DNA of 64,000 nucleotides, taken from Kribbella aluminosa (GTDB taxonomy: Bacteria; Actinomycetota; Actinomycetes; Propionibacteriales; Kribbellaceae). The stretch is taken from the NCBI RefSeq assembly GCF_017876295.1, contig NZ_JAGINT010000001.1, forward strand, positions 1,364,001 through 1,428,000. Direction: 5' to 3'. Made by a program: the position numbers and the translations under genes. The notes beneath the pieces are model-generated. The model worked only from the letters and a program-made list of their open reading frames with translations. It did not search any database and was not told the origin of the DNA. Shown in pieces: positions 1 through 64,000 of the stretch. Position 1 is the first letter of the stretch. Every line of letters starts with the position of its first letter.

Positions 1-196
1 TCGTGTACCGGATGTCGATGTCCGGGTGGTGGTTCATCGACTCGGCGAGCTGCGCGACGGTCGCCACCAGCCGGATGCCGTCCAGGAAGTTGTCCCTCGT
101 GACAATGCGGACCAGTTCGCCGTCCACGACCTTCCAGCTCGGCAGGTGGTCGCGCAGGGCGACCTCGATCTGGTCATCGGTCAAGAGGTCAGCCAT
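1..196 (-). CDS. 4a-hydroxytetrahydrobiopterin (pterin-4a-carbinolamine) dehydratase, 3' end outside window
   Basis: Read on the minus strand from ATG at 196, the protein begins MADLLTDDQIEVALRDHLPS and runs off the left edge after about 65 residues. The stretch ending AESMNHHPDIDIRY carries the HHPD motif typical of the pterin dehydratase (PCD/DCoH) fold. The family dehydrates 4a-hydroxytetrahydropterins and is about 95-105 residues long, so roughly a third is missing. The gene lies just upstream of nothing else in the window on its side; the next gene is an MFS transporter transcribed in the same direction, whose stop lies 35 bases from this start. The family call rests on the motif and the spacing of the N-terminal helix; whether the substrate is biopterin or a folate-like pterin cannot be told. 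Confidence 0.85.
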   Translation of the reverse strand, partial: MADLLTDDQIEVALRDHLPSWKVVDGELVRIVTRDNFLDGIRLVATVAQLAESMNHHPDIDIRYT

Positions 197-231
197 GGGC
201 TCACTCTAGGGCATGGCTCCTGAACCCACGC

Positions 232-1635
232 CTACCGCGCAGCACTCGGCACCGCACCTCGCCGCGCTCGTGGTGCCGCGAGGAAGCCAACCAGCGCCAG
301 TACGGCGCCCATGGTGATGATCGAGCCGAAGACCCATGGTTGTGGGGCGTCGGCGTTGAAGGCGAGCAACGTGCCGCTGATCGCGAGGCCGGTGGCGATG
401 CTCATCGTCGCCGCCATCTGACCGGCGCTGGTGTTGCGCCCGGAGTTGCTCCGGTCGGAGAGGTCGAGCGTCAGCACCGACAGGCTGGACGAGCTGAGCC
501 CCATCCCGATGCCCGCGAAACCCCACCCGATCAGCCCGAACCACGTCGTCGCGTCGGTCCACGCGAGCAGCGACGTCACCGCCAGCCCGACCGTCATGAA
601 CGCCAGCCCGGTCCGCAGTACGACGACCCGCTCGAACCCGTGCTCCCGGCCCTGCAGCCACGACCCGAACGCCCAGCACACCCCCGTGATCGACAACGTC
701 ACCCCGGCTTTCGACGGGCTGAAGTCGTGCTGCAACGTCAGCAGCAGCGGCAGGTACGCTCCGACCCCGGCGAACGCCGCACCGCCGAGTGCACGGACCG
801 CGACCACCGCCGGGAACCCCCTTCGCGCGGTGAACGTGCCCGCAGGCATCACCCGTACGGCGGCCCGTGCGAGGACCAGGAGCGCGACGAGTATCGCCGT
901 ACCGGCAAGCACCGGATGCGCTTCGAGGTGGTCGCCGGCGACGGTCATCGAGAACAGCGCGACCGACGCGGCGAGCGCCCAGGGGAGCGCCGCGCGCCAC
1001 GCCTCCAGCTCGGCCGCGTCCTCCGCGGTGCGCTCCGGTGCCGGTACGTCGGCGGACTGGCGCATGGCCGGGCGGAGCAGGAGCCAGCTCGGTACGAGCA
1101 GAGCGACCGCGCCGAGGAAGACCCAGCGCCAGCCGAACTGCTCCGTGACGACACCGGTCAGCACCGGCCCGAGCACCGACGGCAGGATCCACATCGCGGC
1201 GAACAACGAGAACATCCGCGGCCGCAGTACGGCGGGCAACGCCCGGGCGACCAGCACCATCAGCGACACGTCGAGCAGGCCCTCGGCGAGACCGCTGAGC
1301 AGCCGGCCGGCGATCACCATCGGCATCGCGGCCGCCGTACCGACGAGCACCTGGGCGAGCGCGAACGAGATCGCGCCGGCCCGCAGGGTCGGGATCGGGC
1401 CGCGGCGGTCGGACCAGAGACCGGCGATCGCCAGCGAGATCAGGTAGCTGGCGTTCGGGGCCGCGTTCGCGAGCCCGAAGCTGCCCAGCGCGTCGAACTC
1501 GCGGACCATCGTCGGCAGCGCCGTACCGACCGCGCGGTTCTCGAACGCGCCGAGGGTGACCAGGCCGATCACCCCGAGGACCAGGGGCAGATGCTGTCCG
1601 GTGAAGAGCTTGGGGCGGTCCTCGGCGACGGTCAT
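232..1635 (-). CDS. Major facilitator superfamily transporter (12-TM drug/metabolite exporter type)
   Basis: The product has 467 residues and starts MTVAEDRPKLFTGQHLPLVL. Alternating hydrophobic stretches are consistent with 12 membrane helices. The loop after helix 2 reads LWSDRRGPIP, a form of the MFS motif A (G-x-x-x-D-R-x-G-R). The TALPTMVREF segment after the first helix resembles drug:proton antiporters. A central charged stretch near residues 195-215 would be the long cytoplasmic loop between the two six-helix halves. It should be an inner membrane, proton-driven exporter; the substrate is unknown. No dedicated regulator adjoins it. The far 3' end, read on the plus strand at about 232-264, resembles the loop core of the hairpins described elsewhere, but here it is coding. 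Confidence 0.8.
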   Translation of the reverse strand: MTVAEDRPKLFTGQHLPLVLGVIGLVTLGAFENRAVGTALPTMVREFDALGSFGLANAAPNASYLISLAIAGLWSDRRGPIPTLRAGAISFALAQVLVGTAAAMPMVIAGRLLSGLAEGLLDVSLMVLVARALPAVLRPRMFSLFAAMWILPSVLGPVLTGVVTEQFGWRWVFLGAVALLVPSWLLLRPAMRQSADVPAPERTAEDAAELEAWRAALPWALAASVALFSMTVAGDHLEAHPVLAGTAILVALLVLARAAVRVMPAGTFTARRGFPAVVAVRALGGAAFAGVGAYLPLLLTLQHDFSPSKAGVTLSITGVCWAFGSWLQGREHGFERVVVLRTGLAFMTVGLAVTSLLAWTDATTWFGLIGWGFAGIGMGLSSSSLSVLTLDLSDRSNSGRNTSAGQMAATMSIATGLAISGTLLAFNADAPQPWVFGSIITMGAVLALVGFLAAPRARRGAVPSAAR

Positions 1636-1664
1636 GCCCGCTATCGTCGAAGTTGAAGTGGGGT

Positions 1665-3641
1665 TTAAGTCAAGCGGTTGTCCGGGAGCCGGAAGATCAG
1701 CACCAGGACGCGGAGTACCAGCACCGCGCAGATCACCAGCAGGTTGTAGCCGAACAGCTGGAACAGCGACATCGTCGCGGTGATCCTCGGCCCGCCGGGC
1801 GTGCCGAGCAGCAGCACCGCCATGATGCCCGCGGTCGCGCCGAGGATCACCAGCAGCGCCTGATGGAGCAGCCCGGTGAAGTGCCGGCGGTCGCGCTCGT
1901 CGGCGAGCAGCCGGACGTTCACCCCGAGCCGCCCGCTCTCCGCGGCGGCCGCGATCCGGTCGATCCGGCGCGGCAGCCGGCGCAGCATCGGCAGCAGCTG
2001 GGCGAGCTCCTCGGTCGCCGTCCGGCGCAGCGAGTCCGGTGCGAGCCGGTCGATCACGTGCGCCCCCGCGAACTGCCGCGACGCCGCCACCAGGTCGAAC
2101 CCGGGGGAGATCCGGGAGATCGTGCCCTCGATCGTCGCCAGCGCCCGGAACACGGCGGCGACCTCCGGCGGTACGCCGAGTTCGTGCGAGGTGATGATCC
2201 TGAACAGGTCGTTGAACATCGCCGGCCCGAGCGTGACACCCGCCGCCAGGTACTTCGTCATGAACTGCCCGACGGCACGCTCCAGCGAGCGTTCGTCGAT
2301 CACGTCCGGACGGTAGACGATCTCCAGCAGCGCGTCGGTGGCCGCCACCGGGTCGCCGTGGTCGATGGCGAGCAGGAACCGTTGCAGCGCGTCCCGGGTG
2401 GCCGGGTCGAGGCGGCCGACCGAGCCGAGGTCGAGCATCCCGATCCGGCCGTCGGTGAGCAGCAGGAAGTTGCCCGGGTGCGGGTCCGCGTGGAAGACGC
2501 CGTCGATCGCCACCTGACCGAGCAGGCAGTCGAACAGCGTCCGCCCGAGCCGAACCGGATCGAGTCCGCGGTCGGCGATCGCCTGCCGAGCGTTCCCGAG
2601 GCCGATCCCGTCCAGGCGCTGCATGGTCAGCACCCGGCGGGTACTGCGCTCCGGGTACAGCCGCGGTACGACGAGGTCATTGCTACCGGCAACGGAACGG
2701 CCGGCCGCGACGGTGGTCATGTTCCCGGCCTCGACGGTGAAGTCGAGCTCCTCCCGCATCGCATCCGCAAACCCGTCGGCGAGCCCCCGAACACCCATCG
2801 CCCGACCCCAGTCGGTATTCCGCTCCAGCACCCGCGCAAGCCGCCGCACGATATCCAGATCCCGATCCACCAGCCCACCGATCCCCGGCCGCTGCACCTT
2901 CACCACCACGTCGGTCCCGTCGGTCAGACGGGCGGTGTAGACCTGGGCCACTGAGGCGGCGGCGAGGGGGGTTGGGTCGAAGTCGGCGTACAGCTGGTTG
3001 ATCGGGGCGCCGAGTTCTTCGATGAGGACCTGCTCGACCTGGGGCCAGGGGGCCGGGGTGACCTGGTCCTGCAGGCGGCTGAGTTCGGTGGCGACCGACG
3101 CGGGGATGATGTCGCTGCGCGTGGACAGCACTTGGCCGAGCTTCACGAGCGTGACACCTGCTTCGTCGAGCGCCAGCCTCAGCGACCTGGCCAGCTCCGC
3201 CTGCCCGGCGGCGTTCTCCCGGCCGGGCCTCCGGCGACCGCGCAGGTACGGACCGAGCCCGTGCTTGATCGCGATCCGCAGGATCTGCAGGTACCGTCGG
3301 GTGCGCGCGATCCGCCCGCTCAGATCCCGCCGCAGATCCCGTGCCCGCGGCAACGACCCGGTCGGCACCAGCGCCTCCGCCAGTACCAGGAACACCAGTC
3401 CGGCCACCATCGAGACCAGCGCGATCAGTGCCATGAACGCGATCGCGGCACCGTTCGACCCGGTCCACGGCGGCGTACCGATCATCGCCACCGCCAGCGG
3501 ACCGGACACGCTCAACGTGATCAGCGCCCCGACCGCGAGCCGCCCGAACCCGAACCGCACCCCGAGCAGCCGCTGCGCGATCGGCACGAAGATCACCATG
3601 AACACGACCAGGTTCCCCAGCCGCAACACGACAACGTCCAT
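1665..3641 (-). CDS. ABC1/UbiB-family atypical kinase, membrane-anchored
   Basis: The product has 658 residues. Three hydrophobic segments occupy about residues 8-90, followed by a basic linker and the ABC1 kinase-like domain from about residue 160. The family signatures are all visible: KLGQ at 167-170, the alanine-rich nucleotide loop AAASVAQVY near 227, the ATP-binding lysine in VVKVQRP near 248, HADPHPGNF near 385 and the metal-binding LDLGSVGR that follows. Two more hydrophobic stretches sit at the C terminus. UbiB/COQ8 proteins are atypical kinases or ATPases that support isoprenoid quinone biosynthesis or membrane lipid handling. In an actinobacterium, which makes menaquinone, the exact role is unclear. 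The gene stands alone between the MFS gene and the sdh operon. Confidence 0.88.
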   Translation of the reverse strand: MDVVVLRLGNLVVFMVIFVPIAQRLLGVRFGFGRLAVGALITLSVSGPLAVAMIGTPPWTGSNGAAIAFMALIALVSMVAGLVFLVLAEALVPTGSLPRARDLRRDLSGRIARTRRYLQILRIAIKHGLGPYLRGRRRPGRENAAGQAELARSLRLALDEAGVTLVKLGQVLSTRSDIIPASVATELSRLQDQVTPAPWPQVEQVLIEELGAPINQLYADFDPTPLAAASVAQVYTARLTDGTDVVVKVQRPGIGGLVDRDLDIVRRLARVLERNTDWGRAMGVRGLADGFADAMREELDFTVEAGNMTTVAAGRSVAGSNDLVVPRLYPERSTRRVLTMQRLDGIGLGNARQAIADRGLDPVRLGRTLFDCLLGQVAIDGVFHADPHPGNFLLLTDGRIGMLDLGSVGRLDPATRDALQRFLLAIDHGDPVAATDALLEIVYRPDVIDERSLERAVGQFMTKYLAAGVTLGPAMFNDLFRIITSHELGVPPEVAAVFRALATIEGTISRISPGFDLVAASRQFAGAHVIDRLAPDSLRRTATEELAQLLPMLRRLPRRIDRIAAAAESGRLGVNVRLLADERDRRHFTGLLHQALLVILGATAGIMAVLLLGTPGGPRITATMSLFQLFGYNLLVICAVLVLRVLVLIFRLPDNRLT

Positions 3642-3748
3642 GCCCGAACCCTAGGCGCTGACCCGCCGCCCACAACTCCCCCACGCGAGGGGTTCCCCCC
3701 TGACCCGGAGGCTTGCCCCCTCAACTGGAGGGTTGTGCACAACGGGAC

Positions 3749-3780
3749 GAGCCCCTGGCTCCGGATGGGGCCAGGGGCTC
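3749..3780 (-). terminator. Hairpin downstream of sdhB
   Basis: An 11-bp perfect inverted repeat, GAGCCCCTGGC with GCCAGGGGCTC, encloses a 10-base loop. It starts 22 bases beyond the sdhB stop on the minus strand and lies before the UbiB-like gene. There is no long T tract, as is usual in high-GC actinobacteria, so it is called from position and stem strength only. Confidence 0.6.
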
Positions 3781-3802
3781 GGGGGTACTGCGTTCGTGCG
3801 GG

Positions 3803-4552
3803 TCAGGCGCGGCGGCGGATCTTGTTGCCGAGCCAGACGAGGGGGTCGTACTTGCGGTCGGCGACGCGTTCCTTCATCGGGATCAGCGCGTTGTCGGTGA
3901 TCTTGATGTGTTCGGGGCAGACCTCGGTGCAGCACTTGGTGATGTTGCAGAACCCGAGGCCGTGCTGCTCCTGCGCCGCGTTCTGGCGGTCGGCGGCGTC
4001 CAGCGGGTGCATGTCCAGCTCGGCGATCCGCATCAGGAACCGCGGACCGGAGAAGTTCTCCTTGTTCTCCTCGTGGTCCCGGATGACGTGGCAGGTGTCC
4101 TGGCACAGGAAGCACTCGATGCACTTCCGGAACTCCTGCGAGCGCTCCACGTCCTCCTGCTGCATCCGGTACTCACCGGGCTTGAGGTCCGCCGGCGGCT
4201 TGAAGGCCGGCACCTCGCGGGCCTTCTGGTAGTTGTACGAGACGTCCGTGACCAGGTCCCGGATCACCGGGAAGGTCCGCATCGGCGTGACCGTGACGAC
4301 CTCGTCCTCTTCGAACGTGTTCATCCGGCACATGCACATCAGCTTCGGCATGCCGTTGATCTCGGCGCTGCAGGAGCCGCACTTGCCGGCCTTGCAGTTC
4401 CAGCGGACCGCCATGTCCGGTGTCTGGGTGGCCTGCAGCCGGTGGATGACGTCGAGGACGACCTCGCCCTCGTTCACCTCGACCTCGTAGTCCTTCAGCT
4501 CGCCGCCGTCGGAGTCCCCACGCCACACGCGGAATTTGCCTTTGTAGCTCAT
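3803..4552 (-). CDS. sdhB: Succinate dehydrogenase iron-sulfur subunit
   Basis: The product has 249 residues and starts MSYKGKFRVWRGDSDGGELK. It passes electrons from the flavoprotein to menaquinone. The N-terminal plant-type ferredoxin domain holds the 2Fe-2S cysteines in CKAGKCGSC and the later LMCMC segment. The C-terminal domain holds the 4Fe-4S and 3Fe-4S ligands in CIECFLCQDTC and CNITKCCTEVCPEH. The ATG overlaps the sdhA stop by four bases (ATGA), so translation is probably coupled. Gene order sdhC-sdhA-sdhB and the single large membrane subunit match the Sdh1 type of mycobacteria. Because of the +1 shift inside sdhA, the raw reading frame of sdhA runs straight into this gene, and an automatic caller may report one fused SdhA-SdhB protein. 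Confidence 0.95.
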   Translation of the reverse strand: MSYKGKFRVWRGDSDGGELKDYEVEVNEGEVVLDVIHRLQATQTPDMAVRWNCKAGKCGSCSAEINGMPKLMCMCRMNTFEEDEVVTVTPMRTFPVIRDLVTDVSYNYQKAREVPAFKPPADLKPGEYRMQQEDVERSQEFRKCIECFLCQDTCHVIRDHEENKENFSGPRFLMRIAELDMHPLDAADRQNAAQEQHGLGFCNITKCCTEVCPEHIKITDNALIPMKERVADRKYDPLVWLGNKIRRRA

Positions 4553-6427
4553 GTGCTCGGCAGCTCCTCTTCGGTCAGGTACTTCGACAGTTCGTCGACC
4601 TCGAACAGCTCGAGCAGGTCCGCGCGCATCGGGATCTGCTGCTCCTCGGTGACGTTCACCGAGCCGTCGGAGTCGAGCGCGCAGACCAGCAGCTTCTTGC
4701 GCCACTCGGCGTTCATCACCGGGAAGTCGTCCCGGGTGTGACCGCCGCGGGACTCCTGCCGCAGCAGCGCGGCGCCCGCCACGCACTCCGACACGGTCAG
4801 CATGTTCCGCAGGTCGAGCGCCAGGTGCCAGCCCGGGTTGAACTGCCGGTGACCCTCCACCGTCATCTTCGCGATCCGGCCGCGGAACTCGGCCAGCCGG
4901 CCGAGCGCCTGCTCCATCTCGGCCTCCTTGCGGATGATGCCGACCAGGTCGTTCATCGACTGCTGGAGCTCCTGGTGGATCGTGTACGGGTTCTCGCCAC
5001 CCTCGAGCTCGAACGGCGCCAGCGCTTCCGCCGCGGGCCGCGTCGATGTCGGCCTCGTCGATCTTCGGCCGCTCCTTGAGCGAGTCGACGTACGTCGATG
5101 CACCCATGCCGGCGCGCCGCCCGAAGACCAGCAGGTCGGACAGCGAGTTGCCGCCGAGCCGGTTCGAGCCGTGCATGCCGCCGGCCACCTCACCGGCAGC
5201 GAACAGCCCCGGCACGACGGACGACGCCGTGTCGGGGTCGACCTCGACGCCGCCCATCACGTAGTGACAGGTCGGGCCGACCTCCATCGGCTCCTTGGTG
5301 ATGTCGACGTCCGCCAGCTCCTTGAACTGGTGGTGCATCGACGGCAGCCGCCGGGTGATCTCCTCGGCCGGCAGCCGGGTCGACACATCCAGGAACACCC
5401 CACCGTGCGGAGTACCCCGGCCGGCCTTCACCTCGGAGTTGATCGCCCGGGCGACCTCGTCCCGCGGCAGCAGCTCCGGTGGGCGCCGGTTGTTGTCGGC
5501 GTCCTTGTACCAGCGGTCGGCCTCTTCCTCGGTGTCCGCGTACTGCGCCCGGAAGACATCCGGCACGTACTCGAACATGAACCGCTTGCCCTCGGAGTTC
5601 TTCAGTACGCCGCCGTCACCGCGGACCGACTCGGTGACCAGGATGCCCTTCACCGACGGCGGCCAGACCATGCCGGTCGGGTGGAACTGGATGAACTCCA
5701 TGTTGATCAGCGTCGCGCCGGCCCGCATCGCGAGGGCGTGACCGTCACCGGTGTACTCCCACGAGTTCGAGGTGACCTTGAACGACTTGCCGACGCCGCC
5801 GGTGGCCAGAATGACCGCAGGCGCGTCGAACATGATGAAGCGGCCCGACTCGCGCCAGTACCCGAAGGCGCCGGAGATCGCGTCCCCGTCCTTCAGCAGC
5901 TCGGTGATCGTGCACTCGGCGTACACCTTGAGGTTGGCCTCGTAGTCGCCGGTCTTCTCGAAGTCCTCCTGCTGCAGCGAGACGATCTTCTGCTGCAGCG
6001 TGCGGATCAGTTCCAGGCCGGTGCGGTCGCCGACGTGCGCGAGCCGCGGGTAGGTGTGGCCGCCGAAGTTTCGCTGGCTGATCTTGCCGTCCGGCGTGCG
6101 GTCGAACAGCGCGCCGTACGTCTCCAGCTCCCAGACCCGGTCGGGAGCCTCCTGCGCGTGCAGCTCGGCCATCCGCCAGTTGTTCAGGAACTTGCCGCCG
6201 CGCATCGTGTCGCGGTAGTGCGTCTGCCAGTTGTCGTTGGAGTTCGCGTTGCCCATCGCGGCCGCGCAACCGCCCTCGGCCATCACCGTGTGCGCCTTGC
6301 CGAACAGCGACTTGCAGATGATCGCGGTCTTCTTGCCCTGCTCACGGGCCTCGATCGCCGCCCGCAGACCGGCGCCGCCGGCCCCGATCACGACGACGTC
6401 GTACGAGTGTCGTTCCAGCTCAGTCAT
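4549..6427 (-). CDS. sdhA: Succinate dehydrogenase flavoprotein subunit, apparent +1 frameshift near 5035
   Basis: The N terminus MTELERHSYDVVVIGAGGAG carries the FAD dinucleotide-binding glycines. AHTVMAEGGCAAAMGN contains the histidine that attaches FAD covalently in the family, and HGSNRLGGNSL is the conserved active-site region. The N-terminal frame runs to about residue 460 and then degenerates into low-complexity RG-rich sequence. The true C-terminal half (AEALAPFELEGGENPYTIHQ to EELPST) continues in another frame. Removing one G from the GGG run at 5035-5037 joins the two as DAAAAEALAPFE and gives about 625 residues, close to the usual length. sdhA is a core respiratory gene and both halves are well conserved, so a sequencing error is more likely than decay. 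It starts six bases after the sdhC stop. Confidence 0.93.
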
Positions 6428-6433
6428 GAATCC

Positions 6434-7234
6434 TCAATTGATGAAGCGCAGGTCGGAGAACCATCCGGCGGAGACCGCCATGATGTAGAAGTCGGTCAGG
6501 ATCACGGTGAACAGCGAGGTCATCGCGAAGGTGCCGTGCTTCGGGTTCAGCTTGGACACGAAGGTCCAGTACCGGTAGCGCATCGGGTGCTTGGAGAAGT
6601 TCTTCAGCCGGCCGCCGACGATGTGCCGGCAGGCATGGCAGGACAGGGTGTACAGCCACAGGCAGACGAGGTTGATCCAGATGATCAGCGTGCCGAGGCC
6701 GATGCCGAAGCCGCCGCCCTTGCCGTGGAAGGCCTGGATGCCGTCGTAGACGTTCAGCAGGCCGAAGACCAGTGCACCGTAGAAGAAGTAGCGGTGCAGG
6801 TTCAGCGCGATCAGCGGGAACTTCCGCTCACCGGTGTACTTCTTGTGCGGCTCGGGCACCGCGCACGCGGCCGGCGCGAAGAACAGCGACCGGTAGCCCG
6901 CCTTGCGGTAGTAGTAACAGGTGCCGCGGAAGCCGGCCAGGATCACGAACGTGATCAGGCTGAACGGCAGGAAGCGCGGGAAGTGGCCGAACCAGGTGCC
7001 GAGATGGCTGGAGCCCTCGACACAGCTGCTCGTCACACACGGCGAGTACAACGGGGTGAGGTAGTGGTACGCGCCGACCCAGTACCACTTGTTCATGAAG
7101 ATCCGGATCGTCGCGTAGACGATGAAGAACGCCAGGATCACACCGATCCGCAACGGCGCGAGCCACCACTTGTCCGATCGTGCGGTCTTCAGGCCCACTT
7201 GAGCGCGGCCCGGTGCGCTTACTCCGGTGGCCAT
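6434..7234 (-). CDS. sdhC: Succinate dehydrogenase membrane anchor, Sdh1-type fused cytochrome-b-like subunit
   Basis: The product has 266 residues with about five hydrophobic helices: around 27-46, 94-112, 145-165, 180-200 and 235-255. Conserved histidines in LNLHRYFFYG and SCHACRHIVGG are plausible haem or quinone-site residues. This single long anchor replaces the small SdhC/SdhD pair of enterobacteria and is typical of the actinobacterial Sdh1 operon. It is the first sdh gene, followed six bases later by sdhA. A 101-residue unknown protein precedes it by 79 bases on the same strand. The 79-base gap contains GC-rich CGCTCGCTGCGCTCG-like sequence, which is common in actinobacterial intergenic DNA and of no clear function. 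Confidence 0.88.
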   Translation of the reverse strand: MATGVSAPGRAQVGLKTARSDKWWLAPLRIGVILAFFIVYATIRIFMNKWYWVGAYHYLTPLYSPCVTSSCVEGSSHLGTWFGHFPRFLPFSLITFVILAGFRGTCYYYRKAGYRSLFFAPAACAVPEPHKKYTGERKFPLIALNLHRYFFYGALVFGLLNVYDGIQAFHGKGGGFGIGLGTLIIWINLVCLWLYTLSCHACRHIVGGRLKNFSKHPMRYRYWTFVSKLNPKHGTFAMTSLFTVILTDFYIMAVSAGWFSDLRFIN

Positions 7235-7313
7235 CAGAACCGTCCTCGCTTCGCTGCGGGCGATTCTGCCGGCCAGAACGCGCTCTGCTCAATTGTTCGC
7301 TCGCTGCGCTCGT

Positions 7314-7619
7314 TCACGGGGCGTGCCTGTCCGGTGCGCCGAAGCCTTCGTGCTCCGCGTCGGTCCACATGGACGCGTCATACTCCACGTCGGGAATCTC
7401 CTCGAGTTCCTCCGGAACTGGTCCGGGCCTGTGCCTGGCGTCGGGCGGGCCGAGTTCTGCGAGATCGTCGTTCAACCGAGCCACATCGGACACCAGGCGG
7501 CGAATGCCGAGGGTGTCACCGTACTCCTGGCTCAGCCGGCCGACGGCGGCGTGCAGTCCTTCGAGTGCTCGGGCGACTGCGGCAACCTCGCCTGCCCCCG
7601 CAGTGAACTCAGCGCTCAT
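7314..7619 (-). CDS. Small hypothetical protein upstream of the sdh operon
   Basis: I do not recognise this 101-residue protein (MSAEFTAGAGEVAAVARALE). The first 55 residues look alpha-helical, with alternating alanine, leucine and charged residues that could form a short coiled coil. The C-terminal third is acidic and proline-rich (PEELEEIPDVEYDASMWTDA). There is no signal peptide or membrane segment. It is transcribed with sdhC-sdhA-sdhB from 79 bases upstream and could be co-transcribed, but nothing in the sequence ties it to respiration. Codon third positions are as GC-rich as in the neighbours, which supports its being real. Confidence 0.55.
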   Translation of the reverse strand: MSAEFTAGAGEVAAVARALEGLHAAVGRLSQEYGDTLGIRRLVSDVARLNDDLAELGPPDARHRPGPVPEELEEIPDVEYDASMWTDAEHEGFGAPDRHAP

Positions 7620-7726
7620 GCCGACTCCAGTAATGGTTGTGTAGCTGTCAGTATGGGCACACTTTGCCCCTGCCGAGCGCCCAACGGAAGACCCCTCGGT
7701 ACGGCGTGTTTCCAGTTAGGGTTACC

Positions 7727-8353
7727 TCAGTTGCGACCTGCCGACGGGTGGAGTAATGGAGCGAATCCGCCCTGCAGCACAAGAAGATTCGCCGGCGGCG
7801 TCAGCGTCTCGACTTCATGAATACCGACCGGCCGGACCGGCATCCCGTACCCCTCCCAGGCCCACGGCAGCAGCCGACCGCCCAGCACCAACGCGGGCGA
7901 ACCGTCGAACCGCACCATCGCACCGTCCGGCAGCTCGGAGAAGTTCTGGGTAGTCGTGAGCTGCCGCCGGGTCCGTGATTCGACCCGCTGATGATGCAGC
8001 ACCGCATCCATCTCGGCCGCGCGCGGACGTTCGGTAAGGCCATGAGCAGTCGCCCATGCCCCGGCGTACAGCAGATAATCCCTGCGCCTGCAGTAATGAC
8101 ACGGCCGATGTCCCGCCGCCAGCGCCACCGCCTCGTCGAAGAAGAACAGTGCGGTCCACCGCCCCGGCGGCATCGGATCGCGCCGGATCCCTTTCCACTC
8201 AAGGACGCAGCAGATCCACGCCTTCGAGCGCCAGCGGGTCGTCCCGAGCGTCCGGTCCGGCCGGTGGATGCTGCCGCGGTTGCCCATCAGCAGCCCGCGG
8301 CCGGCCTCGGCCACGATCTCCTGGGTCGGCAGAACCCTGTTCGGTAAGGGCAT
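7727..8353 (-). CDS. Conserved hypothetical protein with an Ada-like zinc-ligand segment
   Basis: The reading frame is open further upstream, but the family-like start is [20 protein letters not shown], giving 208 residues. I recognise the N-terminal pattern (PLPNRV ... RGLLMGNRG) and the central pattern ([20 protein letters not shown]) as a widespread uncharacterised bacterial family. The second segment looks like the end of an Ada methyl-acceptor zinc fold, whose consensus is a phenylalanine-rich strand, an A-x-x-AG-(F/H)RPC-x-x-C helix and two further cysteines upstream; here WICC provides candidates. No function is assigned. The divergent Nudix gene starts only 49 bases away, so the two share a promoter region and might both act on damaged nucleotides or DNA, but that is speculation. 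Confidence 0.6.
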
Positions 8354-8402
8354 AGCAGCATCGTGCCGCATCCCGCGGACAGTTTCTGGCAGAGTCGCGA
8401 CA

Positions 8403-8771
8403 GTGAAGACAGTCGTCGGAGTGGCAGTAGTAGCGGACAACCGGGTGCTGGCGGCGTACCGGCCGGACCCGGACGGCGGCTGGGAGTTCCCGGGCGGGAA
8501 GGTGGAGCCGGGGGAGACCGACGAGCAGGCCGCCGTACGGGAGCTCCGCGAGGAACTGGACCTGGAGATCAAGGTCGGCGCGTCGCTCGGGCCGGCGGTG
8601 AACATCTCGCCCGAGTACCAGCTGCACGTCTATCTCGCGACAGTCGTTTCCGGCGACCCGGTACTGCGGGAACACTCGGAACTGCGGTGGTTCGCGGCCC
8701 CCGAGCTGGACGAAGCGGGCTGGCTGGTCCCCGATCGGCCTTTCGTACGGGAGCTTCGGGGCCGGCTCTGA
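8403..8771 (+). CDS. Nudix hydrolase, MutT-like (probable 8-oxo-(d)GTP diphosphatase)
   Basis: The GTG at 8403 gives a compact protein of 122 residues starting [20 protein letters not shown], the usual MutT N terminus, whereas the longer open frame upstream is basic and low-complexity. The Nudix box is complete: G-G-K followed by x4-GE and, after seven residues, RELREEL. Upstream, GWEFPGGK matches the substrate strand of MutT-type house-cleaning enzymes. These proteins hydrolyse oxidised purine nucleoside triphosphates, using Mg2+ bound by the box glutamates. It is divergent from the unknown protein at 7727-8353, with a 49-base gap. Confidence 0.85.
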
Positions 8772-8909
8772 GTGTTAGAAGTCACACTGCCGCCCGCCGC
8801 CGGTCGCTCACGCTCCGGAACTGTATGGGTCGTTTGTATGGGTTGTACCTGGTGAGTCGTCTACCGGCCGGACGAGAATCCTTGCCTGACTCTTGGGGAG
8901 GAGTGACCT

Positions 8910-9221
8910 ATGTCGGTGTACCCGGCAGTCCCGGCGGTGCGGCGCGAGGCCAGGTACGAGGTCGATGGCGCGCCGGAGGTCGTCTGTGAGGTGTACGAGC
9001 TCGGCTCGCACCGGCGGACGCCCGTGGCGGTCCGGGAGCTGACCAGCCGCCAGGTGGCGATCGGCCGGATGATGTCGGCCGGTGCCAAGGACGCGGCGAT
9101 CGCCCGCGAGCTCGGGCTCTCGCTGCGCACGGTGCGCGCGGAGATCAGCGCGCTGATCAAGGGCCTCGGCGCGAGGTCGCGGTTCCAGGCGGGCTGCCTG
9201 CTGGTCCGCCGCTTCGGCTGA
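8910..9221 (+). CDS. Small LuxR/NarL-type helix-turn-helix DNA-binding protein
   Basis: The product has 103 residues, and a strong ribosome-binding site (GGGGAGGAG at about 8896-8904) precedes the ATG. The C-terminal half, from ELTSRQVAIGRMMSAGAKD to the end, is a LuxR-family HTH. The recognition helix lies around LSLRTVRAEISALIKGLGAR, and the usual R-x-F-QAG ending follows. The N-terminal 40 residues are too short for a receiver or ligand-binding domain. It is therefore a stand-alone HTH protein, as is common in streptomycetes and relatives. Its targets are unknown; the next gene, mshB, is 64 bases downstream on the same strand. Confidence 0.8.
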   Translation: MSVYPAVPAVRREARYEVDGAPEVVCEVYELGSHRRTPVAVRELTSRQVAIGRMMSAGAKDAAIARELGLSLRTVRAEISALIKGLGARSRFQAGCLLVRRFG

Positions 9222-9285
9222 CCGGTCGGCCCCGGACTTCGCGCCGGCGCCGAAAGTTGTCGGCGGGCCGACGTAGGCTTTCGGC

Positions 9286-10197
9286 ATGGTTGAGCTTGCT
9301 GAGCACCGGCTGCTGCTGGTGCACGCCCACCCGGACGACGAAACCATCAACAACGGTGTGACGATGGCGCGATATGTGGCCGAGGGAGCGCACGTCACGC
9401 TGATCACCTGCACTCTCGGCGAAGAGGGCGAGGTGCTGGTTCCCGAGCTGGCGCACCTGGCCGCGGATCAGGAGGACGACCTCGGCCGGCACCGGATCGG
9501 CGAGCTGGCGAACGCGATGTCCGAGCTCGGCGTCACCGACCACCGGTTTCTCGGTGCGGCGGGCAAGTACCGCGATACCGGGATGATCTACAACGACCAG
9601 GGGAACGCGGACGTCCCGCCGGACACCCGCAAGGACAGCTTCTGGCAGGCCGACCTGCTCGACGCGGCGAACGATCTGGTCCCGGTGATCCGCGAGCTCC
9701 GGCCGCAGGTCCTGGTCACCTACGACCAGTGGGGCAACTACGGCCACCCGGACCACATCAAGGCGCACCGGGTCGCGATGTACGCCGCGGACCTGGCCGC
9801 CGCCCGGTCGTACCGGGAGGACCTCGGCGAGGCCTGGGACATCCCGAAGATCTACTGGACAGCGATGGCCGAGTCCCGGATGCGCGAGCAGTTGCGGGCG
9901 CTCCGCGACGCCGGTGACACCACCACCTTCGAGGGGATGGACCCGGACGGCCCGCTGCCGCCGATGATCACCCCGGACCGGCTGATCGACTGCGTGATCT
10001 CCGGCGACGAGTTCCTGGACCGGAAGATGAACGCGATGAAGGCGCACGCCACCCAGATCACCGTCGACGGGCCGTTCTTCGCGCTGTCCAACAACAACGG
10101 CAACCAGATCTGGGCCTCCGAGCCGTACCGGCTGGTCAGGGGCACCGCCGCCCCGGACGCGGACGGCCTCGAGCACGACCTGTTCGCCGGCCTCTGA
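9286..10197 (+). CDS. mshB: N-acetyl-1-D-myo-inositol-2-amino-2-deoxy-alpha-D-glucopyranoside deacetylase (mycothiol biosynthesis)
   Basis: The product has 303 residues, the usual MshB length. The zinc-binding PIG-L/LmbE signature HAHPDDE is at residues 13-19. GHPDH near 163 supplies the second histidine ligand, and the TCTLGEEGEV loop is typical of MshB rather than of Mca. The enzyme deacetylates GlcNAc-inositol to GlcN-inositol, the second step of mycothiol synthesis, in the cytoplasm. It implies a mycothiol-based thiol economy, in agreement with the mycothiol-dependent isomerase homologue at 41.5-42.2 kb. The start is the ATG at 9286, which keeps the first beta strand intact (HRLLLVHAHPDDE). 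Confidence 0.92.
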   Translation: MVELAEHRLLLVHAHPDDETINNGVTMARYVAEGAHVTLITCTLGEEGEVLVPELAHLAADQEDDLGRHRIGELANAMSELGVTDHRFLGAAGKYRDTGMIYNDQGNADVPPDTRKDSFWQADLLDAANDLVPVIRELRPQVLVTYDQWGNYGHPDHIKAHRVAMYAADLAAARSYREDLGEAWDIPKIYWTAMAESRMREQLRALRDAGDTTTFEGMDPDGPLPPMITPDRLIDCVISGDEFLDRKMNAMKAHATQITVDGPFFALSNNNGNQIWASEPYRLVRGTAAPDADGLEHDLFAGL

Positions 10198-10260
10198 GAG
10201 GTGACCGTTCCCACACGCTCGGTCGAGCCGAGGTCAGTACAGGAGGCATAACCTGCTGAC

Positions 10261-10779
10261 GTGTCCTCGACCGAGCCCAGTGGGAGCGTGCCCGCCGCGG
10301 AGTTCCGTGCTGCGCTCGGGCGGTTCGCGTCCGGCATCACGATCATGAGCACGCTGCAGGACGGTGTCGCGCACGCGATGACCGCGAACGCGTTCACCTC
10401 GGTGTCGCTCGATCCGCCGCTGGTGCTGGTCTGTGTGGACAAGGGTGTCCGGATGCACGCCGCCGTACTGGACTGCGGGTACTGGGCGATCTCGGTGCTG
10501 TCCGCGGAGCAGCAGCCGGTCGCGGAGCGGTTCGCCCGGTCCGGGCGGGACCTGTACAGCCAGTTCGACGGCATCGCCACGACGGCCGGCCCGAAGACCG
10601 GGTGCCCGACGGTCGACGGGGCGCCGTCCTGGCTGGAGTGCCGCACCTGGGCGACGTACGACGGGGGAGATCACACGATCGTGGTCGGCGAGGTGCTGAG
10701 TCTGGGGACCGGCGGGACGGCCGATCCGGGAGCGCTGCTCTACTCCTCCGGTCACTACCGGAAACTGCCCGGAAACTGA
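10261..10779 (+). CDS. Flavin reductase-like domain protein (HpaC/two-component monooxygenase reductase type)
   Basis: The product has 172 residues from a GTG start and belongs to the short-chain flavin reductase fold. FRAALGRFASGITIMS, then MTANAFTSVSLDPPLVLVCV, are the FMN-binding signatures. DHTIVVGEVLSL and the terminal LLYSSGHYRKL are also diagnostic. Such proteins reduce FMN or FAD with NAD(P)H for a separate oxygenase, or act as single-component flavin oxidoreductases. It lies 63 bases after mshB and 112 before the VanW-family gene. No oxygenase partner is nearby, so the physiological acceptor is unknown. Confidence 0.85.
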   Translation: MSSTEPSGSVPAAEFRAALGRFASGITIMSTLQDGVAHAMTANAFTSVSLDPPLVLVCVDKGVRMHAAVLDCGYWAISVLSAEQQPVAERFARSGRDLYSQFDGIATTAGPKTGCPTVDGAPSWLECRTWATYDGGDHTIVVGEVLSLGTGGTADPGALLYSSGHYRKLPGN

Positions 10780-10891
10780 CCGTTGTCCCCGGGCGACCAG
10801 GGGCTGCCCCGAGGGACGGCCAGACCGCTGGTGTCCCGTAGGATGTGCGCTTGTGCCCTGACCATGCACTCGAGCAGGAGGACTCTTTCCG

Positions 10892-12661
10892 GTGGGGAGA
10901 AAGCAACTCGCGGGGATCGTCGCCGCTGCGGGGCTCGGTGTGATCGTCGTCGGGTACGGCGCCGCGTTCGCATTCGCGGGCTCCAAGATTCCCGGCGATA
11001 CGACAGTGCTCGGGATCCCGATCGGTGGCCTCTCGAAGGACGCCGCGCAGGCGAAGCTGACCGACGGCCTGAAGGACCGGGTGGCGGCGCCGATCGCGCT
11101 GTCCGCGGGCGGGTCGAAGTTCCAGGTGGTGCCGGCCGAGGCCGGGCTGTCGGTGAACGTCGGCAAGACCGTCGACGCGGCCGGCGCCGGCCGCAGCCTG
11201 GCACCCGGGCGGATCTGGCACGCGCTCACCGGCGGCGACGTGGTCGACCCGGTGCTGACCAAGGACGACGCGAAGCTGAAGGCCGCCGTCGACAAGCTGG
11301 CCGGCCAGGTGAACCGCAAGGCCACCGAGGGCACGATCACCTTCAGGGGCACCCAGCCGGTCAAGCACGAGCCCGCGGAGGGCCTGGAGCTGGACATCGC
11401 GAAGGCGGCCGGCGCGGTCGTCGCGGCGTACCCCACGGACGGGAAGGCCAAGGAGCTGCCGGTCAGCACGACCAAGCCGCAGGCCGCCTCCGAGGCGATC
11501 GACCAGGCCGTCAAGGAGTTCGCCGAGCCGGCCATGTCCGGTCCGGTCCGGCTGGCCGTCGGCTCGAAGTCGGTCGACCTGACGCCGGCCGAGCTCGCCC
11601 CGGCGCTGTCGGTCACCGTGCAGGAGGGCAAGGTCATCCCGGCGCTGAACACCAAGACCCTTGAGCCGCTGTTCCAGCAGCGCTTCAAGACTCTGGAGAC
11701 GCTGCCGAAGGACGCGATGGTGCAGATCGTCGGCGCCGGCCCGAAGGTGGTTCCGGCGGTCGACGGGATGACCGTCGACCGGGCGAAGGTCGGGTCCGCG
11801 ATCCTGTCGGTGCTGCCGAAGCCGGCCGGCCAGCGGCGGGCCGCCGTACCGCTGATCCCGACCAAGGCGACGTTCACCACCGAGCAGGCGGCCGCGTTCG
11901 GGATCACCCAGAAGATGGGCGAGTTCCAGACCGAGTTCCCGCCGGCGACGTACCGCAACGTCAACATCGGTACGGCGGCCGGCCGGATCAACGGCACGCT
12001 GCTGAAGCCGAACGAGATCTTCAGCCTGAACAAGATCGTCGGCGAGCGGACCAAGCAGAACGGGTTCACCGAGGGCACGATCATCAGCGGCGGGAAGTTC
12101 AAGGAGGACCTCGGCGGCGGGGTGTCGCAGTCCGCGACCACGACGTTCAACGCGGCCTTCTTCTCCGGGCTGAAGATCCTCGCGCACAAGGCGCACAGCG
12201 TCTACATCTCGCGGTACCCGGTCGGCCGGGAGGCGACCGTCGCCTGGCCGACGGTGGACCTGAAGTTCCAGAACGACTCCGGGCACGGCGTGCTGGTGCA
12301 GACGATCTTCAAGGCCTCGACGCCGGGCAGCAAGGGCAGCATCAAGGTCGTCATCTGGGGCACCAAGGTCTGGGACATCACCGCCGGGCAGTCCGGGAAG
12401 AGCAACGTCCGGCAGCCGAAGGTCGTCTACAACACCGCCGCCGACTGCAAGGTGCAGGCGCCGACCCCGGGCTTCGACATCACGGTCTACCGGTACTTCG
12501 CGAAGAACGGCGCACGGCAGAAGACCGAGACGTTCACCACGAAGTACAACGCGGCCGACGACATCCGTTGCGGACCGGATCCGGGCACGGTGACCCCACC
12601 GCCGGGCACCACGACGCCTCCCGCGGGCGGCGTCACCCCACCGGGCCGGAAGCCGAACTAA
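10892..12661 (+). CDS. VanW-family protein with peptidoglycan-binding domains, membrane-anchored
   Basis: The product has 589 residues from GTG at 10892. A single N-terminal membrane helix (about 5-28, ending AAFAFAG) suggests a signal anchor facing outwards. Two PG_binding_4-type alpha/beta domains fill about residues 40-330. The VanW domain follows, with PATYRNVNIGTAAGRINGT, then EIFSLNKIVGERT and GGGVSQSATTTFNAAFFSG, the family signature. The tail after about 570 is proline-, threonine- and glycine-rich. VanW proteins are common in actinobacteria; they are related to YkuD-associated envelope proteins and thought to act in cell wall assembly, without a defined activity. The stop overlaps the stop of the convergent MazF-like gene by three bases. 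Confidence 0.85.
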   Translation: MGRKQLAGIVAAAGLGVIVVGYGAAFAFAGSKIPGDTTVLGIPIGGLSKDAAQAKLTDGLKDRVAAPIALSAGGSKFQVVPAEAGLSVNVGKTVDAAGAGRSLAPGRIWHALTGGDVVDPVLTKDDAKLKAAVDKLAGQVNRKATEGTITFRGTQPVKHEPAEGLELDIAKAAGAVVAAYPTDGKAKELPVSTTKPQAASEAIDQAVKEFAEPAMSGPVRLAVGSKSVDLTPAELAPALSVTVQEGKVIPALNTKTLEPLFQQRFKTLETLPKDAMVQIVGAGPKVVPAVDGMTVDRAKVGSAILSVLPKPAGQRRAAVPLIPTKATFTTEQAAAFGITQKMGEFQTEFPPATYRNVNIGTAAGRINGTLLKPNEIFSLNKIVGERTKQNGFTEGTIISGGKFKEDLGGGVSQSATTTFNAAFFSGLKILAHKAHSVYISRYPVGREATVAWPTVDLKFQNDSGHGVLVQTIFKASTPGSKGSIKVVIWGTKVWDITAGQSGKSNVRQPKVVYNTAADCKVQAPTPGFDITVYRYFAKNGARQKTETFTTKYNAADDIRCGPDPGTVTPPPGTTTPPAGGVTPPGRKPN

Positions 12662-13095
12662 CTGCGGTGCAGTTCGTGTAGCTGCGCCGCGACCTGGTTG
12701 AAGAGTTCTTCCTCGATGACCGCGCCCTCGCGGCGGACCTGCTGCGGGTCGATGCGCAGCACCCGGTCCAGCCGGACCTCGCTGTTGCGGTGTTCCTTGT
12801 CCCACGGGCCGCTGCCGATGTCCATCCAGACCCGGCCCCAGCGCGCCTCGTCCGCGGCGTCCCGGTCGTGGTCCTTGCTGGTCAGGATCAGCGCGAGCAG
12901 GTACGGCTCGTCCCAGCCCATCACCAGCACCGGCCGGTCCTTGCCGCGCGTGTAGTCCTCCTCGAACGGCACCCAGGTCCAGACGATCTCACCGGGATCC
13001 GCCACCCCGTCGTCCGGATGCGGCGCGTACTCCACCTGCACCGTCCCCCCGAAATCCCCCGCGTACTCCGGCCGCTCAACCACGTGATCCGCCAT
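12658..13095 (-). CDS. PemK/MazF-like protein without a recognisable antitoxin
   Basis: From the ATG at 13095 the protein has 145 residues. PGEIVWTWVPFEEDYTRGKD followed by RPVLVMGW is the MazF/PemK beta-barrel start, including the strand that bears the catalytic or RNA-contacting arginine. The C-terminal part (LDRVLRIDPQQVRREGAVIE) matches the KxDQLRTV-like end of the fold in a diverged form. MazF toxins are ribosome-independent endoribonucleases. Here no small antitoxin gene adjoins, and the first strand is unusually acidic, so this may be one of the many solitary actinobacterial PemK-like proteins that are not toxins. It is convergent with the VanW-family gene. Confidence 0.7.
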   Translation of the reverse strand: MADHVVERPEYAGDFGGTVQVEYAPHPDDGVADPGEIVWTWVPFEEDYTRGKDRPVLVMGWDEPYLLALILTSKDHDRDAADEARWGRVWMDIGSGPWDKEHRNSEVRLDRVLRIDPQQVRREGAVIEEELFNQVAAQLHELHRS

Positions 13096-13149
13096 GGCAA
13101 GCGAGCCTAACGCCCTCACATCTCGACGGTCTCTCACCGTTCTATCTGC

Positions 13150-14520
13150 GTGCTCATCACTCGCAACCGGGGCGCGGTGCTCGCCGTGCTGCTCACCGGT
13201 CAGTTCATGGCCAACATCGACACCGCGGTGGCGAACATCGCCGGCCCGTCGATCGGGACCGACCTGCACGCCTCGCCGGGCGCGGTCGGGCTGGTCGTCT
13301 CCGGGTACGTCGTCGCGTTCGCGGTCCTGCTGATCACCGGCGCCCGGCTCGGCACGTCGCTCGGTTACCGGCGGACGTTCCTGCTCGGCCTGACCGTCTT
13401 CACCGCCGCGTCGCTTGCCTGCGGTCTCGCGCCCGGGATCGGCGCGCTGGTCGGCGCGCGCTTCGTCCAGGGCGCCGGGGCGGCGCTGATGGTTCCGCAG
13501 GTGCTCAGCGGCATCCAGCTGCACTTCCACGGCCGCGACCGGCTCAAGGCGCTCGGGTACTTCTCGATCGCGCTGTCCGGCGGCGCGGTGGCCGGGCAGC
13601 TGCTCGGCGGCGTACTGATCGCCGCGGACCTGTTCGGTACCGGCTGGCGCCCGATCTTCCTGGTCAACGTGCCGATCGGCGTCGCGCTGGCGGTCGCCGG
13701 ACGGCGCCTGCTTCCGCCCGACCCGCCGGGTCGCCAGGACCGTCTGGATCTCGGTGGCGTCCTCGTCCTGTGTACGGCGGTTGTGCTCGTCATCGTGCCG
13801 CTCCTGCTCGGGGCCGAGCGCGGCTGGCCTACCTGGTCCTGGCTGTGCCTCCTGCTGAGCCTTCCGGCGCTCCTGCTCTTCGAGTACGGCGAACGGCGTA
13901 CGGCTGCACGTGGTGGTCGACCGCTCATCGCACGGGAGGTGCTCGGCAGCAGGTCTGTCCGCGCCGGTCTGCTCGCCCACGGGTGTACCAGCGGCTCGTA
14001 CTTCGCCCTGCTGTTCGTACTGGCTCTTTACCTGCAGGGCGGTCTGCACAAGGGCCCGGCGTACTCCGGGTTCGCCATGGTCGTGTGGGTGGCCGCTTTC
14101 GGGCTGGCGGGGCCTGTGCTGCCGAGACTGCGCCGGGGAGTGCAGTGGATGCCGGTTGTGGGCTGCCTGGTGCTGGCGGGGGGCTATGTGTGCGTGCTGG
14201 CGTACTTGGTGCTTGGTGGGCGTAGCGGGCCGTTGCTGTTCGTTCTGCTCGGTGTTGGTGGGTTGGGGCTGGGGATCAGCGCCAACACGTTGATCGGCGC
14301 AGTGACGTCCAGTCTGCCGCCGGAGTACGCCGCTGACCTGTCTGGGGTGGTTGCTACTAACGCACAGTTGTCCGGTGCGTTGGGGGTTGCTGTGGCGGGC
14401 TCTGCCTACACTGCGCTCGCGGCCGACCCTGGGAGGGCGTTGAGCGTCGTACTGGCTGGGTTTGCGGTGCTGGCGCTGGTTGGGGCCGGGGCTGCTCAGC
14501 GGTTGGTGAGATACCGGTAG
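13150..14520 (+). CDS. MFS transporter, DHA2 (EmrB/QacA-like) drug efflux family
   Basis: The product has 456 residues from GTG at 13150 and about 14 membrane helices. LTGQFMANIDTAVANIAGPS in helix 1 is the D1 motif of the 14-helix drug:H+ antiporter family. GARLGTSLGYRRTF is motif A, and GRDRLKALGYFSIALSGGAV corresponds to motif C. It should export amphipathic compounds across the inner membrane using the proton gradient. It has no adjoining regulator; the divergent neighbour is the MazF-like gene 54 bases away. Its last 25 bases overlap the 3' end of the convergent GNAT gene. The last 400 bases are noticeably richer in G/T than the first, but the frame is intact. Confidence 0.85.
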   Translation: MLITRNRGAVLAVLLTGQFMANIDTAVANIAGPSIGTDLHASPGAVGLVVSGYVVAFAVLLITGARLGTSLGYRRTFLLGLTVFTAASLACGLAPGIGALVGARFVQGAGAALMVPQVLSGIQLHFHGRDRLKALGYFSIALSGGAVAGQLLGGVLIAADLFGTGWRPIFLVNVPIGVALAVAGRRLLPPDPPGRQDRLDLGGVLVLCTAVVLVIVPLLLGAERGWPTWSWLCLLLSLPALLLFEYGERRTAARGGRPLIAREVLGSRSVRAGLLAHGCTSGSYFALLFVLALYLQGGLHKGPAYSGFAMVVWVAAFGLAGPVLPRLRRGVQWMPVVGCLVLAGGYVCVLAYLVLGGRSGPLLFVLLGVGGLGLGISANTLIGAVTSSLPPEYAADLSGVVATNAQLSGALGVAVAGSAYTALAADPGRALSVVLAGFAVLALVGAGAAQRLVRYR

Positions 14521-15440
14521 CGGTAGGCCTCTTGGTAGCCGAGGCGGGTGTAGGTGGTCATTGCTGAGGTGTTCTCGAGCAGGACCTCCAGGTAGGTGCG
14601 GCGGCCGCCCTCGGGGCCCGCCCAGCGGGCGAGGCCTTGCACGATGGCCGTGCCGAGGCCGCGCCGCCGGAAGCTGTCGGCCACGTGGATGGCGTCCACG
14701 CCCAGCCAGTGCCCCGTCATGGACCCTCGCCCTACGGCGACCACTCGCCCGTCTAGGACGACCGAGGCAAACATCGCCTTCGCCGCCCCCTCGAGTACCT
14801 GCGGTGCAACAGCCGGTACAGGGCCTTCGAATGCGGCTCCGTACCACGTGGCGTCCGGGCGGTCTGTCAGCTGTACGTCGTACCTAGGAGCAGCGTTCAC
14901 GTGGTCGAGCGTCGTGTGCATGACCAGTACGTCGGACTGCTCCGGGCGGGCGTCTACCCAGCCGAGGGCGCGAATCTGCTGCTCCTGGGGACTGCCGACG
15001 CGGACCTGTACCAGTGGAGGGAGCTGACGTTTCCGGTAGAAGTCCTCGGCCTGGGAGAGCGCGTCGGCGACCGGGACGCCGGGGTCACCTGCGGGGAGGA
15101 GGGAGTTGCCGCGGCCGGTCCAGCCGGCGGACGCGCGGAGCAACCAGTGGCCGATGTACGCCCGCTCGACGGCGGGGCGGCCGAGCGCGGTGGTCAGGAA
15201 CATTTGCTCGACGTCGACCGGGCGGAGCGGCAGCTCGGGGATCCGTTTGGCGGCCGTGATGTCCGCGACCGGGATCTCGTACAGCGTGCTGTCCGCGTGC
15301 CGGACGGTGACGAGTTCCGGCGTACCGGCCTGCAGAACGCCGATCACGTCGGTCAGCCCGCCCGGAATCCGGTGGCGGACGACGACACGGTGGCCGATAT
15401 CACGGCTACCAAGGCCTGACACGATCCGGACTCCTGGCAC
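14496..15440 (-). CDS. GNAT-family N-acetyltransferase with N-terminal SH3-like extension
   Basis: The product has 314 residues. Residues 1-70 form a beta-rich extension (HRVVVRHRIPGGLTDVIGVL). The GNAT fold follows, and its acetyl-CoA loop is IHVADSFRRRGLGTAIVQGL near 260, with GYQEAYRYRYL at the C terminus. A similar two-part arrangement occurs in actinobacterial proteins sometimes annotated as N-acetylglutamate synthase of the CG3035 family, which commonly sit beside the 7Fe ferredoxin gene. Here too it is divergent from fdxA (99-base gap). That supports orthology but does not prove the substrate. The gene overlaps the convergent MFS gene by 25 bases. Confidence 0.75.
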   Translation of the reverse strand: MPGVRIVSGLGSRDIGHRVVVRHRIPGGLTDVIGVLQAGTPELVTVRHADSTLYEIPVADITAAKRIPELPLRPVDVEQMFLTTALGRPAVERAYIGHWLLRASAGWTGRGNSLLPAGDPGVPVADALSQAEDFYRKRQLPPLVQVRVGSPQEQQIRALGWVDARPEQSDVLVMHTTLDHVNAAPRYDVQLTDRPDATWYGAAFEGPVPAVAPQVLEGAAKAMFASVVLDGRVVAVGRGSMTGHWLGVDAIHVADSFRRRGLGTAIVQGLARWAGPEGGRRTYLEVLLENTSAMTTYTRLGYQEAYRYRYLTNR

Positions 15441-15539
15441 AGTGGGCGAGGTACTACCGTGATACTAGAGATACTTGCATCACCGCATCGCAGCACCCCG
15501 AATCCCGCGCTGCGCTTGCCTGCCATAGGAGGAGTAGCA

Positions 15540-15866
15540 GTGACCTACGTCATCGCGCAGCCGTGTGTTGACCTGAAGGACCTCGCTTGTGTCGAGGAGT
15601 GCCCCGTCGACTGCATCTACGAGGGCAACCGGATGCTGTACATCCACCCCGACGAGTGCGTCGACTGCGGAGCCTGTGAGCCGGTCTGCCCGGTGGAGGC
15701 GATCTACTACGAGGACGACACACCGGAGCAGTGGAAGGACTACTACACCGCGAACGTCGACTTCTTCAACGACCTGGGGTCGCCCGGAGGCGCTTCCAAG
15801 CTCGGCAAGATCGACAAGGACCACCCGTTCATCGCGGCCCTCCCGCCGCAGGAACACGACGAGTAA
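15540..15866 (+). CDS. fdxA: Seven-iron bacterial ferredoxin
   Basis: GTG at 15540, eight bases after AGGAGG-like sequence (AGGAGGAG at about 15528-15535), starts a 108-residue protein, MTYVIAQPCVDLKDLACVEE. The first half has C-x7-C-x3-C with a later CP for the 3Fe-4S cluster. CVDCGACEPVCP supplies the 4Fe-4S cluster. The actinobacterial tail (EQWKDYYTANVDFFNDLGSP) follows. FdxA carries low-potential electrons, for example to cytochromes P450. The protein ends ALPPQEHDE. This tail is then repeated twice in the same frame beyond the stop codon (see the repeat entry), which I have not seen described for this family. Confidence 0.93.
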   Translation: MTYVIAQPCVDLKDLACVEECPVDCIYEGNRMLYIHPDECVDCGACEPVCPVEAIYYEDDTPEQWKDYYTANVDFFNDLGSPGGASKLGKIDKDHPFIAALPPQEHDE

Positions 15867-15987
15867 AGAGCAAAAGCAGTTGTGAGGGAGTTCGCCGCCT
15901 TGCCGCCGCAGGAACACGACGAGTAAAGAGCGAAAGCAGTTGTGAGGGAGTTCGTGGCTCTGCCGTACCAGGAGCACGACGAGTAGC
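15841..15987 (+). repeat. In-frame 60-bp tandem repeat of the fdxA 3' end, separated by stop codons
   Basis: Two full 60-base units (15841-15900, 15901-15960; 54 of 60 bases identical) are followed by a partial third (15961-15987). Each contains the codons for ALPxQEHDE and then a stop (TAA, TAA, TAG). The period is 20 codons, so all copies lie in the fdxA frame. After the first stop the frame reads RAKAVVREFAALPPQEHDE, stop, RAKAVVREFVALPYQEHDE, stop. Differences between copies are largely synonymous in this frame: leucine CTC/TTG/CTG, glutamate GAA/GAG, alanine GCA/GCG. Each extra copy could also start at its own GTG (15882 and 15942). Confidence 0.9.
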
Positions 15988-16002
15988 CAAGACAGCACGT
16001 AG

Positions 16003-16044
16003 CGTCCGAAGATTCGTGGCCTGGAGGCCACGGTTCTTCGGACG
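16003..16044. terminator. Strong bidirectional hairpin between fdxA and the exported protein gene
   Basis: A long inverted repeat pairs CGTCCGAAGA with TCTTCGGACG. An inner CGTGGCC/GGCCACG stem and a four-base loop (TGGA) continue it. It lies after the fdxA repeat array and 16 bases beyond the stop of the convergent gene, so it can end transcription from both sides. Confidence 0.75.
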
Positions 16045-16059
16045 TTGTGCTTTGGGGAG

Positions 16060-17037
16060 CTACTGCGCCAGGACGTCGACGTGGACGTGGTCGAGGTGGC
16101 GGAGAATTTTGGGGTCGCCGGTGCGTTCGGGTGGGGTGTACGGGCGCCAGCCCGCGTCCGACTGGCCGCCCGCGGTCCAGATCTTGTCGCTGAAGATCAC
16201 CGTCTGGATGTTCAGCAGCTTCGCCCGGGCGACCAGGTACTGCGCGATCGCCCACCCCTTGGTGGTGTGCGCCGCCGAGATCGGCCGGACGAACACGTCG
16301 ATCGCCCGCCCGTCGTAGTGCGCCGACCCCGCCGTGTGCCCGGTCCGCACCCCGCCGGCCGTGTACCCGCCGGTCGACAGCTTCCCGAACGTCCGCGACA
16401 GGTCCTTCCGCACCGCCTCCGCCCGCGGCGTCAGCCCGTTCCTGCCGATCGTCTCCTGCGGTACGTCGGAGCTGTTCACGGTGCAGCTGAACACGCTCTC
16501 CGACTGCCCGGTCAGCGCCGACGCCAGCACCCGCGCGTCCGCCTCGTGGTCGGCGTACGCGTTCGGGAACGCGCTGCGCTGCACCTTGTCCGCGGCGACC
16601 GTGATCGCGAGGCTCTGGTAGTTCTGGATCTTCACCAGCGCGTCGTAGAACTTCCCGGTCGAGTAGTACGGGTCCTGGACCTCTTTCGCCGTGCCCCAGC
16701 CCTGCGACGGCCGCTGCTGGAACAGCCCGAGCGAGTCCCGGTCCCCGTGCGCGAGGTTCCGCAGTTTCGATTCCTGGTACGCCGTGGCCAGCGCGATCGT
16801 CGCCGCCCGCGGTGGCAGCCCGCGCCGGACCGCGATCCCGGCGATGATCGCCGCGGACTCGGCCTGCTCGAAGTCGAGCACGACCTGCTGCCCGTTGACC
16901 GTCGCGGTGCACTGCTCGGTCGGCGGCAGGATGTTCGCGATGTTCTTCCCGCCGAGCCACGCGATCCCGGCGCCGATCGCGAGGCTGAGCACGCCGATGC
17001 CACCCAGGACCACGAGGGCACCACGCTTCATCGGCAT
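16060..17037 (-). CDS. Exported/anchored protein with lysozyme-like and peptidase-like halves, probable cell-wall enzyme
   Basis: The product has 325 residues. One N-terminal membrane helix (about 5-28, GALVVLGGIGVLSLAIGAGI) is followed by a domain at 45-180. There, AYQESKLRNLAHGDRDSLGL and FQQRPSQGWGT match the lysozyme-like transglycosylase fold, including a candidate catalytic glutamate in YQES. The second half (about 200-320) contains HTAGSAHYDGRAIDVFVRPI and ends LRHLDHVHVDV, typical of a D-Ala-D-Ala carboxypeptidase-like or ARB-07466-type domain with histidine and aspartate metal ligands. It should act on peptidoglycan outside the membrane, but related proteins are mostly uncharacterised. 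It stands alone between fdxA and dapD. Confidence 0.7.
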   Translation of the reverse strand: MPMKRGALVVLGGIGVLSLAIGAGIAWLGGKNIANILPPTEQCTATVNGQQVVLDFEQAESAAIIAGIAVRRGLPPRAATIALATAYQESKLRNLAHGDRDSLGLFQQRPSQGWGTAKEVQDPYYSTGKFYDALVKIQNYQSLAITVAADKVQRSAFPNAYADHEADARVLASALTGQSESVFSCTVNSSDVPQETIGRNGLTPRAEAVRKDLSRTFGKLSTGGYTAGGVRTGHTAGSAHYDGRAIDVFVRPISAAHTTKGWAIAQYLVARAKLLNIQTVIFSDKIWTAGGQSDAGWRPYTPPERTGDPKILRHLDHVHVDVLAQ

Positions 17038-17137
17038 ATCGCTCCCAACGTACAGGCGCGGGTGACAGGTTCCTGCCTCACGAGAAGATTGACGTGCACA
17101 GCCTCACGCCGGTTGGCGAATTCATACTTTCGTATGG

Positions 17138-18076
17138 TCAGGCGTTGGCGTGCAGCGCCTCGTTCAGCGTGATGCCCTCGCCCTTGCGCGGGCGGGCCTC
17201 CACGGCGCCGGTGACCGAGTTGCGGATGAACAGCAGGCCCGGCTGCCCGGACAGGTCGCGGGCCTTGACGACCGTACCGTCCGGAAGCGTGACCTTGGTG
17301 CCGGCGGTCACGTACAGCCCCGCCTCGACCACGCAGTCGTCGCCGAGCGAGATCCCGGTACCGCCGTTCGCGCCGAGCAGGCAGCGCTTGCCGATCGAGA
17401 TGACCTGCTTGCCGCCACCGGACAGCGTGCCCATGATCGACGCGCCGGCGCCGATGTCGCTGCCGTCGTCGACCACCACACCGGCCACGATCCGGCCTTC
17501 GACCATCGACGTACCGAGGGTGCCGGCGTTGAAGTTCACGAAGCCCTCGTGCATGACCGTGGTACCGGAGGCGAGGTGCGCGCCGAGCCGGACCCGGTCC
17601 GCGTCGCCGATCCGGACCCCGGACGGTACGACGTAGTCCGTCATCCGCGGGAACTTGTCGACGCTGGTCACGCTCAGGTGCTGCCCCGCGGCGCGGGTGC
17701 GGAGCCGGACGTTCTCGACCTCGTCGACCGGGACCGGGCCGAGCGAGGTCCACGCGTTGTTCGGGAGGGTGGCGAAGATGCCGTCCAGGTTGACGCCGTG
17801 CGGGCGGACCAGGCGGTGGCTCAGCAGGTGCAGCCGCAGGTACGCGTCCGCCGTACCGCTCGGGGCCTCGTCGAGGACCAGCTCGGTCACGACCACCTCA
17901 CGCCGTACCTGCCGGAGGCCGTCGTTCCCTTCGGCGGCGACCAGCTCGGCCGGGGCCTTGGCGTCGTCCGGCCGGGACCCGAGCGCGGGCGCCGGATACC
18001 AGACGTCCAGGACATTCCCGGCGGTCGTAACGGTGGCGAGGCCGTAGCCCCAGGCGTGCGTGGCGTTCTCCGTCAT
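17138..18076 (-). CDS. dapD: 2,3,4,5-tetrahydropyridine-2,6-dicarboxylate N-succinyltransferase
   Basis: The product has 312 residues, as expected for the actinobacterial DapD subgroup. The C-terminal two thirds form a left-handed beta helix of hexapeptide repeats, visible in [20 protein letters not shown] and [39 protein letters not shown] is the family signature near the active site. It transfers succinyl from succinyl-CoA to tetrahydrodipicolinate in lysine/DAP biosynthesis. dapE, a later step of the same branch, lies 26 kb away at 44.2 kb, so the two are in one chromosomal neighbourhood but not one operon. Confidence 0.93.
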
Positions 18077-18129
18077 GGGGACACCCTAATTCGAGAGCAT
18101 CGAGCGACGAGGCGTGGTCTACTTTTCGG

Positions 18130-18960
18130 ATGCTTCCTGGGTGGATTCCGAGGGCTGTGGTGCTGGAGGCGACGGCGGCTCCGGCTGTCGAGACGGTGAA
18201 TCCGGAGCTGCTGCGGCAGTGGGGATCGTCCGAGGTCTGGCGGCTGTCGTACGGGTTGCGCAGCGTGGTCGTGAAGCGCGGGACCGGCACACAGTCCGGC
18301 GAGGAGACGGCGTACCAGCGGTACGTCGTACCGCTCGGGCTGCCGGCGCCGGAGCTGCTGTACGGCGCTGACGGCGTGATCGTGCTGGCCGATGTCGGCC
18401 GGGTGACCCTGGAACAGGAGCCGGCCGCGGACGGGTTCCTCGCGGCGGCCGAGCTGGCGGCGCGGATCCACGGCGCGACTGTGGACGGTGTGAGCGGGTT
18501 CCCGCCCGCACGGGTGAAGGAGCTGGCGGGGCGGATCGGGCGGATCGACCTCGATCTGGATCCGCTCGTGGAGGCGGTCGACCGGCTGCACCGGGAGGCG
18601 CCGCTCGGGGTCGTGCACGGTGATTTCGTACCGAAGAACCTGGTCACGGACGGCACCCGCTGGACCGCCGTCGACTGGCCGTTGGCGTATCTCGCTCCGC
18701 ACCTCAGCGACCTCTACACGCTGATCCGGGACGCCGTTGCCCTCGGCTACGACCGCGGGCCGATCGTGGCGCGGTACGTCGAGGTCTCGGGCGCGGATCC
18801 GTTCCTGGTGGACCGGCAACTGCTGGTCGGCGGGGCGTGCTTCTGCCTGCTCGCGCTGACGTTCGTGATCGAGGAGGGCGTCCGGACGATCCCCGGCTCC
18901 GAGGACTGGATCGATCCGCTGCTCGCCGAGCTCGCCGACGTCGTCGGGCAGTTGTCGTGA
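18130..18960 (+). CDS. Aminoglycoside/choline-kinase-like phosphotransferase
   Basis: The product has 276 residues. The APH fold is recognised from GVVHGDFVPKNLV (Brenner motif with catalytic aspartate) and the following AVDWP metal-binding segment. The N lobe holds a lysine in SVVVKRGTG. The substrate is unknown; such proteins phosphorylate small hydroxyl compounds and are often not resistance enzymes. It starts 53 bases from the divergent dapD. Its stop overlaps the GTG of the epimerase gene by four bases (GTGA), so the two are probably co-translated and may act on a shared metabolite. Confidence 0.75.
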   Translation: MLPGWIPRAVVLEATAAPAVETVNPELLRQWGSSEVWRLSYGLRSVVVKRGTGTQSGEETAYQRYVVPLGLPAPELLYGADGVIVLADVGRVTLEQEPAADGFLAAAELAARIHGATVDGVSGFPPARVKELAGRIGRIDLDLDPLVEAVDRLHREAPLGVVHGDFVPKNLVTDGTRWTAVDWPLAYLAPHLSDLYTLIRDAVALGYDRGPIVARYVEVSGADPFLVDRQLLVGGACFCLLALTFVIEEGVRTIPGSEDWIDPLLAELADVVGQLS

Positions 18961-19850
18961 GGCTGCTGGTCCTCGGCGGTACGAAGAACCTCGGCCGGCA
19001 CGTCGTCGAGGCGGCCCTGCGCGACGACCACGAGGTGACCCTCTTCAACCGCGGCCTGACGAACCCGGCGCTCTTCCCCGACGTACGCCGGATCACCGGC
19101 GACCGCGCCGCGCCCGACGCGCTGGCCGCCGGCGAGTGGGACGGCGTGATCGACATGTCCGGCTTCCTGGTCCGCGACGTGTCGCTGAGCGCCGCCGTAC
19201 TGCGGGACCGCTGCGGGCACTACACGTACATGTCCTCGATCGCGGTGTACGCGAGCCAGACAGACCTCGGCATGACCGAGTCCGCCCCGCTCCTGGGCTG
19301 GCCCGCGGGCGCACCGGAGGACCACTTCACGATGGACCTCTACGGCCCGTCGAAGGTCCGCAACGAATCGTTGCTCACCGCCACCTTCGGCACCCGCACC
19401 GCGGCCGTCCGCTCCGGCTTCGTGATCGGCCCGCACAACCCCGACTTCGGCAACTGGGGCTGGGCCCTCGCCCACGGCCGGCCCCTGGAATGCGCCGCCC
19501 GCCCCGGCCAGCCGATCCAGTACGTCGACGCCCGCGACCTCGCCGCCTTCCTCCTGCTGGTGACGGTGGCCGGGCTGCCCGGCCCCTTCAACGCGGTAGG
19601 CCCCACCCAAACCCTCGCCACCCTCGCCGAAACCTGGCGCGCCGTGGTCCCCGACCCACCACCCATCAACTGGTCCCCGTCGATGGACCGCTTCCACCTC
19701 CCCCACGACGGCTCCAACGACGGCACCTTCCACCTCTCCAACACCCACGCCCGCACCAACGGCCTCCACCTCCGCCCCGACACCGAGACAGCCCGCGACT
19801 ACATCACCTGGGTCCACGATGGAAACACCCCACCCGACCCACCGCACTGA
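18957..19850 (+). CDS. NAD-dependent epimerase/dehydratase-like (extended SDR) protein
   Basis: From GTG at 18957 the product has 297 residues: MRLLVLGGTKNLGRHVVEAA with the G-x-x-x-x-x-G nucleotide loop. TYMSSIAVYAS and LYGPSKVRNE provide the serine and the Y-x-x-x-K catalytic pair of extended SDRs. GFVIGPHNPD and VDARDLAAFL are further family signs. A reductase or epimerase acting on a sugar or isoprenoid is likely, but the substrate is unknown. Its last 12 codons (VHDGNTPPDPPH) recur in diverged form (VHDGNVPPVAPH) 521 bases downstream, beyond the DUF3800 ORF; see the repeat entry. Confidence 0.8.
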   Translation: MRLLVLGGTKNLGRHVVEAALRDDHEVTLFNRGLTNPALFPDVRRITGDRAAPDALAAGEWDGVIDMSGFLVRDVSLSAAVLRDRCGHYTYMSSIAVYASQTDLGMTESAPLLGWPAGAPEDHFTMDLYGPSKVRNESLLTATFGTRTAAVRSGFVIGPHNPDFGNWGWALAHGRPLECAARPGQPIQYVDARDLAAFLLLVTVAGLPGPFNAVGPTQTLATLAETWRAVVPDPPPINWSPSMDRFHLPHDGSNDGTFHLSNTHARTNGLHLRPDTETARDYITWVHDGNTPPDPPH

Positions 19851-19920
19851 GTCGGGGCAACCCGGGGCATCGTGGGGCAGATATCCACAGGCCCGTTTCG
19901 CGGCCCGCCGTACCCCTGGC

Positions 19921-19939
19921 GTGACACCTGAGGTGTCAC
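19921..19939. promoter_or_regulatory. Perfect dyad immediately upstream of the DUF3800 ORF
   Basis: GTGACACCTGAGGTGTCAC has 9-bp arms around one central base and ends three bases before the ATG at 19943. It could be an operator, a recombination site or a structure that blocks the start codon. No other copy was noticed in the window. Confidence 0.5.
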
Positions 19940-19942
19940 CCC

Positions 19943-20332
19943 ATGTACTTCGAACGACCTCTTGTACGTGCCTACGTGGACGAGACCGGCGACCGTGGGT
20001 TGTCGTCGCGCGCGTCGCGATACTTCGGCATGGTCGCGGTGGTCGTCGCGGACGAGGACGACCCGCTGCTCCGTCGTGCGATCGCAGAGTGCCGCCGACG
20101 GCTCTCGGTCCCACTCGGCAAGCCGCTGCACTGGACCGAACACGTCAAGAGGTTTCCACGCCGGCAGTTCGTCGCCGGCCAGCTCTCGCTCGTCCCAGGA
20201 GTGGTGCTCAACGTCGCGCTGGTCGAGAAGGCAGCCGTCGCCCAGGACATCCCCGACCAGGTCGCCTTCTACAACTTCGTGGCGGGCATTCTGCTTCAGC
20301 AGGTCCTGGACACGGCCGATGAGGCTGCCTGA
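19943..20332 (+). CDS. DUF3800-domain protein, C-terminally truncated
   Basis: The product has 129 residues. VRAYVDETGDRGLSSRASRY is the conserved DUF3800 start (YVDExG, an RNase H-like first strand with its acidic residues). HWTEHVKRFPRRQFV continues the pattern. DUF3800 proteins are usually about 200-260 residues and are common on mobile elements and in defence islands. This one stops after ILLQQVLDTADEAA, where the sequence meets a copy of the epimerase tail, so the catalytic C-terminal region is probably lost. No Shine-Dalgarno sequence is obvious, and the dyad at 19921-19939 occupies its place. It is likely a relic. Confidence 0.6.
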   Translation: MYFERPLVRAYVDETGDRGLSSRASRYFGMVAVVVADEDDPLLRRAIAECRRRLSVPLGKPLHWTEHVKRFPRRQFVAGQLSLVPGVVLNVALVEKAAVAQDIPDQVAFYNFVAGILLQQVLDTADEAA

Positions 20333-20387
20333 GTCCACGATGGAAACGTTCCGCCCGTGGCGCCGCATTGATTCGTAGGATTGCGGG

Positions 20388-23300
20388 GTGGATATCGAGA
20401 CTGGTGGTGGGCCCGGTGGGGCTACGAGTTCGCGGGGCGGGTTCGGCAGTGTGGACGGGACGCGGTACTCGGGGGTCGGCGGCGGGCGGCAGGAGGTGGA
20501 GTGGCCTGGGGGTGGGCACGCGGTCGCGATGGGGGATCGACTGCGGTACAAGGTGTATCCGGAGCTTGACGAAGGGCTGACGTACGCGGCGACGTACGTG
20601 GCGGTCGAGGTGGTGTTCGCGGACGGGACGCGGTACGCCGGGGTCGACCAGTACGGGAAGCCCGCCGACGCGGCGGGGCAGGGCGCGGCGAAGATCCTGT
20701 ACGCCGACCAGTGGAACGACGTTCAGGTCGACCTGAGTGCGGCGGCGGGACAGACGATCGCGCAGCTGGTGCTCGTGGTGGATGCGCCGGGCGACGGGCA
20801 CGAGTTCGCGGGATGGATCGACGACGTCGAGGTCGGGCCGGCGCCGCTGGAGCCGGACGGGTCGGATCTGGCGGCGTACGTCGACACGCGGCGGGGTACC
20901 AACGCGAGCCACGACTTCTCCCGCGGCAACACGCTCCCGATCACCGCCTGGCCGAACGGGTTCAACTTCCTCACCCCGGTCACCGACGCCTCGACGTGCC
21001 GCTGGCCGTACGAGTACCACCGCGCCAACAACGCGGACAACCAGCCGGAGCTGCAGGGTCTCACGTTCTCGCACCAGCCGAGCCCGTGGATGGGCGACCG
21101 TAACCAGCTCACGATCATGCCGGTCGCGGCCGCCGAGCCGCTCGGCGACCCGGCCGAGCGGGCCGTCGCGTTCAGCCACGACGACGAGATCGCGCGGCCC
21201 GACCTGTACTCGGTCGCGCTCGCGAACGGCGTCCGTGCGGAGCTCGCCCCGACCGACCACGGCGCGATCTTCCGGTTCATGTTCCCGGCGGACGCGGCCG
21301 GGCGGCACCTGGTCTTCGACACGATCGACGAGAACGGCGGCTTCGGGTACGACGGGACCGCGGTCACCGGCTGGGTCGAGAACGGGTCGCAGCGGTCCGA
21401 GTCCGGGCTGACCCGGATGTACTGCTACGGCGAGTTCTCCAGCGCGCCGACCGGCTTCGGCCCGGCGTCCGGCGGTCGCGACAACGCGCGCGCCGCGAGC
21501 TTCGACGTACCCGAGGTGACGCTGCGGATCGCGACCTCGTTCATCGGCCTCGACCAGGCGCGGCACAACCTGTCGCTCGAACTCGCGGGCCGGTCCTTCG
21601 AGCAGCTCCAGGCCGCCGCGAACGCGATCTGGAACGAGCGCCTCCAGGTCGTCCGACCCGAGGGCGCGACACCGCCGCAGCTGCGGACCGTGTACGGCAA
21701 CCTGTACCGGCTGAACCTCTACCCGAACTCGCAGTTCGAGAACACCGGGACCGCGGAACACCCGGAGTACCGCTACGCGAGCCCGGTCCTGCCCGTCGAC
21801 GGTGCGGCGACGGAGCTTGCGACCAATGCTGTCGTGAAACCCGGAAAGATGTATGTGAACAACGGGTTCTGGGACACGTACCGGACCGCCTGGCCGGCGT
21901 ACGCGTTCTTCTATCCGGAGCTGTCCGCGGAGCTGGTGGACGGGTTCGTGCAGCAGTACCGCGACGGCGGGTGGATCGCGCGCTGGTCGTCCCCGGGGTA
22001 CGCCGACTGTATGACCGGGACGAGCTCCGACGTGTCGTTCGCGGACGCCTATCTCAAGGGCGTCGCGCTGCCGGATCCGTTGGCGACGTACGACGCCGGC
22101 CTGCGGAACGCGACCGTCGCGCCTCCGGCGACGGAGGTCGGGCGGAAGGGCGTCGACACCGGGTTCTTCGCCGGGTACGTGAGCACGGACACCGAGGAGA
22201 GCGTGTCGTGGTCGCTCGAGGCGTACCTGAACGACTTCGGGTTGGCGCAGATGGCTTTGCAGCTGGCGGAGGAGTTCCCCGAACGGCGTGAGCAGCTTCT
22301 CGAGGAAGCGGAGTACCTGCGTCGCCGGTCGCTGAACTACGTGCTGCTGTTCGACGACGCGGTGAACTTCTTCCAGGGGCGGCGGCCGGACGGGACGTTC
22401 GCGAAGAGCCCGGCGGAGTTCGACCCCGAGGAGTGGGGCGGTGACTTCACCGAGACCGACGGGTGGAACTTCGCGTTCCACGTCGCGCACGATCCGCGCG
22501 GGCTGGCGAACCTGTACGGCGGTCCGCGCGGACTGGAGGAGAAGCTCGACGGGTTCTTCGCGACGCCGGAGCTCGCCGTCAAGAAGGGCACGTACTCGAT
22601 CGTCATCCACGAGATGGTCGAGGCACAGGCCGTCCGGATGGGCCAGTTCGGCTTCTCGAACCAGCCGGCGCACCACATCGCATGGATGTACAACTACGCC
22701 GGTACGCCGTACAAGACGCAGGCGATCGTCCGCGAGGTGCTGGACCGGCTGTACGTCGGGGAGCAGATCGGCCAGGGGTATCCGGGCGACGAGGACAACG
22801 GGGAGATGTCCGCGTGGTACCTGTTCGCCGCGCTCGGCCTGTATCCGCTCCGCGTCGGCGCACCGGAGTACGCGATCGGCTCACCGCTTTTCCCGCGCGT
22901 CGTGGTCTCCCCGCTGGGCGGCCGACCGCTGACGATCACCGCCTCCGGTGTGGAAGACCCATATGTGCAAGACGTCCAGGTCGACGGGAAGCAGTTGCCC
23001 GTAGCATCCATCACCCACGCCGACCTGACCGCCGCCACCCAGCTCGACTTCACGCTGGGCGCCGACCCGTCGGACTGGGCAACCCTGGACTCCCCGCCCT
23101 CCCTCACCGCCGACGACGCCGTCGCCGCGCCGCTGGTCGACCTGATCCCGGTCGACCCCGGCAACCCCCTCTTCGACGACACGTCCGCAACCTCGACGAC
23201 CGTCGACGAGATCAGCTGGACCCTGCCGGCCGCTGCAACCCCGACGCTCTACACGCTGACGTCAGGCTCGGGCCCGGCCCCCAGCACCTGGACGTTGGAG

Positions 23301-23471
23301 GCCTCCACCGACGGCACCACGTGGACCGTCCTGGACACCCGCACCAACCAGTCCTTCCCGTGGCCGCACCAACTCCGCCCCTTCAGAATCACCACCCCCG
23401 GCCAGTACCAGCACTACCGCCTAACCCTCCCCGCCCCCACAACCCTGACCCAACTCGAGCTACTCACCTGA
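20388..23471 (+). CDS. GH92-family alpha-mannosidase (probably alpha-1,2), cytoplasmic form
   Basis: The product has 1027 residues from GTG at 20388. Residues about 1-165 form a beta-sandwich that ends DEFAGWIDDVEVG-like. The GH92 core begins at YVDTRRGTNASHDFSRGNTL. Catalytic-domain signatures are NNGFWDTYRTAWPAYAFFYP, GYADCMTGTSSDVSFADAYL and GYPGDEDNGEMSAWYLFAAL, which contains the conserved acidic residues. The last 170 residues look like a beta-sandwich (F5/8-like). GH92 enzymes are calcium-dependent inverting exo-alpha-mannosidases. No signal peptide or lipobox is visible, so it should act on imported oligosaccharides. It faces the propeller gene tail to tail and probably belongs to the same regulon as the operon at 25.7-34.6 kb. 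Confidence 0.88.
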   Translation: MDIETGGGPGGATSSRGGFGSVDGTRYSGVGGGRQEVEWPGGGHAVAMGDRLRYKVYPELDEGLTYAATYVAVEVVFADGTRYAGVDQYGKPADAAGQGAAKILYADQWNDVQVDLSAAAGQTIAQLVLVVDAPGDGHEFAGWIDDVEVGPAPLEPDGSDLAAYVDTRRGTNASHDFSRGNTLPITAWPNGFNFLTPVTDASTCRWPYEYHRANNADNQPELQGLTFSHQPSPWMGDRNQLTIMPVAAAEPLGDPAERAVAFSHDDEIARPDLYSVALANGVRAELAPTDHGAIFRFMFPADAAGRHLVFDTIDENGGFGYDGTAVTGWVENGSQRSESGLTRMYCYGEFSSAPTGFGPASGGRDNARAASFDVPEVTLRIATSFIGLDQARHNLSLELAGRSFEQLQAAANAIWNERLQVVRPEGATPPQLRTVYGNLYRLNLYPNSQFENTGTAEHPEYRYASPVLPVDGAATELATNAVVKPGKMYVNNGFWDTYRTAWPAYAFFYPELSAELVDGFVQQYRDGGWIARWSSPGYADCMTGTSSDVSFADAYLKGVALPDPLATYDAGLRNATVAPPATEVGRKGVDTGFFAGYVSTDTEESVSWSLEAYLNDFGLAQMALQLAEEFPERREQLLEEAEYLRRRSLNYVLLFDDAVNFFQGRRPDGTFAKSPAEFDPEEWGGDFTETDGWNFAFHVAHDPRGLANLYGGPRGLEEKLDGFFATPELAVKKGTYSIVIHEMVEAQAVRMGQFGFSNQPAHHIAWMYNYAGTPYKTQAIVREVLDRLYVGEQIGQGYPGDEDNGEMSAWYLFAALGLYPLRVGAPEYAIGSPLFPRVVVSPLGGRPLTITASGVEDPYVQDVQVDGKQLPVASITHADLTAATQLDFTLGADPSDWATLDSPPSLTADDAVAAPLVDLIPVDPGNPLFDDTSATSTTVDEISWTLPAAATPTLYTLTSGSGPAPSTWTLEASTDGTTWTVLDTRTNQSFPWPHQLRPFRITTPGQYQHYRLTLPAPTTLTQLELLT

Positions 23472-23490
23472 CGATCGAACCGCTCGCCCA

Positions 23491-23572
23491 CCGAGTCGTG
23501 GAAATCGGTCGCGTTTCACAGCCAAACTCCACGACTCGGCGTCGGGGATCCGAGCCATTCACCACGACTCGG
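23491..23572. terminator. Competing hairpins between GH92 and the convergent propeller gene
   Basis: CCGAGTCGTGGA (23491-23502) pairs perfectly with TCCACGACTCGG (23528-23539). A second right arm, CCACGACTCGG, follows at 23562-23572. Two alternative stems can therefore form, suitable as a bidirectional terminator for the convergent genes. The remaining sequence up to 23665 shows nothing coding. Confidence 0.65.
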
Positions 23573-23665
23573 CGGCCCGCGGGGACGTGGGCGGGCGAAC
23601 GTCGGCCAGGTGACCGGACGTCGGCAGGTCGGGCGGCGTGGGGCGTCGGGCGTGGGGTGGGTGGG

Positions 23666-25585
23666 TCAGGTTGGGGGGTGGAGGGTGAGGGAATGTAGGC
23701 GGGTGGTTTTTTCGGGGATGGGGTCGGCTACTGGGCGGGTGATCAGTAGGCGGACGTAGCGGGCTGTGAATGGCGGCACCTCGCGGGCCGTGGTGGGGGC
23801 GGTGTTGTTGGTGACGGTGTCGCGGGTGGTCCACTGCTTGTTGTTGTTGCTGGACTGGAGCTGGAAGTCGCGGGTGTTGAGGTCTGCCTCGCCGGCGTGG
23901 GTGATGGTGTAGCGGGCGATGGTTCGGTCGGCGCCCAGGTCTATGGAGAGCCAGGCGTTGGGGGAGGGGTTGATCCACAGGCCGGCGGTGGGGTCGGTGA
24001 GGTGGTGGGCGGTGGTGTTCTCGGCGCTGGCGAGTACGGGGCGGTAGCGGGCGAGGTCCGGTACGTCGGCGACCGCGGCGACCGCGGCGACCGCGGCGAA
24101 CTCGAGTACGCGGATGGTCGTGTCGTCCGACTGGGTCGGCCGCTGGACGGTCAGGCGGAGGTAGCGCGCGGGGACCGGATGGGGAAAGCGGCGGTCGGTC
24201 AGGTTGTGGATGTTGCCGGTGACAACATCCACCGGGCGCCACGGACCGGTGGACCGCTGGGCGGCCTCGACGGTGAAATCCCTGGTGTTGAAGGCGGTCT
24301 GACCACTCTCGTACCCGGCGTGTTTGATGCGATACCCGGACACCGTCCGCAACCCACCCAGGTCCAGAACCCGGCCGCCGGCGACCAGATCGGTGGTCGC
24401 CCGTGGCGCGGAGGGCTCGTCGGCGAAGCGGTGCAGGTCCAGCCAGACGAAGCGGGGCCGGTAGATCTCGGTCGTCAGCGGATCGGCCCCGAGCCGGTTG
24501 ACGTTGTAGCTGATCAGCAACCGCCCGTCCTCCGACAGGCTCGGGTGCGCCTTCGCGTTGTAGCAGTACGTGCCGCCCGCGGTCTGCGCCTCGTACACAT
24601 AAGGCTCCGGGCAGTTGTAGAACCGTACGCCGGGACCGAACGGCCCGATCGGCGACGACCCGATCGCGTACTCCAGCCCGGTCGAGTTCACGTTCCGCAG
24701 GTAGACGAGCAGGTACCGCCCGCCCGGGATCGGCGTCACGCTCAGCTCGGTCGACACGTCGGCATGCAGTACGGCGGCATCGGAGACGCTGACCGTGATG
24801 TCCGGGCTCCACGTCGTACCGCTCCAGAACCGCCAGGACGCGATGTCGGCGAACTCCTCGCGGCGTACCCGCGCGCAGACCAGGTCCTTCTGCCCGCCCG
24901 CCAACGTGTTCCGGTACCCGTAGACGTACACGAATCCGTCGGTACCTGGCATGATCCCGACGCCGAACATCACGATGTACGTGCCGTCCCGGACCAGCAG
25001 CCGGACGTCCTCGGTCCGGCGTACCGCGGTGTAGTCCGGGACCCCGTCGGCCAGCGGTACGGCGATCAGGTCGACCCGGGCCGCGTTCCAGTCGGCGTCC
25101 GGTGCGAACCCGGTGGCGTACAAGGTGTCGCCGATCGCGATCCCGTCGTTCATCCAGAACCCGTTGCCGAAGGCCCCGTTCTCCGGGACGACGAACGTCG
25201 TACCCGCCGGGTCGGGCCGGTTGCCGACGAGGACGGCCGACGAGTTGTTGACGAACCCGGTCTGCCGGTACGTCAACGTGTCCGGGTCGACGGTGCCGAT
25301 CCGGGTGTCGCTGAAGATGAACGCGGTCCGCGAGCCGGGTGTCGCGGAGCCGATGCCGTCGCGGCCGTCGAGCGGGACGGAGTAGATCCCGTCGGCGCCG
25401 ATCCAGCCGGAGCGGCGGTCGAACAACTGGGTCCACTCGTCGGCACGGGTGGCACGTAGCGGCCGGCCGGAGGAGGAAGTGGTGGGGGCGGACCAGGAGG
25501 GCGCCGGCAGCGCGGCGGAGACGCTCAGGCCGGCGGCCAGAGCGGCGTTGGTGCGCAGGAAAGTACGGCGGGAAACGGTGCTCAC
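23666..25585 (-). CDS. Tat-exported beta-propeller protein with two C-terminal F5/8-type (CBM32-like) domains
   Basis: I start it at the GTG at 25585, because STVSRRTFLRTNAALAAGLS is a twin-arginine signal peptide; the frame upstream would translate the two operators. The mature protein (639 codons in all) begins with a propeller-like region (GWIGADGIYSVPLDG, FIFSDTRIG, then repeated VYxY and YLLVYLRNV strands), similar to DUF4185/DUF5005 proteins. Two discoidin-like domains follow (about 430-535 and 535-639), each ending ARYLRLTV- or ARYVRLLI-like. DUF4185 founded CAZy GH183 (endo-D-arabinanases); whether this member is an enzyme or a binding protein is unknown. It is divergent from another propeller gene across two LacI-type operators. 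Confidence 0.75.
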   Translation of the reverse strand: MSTVSRRTFLRTNAALAAGLSVSAALPAPSWSAPTTSSSGRPLRATRADEWTQLFDRRSGWIGADGIYSVPLDGRDGIGSATPGSRTAFIFSDTRIGTVDPDTLTYRQTGFVNNSSAVLVGNRPDPAGTTFVVPENGAFGNGFWMNDGIAIGDTLYATGFAPDADWNAARVDLIAVPLADGVPDYTAVRRTEDVRLLVRDGTYIVMFGVGIMPGTDGFVYVYGYRNTLAGGQKDLVCARVRREEFADIASWRFWSGTTWSPDITVSVSDAAVLHADVSTELSVTPIPGGRYLLVYLRNVNSTGLEYAIGSSPIGPFGPGVRFYNCPEPYVYEAQTAGGTYCYNAKAHPSLSEDGRLLISYNVNRLGADPLTTEIYRPRFVWLDLHRFADEPSAPRATTDLVAGGRVLDLGGLRTVSGYRIKHAGYESGQTAFNTRDFTVEAAQRSTGPWRPVDVVTGNIHNLTDRRFPHPVPARYLRLTVQRPTQSDDTTIRVLEFAAVAAVAAVADVPDLARYRPVLASAENTTAHHLTDPTAGLWINPSPNAWLSIDLGADRTIARYTITHAGEADLNTRDFQLQSSNNNKQWTTRDTVTNNTAPTTAREVPPFTARYVRLLITRPVADPIPEKTTRLHSLTLHPPT

Positions 25586-25606
25586 TGCAGGCACTTTAGG
25601 AAGAAA

Positions 25607-25620
25607 TGTCAACGTTGACA
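25607..25620. promoter_or_regulatory. LacI-type operator, copy 1
   Basis: The perfect 14-bp palindrome TGTCAACGTTGACA has the central CG of LacI/PurR-family operators. It lies 21 bases upstream of the GTG of the minus-strand propeller gene. The identical sequence recurs at 25627 and in front of the lacI gene at 35903. Confidence 0.8.
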
Positions 25621-25626
25621 AGGCTA

Positions 25627-25640
25627 TGTCAACGTTGACA
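25627..25640. promoter_or_regulatory. LacI-type operator, copy 2
   Basis: A second identical TGTCAACGTTGACA is placed exactly 20 bases after the first, so both lie on nearly the same face of the helix. The pair sits in the 107-base divergent promoter region and could repress both propeller genes and the downstream GH38-ABC-GH130 operon. Confidence 0.8.
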
Positions 25641-25692
25641 TCATCAAATCGCTTCGCACCTGTTGCTGTCACTCAGTGAGGGAGTACCAACC

Positions 25693-26991
25693 GTGCGTCA
25701 ACCCCGCATCCCCCTCGTCCTCGCGGCGCTGCTCGCCGCCACCGCCCTCTCCGTGCCGGCCGCGGCCGCCCCGGCCCTGCCCCCACCCGTCCAGCCCGGA
25801 CCCGCCCAGCCCGGACCCGCTCAGTCCGGACCCGCCCAGGCCGGACCCGCTGAGCCCGGACCCGCTCAGAGCAGGCAAGCCCGGCATCGCTCCTCGAACC
25901 TGGTGGTCGAGAGCGCGACCGAGCTCGGCCCGATCACCCAGAACCCGCACAACGCCGCCCGCGACAACGGCCAGAGCGTCCGGTACGGCAACCAGTCGGT
26001 GTGGTTCTTCGACGACACGATCCTGAAGAACCCGGACGGCTTCCTGACCAGTACCGCCGCGACCACCAGCGACCTCGACGCGAGCGACAACATCACGCTG
26101 ACCTCGGCGAACCCGCTCGACGAGCACTCCACCGGCGTACCGCCGGAGTTCGTGCCGTTCTCCGCCGCCGAGCTCGCGTTCCAGCAGCAGCACGCGTCGA
26201 CGGACTGCACGAACTCGACCGACGAGTACTGCGGGACCGTGTTCGCGCACTGGCCCGGTCCGGCCGTGGTCGACCAGGCGCGGCACCGGATCCTGGTGTC
26301 GTACGGCAAGCTCTGCCGTGGCGGCCGCGTCGGTACGCCGTGCGAGTCGGGCTTCGTCGGCCAGGCGCAGGGCACCGGCCTGGTCTCGGTCGACATGAAC
26401 AGCAGGACCATCACCCGGCTCGCCGCGACCAACCGCCCGGCCGACATCCCGAGCCCGGAGGGCGCCGACAACACGCTGTTCTTCCCGCCCGGGCAGGACT
26501 GGGGCGGTCAGGCGATGGTGCTGGCCGGCAACACGCTCTACGGCTACGGCAAGTGCACCCTGGACGGCTGCGCGGTCGCGAAGGTCCCGGTCGCGCAGGT
26601 CACCGACATCTCCCAGTGGCGCTTCTACATCGGTGCCGACGGCAACGGTAATCCGCAGTGGTCGACGGACCCGAGCAAGACGGTCCAGGTGAAGGCGAAC
26701 GGCGCCGCCGGCTCGACCGTGTACTGGGACAGCGCGTTCGGCGCCTACGTCAACACGTTCATGCAGTTCCAGTCCCAGGACGTCCAGTACCAGACGGCGC
26801 CCAACCCGTGGGGTCCGTGGAGTACGCCGACCAAGCTGTTCACAGCCGCGAAGACGAGCGGGATCGAGTACGCCGCGTTCGCGCACCCGGAGTACACCAG
26901 CGCGGACGGGCTGACGAAGTACTACACGTACTACACCTCGTCCACCGGCGCCCAGATGCTCGTCAAGGTCCGCTTCGCGAAGGGGTCGTGA
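25693..26991 (+). CDS. Secreted DUF4185-like beta-propeller protein, first gene of the mannoside operon
   Basis: From GTG at 25693, eight to nine bases after GAGGGAG, the product has 432 residues. A Sec signal peptide (RQPRIPLVLAALLAATALSV, cleavage near AAA) leads into a linker of about five PGPAQ/PGPAE repeats (residues 35-65). A single domain follows, with cysteine-containing loops (DCTNSTDEYCG, KLCRGGRVGTPCESG) and propeller strands such as VWFFDDTILKNPDGF and WGPWSTPTKLF. It resembles DUF4185 glycan-active proteins, though more weakly than the protein at 39.4 kb. It is the first gene of the run ending at 34643 and overlaps GH38 by one base (TGATG). Role inferred: extracellular attack on, or binding of, the polysaccharide. 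Confidence 0.65.
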   Translation: MRQPRIPLVLAALLAATALSVPAAAAPALPPPVQPGPAQPGPAQSGPAQAGPAEPGPAQSRQARHRSSNLVVESATELGPITQNPHNAARDNGQSVRYGNQSVWFFDDTILKNPDGFLTSTAATTSDLDASDNITLTSANPLDEHSTGVPPEFVPFSAAELAFQQQHASTDCTNSTDEYCGTVFAHWPGPAVVDQARHRILVSYGKLCRGGRVGTPCESGFVGQAQGTGLVSVDMNSRTITRLAATNRPADIPSPEGADNTLFFPPGQDWGGQAMVLAGNTLYGYGKCTLDGCAVAKVPVAQVTDISQWRFYIGADGNGNPQWSTDPSKTVQVKANGAAGSTVYWDSAFGAYVNTFMQFQSQDVQYQTAPNPWGPWSTPTKLFTAAKTSGIEYAAFAHPEYTSADGLTKYYTYYTSSTGAQMLVKVRFAKGS

Positions 26992-29900
26992 TGCATCAGC
27001 ATCCACAACGCACGATCGACCGGGCCCGCCGGATGCTCGACGAGCGGGTTCAGCCCGCCGTCGAGCGCCGTGCGGCGGCGCTGACCGTCTCGGTACGGCG
27101 CCTGCCCGGCGAACCCGAGCCGTTCGAGCTGGCGACCGCCGGACCGTTCGAGCCGTTCACCGCCGGATCCACCTGGGGTCCGGCGTGGACGACCGCATGG
27201 TTCCACCTGCAGGGCGACGTACCGGCCGGCTGGGACGCCTTGGTGCCGACAACCTACTCGGTCCACAGCGCCGCGGTAGTGGTCGACCTCGGCTTCGACG
27301 GCGGCCCGGGCTTCCAGTCCGAAGGCCTCGTGTACCGCGCGGACGGCAGCATCGTGAAGGGCGTGCACCCGCGCAGCCGGTACGTCCGGCTCGACCCTGG
27401 CACGACGACCGTCGACCTGTACGTCGAGGCCGCCGCGAACCCGGACATCGCCGCGCGGGCGTTCCGGCCGACCGTGCTCGGTGACGGGCTGGACGCCGAC
27501 GGCGAACCGCAGTACCGCTTCCGCCGGGCCGAGCTGGTCGCGCTCGACGACCGGGTCGACGCGCTCGCGGTCGATCTCGACGTACTGATCGGCTGGGCGG
27601 CCGAGCTGGCCGCCGACGACCCGCGCCGGTCGAAGATCCTGCGGGCGCTCGACCGCGCCTGCGACGTGATCGATCCGGACCGGATCCACGACTGCGTCGA
27701 CGCCGCGCGGGCCGAGCTCGCGACGGTGCTCGCGCAGCCGGCCGCGGCGAGTACGCACCGGGTCGCGGCGGTCGGGCACGCGCACATCGACTCGGCCTGG
27801 TTGTGGCCGATGCGGGAGACCGTGCGCAAGTGCACGCGGACGTTCGCGAACGTGCTGGCGCTGATGGACGACTACCCGGAGCTGCGGTTCGCCTGTTCGC
27901 AGGCGCAGCAGTACGCATGGATCGAGGAGCACCAGCCGAAGCTGTTCGCGCGGATCAGCGACGCGGTCGCGGCCGGCCGGTTCGTGCCGGCCGGCGGGAT
28001 GTGGGTCGAGTCCGACACCAACCTGCCGGGCGGCGAGGCGCTCGTCCGGCAGTTCGTGCACGGCAAGCGGTACTTCGCCGAGCGGTTCGGCGTCGAGCCG
28101 CGGGAGGTGTGGCTGCCGGACTCGTTCGGGTACTCCGCCGCGCTGCCGCAGATCGCCGTACTGGCCGGGTTCCGCTGGTTCCTGACCCAGAAGCTGGCGT
28201 GGCATCCGACGAACCCGTTCCCGCATCACACGTTCTGGTGGGAGGGGATCGACGGCACCCGGCTGTTCGCGCACCTGCCGCCGGTCGACACGTACCTGGC
28301 CGAGCTCACTCCGGCCGAGCTGAACCACGCGACGCAGAACTTCCGCGATCACGCCGGTGCGACGACATCGTTGGTCCCGTTCGGGCACGGCGACGGCGGC
28401 GGTGGACCGACTGCGCTGATGATGGAACGGGCTCGCCGGCAGGCCGACCTGGAGGGTGCGCCGCCGATCGAGCACCTGACGCCGACGGCGTTCTTCGAGC
28501 GTGCCGAGGCGGAGTACCCGGACGCGCCGGTGTGGGTCGGCGAGCTCTACATGGAGGCCCACCGCGGTACGTACACGTCGCAGGCTGCGATGAAGCGCGG
28601 CAACCGGCGCAGTGAGCACCTGCTGCGTGAGGCCGAGCTGTGGTGTGCGACGGCGACGATCCGGACCGGGGCGGAGTACCCGTACGACGCCCTGGACCGG
28701 ATCTGGAAGACCGTGCTGCTGCACCAGTTCCACGACGTACTGCCCGGCTCCTCGATCGCCTGGGTGCACCGGGAGGCGCGGGAGGCGTACGAACAGGTCG
28801 GGGCCGAGCTCGAGGAACTGATCACGACCGCGCTTGGGACGCTTGCCGGTGAAGGCGACATCCCGATCCGGTTCAACGCCGTACCGCTGCGGGTCGCCGG
28901 CATCCCGGCGCTGGGCGCCTCGGACGCACCGGAAGCGGCCGGCCAGGCGGTGACCGCGCGGCTGGACGGTAATCGGTGGATTGTCGACAACGGCGTACTG
29001 CGGATCACGATCGCCGCGGACGGGACGATCACGTCGCTCGTCGACACCCGGTACGACCGTGAACTGGTCGCCGAGGGTGCCCGGCTGAATGACCTGGTCC
29101 TGCACCACGACCTGCCGAACGCCTTCGACGCCTGGGACCTGGACTCCTTCTACCGTACGACGGCCTCGCCGCTGCGGACGGTCGACTCGTTGCGCGTCGC
29201 CGAACGTCCCGACGCGGTGCTGGTCGAGGTACGACGTGTGCACGGTGCGTCGACGTACCACCAGACGATCACGATCCCGGCCGGCGTGGACCGGGTGGAG
29301 TTCGCGATCGACGTCGACTGGCACGAACGGGAGAAGTTGCTGAAGGCAATGTTCGGCGTGGACGTCCGGGCCGAGCACGCGACCGCGGAGATCCAGTTCG
29401 GGCACCTGCGGCGGCCGACGCACGACAACACCACCTGGGACGAGGCGAAGTTCGAGGTGTGCGCGCATCGCTGGGTGCACGTCGGCGAGCCCGGCTTCGG
29501 CGTAGCGGTCGCCAACGACTCGACGTACGGGCACGACATCCGGAGGCTGCCGGGGGAGTCCGGCGATCCGCTGGCGGGCCGTGCGGGCACCGGGATCGGG
29601 CTGTCGCTGCTGCGCGCGCCGCGCTACCCCGACCCGGAGACCGACCAGGGCCGGCACCACGCCCGCTACACGCTGGTGTCCGGCGCCGGAATCGACGACG
29701 CGGTCGAGGCCGGTCTGCGGCTGAACCTTCCGGTCCGGGAGATTCGCGGTACGTCGGCACCGGCGCCGCTCGTCGCGGTCGACGGCGACGGGGTGGTGAT
29801 CGAGACGGTCAAGCTGGCCGAGGACCGGTCGGGCGACGTGATCGTCCGTCTCTACGAGTCTCTCGGTGCGCGTACGACGGCGCGGCTGAGCTGGGACTTC

Positions 29901-30032
29901 GTTGCCGTGGGCGCCGAAATCGTCGACCTGCTCGAACGGCCCCTCGCGACCGTCGGCGAGCCCCGGTTCGAGCTCCGGCCGTTCCAGATCCTCACCGTAC
30001 GGATCCGGGTCCAGGAGGTGACTGATGACTAA
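26991..30032 (+). CDS. GH38-family alpha-mannosidase
   Basis: The product has 1013 residues. After an N-terminal lead domain, the catalytic (beta/alpha)7 domain starts at HRVAAVGHAHIDSAWLWPMR, with the zinc-binding H-x-D. EVWLPDSFGYSAALPQIAVL holds the nucleophile aspartate. HDVLPGSSIAWVHREAREAY is the helical-domain signature, and GH38 C-terminal beta domains complete the protein. It should hydrolyse alpha-mannosides with retention of configuration and needs Zn2+ (or Co2+ in some bacterial members). There is no signal peptide, so it acts on imported substrates. It is coupled to its neighbours: its ATG overlaps the previous stop, and its own last eight bases overlap the first permease gene. 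Confidence 0.93.
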   Translation: MHQHPQRTIDRARRMLDERVQPAVERRAAALTVSVRRLPGEPEPFELATAGPFEPFTAGSTWGPAWTTAWFHLQGDVPAGWDALVPTTYSVHSAAVVVDLGFDGGPGFQSEGLVYRADGSIVKGVHPRSRYVRLDPGTTTVDLYVEAAANPDIAARAFRPTVLGDGLDADGEPQYRFRRAELVALDDRVDALAVDLDVLIGWAAELAADDPRRSKILRALDRACDVIDPDRIHDCVDAARAELATVLAQPAAASTHRVAAVGHAHIDSAWLWPMRETVRKCTRTFANVLALMDDYPELRFACSQAQQYAWIEEHQPKLFARISDAVAAGRFVPAGGMWVESDTNLPGGEALVRQFVHGKRYFAERFGVEPREVWLPDSFGYSAALPQIAVLAGFRWFLTQKLAWHPTNPFPHHTFWWEGIDGTRLFAHLPPVDTYLAELTPAELNHATQNFRDHAGATTSLVPFGHGDGGGGPTALMMERARRQADLEGAPPIEHLTPTAFFERAEAEYPDAPVWVGELYMEAHRGTYTSQAAMKRGNRRSEHLLREAELWCATATIRTGAEYPYDALDRIWKTVLLHQFHDVLPGSSIAWVHREAREAYEQVGAELEELITTALGTLAGEGDIPIRFNAVPLRVAGIPALGASDAPEAAGQAVTARLDGNRWIVDNGVLRITIAADGTITSLVDTRYDRELVAEGARLNDLVLHHDLPNAFDAWDLDSFYRTTASPLRTVDSLRVAERPDAVLVEVRRVHGASTYHQTITIPAGVDRVEFAIDVDWHEREKLLKAMFGVDVRAEHATAEIQFGHLRRPTHDNTTWDEAKFEVCAHRWVHVGEPGFGVAVANDSTYGHDIRRLPGESGDPLAGRAGTGIGLSLLRAPRYPDPETDQGRHHARYTLVSGAGIDDAVEAGLRLNLPVREIRGTSAPAPLVAVDGDGVVIETVKLAEDRSGDVIVRLYESLGARTTARLSWDFVAVGAEIVDLLERPLATVGEPRFELRPFQILTVRIRVQEVTDD

Positions 30033-30921
30033 ACGACACCGGGACACGATCCTCGGGTACCTGTTCGTCTCGCCCGCGATCATCGGGTTGCTGCTGTTCG
30101 TGGCGTACCCGATGGTGACGTCGCTCTACCACTCGTTCACCCAGTGGAACGGGCTGACCCCGGCCAAGTGGGTCGGGCTGGACAACTACAAGTTCCTGTT
30201 CACCAGCGATCCGACGTTCTGGCCGTCGTTGAAGGTGACCGTGCTGTGGGTGGTTATCTCGGTACCGGCCACGTTGGCCGCCGGGCTCGCGCTCGCGGTC
30301 GTGGTGAACCGGACGATCAAGGGCGTCAAGGTGTTCCGGACGATCTTCTACCTGCCGGTGGTGCTGCCCGCGGTCGCCGTACTGACGTTGTGGAAGTACA
30401 TCTACGACCCGACGTACGGGCTGGCCAACCAGGTGCTGACGTTCCTGCACCTGCCGACCAGTCTGTGGCTGGGCGACGCGCACGTGGCGCTGCCGGCCAT
30501 CCTGATCGTCGGGGTGTGGAGCGTCGGCGGCACGATGATGATCTTCCTGGCCGGCCTGCAGGCGGTGCCGGAGGAGATCCAGGAGGCGGCCAAGGTCGAC
30601 GGCGCGAACGCGTTCCGGCGGTTCACCCGGATCACGCTGCCGATGATCGGGCCGATCATGATGCTCCAGCTGATGCTGGCGCTGAACGGCGCGTTCCAGA
30701 CCTTCAACCAGGTCGCGATCCTGACCAAGGGCGGACCCGGGCACTCGACCAACCTGTTGATGTACAAGATCTACAACGACGGGTTCGCCGACTTCATCAC
30801 CTCACCGCAGCTCGGGTACGCGACCGCCGAGGTGTGGGTGCTGTTCGTGATCGTGATGCTGGTGACCGTCGTGATGCTCCGGCTCACCCGCAGCCGCGTC
30901 TATCAAGGAGAAGGCGCATGA
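30025..30921 (+). CDS. Sugar ABC transporter permease (MalF/UgpA type)
   Basis: The product has 298 residues and six membrane helices. GYLFVSPAIIGLLLFVAYPM is the first helix of CUT1-family permeases. EAAKVDGANAFRRFTRITLP is the EAA loop that contacts the ATPase. NQVAILTKGGPGHSTNLLMY is a conserved late loop. It forms the membrane channel with the next gene's product for an oligosaccharide importer. The ATG lies inside the end of the GH38 gene, and its stop overlaps the second permease start by four bases. No ATPase gene is present in the operon, so a shared MsiK-like ATPase encoded elsewhere is expected. Confidence 0.92.
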   Translation: MTKRHRDTILGYLFVSPAIIGLLLFVAYPMVTSLYHSFTQWNGLTPAKWVGLDNYKFLFTSDPTFWPSLKVTVLWVVISVPATLAAGLALAVVVNRTIKGVKVFRTIFYLPVVLPAVAVLTLWKYIYDPTYGLANQVLTFLHLPTSLWLGDAHVALPAILIVGVWSVGGTMMIFLAGLQAVPEEIQEAAKVDGANAFRRFTRITLPMIGPIMMLQLMLALNGAFQTFNQVAILTKGGPGHSTNLLMYKIYNDGFADFITSPQLGYATAEVWVLFVIVMLVTVVMLRLTRSRVYQGEGA

Positions 30922-31799
30922 CCGCCGAAGCTCTTGTCCTGGCGCGCCCGGCGGCGCTTACGCAGCGGGTGCCGTTCATGGTGTCGCGCGTTGCCTGGTA
31001 CGCGTTGTGCGGGCTGCTCGCGGTCTCGATGCTGCTGCCGCTGGTGTGGATGATCAGCATCGCGCTGAAGGGCAACGGCGACATCAACCAGCTGCCGCCG
31101 ACGTTCCTGCCGCGGGAGTTCCGGGCCGCGAACTTCGTCGACGGCCCGGCGCAGATCGGGTTCTACCGGTTGCTGCTGAACACCGTGATCGTCACCGTAC
31201 TGTCCACGATCGGCGCGGTGGCCAGCTCGATGATCGTCGGGTACGGCATCTCCCGGATCGACTTCCCGGGCCGCCGGTTCTGGTTCGCGCTGATCTCCGG
31301 CAGCATCTTCGTCCCGGGCATCGTCGGGCTGATCCCGCTGCAGCACCTGTACATCAGCCTCGGGCTGATCGACACCTGGGTGCCGCTGATCCTGCCGGCC
31401 TTCTTCGGCAGCCCGATCTTCGTGTTCCTGGCCAGGCAGTACTACCAGTCGATCCCGAAGTACCTGGACGAGTCGGCCACGATCGACGGCGCCGGGCACT
31501 GGATGATCTTCACCCGGATCATGATCCCACTCACCAAGCCGGTCTGGATCACGATCGCGATCATGTCCTTCCAGTTCGCCTGGAACGACTACCTGAGTCC
31601 GTTGGTCTACCTGCAGGACGCGAAGAAGTTCACGCTGCCGCTCGGGATGGCCGCGTTCCTCTCCGACCAGGCCGGCTCTCAGTACAACTACTACATGGCG
31701 ACGAACCTGCTGTTCGTCGTACCGCCGCTGGTGCTGTTCTTCCTCGCCCAGCGCTACTTCATGGAGGGCCTCGGCGCCCTCGGAACCATCGCGAAATGA
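30918..31799 (+). CDS. Sugar ABC transporter permease (MalG/UgpE type)
   Basis: The product has 293 residues starting at ATG 30918, with six helices. ESATIDGAGHWMIFTRIMIP is the EAA motif, and LLAVSMLLPLVWMISIALKG is the first helix with the usual outside loop. It pairs with the preceding permease in a CUT1 carbohydrate importer. The start overlaps the upstream stop (ATGA); the binding-protein gene follows after 11 bases. The C terminus AQRYFMEGLGALGTIAK matches the MalG-family ending (Q-R-x-F-x-x-G-x-x-x-G). Confidence 0.92.
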   Translation: MTAEALVLARPAALTQRVPFMVSRVAWYALCGLLAVSMLLPLVWMISIALKGNGDINQLPPTFLPREFRAANFVDGPAQIGFYRLLLNTVIVTVLSTIGAVASSMIVGYGISRIDFPGRRFWFALISGSIFVPGIVGLIPLQHLYISLGLIDTWVPLILPAFFGSPIFVFLARQYYQSIPKYLDESATIDGAGHWMIFTRIMIPLTKPVWITIAIMSFQFAWNDYLSPLVYLQDAKKFTLPLGMAAFLSDQAGSQYNYYMATNLLFVVPPLVLFFLAQRYFMEGLGALGTIAK

Positions 31800-31810
31800 G
31801 GAGATCGATC

Positions 31811-33094
31811 ATGCCCACACTCAGGGCGACAGCAGTACTCGTCGTCGCCGGGCTGGCCCTCGCCGGGTGCGGCGGCGGTTCCGGCGCCGCGAAGGGCGGC
31901 GGGTCCGTCAGCTACATGACCTGGGAATCCGTTCCCACCAACCAGGCCCTGGACAAGAGCATGGCCAAGCTGCAGGGCGTCACCGTGCAGCGCGAGGAGT
32001 CGCCGAACGCGGACTACGCGCAGAAGCTCGCCTCGCTGATCATGTCCAAGAAGGCGCCGGACTTCTTCTGGTGCTCGAACTCGCAGGAACAGAACCTGGC
32101 CGCGGAAGGCCTGCTGTACGACTGGTCGTCGTACCTGAAGAAGGGCGACGGACTGCAGGAGGACAAGTTCTCGCCCGGCTCGCTCGATTTGTGGCGGAAC
32201 CCCGAGGGCAAGCTGTACGGGATCCCGACGCTCGCGAACACGTACGGGTTCTTCTACAACAAGGCCGACTTCGACAAGGCCAAGCTGAAGGCCCCGGCGA
32301 TCGGCTGGACCTGGGACGAGCTGTACGCCGACATCGCCGCGCTGCGGCGTACCGACGCCAAGTCCACGCCGCTGGTGAACGCGTGGGCGTTGCTGGAGAG
32401 CCCGCAGGGCGTTTCGGCGTACTCGGTCGCGAACGGCGGCGCGCCGATCGTCGAGAAGCCGATCGGGTCCAAGCAGGTCCAGGCCGACGCGACGTTCCGG
32501 ACCGGGGCCGAGCGGATGGCGAAGGCGATCAAGGCCGGCGAGATGACCAACCCGGACTACGACGGCTCGAACGCGGTCGCGAAGTTCGCGAACGGCGGCA
32601 TCCCGCTGATGTTCGGCGGCCAGTGGCTGCACCAGTCGATCACCCAGAACAAGCCGAAGTTCGAGTGGGGCTACGCGCCCTGGCCGGCCGGTACGGCGAA
32701 GTCCGTGCAGCCGATCGAGACCAACGGCGTCTGCTCGCCGGCCACGCTGAAGGACCCGGGCAGCACCTGGAAGGTGATCAGCTACATGGAGGTCACCGGC
32801 TTCAACGAGACGATGAAGGACCAGCCGATCGCCCCGATCGCGTACGAGCCCGGCTCCAAGGGGTACTACGAGTCGCTGCAGGCCGGCGACGCCGCGGCGA
32901 AGACCATCGCCGCGACCGCGACGTACGAGCTCGGGGTGAAGGACAAGTTCGTGACGCAGTTCCTGGACCCGTGGTCGACACCGGCCGGTGATGTCGTCGG
33001 GACCACCTGGAACCCGGCGCTGTCCGGCAAGCAGGACGTGAACGCGGGCATCGACGGAATGGTTGCCGGGATCAACAAGCTGGCGGCCAAGTGA
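31811..33094 (+). CDS. Sugar ABC transporter substrate-binding lipoprotein
   Basis: The product has 427 residues. The N-terminal signal ends in the lipobox LALAGC, giving a lipid-anchored protein outside the membrane. It is followed by a GGGSGAAKGGG linker and a cluster-B (family 1) sugar-binding fold: VSYMTWESVPTNQALDKSM, GKLYGIPTLANTYGFFYNK and GGIPLMFGGQWLHQSI are its strands and hinge. It determines what the importer takes up; from the context this should be manno-oligosaccharides or mixed oligosaccharides. Its stop overlaps the GH130 GTG by four bases, so uptake and phosphorolysis are translationally coupled. Confidence 0.92.
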   Translation: MPTLRATAVLVVAGLALAGCGGGSGAAKGGGSVSYMTWESVPTNQALDKSMAKLQGVTVQREESPNADYAQKLASLIMSKKAPDFFWCSNSQEQNLAAEGLLYDWSSYLKKGDGLQEDKFSPGSLDLWRNPEGKLYGIPTLANTYGFFYNKADFDKAKLKAPAIGWTWDELYADIAALRRTDAKSTPLVNAWALLESPQGVSAYSVANGGAPIVEKPIGSKQVQADATFRTGAERMAKAIKAGEMTNPDYDGSNAVAKFANGGIPLMFGGQWLHQSITQNKPKFEWGYAPWPAGTAKSVQPIETNGVCSPATLKDPGSTWKVISYMEVTGFNETMKDQPIAPIAYEPGSKGYYESLQAGDAAAKTIAATATYELGVKDKFVTQFLDPWSTPAGDVVGTTWNPALSGKQDVNAGIDGMVAGINKLAAK

Positions 33095-34029
33095 GTACGC
33101 CGGCGGTCGACTACCCGTTCGGCCCGTTCGTGCCGCGGCCGGAGAACCCGGTCCTCCGGCCGGGGCGGCACGAGTGGGAATCGGCGAACGTGTACAACCC
33201 GGCGGCGCTGGTGGTGGACGGGCGGATCGCGCTCGTCTACCGGGCGCATGCGGACGACGTCGTGTCGCATCTCGGGCTCGCCTGGTCCGACGACGGGATC
33301 ACCTTCGAGACCGAGCCGGATCCGGTCATGGTGCCGACCGAGGACTACGAGCGGTACGGGTGCGAGGATCCGCGGGTCGTCTTCATTGGCGGCACCTACT
33401 ACCTGACCTACACCGGGTGGGACCGGCAGACGGCGCGGTTGTGCCTGGCGACGTCGACGGACCTGCGGCAGTGGGAGAAGCACGGGCCGATGTTCCCGGG
33501 GATCAACACGTTCGCGGGGATCCGCGAGACGCCGGGGCCGGACTGGAGCAAGGGCGGCGTGATCCTGCCCGAGCCGATCGACGGGCGGTACCTGATGTGG
33601 TTCGGCGAGGGGAACATCCACCTCGCCGAGTCGGACGACCTGCTGCACTGGAAGGCCGATCCGACGCCGGTGCTGCGTCCGGAACCGGGCACGTTCATGG
33701 GCGACCTGGTGGAGACGGGTCCGCAGCCGATCCGTACCCGGACCGGTCATGTGTTGCTGATGCACAACAGCGCGGTCAACCAGCCCGGCGGCGGGGTGTA
33801 CTACGCGTGCGGGCAGGTGCTGATCGATCCGCGGCGGCCGGACACCGTGGTCGCGAAGCTGACCGAGCCTTGGCTGGAGCCCAGTACCTACGAGGACCAG
33901 CACGGGTTGGTGAGCAACGTGACGTTCGTCGAGGGGCTGGTGTTCCATCGCGGGACCTGGTTCGCGTACTACGGCCAGAGCGACACCACGATCGGCGTCG
34001 CCACGTTCACCCCTCCGGAGGAGTCGTGA
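33091..34029 (+). CDS. GH130-family mannoside phosphorylase or beta-mannosidase
   Basis: The product has 312 residues from GTG at 33091. The five-bladed propeller of GH130 is recognised from WESANVYNPAALVVDGRIAL, the family signature YGCEDPRVVFIGGTYYLTYT (with the catalytic aspartate) and WSKGGVILPEPIDGRYLMWF. GH130 enzymes phosphorolyse beta-1,4-mannosides, including Man-GlcNAc of N-glycan cores, or hydrolyse beta-1,2-mannosides. The subfamily cannot be settled by eye. A phosphorylase would yield mannose 1-phosphate without ATP cost. It is cytoplasmic, with no signal peptide, and is coupled to the binding-protein and SGNH genes by GTGA overlaps. Confidence 0.88.
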   Translation: MSTPAVDYPFGPFVPRPENPVLRPGRHEWESANVYNPAALVVDGRIALVYRAHADDVVSHLGLAWSDDGITFETEPDPVMVPTEDYERYGCEDPRVVFIGGTYYLTYTGWDRQTARLCLATSTDLRQWEKHGPMFPGINTFAGIRETPGPDWSKGGVILPEPIDGRYLMWFGEGNIHLAESDDLLHWKADPTPVLRPEPGTFMGDLVETGPQPIRTRTGHVLLMHNSAVNQPGGGVYYACGQVLIDPRRPDTVVAKLTEPWLEPSTYEDQHGLVSNVTFVEGLVFHRGTWFAYYGQSDTTIGVATFTPPEES

Positions 34030-34643
34030 TCGTGCTGGCGGACGGAGCCCGGGTGATGTTCACGGGTGACTCGATCACCGACTGCCATCGGCGGGAGACC
34101 GACAATCCGCTCGGGTACGGGTACCCGCTGCTGGTGGCGGGGCTTTGGGGCCGCCGGCAACCGGATCGGGTACCGGTCTGGACGAACACCGGGATCTCCG
34201 GCGACACACTCGCCGGGCTGGGCGGCCGGTGGCAGTCCGACGTACTCGATGCACGGCCGGACGTGGTGTCGATCCTGATCGGGATCAACGACTGCGGGTA
34301 CCGGTTCTCGTTCGGGCACGACGAGGTGCCGGCGGAGGTGTTCCGCGCCGGGTACCGGCGGTTGCTGGAGCCGCTGGCCGACGTACAACTGGTGCTGATC
34401 GAGCCGTTCCTCCTGCCGGTGAAGGAGGAGCAGTGGGCGTGGCGGCCCGACCTGGACGCCAAGATCCAGGTGGTGCGGGAGCTGGCCCGCGAGTACGACG
34501 CCCACCTGGTCGCCGCCGACGCCATGTTCACAGAACTTGCCGCACGCAACAAGAACCCGGACCACTGGCTCTCCGACGGCGTCCACCCCACCCCCGCCGG
34601 CCACCAAGCCTTGGCCGAAGCCTGGCTGAACCAACTCACCTAA
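34026..34643 (+). CDS. SGNH/GDSL-family hydrolase (probable esterase/deacetylase)
   Basis: The product has 205 residues from GTG at 34026. Block I is MFTGDSITDCHRR (nucleophile serine), block III is IGINDCGYRF (oxyanion asparagine), and block V SDGVHPTPAGH supplies the aspartate and histidine. Many similar small cytoplasmic SGNH proteins sit in glycoside operons and remove acetyl or other acyl groups from imported oligosaccharides. It is the last gene of the operon, overlaps GH130 by four bases and is followed by a hairpin. The acyl substituent it removes is unknown; acylated lipoglycan fragments are one possibility. Confidence 0.85.
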   Translation: MIVLADGARVMFTGDSITDCHRRETDNPLGYGYPLLVAGLWGRRQPDRVPVWTNTGISGDTLAGLGGRWQSDVLDARPDVVSILIGINDCGYRFSFGHDEVPAEVFRAGYRRLLEPLADVQLVLIEPFLLPVKEEQWAWRPDLDAKIQVVRELAREYDAHLVAADAMFTELAARNKNPDHWLSDGVHPTPAGHQALAEAWLNQLT

Positions 34644-34773
34644 CCCACCCCACTCCACCGCCCGCTGCCCACCTGCCGCCCGCGCGTCGGACGCCCACGC
34701 CGGCGAAACCCCTCGACCACCTGACACCGTCCGGCCAACGCCCACACCTACGCCAGGACAGCCTCATTTCGGG

Positions 34774-34843
34774 GGTTAACCAATGCGGTTGTCCCTTTGC
34801 TGCTGGTATGCAGGAGGCGAAGGGACAATCAGCGGGGTTAACC
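34774..34843. terminator. Bidirectional hairpin between the mannoside operon and lacI
   Basis: GGTTAACC arms frame a TTGTCCCTTTGC/GCGAAGGGACAA stem with a loop of about 16 bases (one bulge). It lies between the convergent ends of the operon and the lacI gene. The sequence from 34644 to 34773 is C-rich and shows nothing coding. Confidence 0.7.
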
Positions 34844-34880
34844 GTCTGGACGTCGGCCGCCCAGCGGGGCGGTGGAGGTT

Positions 34881-35889
34881 CTAGTACGTCGGGTTGGCGT
34901 TGACGATCAGGCGGGCGGGGACCTCGAGGCGTTGGGGGGTGCGGGTTGGGTCGGCCAGGCGGTCGAAGAGGAGTTGGGCGCCGGCGCGGCCGACGTCGTA
35001 CGGGTCGCTGTCGATGACCGAGACGCCGAACGCCGCGGCCAGTTCGAACCGGTCGAAGCAGACCGTGTCGATCCGGCGGCTCGCGAACGCCTGCGACTGC
35101 AGCAGCCCGGTGCAGAGCCGGTTGTTGTCGACGAACACGGCGTCCGGGGGCCGCCGACGGCAGCAGGTCGTCGGCGGCGCGGCGGGCGTCGTCCTCGCTG
35201 ACCAGGTTGTTCCGGACGAGGGCGGGATCCACCGCGATACCGGCGGCGCCGAGCGCGGCGACGTACCCGGCCCAGCGTTCCTCGGCACCGCTGCCGCTGC
35301 GCGGGTGCCCGAGGTACGCGATCCGCCGGCGGCCCTTCGCGAGCAGGTGCTCGATCCCCGCGCGGGTGCTGGCCGCGTTCGTGGTGGTGACCGAGTCCAT
35401 CGACTCACCGAGGCCCGGGGGAGGTGAGTCCACGAACACGATCGCCGAACCGAACCGCGCCTCGTTCGCCAGGTATCCGAGGTCGTTCCCGACCGGCGCG
35501 ATGATCAGCCCCGCGACCCGGTGCGCGAAGAACGACCGGATCGCCCGGTGCTCGAGCTCCGGATCGTTCTGCGCGTCGGCGGTCAGCACCAGGTACCCGC
35601 GCTCGGAGGCGACCGAGTGGATGCCTCGCAGCATCGGCGCGAAGAACGGGTTCGTACAGTCGCCGAGCGTGACCCCGATCGACGTCATCGCCTGATTCTT
35701 CCGCCGCAACCCCGCAGCGACGTCGTTCAGCTGCACCCCCAGCCGATCCGCCTCGGCCACGATCCGCTGCCGCGTCGACTCCCGCACCTTCGGATCCCCA
35801 CGCAGCGCCCGCGACACCGTCTTGATGCTGACACCGGTAGTCGCCGCCACATCCTCGAGCCGCGGCCGCCGCGGAACTTCACTCTCCAT
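34881..35889 (-). CDS. LacI-family transcriptional regulator of the mannoside/propeller regulon, apparent +1 frameshift
   Basis: The N-terminal HTH (RLEDVAATTGVSIKTVSRAL, hinge LNDVAAGLRRKNQ) is complete. The sugar-binding core runs in one frame to AADDLLPSAA and continues in another as PDAVFVDNNRLCTGLLQSQA to the end NANPTY. Removing one base from the five-G run at 35146-35150 restores a single frame of about 335 codons. As both halves are well conserved, this is more likely a sequencing error than a pseudogene. The identical palindrome TGTCAACGTTGACA stands 14 bases upstream of its ATG and twice in the divergent propeller promoter at 25.6 kb. It probably represses itself and both propeller transcripts, with an oligosaccharide as inducer. 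Confidence 0.88.
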
Positions 35890-36211
35890 GCCAACAGTGT
35901 AATGTCAACGTTGACATAGCAGCTCCATCCGCGCGGGCAAGGTCCTCCAGCAGCGTACGACGACCAGCCGCCTCCTGAGGCTGTCCGGGGAGTGAGCCTC
36001 GCACGGACGACGAGTATCCCTGGAACCCGCGACGAATGACCTGACGGACCACCGCCCGCCGCGCTCCCGCCGCGGACCGCCGCCCGCCGCGCTCCCGGCG
36101 TCGGCCCGCGCTTGGCACCAGCACCTCTTCCTGGTAGTACGTCCCGCGCACGGTGCCGGAGGCGGCCGAAGGAACTGCCGCCGCGGAGCAGTGTCCTTTG
36201 TGGGGGGTCTG
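35890..36211. other. 322-base intergenic region between the two lacI genes
   Basis: It holds one operator (35903-35916) and a GC-rich duplication: CCGCCCGCCGCGCTCCCG at 36052-36069 and again at 36080-36097, a 28-base period. A 90-codon minus-strand frame across it (35879-36151) is basic and low-complexity and would translate the operator, so I do not call it. Nothing else is recognisable. Confidence 0.6.
35903..35916. promoter_or_regulatory. LacI-type operator, copy 3 (autoregulatory)
   Basis: TGTCAACGTTGACA, identical to the two copies at 25607 and 25627, lies 14 bases upstream of the lacI start codon at 35889. The position suits autorepression. Confidence 0.8.
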
Positions 36212-37210
36212 CTACTTCTTCGGGGCGGAGGTGGCTCGGATGTGGAGTTCGGTGCGGAGGGTGACGGTGGAGGGTGGGCGGCCGGGGGCGGTGGTGCGGT
36301 CCTTGAGGAGCATGCCGGCGGTGCGGCCCAGCTCGTACGTGGGCTGGGCGACGGTGGTGAGGCTGGGGATGACCAGGTCTGCCCACGGGATGTCGTCGAA
36401 GCCGACGATCGCGATGTCGTCCGGGGCGCGGAGGCCCTTGCGGGCCAGGCATTCGAGGGCGCCGACGGTCATCAGGTTGTTGGTGGCGAAGAGTGCCTCG
36501 GGCGGATCGGGCAGCTCCAGCAGGCTTTCCATCGCGGCGTACCCACCGGCCTCGCGGAAGTCGGCGTGCCGCACGAGGTCCTTGTCGTACCGGATCCCGC
36601 CCGCCCGCAGCGCCGACCGGTACCCGGCCAGCCGGTCCATCGCGGTCGACACCTTCCGCGGCCCGGTGATGCAGGCGATCCGCCGATACCCTCCGTCGAT
36701 CAGGTGTTTGACACCTTCGAACGCGCCGTGCTCGTTGTCCACCAGCACCGTGTCCGCCTCGACGCCCTCGACCCGCCGGTCGATCATCACCAGCGGGATC
36801 TTCGCGTCCGCGAGCAGCTGCACGCCCTCCGCGGTCGACGTCGGCGAGATCACCACCCCGGCCATCTGGTCGGTCAGCACCGCCGACGCGTACGCCGCTT
36901 CCTTCGCCGGGTCCTCGTCGGAGTTGCACAGGACGACGTGGTATCCCTCGGTCTGTGCGACGTCCTCGAGCCCGCGGACCAGCGAGGTGAAGAACGGGTT
37001 CTCGATGTCCGAGATGACGACCGCCCACAGGTTCGTCGAGGACTTCCGCAGGTTCCGCGCGACGCCGTTCGGGCGGTACCCGAGCTCGGCGACCGCGGCG
37101 CGGACCTTCTCGGACAGTTCGGGGTCGACGTTGCGCCGGCCGCTCAGCACCCGCGACACCGTGGCCGGCGACACCCCCGACCTACGCGCGACGTCGTAGA
37201 TCGTCGTCAT
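36212..37210 (-). CDS. LacI-family transcriptional regulator (second)
   Basis: The product has 332 residues starting MTTIYDVARRSGVSPATVSR; the ATG at 37210 puts the HTH at the very N terminus as usual, so I reject the longer frame. The hinge is GVARNLRKSSTNLWAVVISD. The periplasmic-binding-like core follows, with FATNNLMTVGALECLARKGL and IVGFDDIPWADLVIPSLTTV. It lies downstream of, and on the same strand as, the SIS and kinase genes, separated by a large hairpin. It may control the palindromes GAAATCGATTTC and GAAATCGATTGC at 38976 and 39129. The effector is probably the sugar handled by those two enzymes. Confidence 0.9.
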   Translation of the reverse strand: MTTIYDVARRSGVSPATVSRVLSGRRNVDPELSEKVRAAVAELGYRPNGVARNLRKSSTNLWAVVISDIENPFFTSLVRGLEDVAQTEGYHVVLCNSDEDPAKEAAYASAVLTDQMAGVVISPTSTAEGVQLLADAKIPLVMIDRRVEGVEADTVLVDNEHGAFEGVKHLIDGGYRRIACITGPRKVSTAMDRLAGYRSALRAGGIRYDKDLVRHADFREAGGYAAMESLLELPDPPEALFATNNLMTVGALECLARKGLRAPDDIAIVGFDDIPWADLVIPSLTTVAQPTYELGRTAGMLLKDRTTAPGRPPSTVTLRTELHIRATSAPKK

Positions 37211-37281
37211 ACCCGCTCCCCGCTGGAGATCCGATGGTCGTCTGGATCGCACTCTAACCCCGATCCCGCCCACAGGATCTT

Positions 37282-37358
37282 AGAGGGTGTCTTGGAGCTC
37301 TGCGCCTACTGCGCGGCACTCGGCGGGCACCTCGGCGCACAGCTCCAAGACACCCTCT
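37282..37358. terminator. Large intergenic hairpin between the kinase gene and the second lacI
   Basis: AGAGGGTGTCTTGGAGCT (37282-37299) pairs perfectly with its complement at 37341-37358. With one mismatch the stem extends seven more pairs inwards. The loop contains ACTGCGCGGCACTCGGCGGG and ends CACCTCG. The right arm touches the stop codon of the kinase gene. Similar loop cores occur in hairpins near 52.0 and 61.6 kb. It probably ends or attenuates the SIS-kinase transcript. Confidence 0.7.
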
Positions 37359-38296
37359 CATGACTGTGAGGCACCGGTCCGGAGGAGGGCGAGGGCGGTG
37401 GCGCGAGTGGGGGCCGAGGCGGCGGCGCCGTTGACGGTGGTGGAGAGGGCGCCGGCGGCGTTGGCGAGGCGGACGGCGTCGACGAGGTCGGCTCCGTCGG
37501 CGAGGGAGGCGGCGAGTGAGCCGCAGAAGGCGTCGCCGGCACCGACGGTGTCGATGGTGTCGACGGTGTACGGCGCGATCCGCTCCTCGAAGCTCCCCGC
37601 GCGGTCGAGCACGTACGCGCCGCGCGCGCCGAGCGTGACGACGCATCCGCGCAGGTCCCAGTCCTCGGCGAGTTTGCGCGCGATCATCGGCACCTGGGAC
37701 TCGTCGTCGCAGTCCAGCCCGGTGAGCGCCGCGGCCTCCACCTCGTTCGGCACCAGGATGTCGACGTACGCCGCCAGCGCCGGATCGATCGGTCCGACCG
37801 GGGCCGGGGTGAGGATCGTGGTCACGCCCGCGGTCGAGGCGAGCCGGAGGGCGGCGTGGCTCGCCTCGACCGGGAGTTCGAGCTGCACGCTGAGCACCTT
37901 GCTCCCGGTCAGGACGTCGCGGGCGGCATCGACCTCGACGGCGGTGATCGCAGCGTTCGCCCGGGACACGATGATGATCGAGTTCCCGCCGTCGGGCAGC
38001 ACCAGCGGCAGTCCGACGCCGGTGCCGAGCGACGGGTGCCGGACGACCCAGGACGTGTCGACCCCGTTCGAACGGAGCAGTTCGAGGAACTCCTCGCCGT
38101 ACCGGTCCTCGCCGATCGTGCCGACGATCGCGGTCCGGGCGCCCATCCGGGCCGCCGCGATCGCCTGGTTCACGCCCTTCCCACCGAGGAACTCCGCGAA
38201 CCCGGTGCCGTGCAGCGTCTCGCCCGGCAACGGCCGCCGCTCCGCGGACGCGACCAGGTCCTTCATGAACGACCCGAGCACACACACGTCGTTCAT
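37358..38296 (-). CDS. PfkB/ribokinase-family sugar kinase
   Basis: The product has 312 residues, starting MNDVCVLGSFMKDLVASAER. FLGGKGVNQAIAAARMGART is PfkB signature 1, and DTIDTVGAGDAFCGSLAASL is signature 2 with the catalytic aspartate and anion hole. The pattern of the first 50 residues is that of ribokinase rather than fructokinase. It should phosphorylate a pentose or hexose at the terminal hydroxyl. It overlaps the SIS-domain gene by four bases (ATGA), so the two work as a pair. If that partner is an arabinose-5-phosphate isomerase, D-arabinose is the simplest substrate, but that is an inference. Confidence 0.88.
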   Translation of the reverse strand: MNDVCVLGSFMKDLVASAERRPLPGETLHGTGFAEFLGGKGVNQAIAAARMGARTAIVGTIGEDRYGEEFLELLRSNGVDTSWVVRHPSLGTGVGLPLVLPDGGNSIIIVSRANAAITAVEVDAARDVLTGSKVLSVQLELPVEASHAALRLASTAGVTTILTPAPVGPIDPALAAYVDILVPNEVEAAALTGLDCDDESQVPMIARKLAEDWDLRGCVVTLGARGAYVLDRAGSFEERIAPYTVDTIDTVGAGDAFCGSLAASLADGADLVDAVRLANAAGALSTTVNGAAASAPTRATALALLRTGASQS

Positions 38297-38955
38297 GCCT
38301 CGTCCTCCGACAGACGTTTGCCCAGGGCACCTGATGGATGGAACTGCGCGAAGTCCTGGTGACTGAACTCCCGCAGTACGACGAGGGCGCACGCCAGCGC
38401 GTCGCCCATCGCGAGCGTCGCGGTCGTGGACGCGGTCGGCGCCAGGTTCAGCGGGTCGGCCTCGCGCAGCACCATGGTGTCCAGCGTGTACGTCGCCAGC
38501 TGGGCGAGTGTCGACTCCTCGCGCCCGGTCATCGCGATCACCGGGATCTGCCGCTCGCGCAGCATCCGGGCGAACGCGCACACCTCGGCGGTCTCGCCGG
38601 ACGCGGACAGCGCCAGTACGAGATCGCGGGAGGTGACCGCCCCGGAGTCGCCGTGCAGGGCGTCGCCGGCGTGGATGAACGTGGCCGGCGTGCCGGTACT
38701 GGCCAGGGTCGCGGCGATCTTCCGCCCGACCAGACCCGACTTGCCCAGGCCGGTCACCACCAGGTGACCCTCGCACCGGGCGACTGCGGTCAGCACCTCC
38801 AGGAAGACGCCGTCCAGCCGGTCGGCCAGTGCCGACACGGCTGCTGCCTCGGTCTCGATCGCGTCCCGCGCCGCTTGCAGCCCCCGTGCCACCAGGTCCC
38901 TGGACAGCTCGTCGGCCGTGCGGTGGGCGGACGCACGGTTCGGCACAACTGGCAT
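38293..38955 (-). CDS. SIS-domain sugar-phosphate isomerase, KdsD/KpsF/GutQ (arabinose-5-phosphate isomerase) type without CBS domains
   Basis: The product has 220 residues. VTGLGKSGLVGRKIAATLAS, STGTPATFIHAGDALHGDSG, LNLAPTASTTATLAMGDALA and FHPSGALGKRL follow the KdsD/GutQ pattern almost motif by motif, including the conserved histidines. The usual C-terminal CBS pair is absent. These enzymes interconvert D-ribulose 5-phosphate and D-arabinose 5-phosphate, normally for Kdo of lipopolysaccharide, which actinobacteria lack, so a catabolic role is likely here. A 6-phospho-3-hexuloisomerase is a weaker alternative. It is the first gene of a two-gene operon with the kinase. A palindromic operator ends its 5' region 21 bases upstream. 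Confidence 0.8.
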   Translation of the reverse strand: MPVVPNRASAHRTADELSRDLVARGLQAARDAIETEAAAVSALADRLDGVFLEVLTAVARCEGHLVVTGLGKSGLVGRKIAATLASTGTPATFIHAGDALHGDSGAVTSRDLVLALSASGETAEVCAFARMLRERQIPVIAMTGREESTLAQLATYTLDTMVLREADPLNLAPTASTTATLAMGDALACALVVLREFSHQDFAQFHPSGALGKRLSEDEA

Positions 38956-38975
38956 CCCCAGCGCCTCTCATCTCA

Positions 38976-38987
38976 GAAATCGATTTC
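38976..38987. promoter_or_regulatory. Candidate LacI-type operator upstream of the SIS-kinase operon
   Basis: The perfect palindrome GAAATCGATTTC has the central CG expected for LacI-family sites and lies 21 bases upstream of the SIS-domain ATG. It differs from the TGTCAACGTTGACA sites, so a different regulator, probably the second LacI, is implied. Confidence 0.6.
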
Positions 38988-39120
38988 CGCAGATTAGGCA
39001 GTGGGACGAGCTGGTGTCAATGTCTACGGCCAGCACAAAACCCTGTGTGCACGCGGGAATCGGCGGAGTTGACCACATCGTCACCTGATCGACACTTGAC
39101 CGGCTCGGACGGCGCTCGTA

Positions 39121-39416
39121 GATTGCGAGAAATCGATTGCCCTTCGAGCCGACTGCCACCGCCCGGCTCGACGGTTCCGAGCTACCTCTGGAGCACGTGA
39201 TGGCTGCAACACCGTCCCCTGCCCGGAGATCGAGGGACCGGGGCCGATCAACCACATCTGGTGCACCGTCGCGCGGGACAGCCCATGGGGTCCTGACGAG
39301 GCCGACGGGGACTATCTGCGGAAGCGCATCCTCTCCGCATCGCCTGGGTGGACGCGTCGCAGCCGGGCGTCCTGGTGCCGCTCGGCGACTTCTTCGGTGT
39401 CGGTACCAAACCTTGA
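39121..39416 (+). pseudogene. Remnant of a DUF2961 (GH172) glycoside hydrolase N terminus
   Basis: In one frame the sequence reads ARDGCNTVPCPEIEGPGPIN, continuing HIWCTVARDSPWGPDEADGD and YLRKRIL. After a frame change near 39328-39336 it reads RIAWVDASQPGVLVPLGDFF followed by GVGTKP and a stop at 39414. The order DGCN, EIEGPGxIxHIW, LRK, VPLGDFFG is the N-terminal signature of DUF2961 proteins, which form CAZy GH172 (D-arabinofuranosidases and related fructofuranoside enzymes). Full-length members have about 350-400 residues; only about 90 remain and no start codon is evident. It sits directly upstream of a DUF4185 gene, so the intact ancestor probably paired an exo- with an endo-acting enzyme. 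Confidence 0.7.
39129..39140. promoter_or_regulatory. Second copy of the GAAATCGATT operator, beside the GH172 relic
   Basis: GAAATCGATTGC matches the site at 38976 in 11 of 12 positions. The two sites bracket the region between the SIS-kinase operon and the rightward GH172 relic and propeller gene, as expected of a shared divergent control region. Confidence 0.55.
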
Positions 39417-39427
39417 AGGGATAGTTC

Positions 39428-41458
39428 ATGAAGCGTGGGGCCTTGCTTGCTGTCCTGCCGCTGGTCTTCGGAACGGCGACACTGCTCACCCAACCGTCCA
39501 TCCCGAAGACTCCGCCAACCACCCCGATCGGCACCGTCCAGGTCGAGTCGAAGGGTACGCCGAGCAAGAGCGACGGCGACCTCTGGCCGTCCTGCTGGGC
39601 CGGCAACGACAAGCTGTACGCCGCGAACGGCGACGGCAAGGGCTTCAGCACCGACGGCGCCTTCGCCGACGTCGCGGTCAGCGAGATCACCGGTACGCCG
39701 GGAAACTTGTCCGGGGCAACGACCTCGAAGGGCGACCAGGTCGGGCAGATCTGGAGCGGAGCCGGGTACAACCGGAAGCCGACCGGGATGGTCTGCGTCG
39801 GGGACACGTTGTACCTCGCCGTCCAGGACCTCGCGCTGGACTTCAACGACGTACCAGCGGCGACGATCCTGAAGTCGACCGACCACGGCCGCACCTGGAC
39901 GTGGGACAAGTCCAAGCCGATGTTCTCGGGCCATGTGTTCACGACGATCTGGTTCGCGGACTTCGGTCGCGGTGGGGCCTCGGCTCCCGACGGTTACGTC
40001 TACGCCTACGGGTTGGACGGGAACTGGCGGGACTCGTTCGACGACACGGTCGCGGATCCACAGTCGGTGTTCCTGGCCCGGGTGCCTAAAGCCGATGTGC
40101 AGAACCGGAGCGCGTGGAAGTTCTACACCGGGTCCGGATGGTCGCCGAAGCTCGCGGACCGCAAGCCGGTGCTGACCGACACGCGACGGCTCTACGCGCA
40201 GACGTACGGGACGAACGCGTCGAACCTGAGCGTGATCAGCCAGGGCGGCGTCACGTACCTCCCGGCGCAGAAGCGATATGTCTACACGTCGTGGACCGAG
40301 TACACCTTCGAGTTCTACGAGTCGCCGACACCGTGGGGACCGTGGAAGCACTTCCTGTCCAAGGACTTCGGGGGTTATCCGTGGTCGACGTCGAAGTACG
40401 GCGGGTACGGCGTGACGATCCCGTCGAAGTTCGTGCAACCGGACGGCAAGACGATGTACATCCAGGCGAACGTGTGCCCGTGCGGTGGCGGCGGGATCGG
40501 TACGTCTGTGTACAACTTCAACCTGCGCAAACTGGTGCTCACGCCTGCTTCGAACGCGCCCGCCGCCAACCTGCCGGGCGCTGACAACCTCGCCGCGCCT
40601 GCCACTGGTGCGGTTGCGATTTCCAAGTCGACGCAGTCGGGCAGTCTCGCGTTGCTGAACGACGGCTTGAAGACTGGCAGCGAGTCCGACTTCGACGACG
40701 AGGTGAAGGGTGCCTCGTGGTGGGGGTACGAGTGGCCGGCGCGGCACAAGGTCAACAACGTTGAGTTCACGTCCGGCGCGGTGTCCGCCGAGGGCGGGTA
40801 CTTCACTGGTCGTCCCCGGGTGCAGGTTCGTCGCGACGGGCAGTGGGTCGAGGTCGGGTCGCAGACGGTGTCCCCGGCGTACCCGGGTGATGCGTCGGCG
40901 GGTGCGAACACGACGTACACGATCACGGTCCCGACGCAGGAGACGGACGGGGTCCGGGTGATCGGGCTGCCTGGTGGGACGCGTTCGTACACGACCGTGT
41001 CGGAGCTGGCGGTGCGGTACGTGTCGCAGTTGGCGGATGGCGGCTTCGAGGGCACCGGTGGTGGTAAGCCTGCCTGGCTCTTCGAAGGTACTGCGGCCAA
41101 CGGGGTGGACCGTGGACTCGGCTTCGCGCACTCGGGGGCTAACAACGGGTGGATCCGCTGTACGTGTACGGGGTTCAGCGATCTGTATCAGAGCGTGCCG
41201 GTGGTGCCCGGGGCGACGTACACCTTCGGCTCCTGGATCAACGCCTCAGCCAACCTCCCCGCTGATGTGGGCCGCTTCGGCGTCCGCAACGGAGGGACAG
41301 TCCTCGCCAGCACCACCTTCGGCGCCGGCACGGGCTACGTCCACCACGAGGTCACAGTGCAGGTCCCACCAAACGTCCACGAACTAACGGTCTACGCCGG
41401 CTTCAACGCCCCCAACAAGGACACCTGGATCCAGCTGGACGACTTCACCGTCAGTTGA
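39428..41458 (+). CDS. Secreted DUF4185 (GH183-like) beta-propeller protein with two C-terminal carbohydrate-binding modules
   Basis: The product has 676 residues; GAAGGGA lies seven bases before the ATG. A Sec signal peptide (MKRGALLAVLPLVFGTATLL) precedes the DUF4185 domain (about 35-375). That domain shows DLWPSCWAGNDKLYAANGDG, GYNRKPTGMVCVGDTLYLAV, STDHGRTWTWDKSKPMF and TSWTEYTFEFYESPTPWGPW. An F5/8-like beta sandwich (about 390-530) and a CenC-like module (ADGGFEGTG ... WIQLDDFTVS) follow. DUF4185 founded CAZy GH183, whose known members are endo-D-arabinanases. The GH172 relic just upstream and the A5P-isomerase operon across the divergent promoter support a D-arabinan substrate. Which acidic residues are catalytic I cannot assign. 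Confidence 0.78.
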   Translation: MKRGALLAVLPLVFGTATLLTQPSIPKTPPTTPIGTVQVESKGTPSKSDGDLWPSCWAGNDKLYAANGDGKGFSTDGAFADVAVSEITGTPGNLSGATTSKGDQVGQIWSGAGYNRKPTGMVCVGDTLYLAVQDLALDFNDVPAATILKSTDHGRTWTWDKSKPMFSGHVFTTIWFADFGRGGASAPDGYVYAYGLDGNWRDSFDDTVADPQSVFLARVPKADVQNRSAWKFYTGSGWSPKLADRKPVLTDTRRLYAQTYGTNASNLSVISQGGVTYLPAQKRYVYTSWTEYTFEFYESPTPWGPWKHFLSKDFGGYPWSTSKYGGYGVTIPSKFVQPDGKTMYIQANVCPCGGGGIGTSVYNFNLRKLVLTPASNAPAANLPGADNLAAPATGAVAISKSTQSGSLALLNDGLKTGSESDFDDEVKGASWWGYEWPARHKVNNVEFTSGAVSAEGGYFTGRPRVQVRRDGQWVEVGSQTVSPAYPGDASAGANTTYTITVPTQETDGVRVIGLPGGTRSYTTVSELAVRYVSQLADGGFEGTGGGKPAWLFEGTAANGVDRGLGFAHSGANNGWIRCTCTGFSDLYQSVPVVPGATYTFGSWINASANLPADVGRFGVRNGGTVLASTTFGAGTGYVHHEVTVQVPPNVHELTVYAGFNAPNKDTWIQLDDFTVS

Positions 41459-41464
41459 CCGCCG

Positions 41465-41511
41465 CTTTCCGGAAAGAATCAGTCGCTCCGTGCGGGATTC
41501 TTTCCGGAAAG
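41465..41511. terminator. Strong bidirectional hairpin after the DUF4185 gene
   Basis: CTTTCCGGAAAGAATC and GATTCTTTCCGGAAAG form a perfect 16-bp stem around a 15-base loop that contains AGTCGCTCC. It lies between two convergent genes, 6 bases after one stop and 1 before the other. The hairpin at 57.3 kb has a related stem and the same GTCGCTCC in its loop. Confidence 0.85.
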
Positions 41512-41512
41512 G

Positions 41513-42178
41513 TCACGGCCAGGGGAGGAGCTCGGGGATTCGGCCGGTGATCAGGCCTGTGGTCGGGCGGCCGGCGTACCAGGCGGTTAGGGCGGTGAGG
41601 GGGCCTTCGAGGGTGATGGGCTTGCCGGTGCCGTTGGTCCAGGTGGTGGTGGGGGACTGGAGGATCAGCTGGGTGTTGTCGGGGGTGCGAGGGCGGAGGA
41701 AGTCCAGGAGGTGCAGGCAGAAGTCCTCGGACCAGCTCGCGGGGGTGACGCCGAGGTCGAGGTCCGAGGTGTGGATGGTGAGTTCTCGCCAGGTGGCCTG
41801 TAGACCCGCGGACAGGTTGCTGTTGCGGTGGAGGATAGGAAGGGGCCAGTCCGTGGGGCTGACCTTGTCCCAGGAAGCCATGAGTCTGGTGACAGCCCGG
41901 TGCAGGTGGGTGCGGAGCTCGGCGGCGGGGCGGTCGGCGCCGGCTTCGATCGCGGCGTCGCGCGCGGGGCGGCCGCCGTCGTACACCTCGACGAGCCGGC
42001 CCTGGAGCGCCTCCTCGACCTGGCGGGTCATCGCCTCGGAGAAGTACGCGAGGTGCGTGATCACGTGACCGCGGGACCAGCCCGGGAGGACGGAGTCGCC
42101 GCGGGCGGTCGGGTCGTCGAGGTCCGCGGTCAGGGCGAGCAGTCGGTCGGCGATCGCGTGTACGTCGTTCAGGGCCAC
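41513..42178 (-). CDS. Mycothiol-dependent maleylpyruvate isomerase-family protein (DinB-like fold)
   Basis: The product has 221 residues from GTG at 42178. LPGWSRGHVITHLAYFSEAM contains the metal-binding histidine of the family's N-terminal four-helix domain. A later ELTIHTSDLDLG supplies the second histidine and aspartate. The C-terminal domain (about 140-221) is the SCP2-like or MDMPI_C type. Members use mycothiol for isomerisation or S-transfer reactions; most actinobacterial paralogues have unknown substrates. The start lies inside the end of pdxH (10-base overlap), so they are co-transcribed. The presence of mshB in the window fits. Confidence 0.8.
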   Translation of the reverse strand: MALNDVHAIADRLLALTADLDDPTARGDSVLPGWSRGHVITHLAYFSEAMTRQVEEALQGRLVEVYDGGRPARDAAIEAGADRPAAELRTHLHRAVTRLMASWDKVSPTDWPLPILHRNSNLSAGLQATWRELTIHTSDLDLGVTPASWSEDFCLHLLDFLRPRTPDNTQLILQSPTTTWTNGTGKPITLEGPLTALTAWYAGRPTTGLITGRIPELLPWP

Positions 42179-42819
42179 AGGAGCTCCTTCGTCCAGGTGT
42201 CGTCGAGGGTGTAGCGCAGCCGTACATGCCGGCGGTCCGGGTCGGCCTGCCAGAACTCCACCTCGTCGGCGTGCAGCGTGTACAGGGTCCAGTTCGGCGC
42301 GACCAGGTCGGGGTCGAGCGCGATCCGGTCCTGCTGTTCCTTGACGGCCGCGTCGATGTCCGAACGATCCGCCAGTACTGCGCTTTGCCTGCCGACCAGC
42401 GCCTCCGCCCGAGCCGCGACCGGCCGGAGCAGGAAGTCGCGCGCCGAGTCCTCGGGTGACGCGGGGGCGACCCGGCCGGACACGCGAACCTGGCGAGCGA
42501 GCGGGATCCAGTAGAACGTCAGTGCGGCGTACGGCGAAGTGGTCAGCTCCTCGCCCTTCCGGCTGGTCGAGGTGGAGGCGAACTGCCAGCCGTCGGCGGT
42601 GACATCCTTCAGGATCAGGACCCGCGCGTTCGGGCGGCCGTCAGGGCGGACCGTCGAGAGAGTGGCGGCGCAGGGCTCGGCCACGCCGGCGTCGATCGTG
42701 GTCAGCAGCCAGTCGACGAAGAGGTCGTGCGGCGCGTCGGGGGTCCGGGCCGGATCCCAGTCGGGCGGGGTCCCGGTCAGCGTCGGCACGGCGCGCAGCC
42801 GAGTACGGAGATCACTCAC
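42169..42819 (-). CDS. pdxH: Pyridoxine/pyridoxamine 5'-phosphate oxidase
   Basis: The product has 216 residues, the normal length. RPNARVLILKDVTADGWQFA and STSRKGEELTTSPYAALTFY are the FMN-binding strands. RQVRVSGRVAPASPEDSARD is the family core, and the C terminus VEFWQADPDRRHVRLRYTLD carries the substrate-binding arginine region (normally W-x-G-x-x-x-R-x-H-R; here glycine is replaced by alanine). It oxidises PNP or PMP to pyridoxal 5'-phosphate with FMN and O2. The A-for-G change and the TTIDAGV region suggest the actinobacterial PdxH subgroup. Divergent from the CGNR gene by 63 bases. Confidence 0.85.
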   Translation of the reverse strand: MSDLRTRLRAVPTLTGTPPDWDPARTPDAPHDLFVDWLLTTIDAGVAEPCAATLSTVRPDGRPNARVLILKDVTADGWQFASTSTSRKGEELTTSPYAALTFYWIPLARQVRVSGRVAPASPEDSARDFLLRPVAARAEALVGRQSAVLADRSDIDAAVKEQQDRIALDPDLVAPNWTLYTLHADEVEFWQADPDRRHVRLRYTLDDTWTKELLWP

Positions 42820-42882
42820 GCTCCGAGACCCTAGAGCAGGTATTCACATGGCAGCAATAGCTTTTCCCATTAGTATCGCCGG

Positions 42883-43500
42883 ATGACCACCCTGGCCTTC
42901 GCCCTGGCCGCCACCATCAAGCACGACGGCCACGGCGGCATCGCGGACCTCCTCTCCACCCCGGAGGACACGCTCATCTGGCTCCACAACCAAGAGCCCC
43001 TCCTCACCCAGGTGCTAGGCCCCGCGGCCGCAACCGATCTGGGGAGGTTTTTGTACCCGATTCGGGCAGAAATCCTCCCCAACCTGGACGAGCCCTGGCG
43101 CGGGTTGGTGCGGATTCGGGGGGCTGTGCGGGTGTTGTTTGCGCGGGCGGTTGCGGCTTCTAGGGCTGATGCGGATCGGTTGATGGAGCTTGAGGACGCG
43201 CTGGGGGTGGTGAACGAGGCGGCGGATCAGTTGGGTACGACGCACCTCGAGTGGGTCGAGGAGCCGACGATGCGGTGGTCGCCGAGGACGGCGGACCCGA
43301 TCGACCTGCTCGTGGGAGCGGTCGGGCGGTCGGCGATCGACTTTCTCGTCGGGCCGGATCGGGCGAGGTTGCGGGCGTGTCCGGCGGCGCGGTGCGTGAA
43401 GTACTTCCTGCAGGACGACCCGCGGCAGACCTGGTGTTCGCCCGCCTGCGGGAACCGGGAGCGGGTGAACCGGCACTACCGGAAACGGACCGCCGGATAG
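42883..43500 (+). CDS. CGNR zinc finger (ABATE) domain transcription-associated protein
   Basis: The product has 205 residues. The C-terminal CGNR finger is clear: RLRACPAARCVKYFLQDDPR followed by QTWCSPACGNRERVNRHYRK, with four cysteines and the CGNR residues that contact DNA. The N-terminal 120 residues match the ABATE (stress-responsive) helical domain in outline. Such proteins are putative regulators in actinobacteria, often linked to stress or antibiotic responses. Ten bases separate it from the VOC gene downstream, so they may form one operon. Targets unknown. Confidence 0.85.
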   Translation: MTTLAFALAATIKHDGHGGIADLLSTPEDTLIWLHNQEPLLTQVLGPAAATDLGRFLYPIRAEILPNLDEPWRGLVRIRGAVRVLFARAVAASRADADRLMELEDALGVVNEAADQLGTTHLEWVEEPTMRWSPRTADPIDLLVGAVGRSAIDFLVGPDRARLRACPAARCVKYFLQDDPRQTWCSPACGNRERVNRHYRKRTAG

Positions 43501-43510
43501 CCTTGGAGTT

Positions 43511-44176
43511 ATGACTGTCGCGCGGTTCAAGGACCTGTGTGTGGACGTGGCGTCCCCGAGTGAGATGGCTGCGTTCTGGGGGCGGGTGATCGGGCTGACG
43601 ACGCCCGCCGACAACCCCGGCGTGCTGGTTGGCGACGTACCGGAGAAGACCATCTGGATGTGCCGGGTGCCGGAGCCGAAGATCGTGAAGAACCGCGTCC
43701 ACCTGGACGTGCACACCGGCGCCGTCGCGAATCTGCAAGCAGCAGGTGCGACCATTCAGTCCGACGAGCAGCGCTGGACCGTGCTCACGGATCCGGAAGG
43801 CGGCGAGTTCTGCGGGTTCGTGCGCGACACCGACCCGGCGTACCGGCTGATGGAGTTGGTGGTCGACTCGACCGACCCGGAGCGGCAGGCGCGCTGGTGG
43901 GCGGGCGTCGTCGGCGGTGATGTCGCGAGTACGCCGGACGCGCCGTGGTACTGGCTCGAGAACGTCCCCGGCCTCCCGTTCCCGTACTGGGTGTTCGTCC
44001 CGGTCCCGGAGGCCAAGACCGTCAAGAACCGGATCCACTGGGACGTCACCGCACCCGCCCTGCAACCGGTGATGGACGCGGGTGCGACACTGCTCCGGCC
44101 CCGGGACGGCGAGATCGGCTGGCACGTCTGCGCCGACCCCGAGGGCAACGAGTTCTGCGTGTTCCTGCCTGCCTGA
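43511..44176 (+). CDS. VOC-superfamily protein with two glyoxalase-like domains
   Basis: The product has 221 residues, made of two similar halves. Each begins like ASPSEMAAFWGRVIGLTTPA or STDPERQARWWAGVVGGDVA and contains PKIVKNRVHLDV or AKTVKNRIHWDV and ends with DPEGGEFCGF or DPEGNEFCVF. The repeated HLDV/HWDV histidine and the EFC glutamate are the usual VOC metal ligands. The substrate is unknown; many actinobacterial paralogues of this type are annotated only by fold. It lies between the CGNR gene (10 bases) and dapE (9 bases). Confidence 0.85.
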   Translation: MTVARFKDLCVDVASPSEMAAFWGRVIGLTTPADNPGVLVGDVPEKTIWMCRVPEPKIVKNRVHLDVHTGAVANLQAAGATIQSDEQRWTVLTDPEGGEFCGFVRDTDPAYRLMELVVDSTDPERQARWWAGVVGGDVASTPDAPWYWLENVPGLPFPYWVFVPVPEAKTVKNRIHWDVTAPALQPVMDAGATLLRPRDGEIGWHVCADPEGNEFCVFLPA

Positions 44177-44185
44177 GGAGTCTGC

Positions 44186-45253
44186 ATGACCAAGTTGGAC
44201 CTGACCACGGGTGCCGCGGACCTGACCGAGGCGCTGGTGAACGTCTCCTCGGTCAGCGGTACCGAGGAGAAGCTCGCCGACAAGGTGGAGAAGGCGCTCT
44301 CGGCGTACCCGCACCTGAAGGTGTTCCGGCACGGCAACACCGTCGTTGCGCGGACCGACCTCGGCCGCGACGAGCGCGTCGTCGTCGCCGGCCACCTCGA
44401 CACCGTGCCGCTCAACGACAACCTCCCGGCCCGCCGCGCCGACGGCCTGATCCACGGCCTCGGCGCCTGCGACATGAAGGGCGGCGTCGCGGTCGCACTC
44501 CGCCTGGCCGCGACCCTCGACGAGCCGAACCGGGACATCACCTATGTCTTCTACGACTGCGAGGAGATCGAGGCCGAGCGGAACGGTCTGTACAAGCTGA
44601 CCCGCTCCAACCCCGAGCTGCTCGAAGGCGTGTTCGCGGTCGTGATGGAGCCGTCGAACGCGGTCGTCGAGGCCGGCTGCCAGGGCACCATGCGGATCGA
44701 GGTGACCACCCGCGGCGAACGCGCGCACTCGGCCCGCTCGTGGATGGGTTCGAACGCGATCCACGCCGCGGGCGAGGTGCTCGCGCGGCTTTCGGCGTAC
44801 GAGCCGCGCCGGGTGCCGATCGACGGGCTCGAGTACCGCGAGGGGCTGAACGCGGTCGCGATCAGTGGCGGCGTCGCGGGCAACGTCGTACCGGATCTGT
44901 GCACGGTGACGATCAACTACCGGTTCGCTCCGAGCCGGTCGGAGGCGGAGGCCGAGGCGCATCTGCGGGAGGTGTTCGAGGGGTACGACGTGGTCGTCAC
45001 GGACTCGGCGCCCGGCGGACTGCCCGGGCTGGAGCGGCCGGCCGCGGCGGCGTTCCTGCAGGTGGTGGGCGGGGATCCGCAGCCGAAGTTCGGATGGACG
45101 GACGTGGCCCGGTTCACGCTGCTCGGCGTACCGGCGGTGAACTACGGGCCGGGCGACCCGCTGTACGCGCACAAACAGGACGAGTTCGTGCCGGAGGCGG
45201 AGATCGAGCTGTGTGAACAGCGGCTGAGGAGTTGGTTGACAGGCCGCGCCTGA
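44186..45253 (+). CDS. dapE: Succinyl-diaminopimelate desuccinylase
   Basis: The product has 355 residues, the actinobacterial DapE length. M20 peptidase motifs are AGHLDTVP (first zinc histidine and aspartate), GACDMKGGVAVALRLAATLD (bridging aspartate) and FYDCEEIEAE (general base and zinc ligand). Later FGWTDVARFTLLGVPAVNYG and ending YAHKQDEFVP give the last histidine. It releases succinate from N-succinyl-LL-DAP in lysine/meso-DAP synthesis, complementing dapD at 17.1 kb. It follows the VOC gene by nine bases; the LOG-family gene starts 38 bases after it. Confidence 0.92.
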   Translation: MTKLDLTTGAADLTEALVNVSSVSGTEEKLADKVEKALSAYPHLKVFRHGNTVVARTDLGRDERVVVAGHLDTVPLNDNLPARRADGLIHGLGACDMKGGVAVALRLAATLDEPNRDITYVFYDCEEIEAERNGLYKLTRSNPELLEGVFAVVMEPSNAVVEAGCQGTMRIEVTTRGERAHSARSWMGSNAIHAAGEVLARLSAYEPRRVPIDGLEYREGLNAVAISGGVAGNVVPDLCTVTINYRFAPSRSEAEAEAHLREVFEGYDVVVTDSAPGGLPGLERPAAAAFLQVVGGDPQPKFGWTDVARFTLLGVPAVNYGPGDPLYAHKQDEFVPEAEIELCEQRLRSWLTGRA

Positions 45254-45291
45254 AGCAGGCTCGGCTACCGGTCAGGCAATAACCTGGAGGC

Positions 45292-46137
45292 ATGTCAGAA
45301 CCATCGATCCACCCCGACCGTCCGGTCGGCCAGCAGCAGCGCGGGCCGGTCACGATGCGGCGCAAGCAGGTGCAGCAGTCCACGTCCGAGCAGCGGCTGC
45401 TGGACAGTCGCGGCCCGTCGGACTGGGTGCACACCGACCCGTGGCGGGTGCTGCGCATCCAGTCGGAGTTCATCGAGGGATTCGGGATGCTGGCCGAGCT
45501 CGGGTCCGCGATCAGCGTGTTCGGGTCGGCGCGGACGAAGCCGAACGACGCGATGTACGTCGCCGCGGAGCAGTTCGGGCGGAAGCTGGTCGAGGCCGGG
45601 TACGCCGTGATCACCGGCGGCGGGCCGGGCGTGATGGAGGCCGCGAACAAGGGCGCGTCCGAGGCCGGCGGGGTGTCGGTCGGGCTCGGGATCGAGCTGC
45701 CCTTCGAGAACGGCATGAACGAGTGGGTCGACATCGGGATGAACTTCCGGTACTTCTTCACCCGGAAGACGATGTTCGTGAAGTACGCGCAGGGGTTCGT
45801 GGTGATGCCGGGCGGGTTCGGCACGCTGGACGAGCTGTTCGAGGCGCTCACGCTGGCGCAGACGCGGAAGGTCACGTCGTTCCCGGTCGTGCTCTTCGGT
45901 ACGTCGTACTGGGGCGGCCTGGTCGACTGGCTCCGTACGACGATGCTCGAGGACGGCAAGATCTCCGCGGCCGACCTGGACATGTTCGTGGTCACCGACG
46001 ACGTGGACGAGGCGATCAGCTACATCGTCAAGGCCGGCGAACTGGCCGACGCCGCCGCCGACGAAGCCGCCGAGACCGCCGCGGCCCAGGTCGACGGCAG
46101 CTCGCGCTCCCACCCACTCGGCTCCGACGGGAGCTGA
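45292..46137 (+). CDS. LOG-family (TIGR00730) nucleoside 5'-monophosphate phosphoribohydrolase-like protein
   Basis: The product has 281 residues. The Rossmann core contains SVFGSARTKPNDAMY, GYAVITGGGPGVMEAANKGA and the signature MPGGFGTLDELFEALTLAQT. Small LOG proteins release cytokinin-like bases from AMP derivatives. Longer actinobacterial members like this one, found beside dapE in many genomes, have no proven substrate. An N-terminal 60 residues (RKQVQQSTSEQRLLDSRGPS) precede the fold and are typical of the long subgroup. The C-terminal 30 residues are alanine-rich and acidic. Confidence 0.88.
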   Translation: MSEPSIHPDRPVGQQQRGPVTMRRKQVQQSTSEQRLLDSRGPSDWVHTDPWRVLRIQSEFIEGFGMLAELGSAISVFGSARTKPNDAMYVAAEQFGRKLVEAGYAVITGGGPGVMEAANKGASEAGGVSVGLGIELPFENGMNEWVDIGMNFRYFFTRKTMFVKYAQGFVVMPGGFGTLDELFEALTLAQTRKVTSFPVVLFGTSYWGGLVDWLRTTMLEDGKISAADLDMFVVTDDVDEAISYIVKAGELADAAADEAAETAAAQVDGSSRSHPLGSDGS

Positions 46138-46237
46138 GACGTCACGCTGGTGGATGACGCCTGCTACGCGCTGGCGTGACCCCGCAAATCCCGGGTGATT
46201 GTGCGGTTGACTCGGGCGGCATGGCACGATCGGTCCC

Positions 46238-48619
46238 GTGATGTGGTTCTTCGGGCTGATCGTGGTGCTGTTGATCGGGGCTGTCGCGGTGGTGGCCTCG
46301 GGTCGTTGGGGTGCCATGAGCACGGCGTACGACGACCGTCCCGACATGTCGGTGCCGGCCCGGCAGGCGCTGACCTCGACCGACATCGAGTCGGCCCGGT
46401 TCGCGGTCGGCGTGCACGGATACCGGATGGACGAGGTCGACACCCTGCTCGAACGCGTCGCGAAGGAGGTCGCCGAACGCGACCGCCGCATCGCCGACCT
46501 CGAACGCGCCGTCGCCCCCATCGTCGACTCCCCCGAGGGCCACGGCTTCACCTCGAACCCGTACAGCACCCCCGAATTCGACGACACCGGCACCCACCAG
46601 CCCATCCTCGTCGGCGGCACGTTCCCGAACCCCGCCACCACACCCGAAACCACCCAAGCCGCAGCCCCCAGCCCCGAAGCCCCCACCACCGAACCCGGTG
46701 CCGTCGACCCGATGGGCGAGCGGACAGAGCCCGGCGCCCTCGCCGAACAGACGGGTGCAGCAGTCGCCGCTGGTGGAGCCGCCGGCGCGGCGAACGCTGG
46801 CAGGTCGGAGGGCGCTGCGCCCGGTGGGACGAATGCTGGCAGGGCGGGTACGCCGGATGCTGCAGCCGGCGCTGGCACCGCAGCAGGCTCCGGAATGGCA
46901 GCTGCTGGGGCGGCGGCTGGCGCAGCGCTTGTCGGAGGAACCGCTGGTACGACGGACGCCCGGAGAGCTGCTGGTACGACGGATGTCGAGGGAGCGGCTG
47001 GTACGACGGATGCCGCAGGAGCGGCTGGTACGACGGATGCCGCAGGAGCGGCTGGTACGACGGATGCCGCAGGAGCGGCTGGTACGACGGATGCCGTCGC
47101 CGGGGCGGATGACGACGAGCCGGAGACACGTGAGCTCCCCCGGGCGAGCCAGGCCGCCGCGGACGAGTACGAACGCCTGCAGGCCGAAGCACGCGCCGTA
47201 CTGGAAGCCCAGTCGCAGCCAGTAACCCCCCGCCGCGCCCCGGCCCCCCACGAGCCGGCCAGCACGCAGCCGCCGCACGAAGCGCCTCCCACGCAGCCGC
47301 CTGAAGACGCGCTGTCGCAGGCGCCACAAGATGAGCAGCCGCAGGCTTCCTACCAATCGTCCCAGGCTCCTTACCAGCCTTCCCCGGACTCCTTCCAGCA
47401 GTCCAGCCAGGGCGTGTCGCCCGTGGAGGCGGTGCCGCTCACCCCCGCGCAGCAGTACGACCAGTTGAAGCTCAACCAGCCGGCGCCCGTACGGCTGCAG
47501 CAGCCGACAGCACCACCTGCGACCGACGAGCAAACCCACACCGAGCCCGCGCCGGCATCCCCAGCACCCGCGGCTCCCGCGGAGCAGTCAGCTGCCGCGG
47601 AGCAGGCAGCACCCGCGGAGCAGTCCGCGGGAGCTGAGCAGCCGACCCGGGTGGAGTGGCAGCAGGCATCGGCCGCGTCAGCTGACCAGCCGTCCCGCTC
47701 GGAGTGGCAGCGGGCGCCGGCCGGGTCGGGTGAGCAGCCGTCCGACGTGGAGTGGCAGCAGGCATCGGCCGCGTCAGCTGACCAGCCGTCCCGCTCGGAG
47801 TGGCAGCGGGCGCCGGCCGGGTCGGGTGAGCAGCCGTCCGACGTGGAGTGGCAGCGGGTGCCGGACGCGTCAGGTGAGCGACCATCCCGCGGGGATTGGC
47901 GGCAGGCGTCGAGCGAGCTGACTGCGTCGAGCGAGCAGCAGGCGGGTGCTGGCCAGGCGGACGGGCTTGGTGGGCGGGCTGCTGCTGATGGAGACGTGGG
48001 TACGGCGTCCGCGGTGCACTGGACGGCGCAGCCGGCAGTACAACCGGAGCAGCCAAACGATCGACACCAGCCCCAGCCGGAGACCCAGCCACAGCAGGAG
48101 CCGCAGCACCAGCGGGAGCCGCAGCAGAAGTACCAGCAGGAGCCGCAGCACCAGTACGAGCAGGAGCCTCAGCACCAGCAGGAGCTGCAGCACCAGTACC
48201 AGCAGCACCCGCAGGAGCCCGAGTACCCGCAGGAGCCGCAGCACCAGGAGCACCAACAGGTGGCGCGGCAGCCGTACGACGGTGGTCAGCGGGACGGGAA
48301 CCTCGGGCAGGGGCAGGACGGTTGGCAGCAGCGCGGTGGCCCTGCGCGCAGTGAGGGTGCGCAGCAGGCAAGTGTTGAGAGGCCGGGCCGGGCGGAGCCA
48401 GCTAGCGGACCGCAGTCGGCTGACGAGGCGCGGTCGGTTAACGGGCCGGAGTCGGCTAGCGGGCCGGAGTTGGGTGACGGGTTGGGCTCGGCGGGCGGCG
48501 GGGTGGGGGACGAGTCTGGGAACGGGGCGGTTGATGGTGAGGCGAGTGGTGCGGAGGGGTGGCGGTTTTGGCCGCCGGCGGGGCAGGAGGGGGAAGGGGC
48601 CTATCAGCGGCCTAGCTGA
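46238..48619 (+). CDS. DivIVA-domain membrane protein with long low-complexity repeat tail
   Basis: The product has 793 residues from GTG 46238 (or ATG 46241). A membrane helix at about 3-22 (WFFGLIVVLLIGAVAVVASG) precedes a short DivIVA-like segment, IESARFAVGVHGYRMDEVDT followed by LLERVAKEVAERDRRIADLE, which is a coiled coil. This head, about 95 residues, is a common actinobacterial protein on its own. Beyond it come some 650 residues of alanine-, proline- and glutamine-rich sequence: 9-residue GTTDAAGAA units, two identical 32-residue units and QEPQHQ-like repeats, ending GWRFWPPAGQEGEGAYQRPS. A role in polar growth or division is inferred from the DivIVA segment. The tail is likely disordered and variable in length. 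Confidence 0.75.
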   Translation: MMWFFGLIVVLLIGAVAVVASGRWGAMSTAYDDRPDMSVPARQALTSTDIESARFAVGVHGYRMDEVDTLLERVAKEVAERDRRIADLERAVAPIVDSPEGHGFTSNPYSTPEFDDTGTHQPILVGGTFPNPATTPETTQAAAPSPEAPTTEPGAVDPMGERTEPGALAEQTGAAVAAGGAAGAANAGRSEGAAPGGTNAGRAGTPDAAAGAGTAAGSGMAAAGAAAGAALVGGTAGTTDARRAAGTTDVEGAAGTTDAAGAAGTTDAAGAAGTTDAAGAAGTTDAVAGADDDEPETRELPRASQAAADEYERLQAEARAVLEAQSQPVTPRRAPAPHEPASTQPPHEAPPTQPPEDALSQAPQDEQPQASYQSSQAPYQPSPDSFQQSSQGVSPVEAVPLTPAQQYDQLKLNQPAPVRLQQPTAPPATDEQTHTEPAPASPAPAAPAEQSAAAEQAAPAEQSAGAEQPTRVEWQQASAASADQPSRSEWQRAPAGSGEQPSDVEWQQASAASADQPSRSEWQRAPAGSGEQPSDVEWQRVPDASGERPSRGDWRQASSELTASSEQQAGAGQADGLGGRAAADGDVGTASAVHWTAQPAVQPEQPNDRHQPQPETQPQQEPQHQREPQQKYQQEPQHQYEQEPQHQQELQHQYQQHPQEPEYPQEPQHQEHQQVARQPYDGGQRDGNLGQGQDGWQQRGGPARSEGAQQASVERPGRAEPASGPQSADEARSVNGPESASGPELGDGLGSAGGGVGDESGNGAVDGEASGAEGWRFWPPAGQEGEGAYQRPS
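46937..47097 (+). repeat. 27-bp tandem repeat in the DivIVA-domain gene
   Basis: Unit of nine codons (AAGTTDAAG). Two degenerate copies (AGTTDARR, AAGTTDVEG) are followed by four nearly identical ones. Each unit contains GCTGGTACGACGGATGCCG, so slipped-strand length change is likely. Confidence 0.85.
47651..47925 (+). repeat. 96-bp tandem repeat in the DivIVA-domain gene
   Basis: Two copies that look identical (47651-47746 and 47747-47842) encode 32 residues each, starting VEWQQASAASADQPSRSEWQ. A diverged partial third copy (VEWQRVPDASGERPSRGDW) follows. Absence of synonymous differences between the first two points to a recent duplication. Confidence 0.85.
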
Positions 48620-49092
48620 TGGGGGTTTCGGGGAGTTGTCACGCGGCGGCGTCGGTGGAGTTGGGGTTGGCGCCTGAGGATGCGTGGGCGGTGGTGATGG
48701 ACTGGGAGCGGCAGTCGCGGTGGATGTTGTTCACGCGGGTGTGGGCGACCGGGAACGCTGGCTCCGGCGTCGGCGGGGGAGTTGCGGCGCGTACTTCTGT
48801 CGGTGGCATCGGGTTCACTGACGACATGGTCATCACCCACTGGGATCCGCCGCGCGACTGCACGGTGAAACACCTCGGCAAGGTCGTCCGCGGCACTGGT
48901 ACGTTCACGATCGAGCCGAGGGCGTACTGCGGTGCGGGGCCGGACGACTTGTACGGCAGCGCGTTCATTTGGTCCGAGGACGTCGTGCCGCCGTTCGGAC
49001 GGCTCGGTGTGTTCGCCTGGCCGATCGTCCGGCCGGTGTTCGAAGCCATGATGCGGATCTCGCTCCGCCGGCTCGTGAAGGAGATCCAGTGA
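48619..49092 (+). CDS. SRPBCC-family (START-like) protein
   Basis: The product has 157 residues. The helix-grip fold is seen in ASVELGLAPEDAWAVVMDWE and WMLFTRVWATGN, then GIGFTDDMVITHWDPPRDCT and the long C-terminal helix FGRLGVFAWPIVRPVFEAMM. These proteins bind hydrophobic ligands or act as polyketide cyclases and similar; the ligand here is unknown. The ATG shares a base with the previous stop (TGATG), and its own stop overlaps the DNA glycosylase GTG by four bases, so three genes are tightly coupled from 46.2 to 49.6 kb. Confidence 0.8.
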   Translation: MGVSGSCHAAASVELGLAPEDAWAVVMDWERQSRWMLFTRVWATGNAGSGVGGGVAARTSVGGIGFTDDMVITHWDPPRDCTVKHLGKVVRGTGTFTIEPRAYCGAGPDDLYGSAFIWSEDVVPPFGRLGVFAWPIVRPVFEAMMRISLRRLVKEIQ

Positions 49093-49649
49093 CGGTGACG
49101 GGCCCGGACGGGCAGCAGCGGTGTGGTTGGGCGACGTCGGCTCCGGAGTACGTCGAGTATCACGACACCGAGTGGGGCAAGGAGATCCGGAACGACGTCG
49201 GGCTGTTCGAGCGGATGACGCTCGAAGGGTTCCAGTCGGGCCTGTCCTGGATCACGATCCTGCGCAAACGGGAGAACTTCCGGACCGCGTTCGCGCACTT
49301 CGACCCGGAGACGATCGCGAAGTACGGCGACGCCGACTTCGACCGGCTGATGGCCGACCCGGGGATCGTCCGGAACCGGTTGAAGATCAACGCGACGATC
49401 TCGAACGCCCGCGCGCTGCTGGACCTGGCCGACGGCGAGTTCACCGAGCTGCTCTGGTCGTTCCGGCCCGCGAAGCAGAAGATCCCGAAGACCCTCGCCG
49501 ACGTACCGGCCACCACGCCGGAGTCGATCGCCCTGTCGAAGGCGTTGAAGAAGCACGGATTCGTGTTCGTCGGACCCACCACGGCGTACGCGTTGATGCA
49601 GGCTACAGGCATCGTGAACGACCACCTGAAGACCTGCATCGCACGCTGA
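49089..49649 (+). CDS. tag: DNA-3-methyladenine glycosylase I
   Basis: From GTG at 49089 the product has 186 residues, the normal Tag length. RCGWATSAPEYVEYHDTEWG gives the first zinc cysteine and the family start. LFERMTLEGFQSGLSWITIL is the catalytic helix region with its glutamate. KKHGFVFVGPTTAYALMQAT and the terminal VNDHLKTC supply the remaining histidine and cysteine ligands. It excises 3-methyladenine from DNA in base excision repair. It is translationally coupled to the SRPBCC gene, a common actinobacterial arrangement. Confidence 0.93.
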   Translation: MTVTGPDGQQRCGWATSAPEYVEYHDTEWGKEIRNDVGLFERMTLEGFQSGLSWITILRKRENFRTAFAHFDPETIAKYGDADFDRLMADPGIVRNRLKINATISNARALLDLADGEFTELLWSFRPAKQKIPKTLADVPATTPESIALSKALKKHGFVFVGPTTAYALMQATGIVNDHLKTCIAR

Positions 49650-49840
49650 ATCTCGTGCACGTGCATCTGCAAAAGGCAACTGCATAAGGCTCTTTGCCGA
49701 AATCCAAAGACAAACGGCTGAACGAGTTGTGCTCCGGGCACAGAACGTGATGAGGTATTCAGCGGGCTCCCCGACTGTCAGGTGGTTGTCCGGCCGTGAC
49801 TCGCCCGGCCGGAACGCGGTCGTGGAGCCCACCAAACGTT

Positions 49841-51932
49841 CTACGGGTGCCTGTTGATCCCGTCCGAAGTGAAGCTGGTCCGGAACACATCTGTTCCGGT
49901 CAGCCCGCTCAGTTGGGTGCCGTCCGCGGTCGTGGTGAGGTACAGGTTGGCTTCCGCGTAGGCGTCCGCGGCGTCGTCGTTCGCAGTACCGAACTGTCGC
50001 GTCCAGGTCGGCGTGTGATCCGGCGAGTACTTCGCCAGCACGCCGTCGAACTTCCCGAGTGGCGTCTCCAGCGCGCCGTCCGTGAACCCGCCGACGTACA
50101 CCGAACCGCCTGCGTCCACAGCGATCGCGGCGCCCTTGTCGTTGCCGCTCGTCCCGAACTGGTCGCGCCAGGTCAGTACGCCGTCCGCGTCCGCGCGGGC
50201 GACCACGATGTCCTTGTCGCCGATCGACGTCCGCGCGAAGTCGCCGGCCGTGTACCCGGTCAGATACACCCCACCAGCAGGATCCGCCGCGAGCCCCCAC
50301 ACCTCGTCGGACTCCGACGTACCGAACTGCTTGGTCCACACCGCATCACCTGCGGTCGAGTACCTCGCAAGGAACCCGTCGACGCCACCGGCCGACGTAC
50401 CGAACGAGCCGCCCGTCATCCCGCCGACGTACACCGAACCATCGGACACGGCGACAGCCATCCCCTTGTCCTCGCCCGCGCTGCCGTTCTGCCGCAGCCA
50501 CACCTGCTTCCCGTCGCCGTCGTACCGCGCGACGAACACGTCCTTGTCGCCCTGGTTCGCACCGCCCAGCGCGCCCTTCGTATAACCACCGACGTACACA
50601 TCCGTCCCGTCGATGGCCACCGAATAGCTGCGATCCGCCACCCCCGGTACGCCGAACTGCGTCAGCCAGCGCCGATTCCCGTCACCGTCGTACTGCGCCA
50701 CGAACGCATCGTCGGTGGAGTTCCCCGGATGCGCCCCGTCCAGGTCGCCGTTCGTGTACCCGGTCACCACGACCCGCCCGTTCGCGTCCACCGCAACGCC
50801 GTACGCGCGGTCGGTCCCGCTCGACCCGAGCGACCGCGTCCAGGCCCTCGACCCGTCCGCGGCGTACTTGACCAGCGACACGTCCGTCCCGGAAACCGCC
50901 TGGTAAACGTTGCCCGAGGCATCGGTCGCGATCCCGCCCGCGCGGTCGTCGCCGCCGGTGTCGGTGATCTCGGCCTGCATCGGCGTGGCCGGCGGCTTCC
51001 CGAGGTACTGGAAGATGTACTTCGCGCCTTCGGCGAACGTCGGCCCCCAGACGTCCCAGTCGTGCCCGCCGTCGACGACGCGGAACTCCGACGTCAGGTT
51101 CGGCACCCGGGACGCCTGGTTGAACACCACGTGTGCCTCGAAGTCGAGGTCGTGGGTGGCGTCGATCGGCTTCGGGTTCTTGTACTCGTCGTCGCCGACC
51201 GCGATGAACACGTGCGACTGCTGTCCGCTCGCCGCGAACGACTTCAGCGCCGCCGGCCAGTTCAGCTTCAGGTACGTCGCCTCGACGAACGGATCCTTAC
51301 CCTTGCCGAAGGCACCGAAATCGCGGGTGCTGGAATCGCTCGGCGGCAACGGGAAGTACACCGCCGGGCTGAGCACGATGCCGGCACCGAACACGTCCGG
51401 GTGCGCCAGCGTGTACCGCAGCGCGCCGGCCCCCGCCCATCGAGTATCCGGCGATCGCGCGGCCGGTGCGGTCGGCGATCGTCCGGTACGTCGCATCGAC
51501 CTGCGGCACCAGGTCCTTGAAGAACGCGGTCTCGACGGGCCGGCCGGGGTCGGCGCCCTTGTACGCCGAGTCGACGTACCAGCTCGCCCGGCTGCTCCAC
51601 GGCGCGTCCGGCATGATCGCGATCGCGGGCGGGATCTCGCCGCTGCCGATCAGCTCGTCCAGGCGGCTCTTCACCTGCGTCCACGCGCTCATCGAGTCGC
51701 CGCGGCCGTGCAGCAGGTAGATCACCGGGTACCGGCGGGTGGACTCGTCGTACCCGGCCGGCAGGTAGACGTTGTAGTTGATGTCCTCACCGAGCGTCGC
51801 GGAGCGAACGGCGGCGGACTTGATGACTCCGGGCGGCCCGGGCGGCGCAGGCGGCGCGGCACCGGATCCAGGGACGACGAGACTCCCGACCAGCGTGGCA
51901 GCGGTCAGGACAGGCAGCAGCAGTTTCCTCAC
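49841..51932 (-). CDS. Secreted esterase fused to an SBBP-type beta-propeller, apparent +1 frameshift
   Basis: A Sec signal (MRKLLLPVLTAATLVGSLVV) leads into an esterase-D/feruloyl-esterase-like alpha/beta hydrolase: YPVIYLLHGRGDSMSAWTQV, then the nucleophile elbow AGYSMGG. There the frame breaks: the remainder, ALRYTLAHPDVFGAGIVLSP and VVDGGHDWDVW (catalytic histidine region), is in the next frame. Removing one base from the C run at 51430-51434 gives GYSMGGAGALRY and about 696 residues. From about residue 300 come seven SBBP repeats of about 50 residues (DKDVFVARYDGDGKQVWLRQ and GNVY/GSVYVGGxT). It would act outside on ester-linked or acylated polymer. A near-palindromic operator lies just upstream of the ATG. 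Confidence 0.8.
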
Positions 51933-51940
51933 ACGGCAGT

Positions 51941-51968
51941 TTGTAATCGCTTACGTAAACGATTACAA
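51941..51968. promoter_or_regulatory. 28-bp near-palindromic operator upstream of the esterase-propeller gene
   Basis: The site is symmetrical about TTACGTAA, with outer arms TTGTAATCG and CGATTACAA and one mismatched position per half. It starts eight bases upstream of the ATG at 51932 (minus strand). Symmetry around CG is typical of LacI-family sites, but the sequence differs from both other operators in the window, so a distant regulator is expected. Confidence 0.65.
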
Positions 51969-51980
51969 GAGGCTGGGCTG

Positions 51981-52067
51981 TACCGAAGAACGGGCAGTGG
52001 TGACCGATTGCGCGGCGTGTCGGGCCGCCGGCGCCTCGAACAGGCGACCACTGCTCGTTCTTCGGTA
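51981..52067. terminator. Large hairpin downstream of the enoyl-CoA hydratase gene
   Basis: The 21-base arms 51981-52001 and 52047-52067 match with one mismatch (TACCGAAGAACG against CGTTCTTCGGTA at the base). The 45-base loop contains TTGCGCGGCGTGTCGG and GGCGCCTCG. It lies four bases beyond the stop of the gene at 52072 and should end that transcript. Confidence 0.7.
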
Positions 52068-52071
52068 CGCC

Positions 52072-52863
52072 CTACCGCCCGTTGAAGGTCGGCTTCTGCT
52101 TCGCGACGAAGGAGGCGACGGCGTTGTGGTGGTCTTCGGTGGCGCCGGTCTCCTGCATCTTGCCCGCCTCGAAGGCGAGGGACTCCGCCAGCGTGTGGCT
52201 CGCGGAGTGGCCGAGGGACTGGCGTACGGCGCCGTACGCCACCGTCGGGCCGGCCGCGAGCTTCCCGGCCAGCTCGGCGACCGTGCTCTCCAGGTCGGCG
52301 GCAGGTACGACGGAGGTCGCCAGGCCGAGGCCGAGTGCCTCGGCGGCGGGGACGGTGCGCGGGAAGTAGAGGAGTTCGAGCGCCTTCGCGTGGCCGATCA
52401 GCCGGGGGAGTGTCCAGGAGATGCCGGTGTCGCAGGACAGCGCGATGCCGGTGAACGCGAGGTTGAAGCCGGCCGTGTCCGCGACCACCCGGAAGTCGCA
52501 CGCGAACGCCATCGACGCGCCGGCCCCGGCGGCCACCCCGTTCACCGCGGCGATCACCGGCTTCGGCATCTCGGCGAGCGCCAGCGCGATCGGCGCGTAG
52601 TGGTCCGGCACCGTGCTCCATAGTGCGGCCTGGTCGTTCGCCTGTAGCAGTCCGATGTGCTCCTTCAGGTCCTGCCCGACGCAGAACGCCCGCCCGGTCC
52701 CGGTCAGCACGACGACCCGCACGGCCGGGTCGTCCGCGGCGGCCTGGATCGTGTCGCGGAGCAGCACCTTGGTCGGCGTGTCGAGCGAGTTCATCGCGTC
52801 CGGCCGGTTCAGGGTGATGGTCGCGACACCTTCCGCTACGGCGTACGTGACGGAATCACTCAT
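52072..52863 (-). CDS. Enoyl-CoA hydratase/isomerase family protein
   Basis: The product has 263 residues of the crotonase fold: NRPDAMNSLDTPTKVLLRDT, VVLTGTGRAFCVGQDLKEHI (oxyanion-hole strand) and KPVIAAVNGVAAGAGASMAF (second oxyanion glycine). The residue after the second strand, FTGIALSCDTG, has aspartate where hydratases usually have glutamate, which suits isomerases such as PaaG or ring-opening members. The PaaX-type regulator gene lies 34 bases upstream on the same strand. Phenylacetate or another acyl-CoA is a plausible substrate, but no other paa genes are present. Confidence 0.82.
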   Translation of the reverse strand: MSDSVTYAVAEGVATITLNRPDAMNSLDTPTKVLLRDTIQAAADDPAVRVVVLTGTGRAFCVGQDLKEHIGLLQANDQAALWSTVPDHYAPIALALAEMPKPVIAAVNGVAAGAGASMAFACDFRVVADTAGFNLAFTGIALSCDTGISWTLPRLIGHAKALELLYFPRTVPAAEALGLGLATSVVPAADLESTVAELAGKLAAGPTVAYGAVRQSLGHSASHTLAESLAFEAGKMQETGATEDHHNAVASFVAKQKPTFNGR

Positions 52864-52897
52864 CGTGGTCAGCTCCTTGACTGTCGGTAAGGGAATT

Positions 52898-53716
52898 TCA
52901 GTGCTGCGTCAGGCAGTCGTCGACGAAACGCCCGGCCGCGGGGCCTAATCGGTCGGCGTGGAAATCGAAGAACGCGGCCGCCTTCGTCCCGGCCCAGCCG
53001 GCCGGCAGCAGCTCGTCCGGCAGCCCCGGATCCCGGAACAGGAACTTCCGCCATTCGTGCACCAGCTCGGACCGGACCGCGAACGCCTGCTCGTCGCCCG
53101 CGTCCGCGCCGCCGCCGTCGACCAGCGCCTTCGCCTCGATCAGCCAGCTGTCGTACGACGCGCCGAGCTCGTCGAGCTTCCAGACCCGGCGGGCGAACTC
53201 GACCGCGCCGGCGTCGACCGGGGCCCGGAACCGGTCCGCGGCGATGCCCTCCATGTCGAGGATCTGGTCCACTTCGATGTCGTTGCGCAGCCCCACCCAG
53301 GCGCCGTCGGACAGCGGAGCCCAACCCAGGAAGGAGAGTTGGCTCGCCAGCTGGTCGCGGCGCCGGGCGTTCGGCACCTCGCGGAGGATGCCCAGGTGCC
53401 AGTGCCGGTCCCAGTCGCCCGGCCCCTCGGAGCCGGTCACCACCGGCGTGCCGTCCGGCGCGGTCCGGTAGATCCGCGCGGCGGCGTCGTCGAGCCGGCG
53501 ACGCGCCCGGGAGGTCAGCCCGTATCCGGGTTGTCCTTCGATCCGGACCGGCTCCAGCCAGCCCTGCCGGACCATCCGCGACACGGCGGTCCGGACGGCC
53601 GGTGGATGCACGCCCAGCGGCGCGAGCAGCCGGACGAGAGCCGCGACCGGGGCCTGCGCACCTCGCGCGCGCAGGTGGTCGCCGTACAGGTCGAAAAGGG
53701 CTGAACGGGCGTGCAC
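52898..53716 (-). CDS. PaaX-family transcriptional regulator
   Basis: From the GTG at 53716 the protein (272 residues) starts VHARSALFDLYGDHLRARGA, the typical PaaX N terminus. A second GTG at 53743 is possible, and the longer frame is rejected. The winged helix is VAALVRLLAPLGVHPPAVRT with AVSRMVRQGWLEP. The central Cas2-like domain (GDWDRHWHLGILREVPNARR) and the C-terminal PaaX_C part (AVRSELVHEWRKFLFRDPGL) follow. PaaX represses phenylacetyl-CoA degradation genes in other bacteria and responds to acyl-CoAs. Here it probably controls the downstream enoyl-CoA hydratase. Confidence 0.85.
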   Translation of the reverse strand: MHARSALFDLYGDHLRARGAQAPVAALVRLLAPLGVHPPAVRTAVSRMVRQGWLEPVRIEGQPGYGLTSRARRRLDDAAARIYRTAPDGTPVVTGSEGPGDWDRHWHLGILREVPNARRRDQLASQLSFLGWAPLSDGAWVGLRNDIEVDQILDMEGIAADRFRAPVDAGAVEFARRVWKLDELGASYDSWLIEAKALVDGGGADAGDEQAFAVRSELVHEWRKFLFRDPGLPDELLPAGWAGTKAAAFFDFHADRLGPAAGRFVDDCLTQH

Positions 53717-53892
53717 AAGACTCGAGTCTGCCGTATGGTGCACGGCCTTGGCCTGAGATCGGGAATAATGGGGTGCGACACACACCGATACACACTGCGA
53801 TACGCGCCGACGGCGCATCACCGCAACGGCGCCGGCCACGGTCCGCCGCGCGGTGTCGTCGCTCAACACCGACACTGGGAAGGGGTGCGCGC

Positions 53893-54060
53893 ATGGCGGC
53901 GATGAAGCCGCGGACGGGCGATGGTCCGCTCGAGGTCACCAAGGAGGGCCGCGGGATCGTGATGCGGGTTCCGCTCGAGGGCGGCGGACGGCTCGTCGTC
54001 GAGCTGAACGCCGACGAGGCGACCGAGCTCGGCAACGCACTGAAGGCCGTCGTCGGCTGA
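53893..54060 (+). CDS. DUF3117-domain micro-protein
   Basis: The product has 55 residues: MAAMKPRTGDGPLEVTKEGR, then RLVVELNADEATELGNALKA. This is the complete DUF3117 domain, found almost universally in actinobacteria at 50-60 residues and with no known function. AAGGGG precedes the ATG by seven to eight bases. It is followed by a strong hairpin, so it is probably monocistronic. It is divergent from the PaaX-type gene (176-base gap). Confidence 0.9.
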   Translation: MAAMKPRTGDGPLEVTKEGRGIVMRVPLEGGGRLVVELNADEATELGNALKAVVG

Positions 54061-54102
54061 TCACAACCTCCGGGGGTGCCAGCGCCCCCTGTCTATCACT
54101 CC

Positions 54103-54140
54103 GACCCCGGTGGGTGCCTTCGCAGGCACCGGCCGGGGTC
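54103..54140 (+). terminator. Hairpin after the DUF3117 gene
   Basis: GACCCCGG and CCGGGGTC enclose an inner GGTGCC/GGCACC stem and a short loop. It lies 42 bases after the stop and ends about 46 bases before the pepA start. A smaller GGGGGTGCC/GCGCCCCC hairpin lies in between. Confidence 0.7.
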
Positions 54141-54186
54141 GTTACGGTTGTCCAACCTATTTGATCAAACCAGTGAGGTCGTCCTA

Positions 54187-55701
54187 GTGGCTCGGCGCAG
54201 CAGTTCGTCTCCTTTCCCCAGTCTTCCGGGTGTCAGCTGGCAGCCCGGTCTGCCGGTGCACGGGTCGTCGACGTGGGTGGTCGTCGTCGGCGACGAGTTG
54301 CCGGCCGCCGCCAAGGAGGCGGGGGAGCGGCTCGGGATCGACCTCGACCGGCTGCTCGAGGTGCAGCGGGATACCGGCTTCACGCCGTCCGCCGGCAGTA
54401 CGGCGGCGTACCCGCTGCTGACCGGAGACGTGACCGAGATCCTGCTGGTCGGGGCCGGCGACGGCAGCGCGAAGGACCTGCGACACGCCGGGGCGGCGAT
54501 CGCCCGGTTCGGTCGCGGCAAGGACGAGCTCACCACCGTCGTTGCCGAGGGCATCGACGACGCGGCGCTCCAGGCGTTCGCGGAGGGCGTGGTGCTCGGC
54601 TCGTTCTCGTACACCCAGAAGACCGTCGACCCGGGCAAGCCCGCGGTCGGTACGGTGACGCTGACCGACGGGTCGGCCGCGGCACGGCAGGACGTGCTGG
54701 ACCGCGGCATCGTGATCGGGCGCACCGGCTGGCTGGCGCGGCAGCTCGCGGTCACCCCCTCGAACGAGAAGGACCCGTCCTGGCTGGCCGCGCGGGCGAC
54801 CGAGATCGCGGCGGCGACCGGGCTGGTGGCGACGGTCTGGGACGAGAAGAAGCTCGCCGCCGACGGCTTCGGCGGGATCCTCGCGGTCGGTCAGGGCTCG
54901 ACCCGCCCGCCGCGGTTCATCCGGCTGGACTACGCCCCCGCCGGTTCCGGCAAGGACACGCCGTACGTCGTGCTCGTCGGCAAGGGCATCACGTACGACA
55001 CCGGCGGCCTGTCGCTGAAGCCGCGCGAGGGCATGGTGTCGATGAAGCGCGACATGACCGGCGGCGGCTCGGTGATCGCGACCATGTCGGCGCTCCGCGA
55101 CCTCGGTGCGAACGTCCGCGTGACCGGCCTGGTCTGCGCGGCGGAGAACATGCCGTCGGGTACGGCGTACCGCCCGGACGACGTGATCCGGCACTTCGGC
55201 GGTCGCACCACCGAGGTGAAGAACACCGACGCCGAGGGTCGGCTGGTGCTCGCGGACGGTCTCGCGTACGCCGTCCAGGAGCTGAAGCCGGACGTCCTCG
55301 TCGACATCGCCACGCTGACCGGCGCGATCAAGGTGTCGCTCGGCGCGATGCTGTACGGCGGGCTGTTCGCGACCGACGACGCGCTCGCGGACAACCTCGC
55401 CGACGCCGGCCGGGTCTCCGGTGAGGAGCTGTGGCGGATGCCGCTGCCGGCCGAGTACGAGGAGCTGATCGCGACCCCGGTCGCGGACTCGGTGAACAGC
55501 TCGAAGGGCCCGGGGTCGATCACCGCAGCCCTGTTCCTGAAGGCGTTCGCGGGCGACGTCCCGTGGGCGCACCTGGACCTGTCGTCGATCGCGGAGTCGC
55601 CGCGGGACCGCTTCGAGTACTCGACCGGCGCGACCGGGGCCGGCGCGCGGCTGCTCGGCACCTGGCTGGCCTCCGACGCGCCGACCTCGGGCATCAGCTG
55701 A
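54187..55701 (+). CDS. pepA: Leucyl aminopeptidase (M17 family)
   Basis: From GTG at 54187 the product has 504 residues, normal for M17. The metal-binding catalytic domain shows VGKGITYDTGGLSLKPREGM, MKRDMTGGGSVIATMSALRD and the family signature NTDAEGRLVLADG. The N-terminal macro-like domain (about 1-160) is poorly conserved, as usual. It removes N-terminal leucine and other residues from peptides in the cytoplasm, using two Zn2+ or Mn2+ ions, as a hexamer. It stands alone after the DUF3117 terminator; the convergent carboxylesterase gene begins six bases beyond the stop. Confidence 0.93.
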   Translation: MARRSSSSPFPSLPGVSWQPGLPVHGSSTWVVVVGDELPAAAKEAGERLGIDLDRLLEVQRDTGFTPSAGSTAAYPLLTGDVTEILLVGAGDGSAKDLRHAGAAIARFGRGKDELTTVVAEGIDDAALQAFAEGVVLGSFSYTQKTVDPGKPAVGTVTLTDGSAAARQDVLDRGIVIGRTGWLARQLAVTPSNEKDPSWLAARATEIAAATGLVATVWDEKKLAADGFGGILAVGQGSTRPPRFIRLDYAPAGSGKDTPYVVLVGKGITYDTGGLSLKPREGMVSMKRDMTGGGSVIATMSALRDLGANVRVTGLVCAAENMPSGTAYRPDDVIRHFGGRTTEVKNTDAEGRLVLADGLAYAVQELKPDVLVDIATLTGAIKVSLGAMLYGGLFATDDALADNLADAGRVSGEELWRMPLPAEYEELIATPVADSVNSSKGPGSITAALFLKAFAGDVPWAHLDLSSIAESPRDRFEYSTGATGAGARLLGTWLASDAPTSGIS

Positions 55702-55707
55702 ACGGCA

Positions 55708-56682
55708 TTACCTGAACCTCGCGCAGAGGAAGTCGACGATCCGGTCCCGGGCCGGTTTCGCCTGCGGTACCAGGCCGGGCATGCTGATGAACGCGTGCCC
55801 GGCCTTCGCGTACTCGCTCACCTCGACCGTGGTCCCCGCCGCGCGCAGCCGGTCGGCGTACACCCGGCCGTGGTCCGCGACCGGGTCGAGCACCGGGATC
55901 ACCACGAGCGTCGGCGGCAGCCCGCCCAGCTCGTCGGCGTACAGCGGGGACAACGACCGCGGATCGGTGCCCTCTGGTACGGCGAGGCGCCGGAAGAACT
56001 CGAGGCCCTCGCGGGTGAGCGTCGGCGTCTCCGGGTACTGCGACACCGAGTCGTAGTCGAGCGCCGTCGAGGTCACGTCGACGCAGGGGTTGACCAGCAC
56101 CTGCGCCCGCAACGACAGGCCGGCGTCCCGGGCCCGGAGCGCGGAGAGCGCCGCGACCATCGACCCGGCGCTCTCGCCGGCGACCGCCACCCGGGTCGGG
56201 TCGATACCCCAGTCCGCCGCGTGCTGGAACACGTACCGCAGGACGTCCCAGCCGTCGTCGACGATCGCGGCCAGCGGGGTGTCGTGGTCCATCAGCCGGT
56301 GCTCCACGGACACCACCACCGCTGACGCGCGGGCGGCCAGGTGGCTGTTGATCCAGTCGCACTGCACCGCCGTACCGACGTAACCGCCGCCGTGGACGTG
56401 CAGTACGAGCGGGAGTTTTGCCTGGCTGTCCGGGCGGTAGACCCGGACCCGGATCGTGCGGTCGGGGAGCTGGACCTGCTGCCAGCCGATCGTCACGCCG
56501 CTGTGCGGGAAGCCCGTCAGCAGGTGGGCGAACCGGGAGGTGACGATCCGGTTCGCGACCTCGCCGAACGCGGCCAGGTCCGCGGGCGACATCGTGCGGT
56601 AGTCGGGCTCCTTGCGGAGCGCGTAGACCAGGCGAACACCCAGCGGCGGCTGGTGCGTCGTGCTGGCGGCGGTCTTGAGCAT
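55708..56682 (-). CDS. Alpha/beta hydrolase, hormone-sensitive-lipase (HSL) family
   Basis: From ATG at 56682 the product has 324 residues. LVLHVHGGGYVGTAVQCDWI is the HGGG oxyanion motif and VAVAGESAGSMVAALSALRA the nucleophile elbow. VIPVLDPVADHGRVYADRLR and YAKAGHAFISM supply the catalytic aspartate and histidine. Such enzymes hydrolyse short acyl esters. The aspartate segment reads LDPVAD instead of the common DPLRDE, a normal variation. It is divergent from a TetR gene (72-base gap with a palindrome), which is probably its regulator. Confidence 0.87.
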   Translation of the reverse strand: MLKTAASTTHQPPLGVRLVYALRKEPDYRTMSPADLAAFGEVANRIVTSRFAHLLTGFPHSGVTIGWQQVQLPDRTIRVRVYRPDSQAKLPLVLHVHGGGYVGTAVQCDWINSHLAARASAVVVSVEHRLMDHDTPLAAIVDDGWDVLRYVFQHAADWGIDPTRVAVAGESAGSMVAALSALRARDAGLSLRAQVLVNPCVDVTSTALDYDSVSQYPETPTLTREGLEFFRRLAVPEGTDPRSLSPLYADELGGLPPTLVVIPVLDPVADHGRVYADRLRAAGTTVEVSEYAKAGHAFISMPGLVPQAKPARDRIVDFLCARFR

Positions 56683-56713
56683 CGGGCACCGTCCTGCGGT
56701 TTCGCTACGATTA

Positions 56714-56723
56714 GTATCGATAC
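56714..56723. promoter_or_regulatory. Palindrome in the esterase/TetR divergent promoter
   Basis: GTATCGATAC, within a less perfect dyad CTACGAT...GTAG, lies midway between the two divergent starts. It is a candidate operator for the TetR protein, controlling both genes. Confidence 0.5.
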
Positions 56724-56754
56724 CGACGGTAGCATAACTGGGTAGGGTAGGCCC

Positions 56755-57306
56755 ATGGCTTCCAGCACCCGGCCGCCCGGCCGGCCCCGGTCCAGCGTCG
56801 ACGCGGAGGTGTTCGCGGCGACGCTGCGGACGATCGACCAGCTCGGGTACACCCGGGCCACGGTCGACCGGATCGCCGCCGCGACCGGGATCGCGAAGAC
56901 GACGATCTACCGCCGCTGGCCGTCGAAGGGTGCGCTGGTCACCGCGACCCTGGTCGACTCGTTCGGCCCGTTGCCGCTGACCGGGCGGGACGGCGCCGCG
57001 GACATCGCCGCCGCGATCCGGTACGGCGTCCGCGCGGTCGCCGAGCCCGGCGTGGCCGCGGCGTTCGCCGGGGTGTTCACGGACGCGATCGGGGATCCGG
57101 CGCTGCGGGAGATCCTCGCCACCCAGCTGCAGGACCCGTACCGCAAGGTCCTGATGGAGACCCTCGGGCTGTCGGAGCAGCGGGTGCTGTTCGTCATCGA
57201 CGTGGTGATCGGCACGCTGCTGCACCGGATGGGCATGACCGGCGAGCCGATGGTCGAGGCGGACGTCGACGCCCTGATCCAGATGCTCCAACGCGAACTG
57301 GCCTAG
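56755..57306 (+). CDS. TetR-family transcriptional regulator
   Basis: The product has 183 residues. The N-terminal HTH is TLRTIDQLGYTRATVDRIAA followed by ATGIAKTTIYRRWPSKGALV, a classical TetR DNA-binding domain. The C-terminal ligand domain contains VIDVVIGTLLHRMGMTGEPM, typical of the TetR_C_11-like group. It probably represses itself and the divergent HSL-family esterase through the palindrome at 56714. The ligand is unknown. Its end overlaps a strong terminator. Confidence 0.9.
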   Translation: MASSTRPPGRPRSSVDAEVFAATLRTIDQLGYTRATVDRIAAATGIAKTTIYRRWPSKGALVTATLVDSFGPLPLTGRDGAADIAAAIRYGVRAVAEPGVAAAFAGVFTDAIGDPALREILATQLQDPYRKVLMETLGLSEQRVLFVIDVVIGTLLHRMGMTGEPMVEADVDALIQMLQRELA

Positions 57307-57359
57307 CTTTCCGGAACTTTTCCTGCCTGGAGCGACGGAAAAGTACCGGAAAGCCTAGG
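57302..57359. terminator. Bidirectional hairpin between tetR and the aldo/keto reductase gene
   Basis: CTAGCTTTCCGG and CCGGAAAGCCTAG, with inner ACTTTTCC/GGAAAAGT, form a stem of about 22 pairs with few mismatches and a 13-base loop. The loop read on the minus strand contains GTCGCTCC, as in the hairpin at 41465. It overlaps both stop codons. Confidence 0.85.
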
Positions 57360-58209
57360 CGCCGATCGCGTCCAGTTCGGCGACCGCGTCGGCGGGCAGT
57401 TCCAGATCGCGGGCCGCGACGTTCTGGCGGAGGTGGTCCACCGACGACGTACCCGGGATGACCACGCTGGTGCTCGAGCGCTGCAGGAGCCAGGCGAGGG
57501 CGACCTGGTACGGCGTGGCGTCGAGCCGGGCCGCGACCTTCGACAGGGTCTCCGACTGCAGAGGGCTGAATCCGCCGAGCGGGAAGAACGACGCGAACGC
57601 GATGTTGTGCTCCTCGGCGTAGTCGACGACGTCGTCGTCCGCGCGCTCGACCAGGTTGTACAGGTTCTGCACGGTGACGATCGGGGCGATCGTCTGCGCC
57701 TCGCGGAGCTGGGCGACCGAGACGTTGCTCAGGCCGAGATGCTTGATCAGGCCCTGCTGCTGCAACTCGACGAGCGTCGTGAACGGCTCCTCGATCGATT
57801 CGGCGCGGCCGCCCTCGCGCTCGGCGGTCCGCAGGTTCACCACATCGAGGACGTCGACGCCGAGGTGCTCGAGATTCCCGTGTACCTGCTGCTTGAGCTC
57901 GTCCGGCGACAGCGCCGGGAGCCAGGACGCGTCGTCGCCGCGCCGGGCGCCGACCTTGGTGACCAGGTGCAGGCCGTCCGGGTACGGGTGCAGCGCCTCC
58001 TTGATGATCTCGTTGACCACGGTCGGGCCGTAGAAGTCGCTGGTGTCGATGTGGGTGATGCCGAGGTCGACGGCCTCCCGCAGTACGGCGATCGCCTGGT
58101 CGCGGTCCTTCGGCGGTCCGAAGACGCCGGGGCCGGCGAGCTGCATCGCGCCGTACCCCATCCGGGTGATGGTGAGGTCGTCGGCGAGCGTGATGGTTGA
58201 GTTCGTCAT
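57355..58209 (-). CDS. Aldo/keto reductase
   Basis: From ATG at 58209 the product has 284 residues. The (beta/alpha)8 fold shows ITHIDTSDFYGPTVVNEIIK (catalytic aspartate and tyrosine), HLVTKVGARRG (lysine) and VVNLRTAERE. GLIKHLGLSNVSVAQLREAQ is the central signature. SSTSVVIPGTSSVDHLRQNV is the NADPH-binding end. The histidine usual in the VDLYQLH strand is replaced by asparagine-leucine (VVNLR), as in several actinobacterial oxidoreductases of the YdbC/Tas type. Substrate unknown. About 100 bases upstream, on the other strand, a tiny ATG frame of 12 codons looks like the start of a lost divergent gene. Confidence 0.88.
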   Translation of the reverse strand: MTNSTITLADDLTITRMGYGAMQLAGPGVFGPPKDRDQAIAVLREAVDLGITHIDTSDFYGPTVVNEIIKEALHPYPDGLHLVTKVGARRGDDASWLPALSPDELKQQVHGNLEHLGVDVLDVVNLRTAEREGGRAESIEEPFTTLVELQQQGLIKHLGLSNVSVAQLREAQTIAPIVTVQNLYNLVERADDDVVDYAEEHNIAFASFFPLGGFSPLQSETLSKVAARLDATPYQVALAWLLQRSSTSVVIPGTSSVDHLRQNVAARDLELPADAVAELDAIGA

Positions 58210-58416
58210 GTCTCCAGTGTTCGCCGGCGCGCGCGGAACAGGGAGTGCCCCGTTGTTCCTGGTAGTGACAGGGCACAGGCTATTGCGGCGGACCCGGTCT
58301 ACCGTGGACAGATGGAGAACGCGCTGGGCGACCAAGGTCCTGGCTGGTGATCCAGCGCAGCGGCGGGGTGGTGCGCCGCCGGACGCGGGCGGCGCGGCCG
58401 AGTGGCGGGGCTCGGG

Positions 58417-59679
58417 TCAGGCCCGGGGAGCGTAGGCCCGAATGATTTCCGGGTAGGCCGCGAAGGCGGTGCCCGTGTGATCCACCGCGCCCATCGAGTG
58501 CACTGTCACGTCGGTTCCGCGCCGCCTGAGTGAGGCCGCGCAGGAGTCGGCGTTGGCGGCGGCGACGTCGGTGTCCTTGGTCCCGCTGTACAGGTGCACC
58601 GGGATGCGCGGCGTCCAGTCCTGGCAGACCTGATCGGCGGCTTGGGTCGCCCGCAGCAGTCGCCCTGTCGGGTGCTGCAGCCGAGCGGCGAACTCCGGCG
58701 TGAACAGCTTCTCCGGCGAGTCCGGCAGCCCGGCGACGATCTCCTCGTCGGTGTGCGACCCGTCGAACAACCCCTCGACGGTCGACGCGTACGGCGCTTG
58801 GAACGCCTGCCGCGGGTCGTCGTACAGCCCGACCGTCCGGTTCCACGCGGTCACCAGGTACGCCAGGTAGAACGTCGCGGTCGGCGGGATCACGCGTCCG
58901 TCGAAGGCGGCCGGCAGCTCCTCGCCGAGCAGGTCGTACGGCCCCGCGACCGCGTGCAGCGCCCCCAGCCGGAACGGCCCGACCTCGCCGCGACTCAACG
59001 CGCGACCGAAGGCAAGCGACGCCCGGCCGCCCTGCGAGAACCCGGTGACCAGTACGTCGCGCTTGAACGCCACCCCGTGGTTGGCCGCGAACGTCCGCGC
59101 CGCGAGCAGCAGGTCCGCCGACGCGGACGTCTCGGTCTTCGTGTCGAGGTACGGATGCGGTCCCGGGCCAAGTCCGAGCCCGAGGTAGTCCGGCGCCACC
59201 CCGACCAGCCCCTGCCCGGCGAACAGCGCCGTGACCAGCCGATCCGTCGACCGGTCGTCGACCGACGCGGCGGCCGCCTTGGTCGCGTTCGTCCCGTGCA
59301 GGTACTCCGTCACCGTCAGCGCACCGCTTCGACCGTCCGGCAGCACGACGATCCCGCTGGCCGTCGTGGGCCGCCCGTGAGTGTCGACGGTCCGGTAGAT
59401 CAGCCGGTACGCCGCGACGCCGTACGACGACTTCGGCGTACCCGGGAAATCCGCCGCTGCCGCATCGAGCTGAGCCGCTGTCAGTTGCCCAACAGGAACC
59501 GCCGAGACCAGCGCACCACGTGGCGTGTGGACGCTGGACACAGCCGCTTCGGACAGCGTCGGCCGATGAACGGCGGCGAACGCCGACGCGGGGAAGGCGA
59601 GCAGAGCGGCGGTGGCGAGGGTGGCGGCGACGGTCTGTGTCAGGCGATGGGTCAGGCGATGGGTCAGGCGAGAAGTCAT
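58417..59679 (-). CDS. Secreted lipase (secretory lipase/LIP family)
   Basis: From ATG at 59679 the product has 420 residues with a signal peptide: TSRLTHRLTHRLTQTVAATL, hydrophobic core, cleavage near ASAFAA. The n-region contains a repeated THRL from a 12-bp DNA repeat. The hydrolase core has RDVLVTGFSQGGRASLAFGR (nucleophile serine), VPVHLYSGTKDTDVAAANAD-like aspartate region (IPVHLYSGTKDTDV) and GAVDHTGTAFAAYPEIIRAY (histidine). LIP-family enzymes hydrolyse acylglycerols or related esters outside the cell. It is a single gene, 70 bases from glgA, on the same strand. Confidence 0.83.
   Translation of the reverse strand: MTSRLTHRLTHRLTQTVAATLATAALLAFPASAFAAVHRPTLSEAAVSSVHTPRGALVSAVPVGQLTAAQLDAAAADFPGTPKSSYGVAAYRLIYRTVDTHGRPTTASGIVVLPDGRSGALTVTEYLHGTNATKAAAASVDDRSTDRLVTALFAGQGLVGVAPDYLGLGLGPGPHPYLDTKTETSASADLLLAARTFAANHGVAFKRDVLVTGFSQGGRASLAFGRALSRGEVGPFRLGALHAVAGPYDLLGEELPAAFDGRVIPPTATFYLAYLVTAWNRTVGLYDDPRQAFQAPYASTVEGLFDGSHTDEEIVAGLPDSPEKLFTPEFAARLQHPTGRLLRATQAADQVCQDWTPRIPVHLYSGTKDTDVAAANADSCAASLRRRGTDVTVHSMGAVDHTGTAFAAYPEIIRAYAPRA
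59639..59671. repeat. 12-bp tandem repeat in the lipase signal peptide
   Basis: GTCAGGCGATGG occurs twice and then partially a third time, encoding the repeated THRL in the positively charged n-region of the signal peptide. Copy-number change would keep the frame and lengthen only the n-region. Confidence 0.85.
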
Positions 59680-59749
59680 ACCCCAACCCAACCGCCGCCG
59701 GCCTCGTCACAGAATGGTGCGAAACCCCCGGATACCGGTGGGGTTTCCC

Positions 59750-60907
59750 CTACCCGAGCAGGCTGTTGTACAGCTCCACGGTCCGTTGCGCCACCGCGTC
59801 CCAGCCGAACTGCGAGACGGCCCGTTCGCGCCCAGCCTTGCCCATTGCTGCCGCCCTCGCCGGGTCGTCGACGAGTGCGTTGATCCCGTCCGCGAGCCCG
59901 CGTTCGAACGTGTCGGTGTCGTTCACGTCGTACGGCACCAGGATGCCGGTGACGCCGTCGTCGACGACCTCGGGGATCCCGCCGACCGCGCTCGCCACGA
60001 CCGCTGTCTCGCAGGCCATCGCCTCCAGGTTCACGATGCCGAGCGGCTCGTAGATCGACGGGCAGCAGAACGCCAGCGCGTGCGTGAGGACCTGCCGGAC
60101 CTCCTCGCGCGGCAGCATCTCCGACACCACGAACACGCCGTCGCGGGCCAGCCGCAGGTCCTCGATCAGCGCGTCGGTCTCGGCCTTCAGCTCGACCGTG
60201 TCGGCCGCGCCGGCGAGCAGCACGAGCTGCACCGACGGGTCCAGCCGCAGCCCCGCGCGGAGCAGGTGCGGCACGCCCTTCTGCCGGGTGATCCGGCCGA
60301 CGAACGTCACGTACGGCCGGCTCAGGTCGACGCCCAGCCGCTCGAGCACTGTCGTCGACGGGTCCGGGTGGTAGAAGTCCGCGTCGATCCCGTTCGAGAT
60401 CACGTGCACCTTGGCCGGGTCGATGGACGGATAGCATTCGAGTACGTCGTCCCGCATCCCGCGGCTGACCGCGACGATCGCGTCGGCGGCCTCGTACGCG
60501 GTCCGCTCGGCCCAGCTCGACAGCCGGTACCCGCCGCCGAGCTGCTCGGCCTTCCACGGGCGCCGCGGCTCCAGCGAGTGCGCGGTCACCACGTGCGGTA
60601 CGTCGTACAGCAGCTTCGCCCAGTGGCCGGCCATGTTCGCGTACCAGGTGTGCGAGTGCACGAGCTGCGCGTCCCCGACCGCCGCGGTCATGGTCAGGTC
60701 GGTGGAGAGGATCCGCAGCGCCGCGTTCGCGGTCGGGATCCGCGGGTCGTCCTCGGAGTGCGCGGTCGCGCCCTGCCGGGGCTCGCCCATGCAGTGCACG
60801 TCCACGTCGATCAGCCGGCGCAGCTCGCGGACGAGGAAGTCCACGTGCACTCCCGCCCCGCCGTACACGTCCGGAGGAAACTCACGCGTCAGGATGGCGA
60901 CCTTCAC
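59750..60907 (-). CDS. glgA: Glycogen synthase-like GT4 glycosyltransferase (GlgA/GlgM, alpha-maltose-1-phosphate synthase type)
   Basis: I take the GTG at 60907, which gives 385 residues starting VKVAILTREFPPDVYGGAGV, the length and N terminus of the actinobacterial enzyme; the longer frame overlaps the GNAT gene. VHVISNGIDADFY, TFVGRITRQKGVPHLLRAGL and CPSIYEPLGIVNLEAMACET are GT4 motifs, the last being the donor-binding E-x7-E. In mycobacteria this protein makes maltose 1-phosphate from ADP-glucose and glucose 1-phosphate for the GlgE pathway. ADP-glucose would come from glgC, 0.8 kb away and divergent. Whether it acts as synthase or GlgM here is inferred from similarity. Confidence 0.9.
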   Translation of the reverse strand: MKVAILTREFPPDVYGGAGVHVDFLVRELRRLIDVDVHCMGEPRQGATAHSEDDPRIPTANAALRILSTDLTMTAAVGDAQLVHSHTWYANMAGHWAKLLYDVPHVVTAHSLEPRRPWKAEQLGGGYRLSSWAERTAYEAADAIVAVSRGMRDDVLECYPSIDPAKVHVISNGIDADFYHPDPSTTVLERLGVDLSRPYVTFVGRITRQKGVPHLLRAGLRLDPSVQLVLLAGAADTVELKAETDALIEDLRLARDGVFVVSEMLPREEVRQVLTHALAFCCPSIYEPLGIVNLEAMACETAVVASAVGGIPEVVDDGVTGILVPYDVNDTDTFERGLADGINALVDDPARAAAMGKAGRERAVSQFGWDAVAQRTVELYNSLLG

Positions 60908-60923
60908 AATCTCCGACCATAGG

Positions 60924-61472
60924 TCATCTGGCGACGTGTGTCGGCACCCAGAAGCGCAGCTTTCCGTGTCGTTCGCCTTCCAGTTCGCCACCAGCTGCCT
61001 CGATCACCTTGCGCGATCCGGTGTTGTCCACGTCGCAGGTGACCAGCGCCGGGTCGATCCCGAGGGCGCCCGCGATCGGGAGCGACTGGGCGAGCATCTG
61101 GGTCGCGTACCCCTGCCGGCGCGCGGACGGCCGGACCCAGTACCCGATGTGGCCGCCGACCTCGGTGAGCGGCGGAGTCAGGTCGTGCCGGATCGAGAGC
61201 CGGCCGAGGAGCTCCACGCCGTCGACGAACCACAGCACGGTCTGGTGCACGATGCCGGGCGGCAGCACGGTGTCCGGTTCGGCCTCCCGCCGGATCGCCT
61301 CGACCAACTGCCGGAACCCGGCCGGATCCGCGGCCCGGTCCCGGCTCCACAGCTCGTCGTCGCCGGCGATCGACTTCGGCCCCAGCCAGTGCAGGTCCTC
61401 CGGAGCGAGCTCGTCCCAGGCCGCGAGGAACGAACGGTGAACGGCAGCGGTCGGAACGACGAGGATCGGCAT
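60924..61472 (-). CDS. GNAT-family N-acetyltransferase
   Basis: From ATG at 61472 the product has 182 residues. GGHIGYWVRPSARRQGYATQ is the GNAT acetyl-CoA loop (R-x-x-G-x-A/G). LGIDPALVTCDVDNTGSRKV and IEAAGGELEGERHGKLRFWV complete the fold, with the N in DVDNTGS as usual. It resembles RimJ/uncharacterised acetyltransferases; the substrate is unknown. It ends 16 bases before the glgA start on the same strand and may be co-transcribed with it. Upstream lies the large inverted repeat in front of glgC. Confidence 0.85.
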   Translation of the reverse strand: MPILVVPTAAVHRSFLAAWDELAPEDLHWLGPKSIAGDDELWSRDRAADPAGFRQLVEAIRREAEPDTVLPPGIVHQTVLWFVDGVELLGRLSIRHDLTPPLTEVGGHIGYWVRPSARRQGYATQMLAQSLPIAGALGIDPALVTCDVDNTGSRKVIEAAGGELEGERHGKLRFWVPTHVAR

Positions 61473-61526
61473 CTTTACAGTGTCGCGACACTCGCAACCG
61501 CTTATGTACCGGGGCATCCGGAGTAA

Positions 61527-61688
61527 GGCCATGCACCCCCCTCCTGCACAGCGCGATCGCGCACTCGGTGGGCACCTCGCGGCACCGGAGCGGCGTCCAC
61601 GATGCTCCGCATCGAGGACGCCACTCCGGCACCCCGATGCACTCCACCGAGCACACGCTCGCACTGCACATGAGGGGGGCGCATGGCC
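61527..61688. repeat. 162-bp nested inverted repeat between the GNAT gene and glgC
   Basis: Outer arms GGCCATGCACCCCCCTC (61527-61543) and GAGGGGGGCGCATGGCC (61672-61688) match in 16 of 17 positions. Inner arms CTCGGTGG/CCACCGAG and CCGGAGCGGCGTCC/GGACGCCACTCCGG also pair. The left half contains GCACTCGGTGGGCACCTCG, close to the loop core of the hairpin at 37.3 kb. It reaches to 12 bases before the glgC ATG, so it may affect glgC expression. Confidence 0.7.
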
Positions 61689-61700
61689 TAAGGTGCGGAC

Positions 61701-62960
61701 ATGGCAAAGGCGCCCAGAGTTCTCGGAATCGTGCTGGCCGGTGGTGAGGGGAAGCGGCTGATGCCGCTGACGGCCGACCGGGCCAAACCGGCTGTGCCGT
61801 TCGGCGGCAGTTATCGGCTGATCGACTTCGTCCTGTCGAATTTGGTCAATGCCGGCTATCGAAATCTCTGCGTGCTGACCCAGTACAAGTCGCACTCGCT
61901 GGACCGGCACGTCACGCTGACCTGGCGGATGTCGACCCTGCTCGGCAACTACGTGACCTGCGTCCCGGCGCAGCAGCGGCTCGGTCCGCAGTGGTACCAG
62001 GGCAGCGCGGACGCGATCTACCAGTCGATGAACCTGATCAAGGACGCGGACCCGGAGTACATCGTGGTCTTCGGCGCCGACCACGTGTACCGGATGGACG
62101 CGTCCATGATGGTCGCCGCGCACATCGAGCGCGGGAACGGCGTGACCGTGGCCGGTATCCGGGTCCCGAGGGCCGAGGCGACCGAGTTCGGCGTGATCAA
62201 GACCGCCGCCGACGGGCACGCGATCGAGGAGTTCCTGGAGAAGCCGGCCGACCCACCCGGGCTGCCGGACTCGCCGGACGAGGCATTCGCGTCGATGGGC
62301 AACTACGTGTTCAGCCGCGACGTCCTGGTCGAGGCGCTCCGCAAGGACGCCGCCAACCCGGCGTCCCGGCACGACATGGGCGGCGACATCGTCCCGATGC
62401 TCGTTGCCGAGGGCAAGGCGGGCGTCTACGACTTCCAGGAGAACGATGTACCGGGGGCCCTGGACCGGGACCGCTCGTACTGGCGGGACGTCGGGTCGCT
62501 GGACTCCTACCACGAGGCTCACATGGACCTGGTGTCGATCCAGCCCGTGTTCAACCTGTACAACTCCGACTGGCCGATCTTCACCTCGCATCCGCAGCTG
62601 CCGGGCGCGAAGTTCACCGACGACGCGACCGTCGGTGAGTCGATCGTCTGCCAGGGCTCGATCGTGTCCGGTGCGCATGTCGACCACTCGGTGCTCGGAT
62701 CGAACGTGGTCGTCAGCGCCGGCGCCGACCTGCTGAACTGCGTGATCATGGACAACTGCAAGATCGGCCGGGACGTGGTGCTGAAGAACGTCATCCTGGA
62801 CAAGAACATCGTGGTCCCGGACGGTACCGAGATCGGCGTCGACCCGGACTACGACCGGCAGCGCGGGTTCACGGTCTCCAAGGGCGGCGTCACGGTGCTC
62901 GGCAAGGGGCAGGTGATCGAGGCCGCTGTCGCTCCCGCCGCTGAGGTTGCTGAGGCGTGA
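61701..62960 (+). CDS. glgC: Glucose-1-phosphate adenylyltransferase (ADP-glucose pyrophosphorylase)
   Basis: The product has 419 residues. [20 protein letters not shown] is the nucleotidyltransferase start with its catalytic lysine and arginine. [25 protein letters not shown] and [20 protein letters not shown] follow the family. [20 protein letters not shown] precedes the left-handed beta helix that ends in [20 protein letters not shown]. It makes ADP-glucose, the glucosyl donor for glycogen or the GlgM/GlgE route, and is divergent from the GNAT-glgA pair. Its stop overlaps the kynU start by four bases, an unexpected coupling. Confidence 0.93.
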
Positions 62961-64000
62961 CCCTCTCGGAGACAGGTGCACTGCAGCTCGATGCGGCGGA
63001 TCCCGGGCATCGGGAGCTGTTCGACGTACCGCCGGCGCAGGGTGGTGACTACCCCGACGTCGCGTACTTCGCCGGGAACTCGCTCGGCCTGCGCCCGAAG
63101 GCGACGCGCACCGAGCTGCTCGAGGACCTGGACGCCTGGGCCGCGCTCGGGGTCGAGGGGCACCTGGACGCGGCACGGCCCTGGCTCCCGTACCACGAGC
63201 TGCTGACCGGTCCCGCGGCGCGGCTGGTCGGTGCGCTGCCGAGCGAGACGGTCGTGATGAACTCGCTGACCGTCAACCTGCACCTGCTGATGGTGTCGTT
63301 CTACCGGCCGACCCGGTCGCGGCACCGGATCGTGATCGAGGACGCGGCCTTCCCGTCGGACAGCTACGCCGTACGGTCGCAAGCTCTGTTCCACGGGTAC
63401 GACGCGGAGGACGCGGTCATCCGGCTGCGGCCGCGGCCGGGGGAGAACAGCCTGCGTACGGCGGATGTCGTCGAGCAGCTCGGCGGTGACGTCGCGCTCG
63501 TCCTGCTGGGCGGGGTGAACTACCTGACGGGGGAGCTGATGGACATCCCCACGATCACGAAGGCCGGACATGCTGCCGGTGCGGTCGTCGGGTGGGATCT
63601 TGCGCACGCCGCCGGGAACGTGCCGTTGTCCTTGCACGACTGGGATGTGGACTTCGCGGCGTGGTGTTCTTACAAGTACCTGAACTCGGGGCCGGGGGCG
63701 CTCGCCGGGGCGTTCGTGCACGAGCGGCACCTCGGCGGGGATCTGCCGCGGTTCGAGGGGTGGTGGAGCACGGAGGCGGCGACCCGGTTCGAGATGCGGC
63801 CGGAGGCGCGGCCGCCGGCGACCGCGGACGCGTGGCAGGTGTCGAACCCGCCGATCTTCTCGATGAGCCCGGTGCGGACGTCGCTGGAGCTGTTCGACAA
63901 GATCGGCATCGGCGTACTGCGGGAGCGGAGCGTGCGGTTGACCGGCTGTCTGTCGGAGTTGCTGGCGACATTCGAGGTCATCACGCCTGCTGATCCTGGG
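62957..64000 (+). CDS. kynU: Kynureninase, 3' end outside window
   Basis: From GTG at 62957 the frame is open to the window end, about 348 residues of the usual 410-420. [20 protein letters not shown] is the PLP-enzyme start, and [20 protein letters not shown] is the cofactor pocket. [20 protein letters not shown] contains the PLP-binding aspartate, and [20 protein letters not shown] the Schiff-base lysine. It cleaves kynurenine to anthranilate and alanine in tryptophan degradation. It overlaps glgC by four bases (GTGA); a kyn operon may continue beyond the window. Confidence 0.93.

Follow-up and report, generated by a model that had tools for sequence, protein, structure and literature searches.

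In the actinobacterium Kribbella aluminosa, an SIS isomerase gene and the ribokinase-like kinase gene that overlaps it very likely form the intracellular end of a LacI-controlled D-arabinan regulon, in which D-arabinose would be converted to D-arabinose 5-phosphate (A5P) and further to D-ribulose 5-phosphate (Ru5P). It is also likely that actinobacteria which consume the D-arabinan of mycobacterial-type cell walls, of which D-arabinose is a rare sugar, possess a dedicated kinase-first D-arabinose pathway, and that this pathway brings together a D-arabinose 5-kinase with a glycine in its lid, a catabolic CBS-less KdsD and one scattered LacI regulon. The single parts of such a pathway are known; their combination and the order of the two steps are new relative to the accessible parts of the open-access literature that was searched.

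In the proposed pathway, GH183, GH172 and GH116 enzymes would cut D-arabinan, and ABC importers would take up the fragments, from which, as judged by homology, D-arabinose would be released within the cell. The ribokinase-like enzyme would phosphorylate D-arabinose at O5, and the CBS-less KdsD-type isomerase would convert the resulting A5P to Ru5P, which would enter the pentose phosphate pathway. The scattered genes would be jointly controlled, presumably in response to an effector, by a LacI repressor that binds the operator-like sequence GAAATCGATTTC and is most likely the product of the gene adjoining that of the kinase. As members of GH183, GH172 and GH116 have been published as D-arabinan enzymes, the sugar metabolized is most likely D-arabinose.

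Organization of the locus

The window, i.e., the whole stretch of 64,000 nucleotides that was analyzed, is part of a genome of 8.94 Mb in two contigs. The gene pair and its surroundings comprise the following features:

36212-37210, minus strand: LacI-family regulator gene, candidate repressor, adjoining the kinase gene
37280-37360: inverted repeat between the LacI and kinase genes, terminator-like by reading of the sequence
37358-38296, minus strand: PfkB/ribokinase-like kinase gene, 312 aa, putative D-arabinose 5-kinase
38293-38955, minus strand: SIS isomerase gene, 220 aa, CBS-less KdsD/KpsF/GutQ type, putative A5P isomerase
38976-38987: operator-like palindrome GAAATCGATTTC, 20 nt upstream of the isomerase start codon
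39129-39140: second operator-like site GAAATCGATTGC, one mismatch to GAAATCGATTTC
about 39160-39404, plus strand: GH172 (DUF2961) relic, first third only, split over two frames
39428-41458, plus strand: weak DUF4185 gene, 676 aa, with a start that looks like that of a secreted protein

Both genes of the pair are located on the minus strand and are real open reading frames that overlap as ATGA, in line with the translational coupling proposed in the earlier note, whose start of the kinase gene was corrected to position 38296. The GH172 relic and the DUF4185 gene are oriented divergently from the pair. The relic, already recognized as such before, aligns with the initial third of intact GH172 at 37-67% identity, and intact GH172 copies are present in two other Kribbella loci (L086 and L096). 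The neighboring gene is real as well, but its product turned out to be a distant DUF4185 member (61.4 bits at a cut-off of 39.5), for which no PDB sequence match was obtained at E 0.1 and which is predicted to be secreted.

The locus adjoins an alpha-mannoside-type cluster (window 23666-34643) with genes for GH38, two permeases, an SBP, GH130 and a GDSL esterase, by which two more weak DUF4185 matches occur at 24596-24955 (42 bits) and 26485-26916 (52 bits). Because LAM contains both mannan and arabinan, a link between the mannoside cluster and the D-arabinan locus is conceivable. A second LacI-type gene (window 34636-35889) looks frameshifted, with its C-terminal half in another frame (34881-35408).

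A shared operator connects scattered genes of the host genome

Exact copies of GAAATCGATTTC occur seven times in the 8.94-Mb genome, at an expected count of about 0.04 according to an order-3 Markov model built on 335 kb of the host genome, a set that itself contains the sites. The reversed pattern had zero occurrences in the host genome, even when one mismatch was allowed. All seven exact sites lie in front of genes that fit the proposed regulon, i.e., the isomerase-kinase pair, three GH183, one GH172, one GH116 and an importer together with GH116, at a distance of about 20-85 nt from the chosen start codons. Apart from the pair, the genes behind the sites are:

L033: GH183, then SBP and two permeases
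L034: GH116 of 1203 aa that looks secreted
L035: GH183
L036: SBP, two permeases and GH116
L037: GH183
L038: multidomain GH172

The three GH183 are the strong DUF4185 genes of the genome (275, 305 and 420 bits), and each of them carries an exact site. The five GH172 genes of the host include one with an exact and one with a one-mismatch site, and no site was found within flanks of about 1.5 kb of the other three; the same was observed for the four weak DUF4185 genes besides that at 39428. Sites with one mismatch to GAAATCGATTTC numbered eight in the host genome. Three fit the regulon, namely GAAATCGATTGC in the window and the sites at a GH172 and a GH116 gene, whereas five do not, two of them being intragenic and three preceding genes for a GH43-like protein, another glycosidase-like protein and an ABC ATPase. 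GH183, GH172, GH116 and an ABC importer, the set that marks a D-arabinan system when placed in one locus or under one control, are thus united in Kribbella by the shared operator, although scattered over the genome. The LacI protein encoded beside the kinase probably controls the genes behind GAAATCGATTTC. The GH172 and GH116 families also include fructofuranosidases and beta-glucosidases.

Relation to described D-arabinan systems

In the accessible text of two studies, members of GH183, GH172 and GH116 are described as D-arabinan enzymes, with GH183 as a D-arabinanase family (PMC10509167; PMC10115798). The earlier note knew of no pathway of the proposed form in actinobacteria, which has to be qualified in view of a D-arabinan locus of Microbacterium arabinogalactanolyticum published in 2023. 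As in Kribbella, this locus encodes GH183, GH172, GH116 and an ABC importer, and additionally a 'putative isomerase and kinase', the kind of which is not stated in the available text (PMC10509167). The Microbacterium genes form one locus, whereas those of Kribbella are scattered and linked by the operator. For Dysgonomonas gadei, an isomerase-first use of D-arabinose has been suggested, with a predicted fucose isomerase being abundant on D-arabinan (PMC10115798, as far as accessible), so that the proposed order of steps for the same sugar is reversed in Kribbella. A search of the host genome for a FucI-type isomerase (PF02952) gave no match, while the E. coli control was positive. No catabolic A5P route was found in the accessible parts of the open-access literature searched.

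The isomerase resembles A5P isomerases

The isomerase contains an SIS domain (Pfam SIS, 95.4 bits) and marginally exceeds the cut-off of the kpsF model TIGR00393 (204.3 versus 203.7 bits) by its SIS half only. The previously claimed match to KdsD/KpsF/GutQ accordingly applies to the SIS domain but not to the whole length, as the CBS pair is absent: no CBS match was obtained for the 220-aa protein in the profile search. Readings as a 6-phospho-3-hexuloisomerase (HxlB; TIGR03127, 46.2 bits at a cut-off of 160) or as a sedoheptulose 7-phosphate isomerase, for which the model score was far below the cut-off, were rejected.

By sequence, the solved proteins closest to the isomerase are the SIS domain of KdsD (2xhz, E 9e-43) and c3406 (5uqi, E 5e-40), and the same two structures ranked at the top of a fold search with the model of the isomerase (mean pLDDT 87.8), at 46% identity for 2xhz (E 4e-18) and 37% for 5uqi (E 2e-17). 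The latter structure is that of c3406 with A5P, and c3406 is CBS-less like the Kribbella isomerase, while KdsD possesses the CBS pair. The SIS fold and the active-site positions are common to the isomerase, E. coli KdsD/GutQ/KpsF and c3406. Residues K72, H101, E124, E165 and H206 are invariant in 11 homologues and occupy the positions of KdsD Lys59, His88, Glu111, Glu152 and His193, which we take to be the active-site residues; H206 is located past the end of the 2xhz match and was placed by the offset and by 5uqi. What sets the Kribbella isomerase apart from KdsD and c3406 is its placement beside a kinase within a regulon of D-arabinan type, and it presumably works in the catabolic direction.

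The earlier note had pointed out that actinobacteria do not produce Kdo-containing lipopolysaccharide and had suggested that a normally biosynthetic enzyme operates in reverse. The Kdo argument is weak: A5P isomerases are reversible, with a Ru5P/A5P equilibrium of 0.48-0.5 (PMC11591822), KdsD has been used in vivo in the direction from A5P to Ru5P within a synthetic pathway (PMC9947464), and an A5P isomerase of the Gram-positive Clostridium tetani is in print. Going by the accessible portions of these sources, the reverse use is therefore less odd than claimed.

A glycine in the lid of the kinase

The kinase is a PfkB protein (202 bits) with the fold of ribokinase (best match 1rka, E 4e-29, 35% identity), and it scores 274.2 bits against the ribokinase model TIGR02152, below the cut-off of 299.65. 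Compared to E. coli RbsK (1rka, 1rkd), it has Gly for Ala98, Pro for Ile100 and Met for Asn14. The last substitution was dropped as a substrate signature, since human ribokinase has Met as well. Gly95 of the kinase aligns with the RbsK lid residue Ala98. The motif GTGVGLP is present in 54 of 55 kinase loci, some of which repeat a genome, and the 55th (G310) also has Gly at this place by alignment. In paralogues of the kinase from the same genome, the position is occupied by Ala in the three closest and by Thr in two more distant ones; the wild-type solved ribokinases shown (E. coli, Vibrio, Thermus and human) have Ala in four out of four cases, and the sole solved chain shown with Gly is 8cqx, titled 'mutant A92G'.

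According to the accessible text of Zayats et al. (2022), A98G was chosen to relieve the crowding of the arabinose 2-hydroxyl by Ala98, and the substitution in E. coli RbsK resulted in a 15-fold kcat and a 1.5-fold lower KM on D-arabinose, the KM of the engineered ribokinase still being 310 mM (PMC9604405). The Ala-to-Gly change picked by engineers thus seems to have also been made by nature in this kinase. Because the predicted structure of the kinase has low confidence in the lid region (pLDDT about 49-72), the assignment of the glycine relies on the sequence alignment.

Conservation within Kribbella

An isomerase match was obtained in 34 of the 38 genomes searched within the genus. The kinase, LacI and both operators accompany the isomerase in all 29 fetched Kribbella loci (L056-L084), the first site as GAAATCGATTTC and the second as G(C/T)AATCGATTTC throughout, and the ATGA overlap between isomerase and kinase is kept in 24 of the 29. 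The same arrangement was found in 20 out of 20 loci of named Kribbella (L085-L104), which partly overlap in genomes with the former set. Isomerases in named Kribbella records are up to 97% identical to that of the host. An importer is present at 15 of the 20 named loci and is gone from the window, where GH172 is a relic; a fuller layout is seen in L096, in which GH172, two permeases and an SBP face isomerase, kinase and LacI.

To survey exact sites across the genus, nine further single-contig Kribbella genomes were used, of which seven carry the isomerase and two lack it. Sites were compared with DUF4185 and DUF2961 matches, and the remaining ones were checked gene by gene. Thirty-nine of 41 sites precede the pair, GH183/weak DUF4185, GH172, GH116 or an importer, the importers being of two types; three of the 39 rest on weak DUF4185 matches, and without these the count is 36 of 41. 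Both misfit sites precede genes for Gfo/Idh/MocA oxidoreductases in the isomerase-less genomes G421 and G423. A DUF4185 gene scoring 267 bits or more is present in each of the seven isomerase-positive genomes (that of G410 without an exact site), and the two isomerase-negative genomes have one of 238-243 bits. The oxidoreductase sites of isomerase-less Kribbella lie at position 6843 in L121 and 6237 in L122; the palindrome in L121 is longer (GCGAAATCGATTTCGC) and perhaps belongs to another regulator.

Distribution beyond Kribbella

Within the sample of the class, the isomerase is rare: at E <= 1e-20, it occurs in 8 of 394 genomes, and in five of these, including the host, the identity exceeds 50%. 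The linkage to GH172 and GH183, for which the earlier note had suggested a neighborhood survey, was observed for both families in Kribbella (by the shared operator) and G360 (in one cluster) and for GH172 in Catellatospora, but not in the 15-19 kb read in G114, G310 and G364. In Catellatospora (loci L105 and L106), LacI, like operators, isomerase, kinase, SBP, two permeases and GH172 occur together, at identities of 61-63% for LacI and for the isomerase and 56% for the kinase. Beside the pair, Catellatospora encodes a 55% relative of the DUF4185 protein of the window, which in L105 gives no DUF4185 match itself. G360, a member of another family, harbors on one strand GH116, two permeases, SBP, GH183, GH172, kinase, isomerase, GH172, LacI and DUF4185, the last by a very weak match (33 bits, below the cut-off of 39.5), and the cluster has two GTAATCGATTAC sites.

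G114, G310 and G364 represent three of the four non-Kribbella genomes of the class with an isomerase above 50% identity, and no relative of GH183, GH172 or GH116 was found in the 15-19 kb read (19 kb for G114). Downstream of the G114 pair, on the same strand, come two other genes and then those for a ribose-type binding protein, an ATPase, a permease and LacI, the latter three assigned by eye. TGTAATCGATTACA is located upstream of the G114 pair. The three genomes (L108-L110) belong to one family, with sizes of 1.3-2.2 Mb and 46-50% GC, and may, as a guess, represent freshwater actinobacteria.

A GH116 match at E <= 1e-60 was obtained in 21 genomes of the class, and two of these, the host and G360, have the isomerase (E <= 1e-20). 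The isomerase is present in none of 14 fetched GH116 stretches, and three of them (L160, L170 and L171), from other actinobacterial families, contain GH172, GH116 and DUF4185-type genes without such an isomerase. As just 2 of 21 GH116 genomes possess the isomerase, the proposed pathway is not a general route but at most one of several solutions. SIS relatives of 34-37% identity in G266, G337 and G383 were set aside, as no such kinase adjoins them and their surroundings look by eye like systems for sugar-alcohol use. Clusters of this look around CBS-less SIS proteins of 34-37% identity (L112-L114) contain, as judged by eye, a xylulokinase type, dehydrogenases and ribose-type ABC genes. In a Deltaproteobacteria MAG (L107), no kinase was seen up to the end of the contig, about 1.1 kb past the isomerase match.

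Possible alternative functions of the gene pair

The best characterized relatives of the isomerase serve Kdo synthesis in Gram-negatives, its nearest relatives being KdsD and c3406, and ulosonic acids are a known feature of Kribbella walls. The isomerase might provide the A5P needed to make Kdo, or an acid resembling Kdo, for a wall polymer, with the kinase serving another purpose. This is very unlikely, however, as the isomerase shares its operator with D-arabinan-type hydrolases and importers and also clusters with them, the kinase adjoins it in every one of the 29 fetched Kribbella loci, and Kdo genes were not noticed within the stretches read.

It also appears unlikely that the pair acts on another sugar, as a ribo- or fructokinase with an SIS enzyme for a different sugar phosphate. 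SIS proteins are versatile, the kinase comes close to the ribokinase model, and GH172 has enzymes for fructofuranosyl bonds according to the accessible text of PMC8605356; yet the hexuloisomerase model was reached by far too few bits, the nearest folds are A5P isomerases, the kinase has Gly at the Ala98 place of RbsK, and the regulon includes GH183, in print as a D-arabinanase family. The arrangement in G114, with a ribose-type importer and LacI and no GH relative in 19 kb, would agree with a pair whose general role lies in the use of D-arabinose in its free form, or of a related pentose, and which was tied to D-arabinan genes by later recruitment in some lineages. Such a history is most improbable given the tie of the pair to glycan genes in Kribbella, Catellatospora and G360, and it would affect the range of the pathway while leaving both steps untouched. 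The route from D-arabinose via A5P to Ru5P, first guessed from the adjacency of the two genes, is favored by the shared operators, the clusters of Catellatospora and G360, the A98G-type residue of the kinase and the lack of a FucI-type match, with the enzyme activities being predicted.

The findings suggest a likely role for a KdsD-type gene that lacks the CBS part in Gram-positives and point to the kinase as a candidate for a natural D-arabinose 5-kinase, an enzyme wanted for the synthesis of arabinosides. The operator may serve as a marker to find further D-arabinan genes. For Kribbella itself, the regulon suggests an ability to use the walls of mycobacteria-like neighbors as food.
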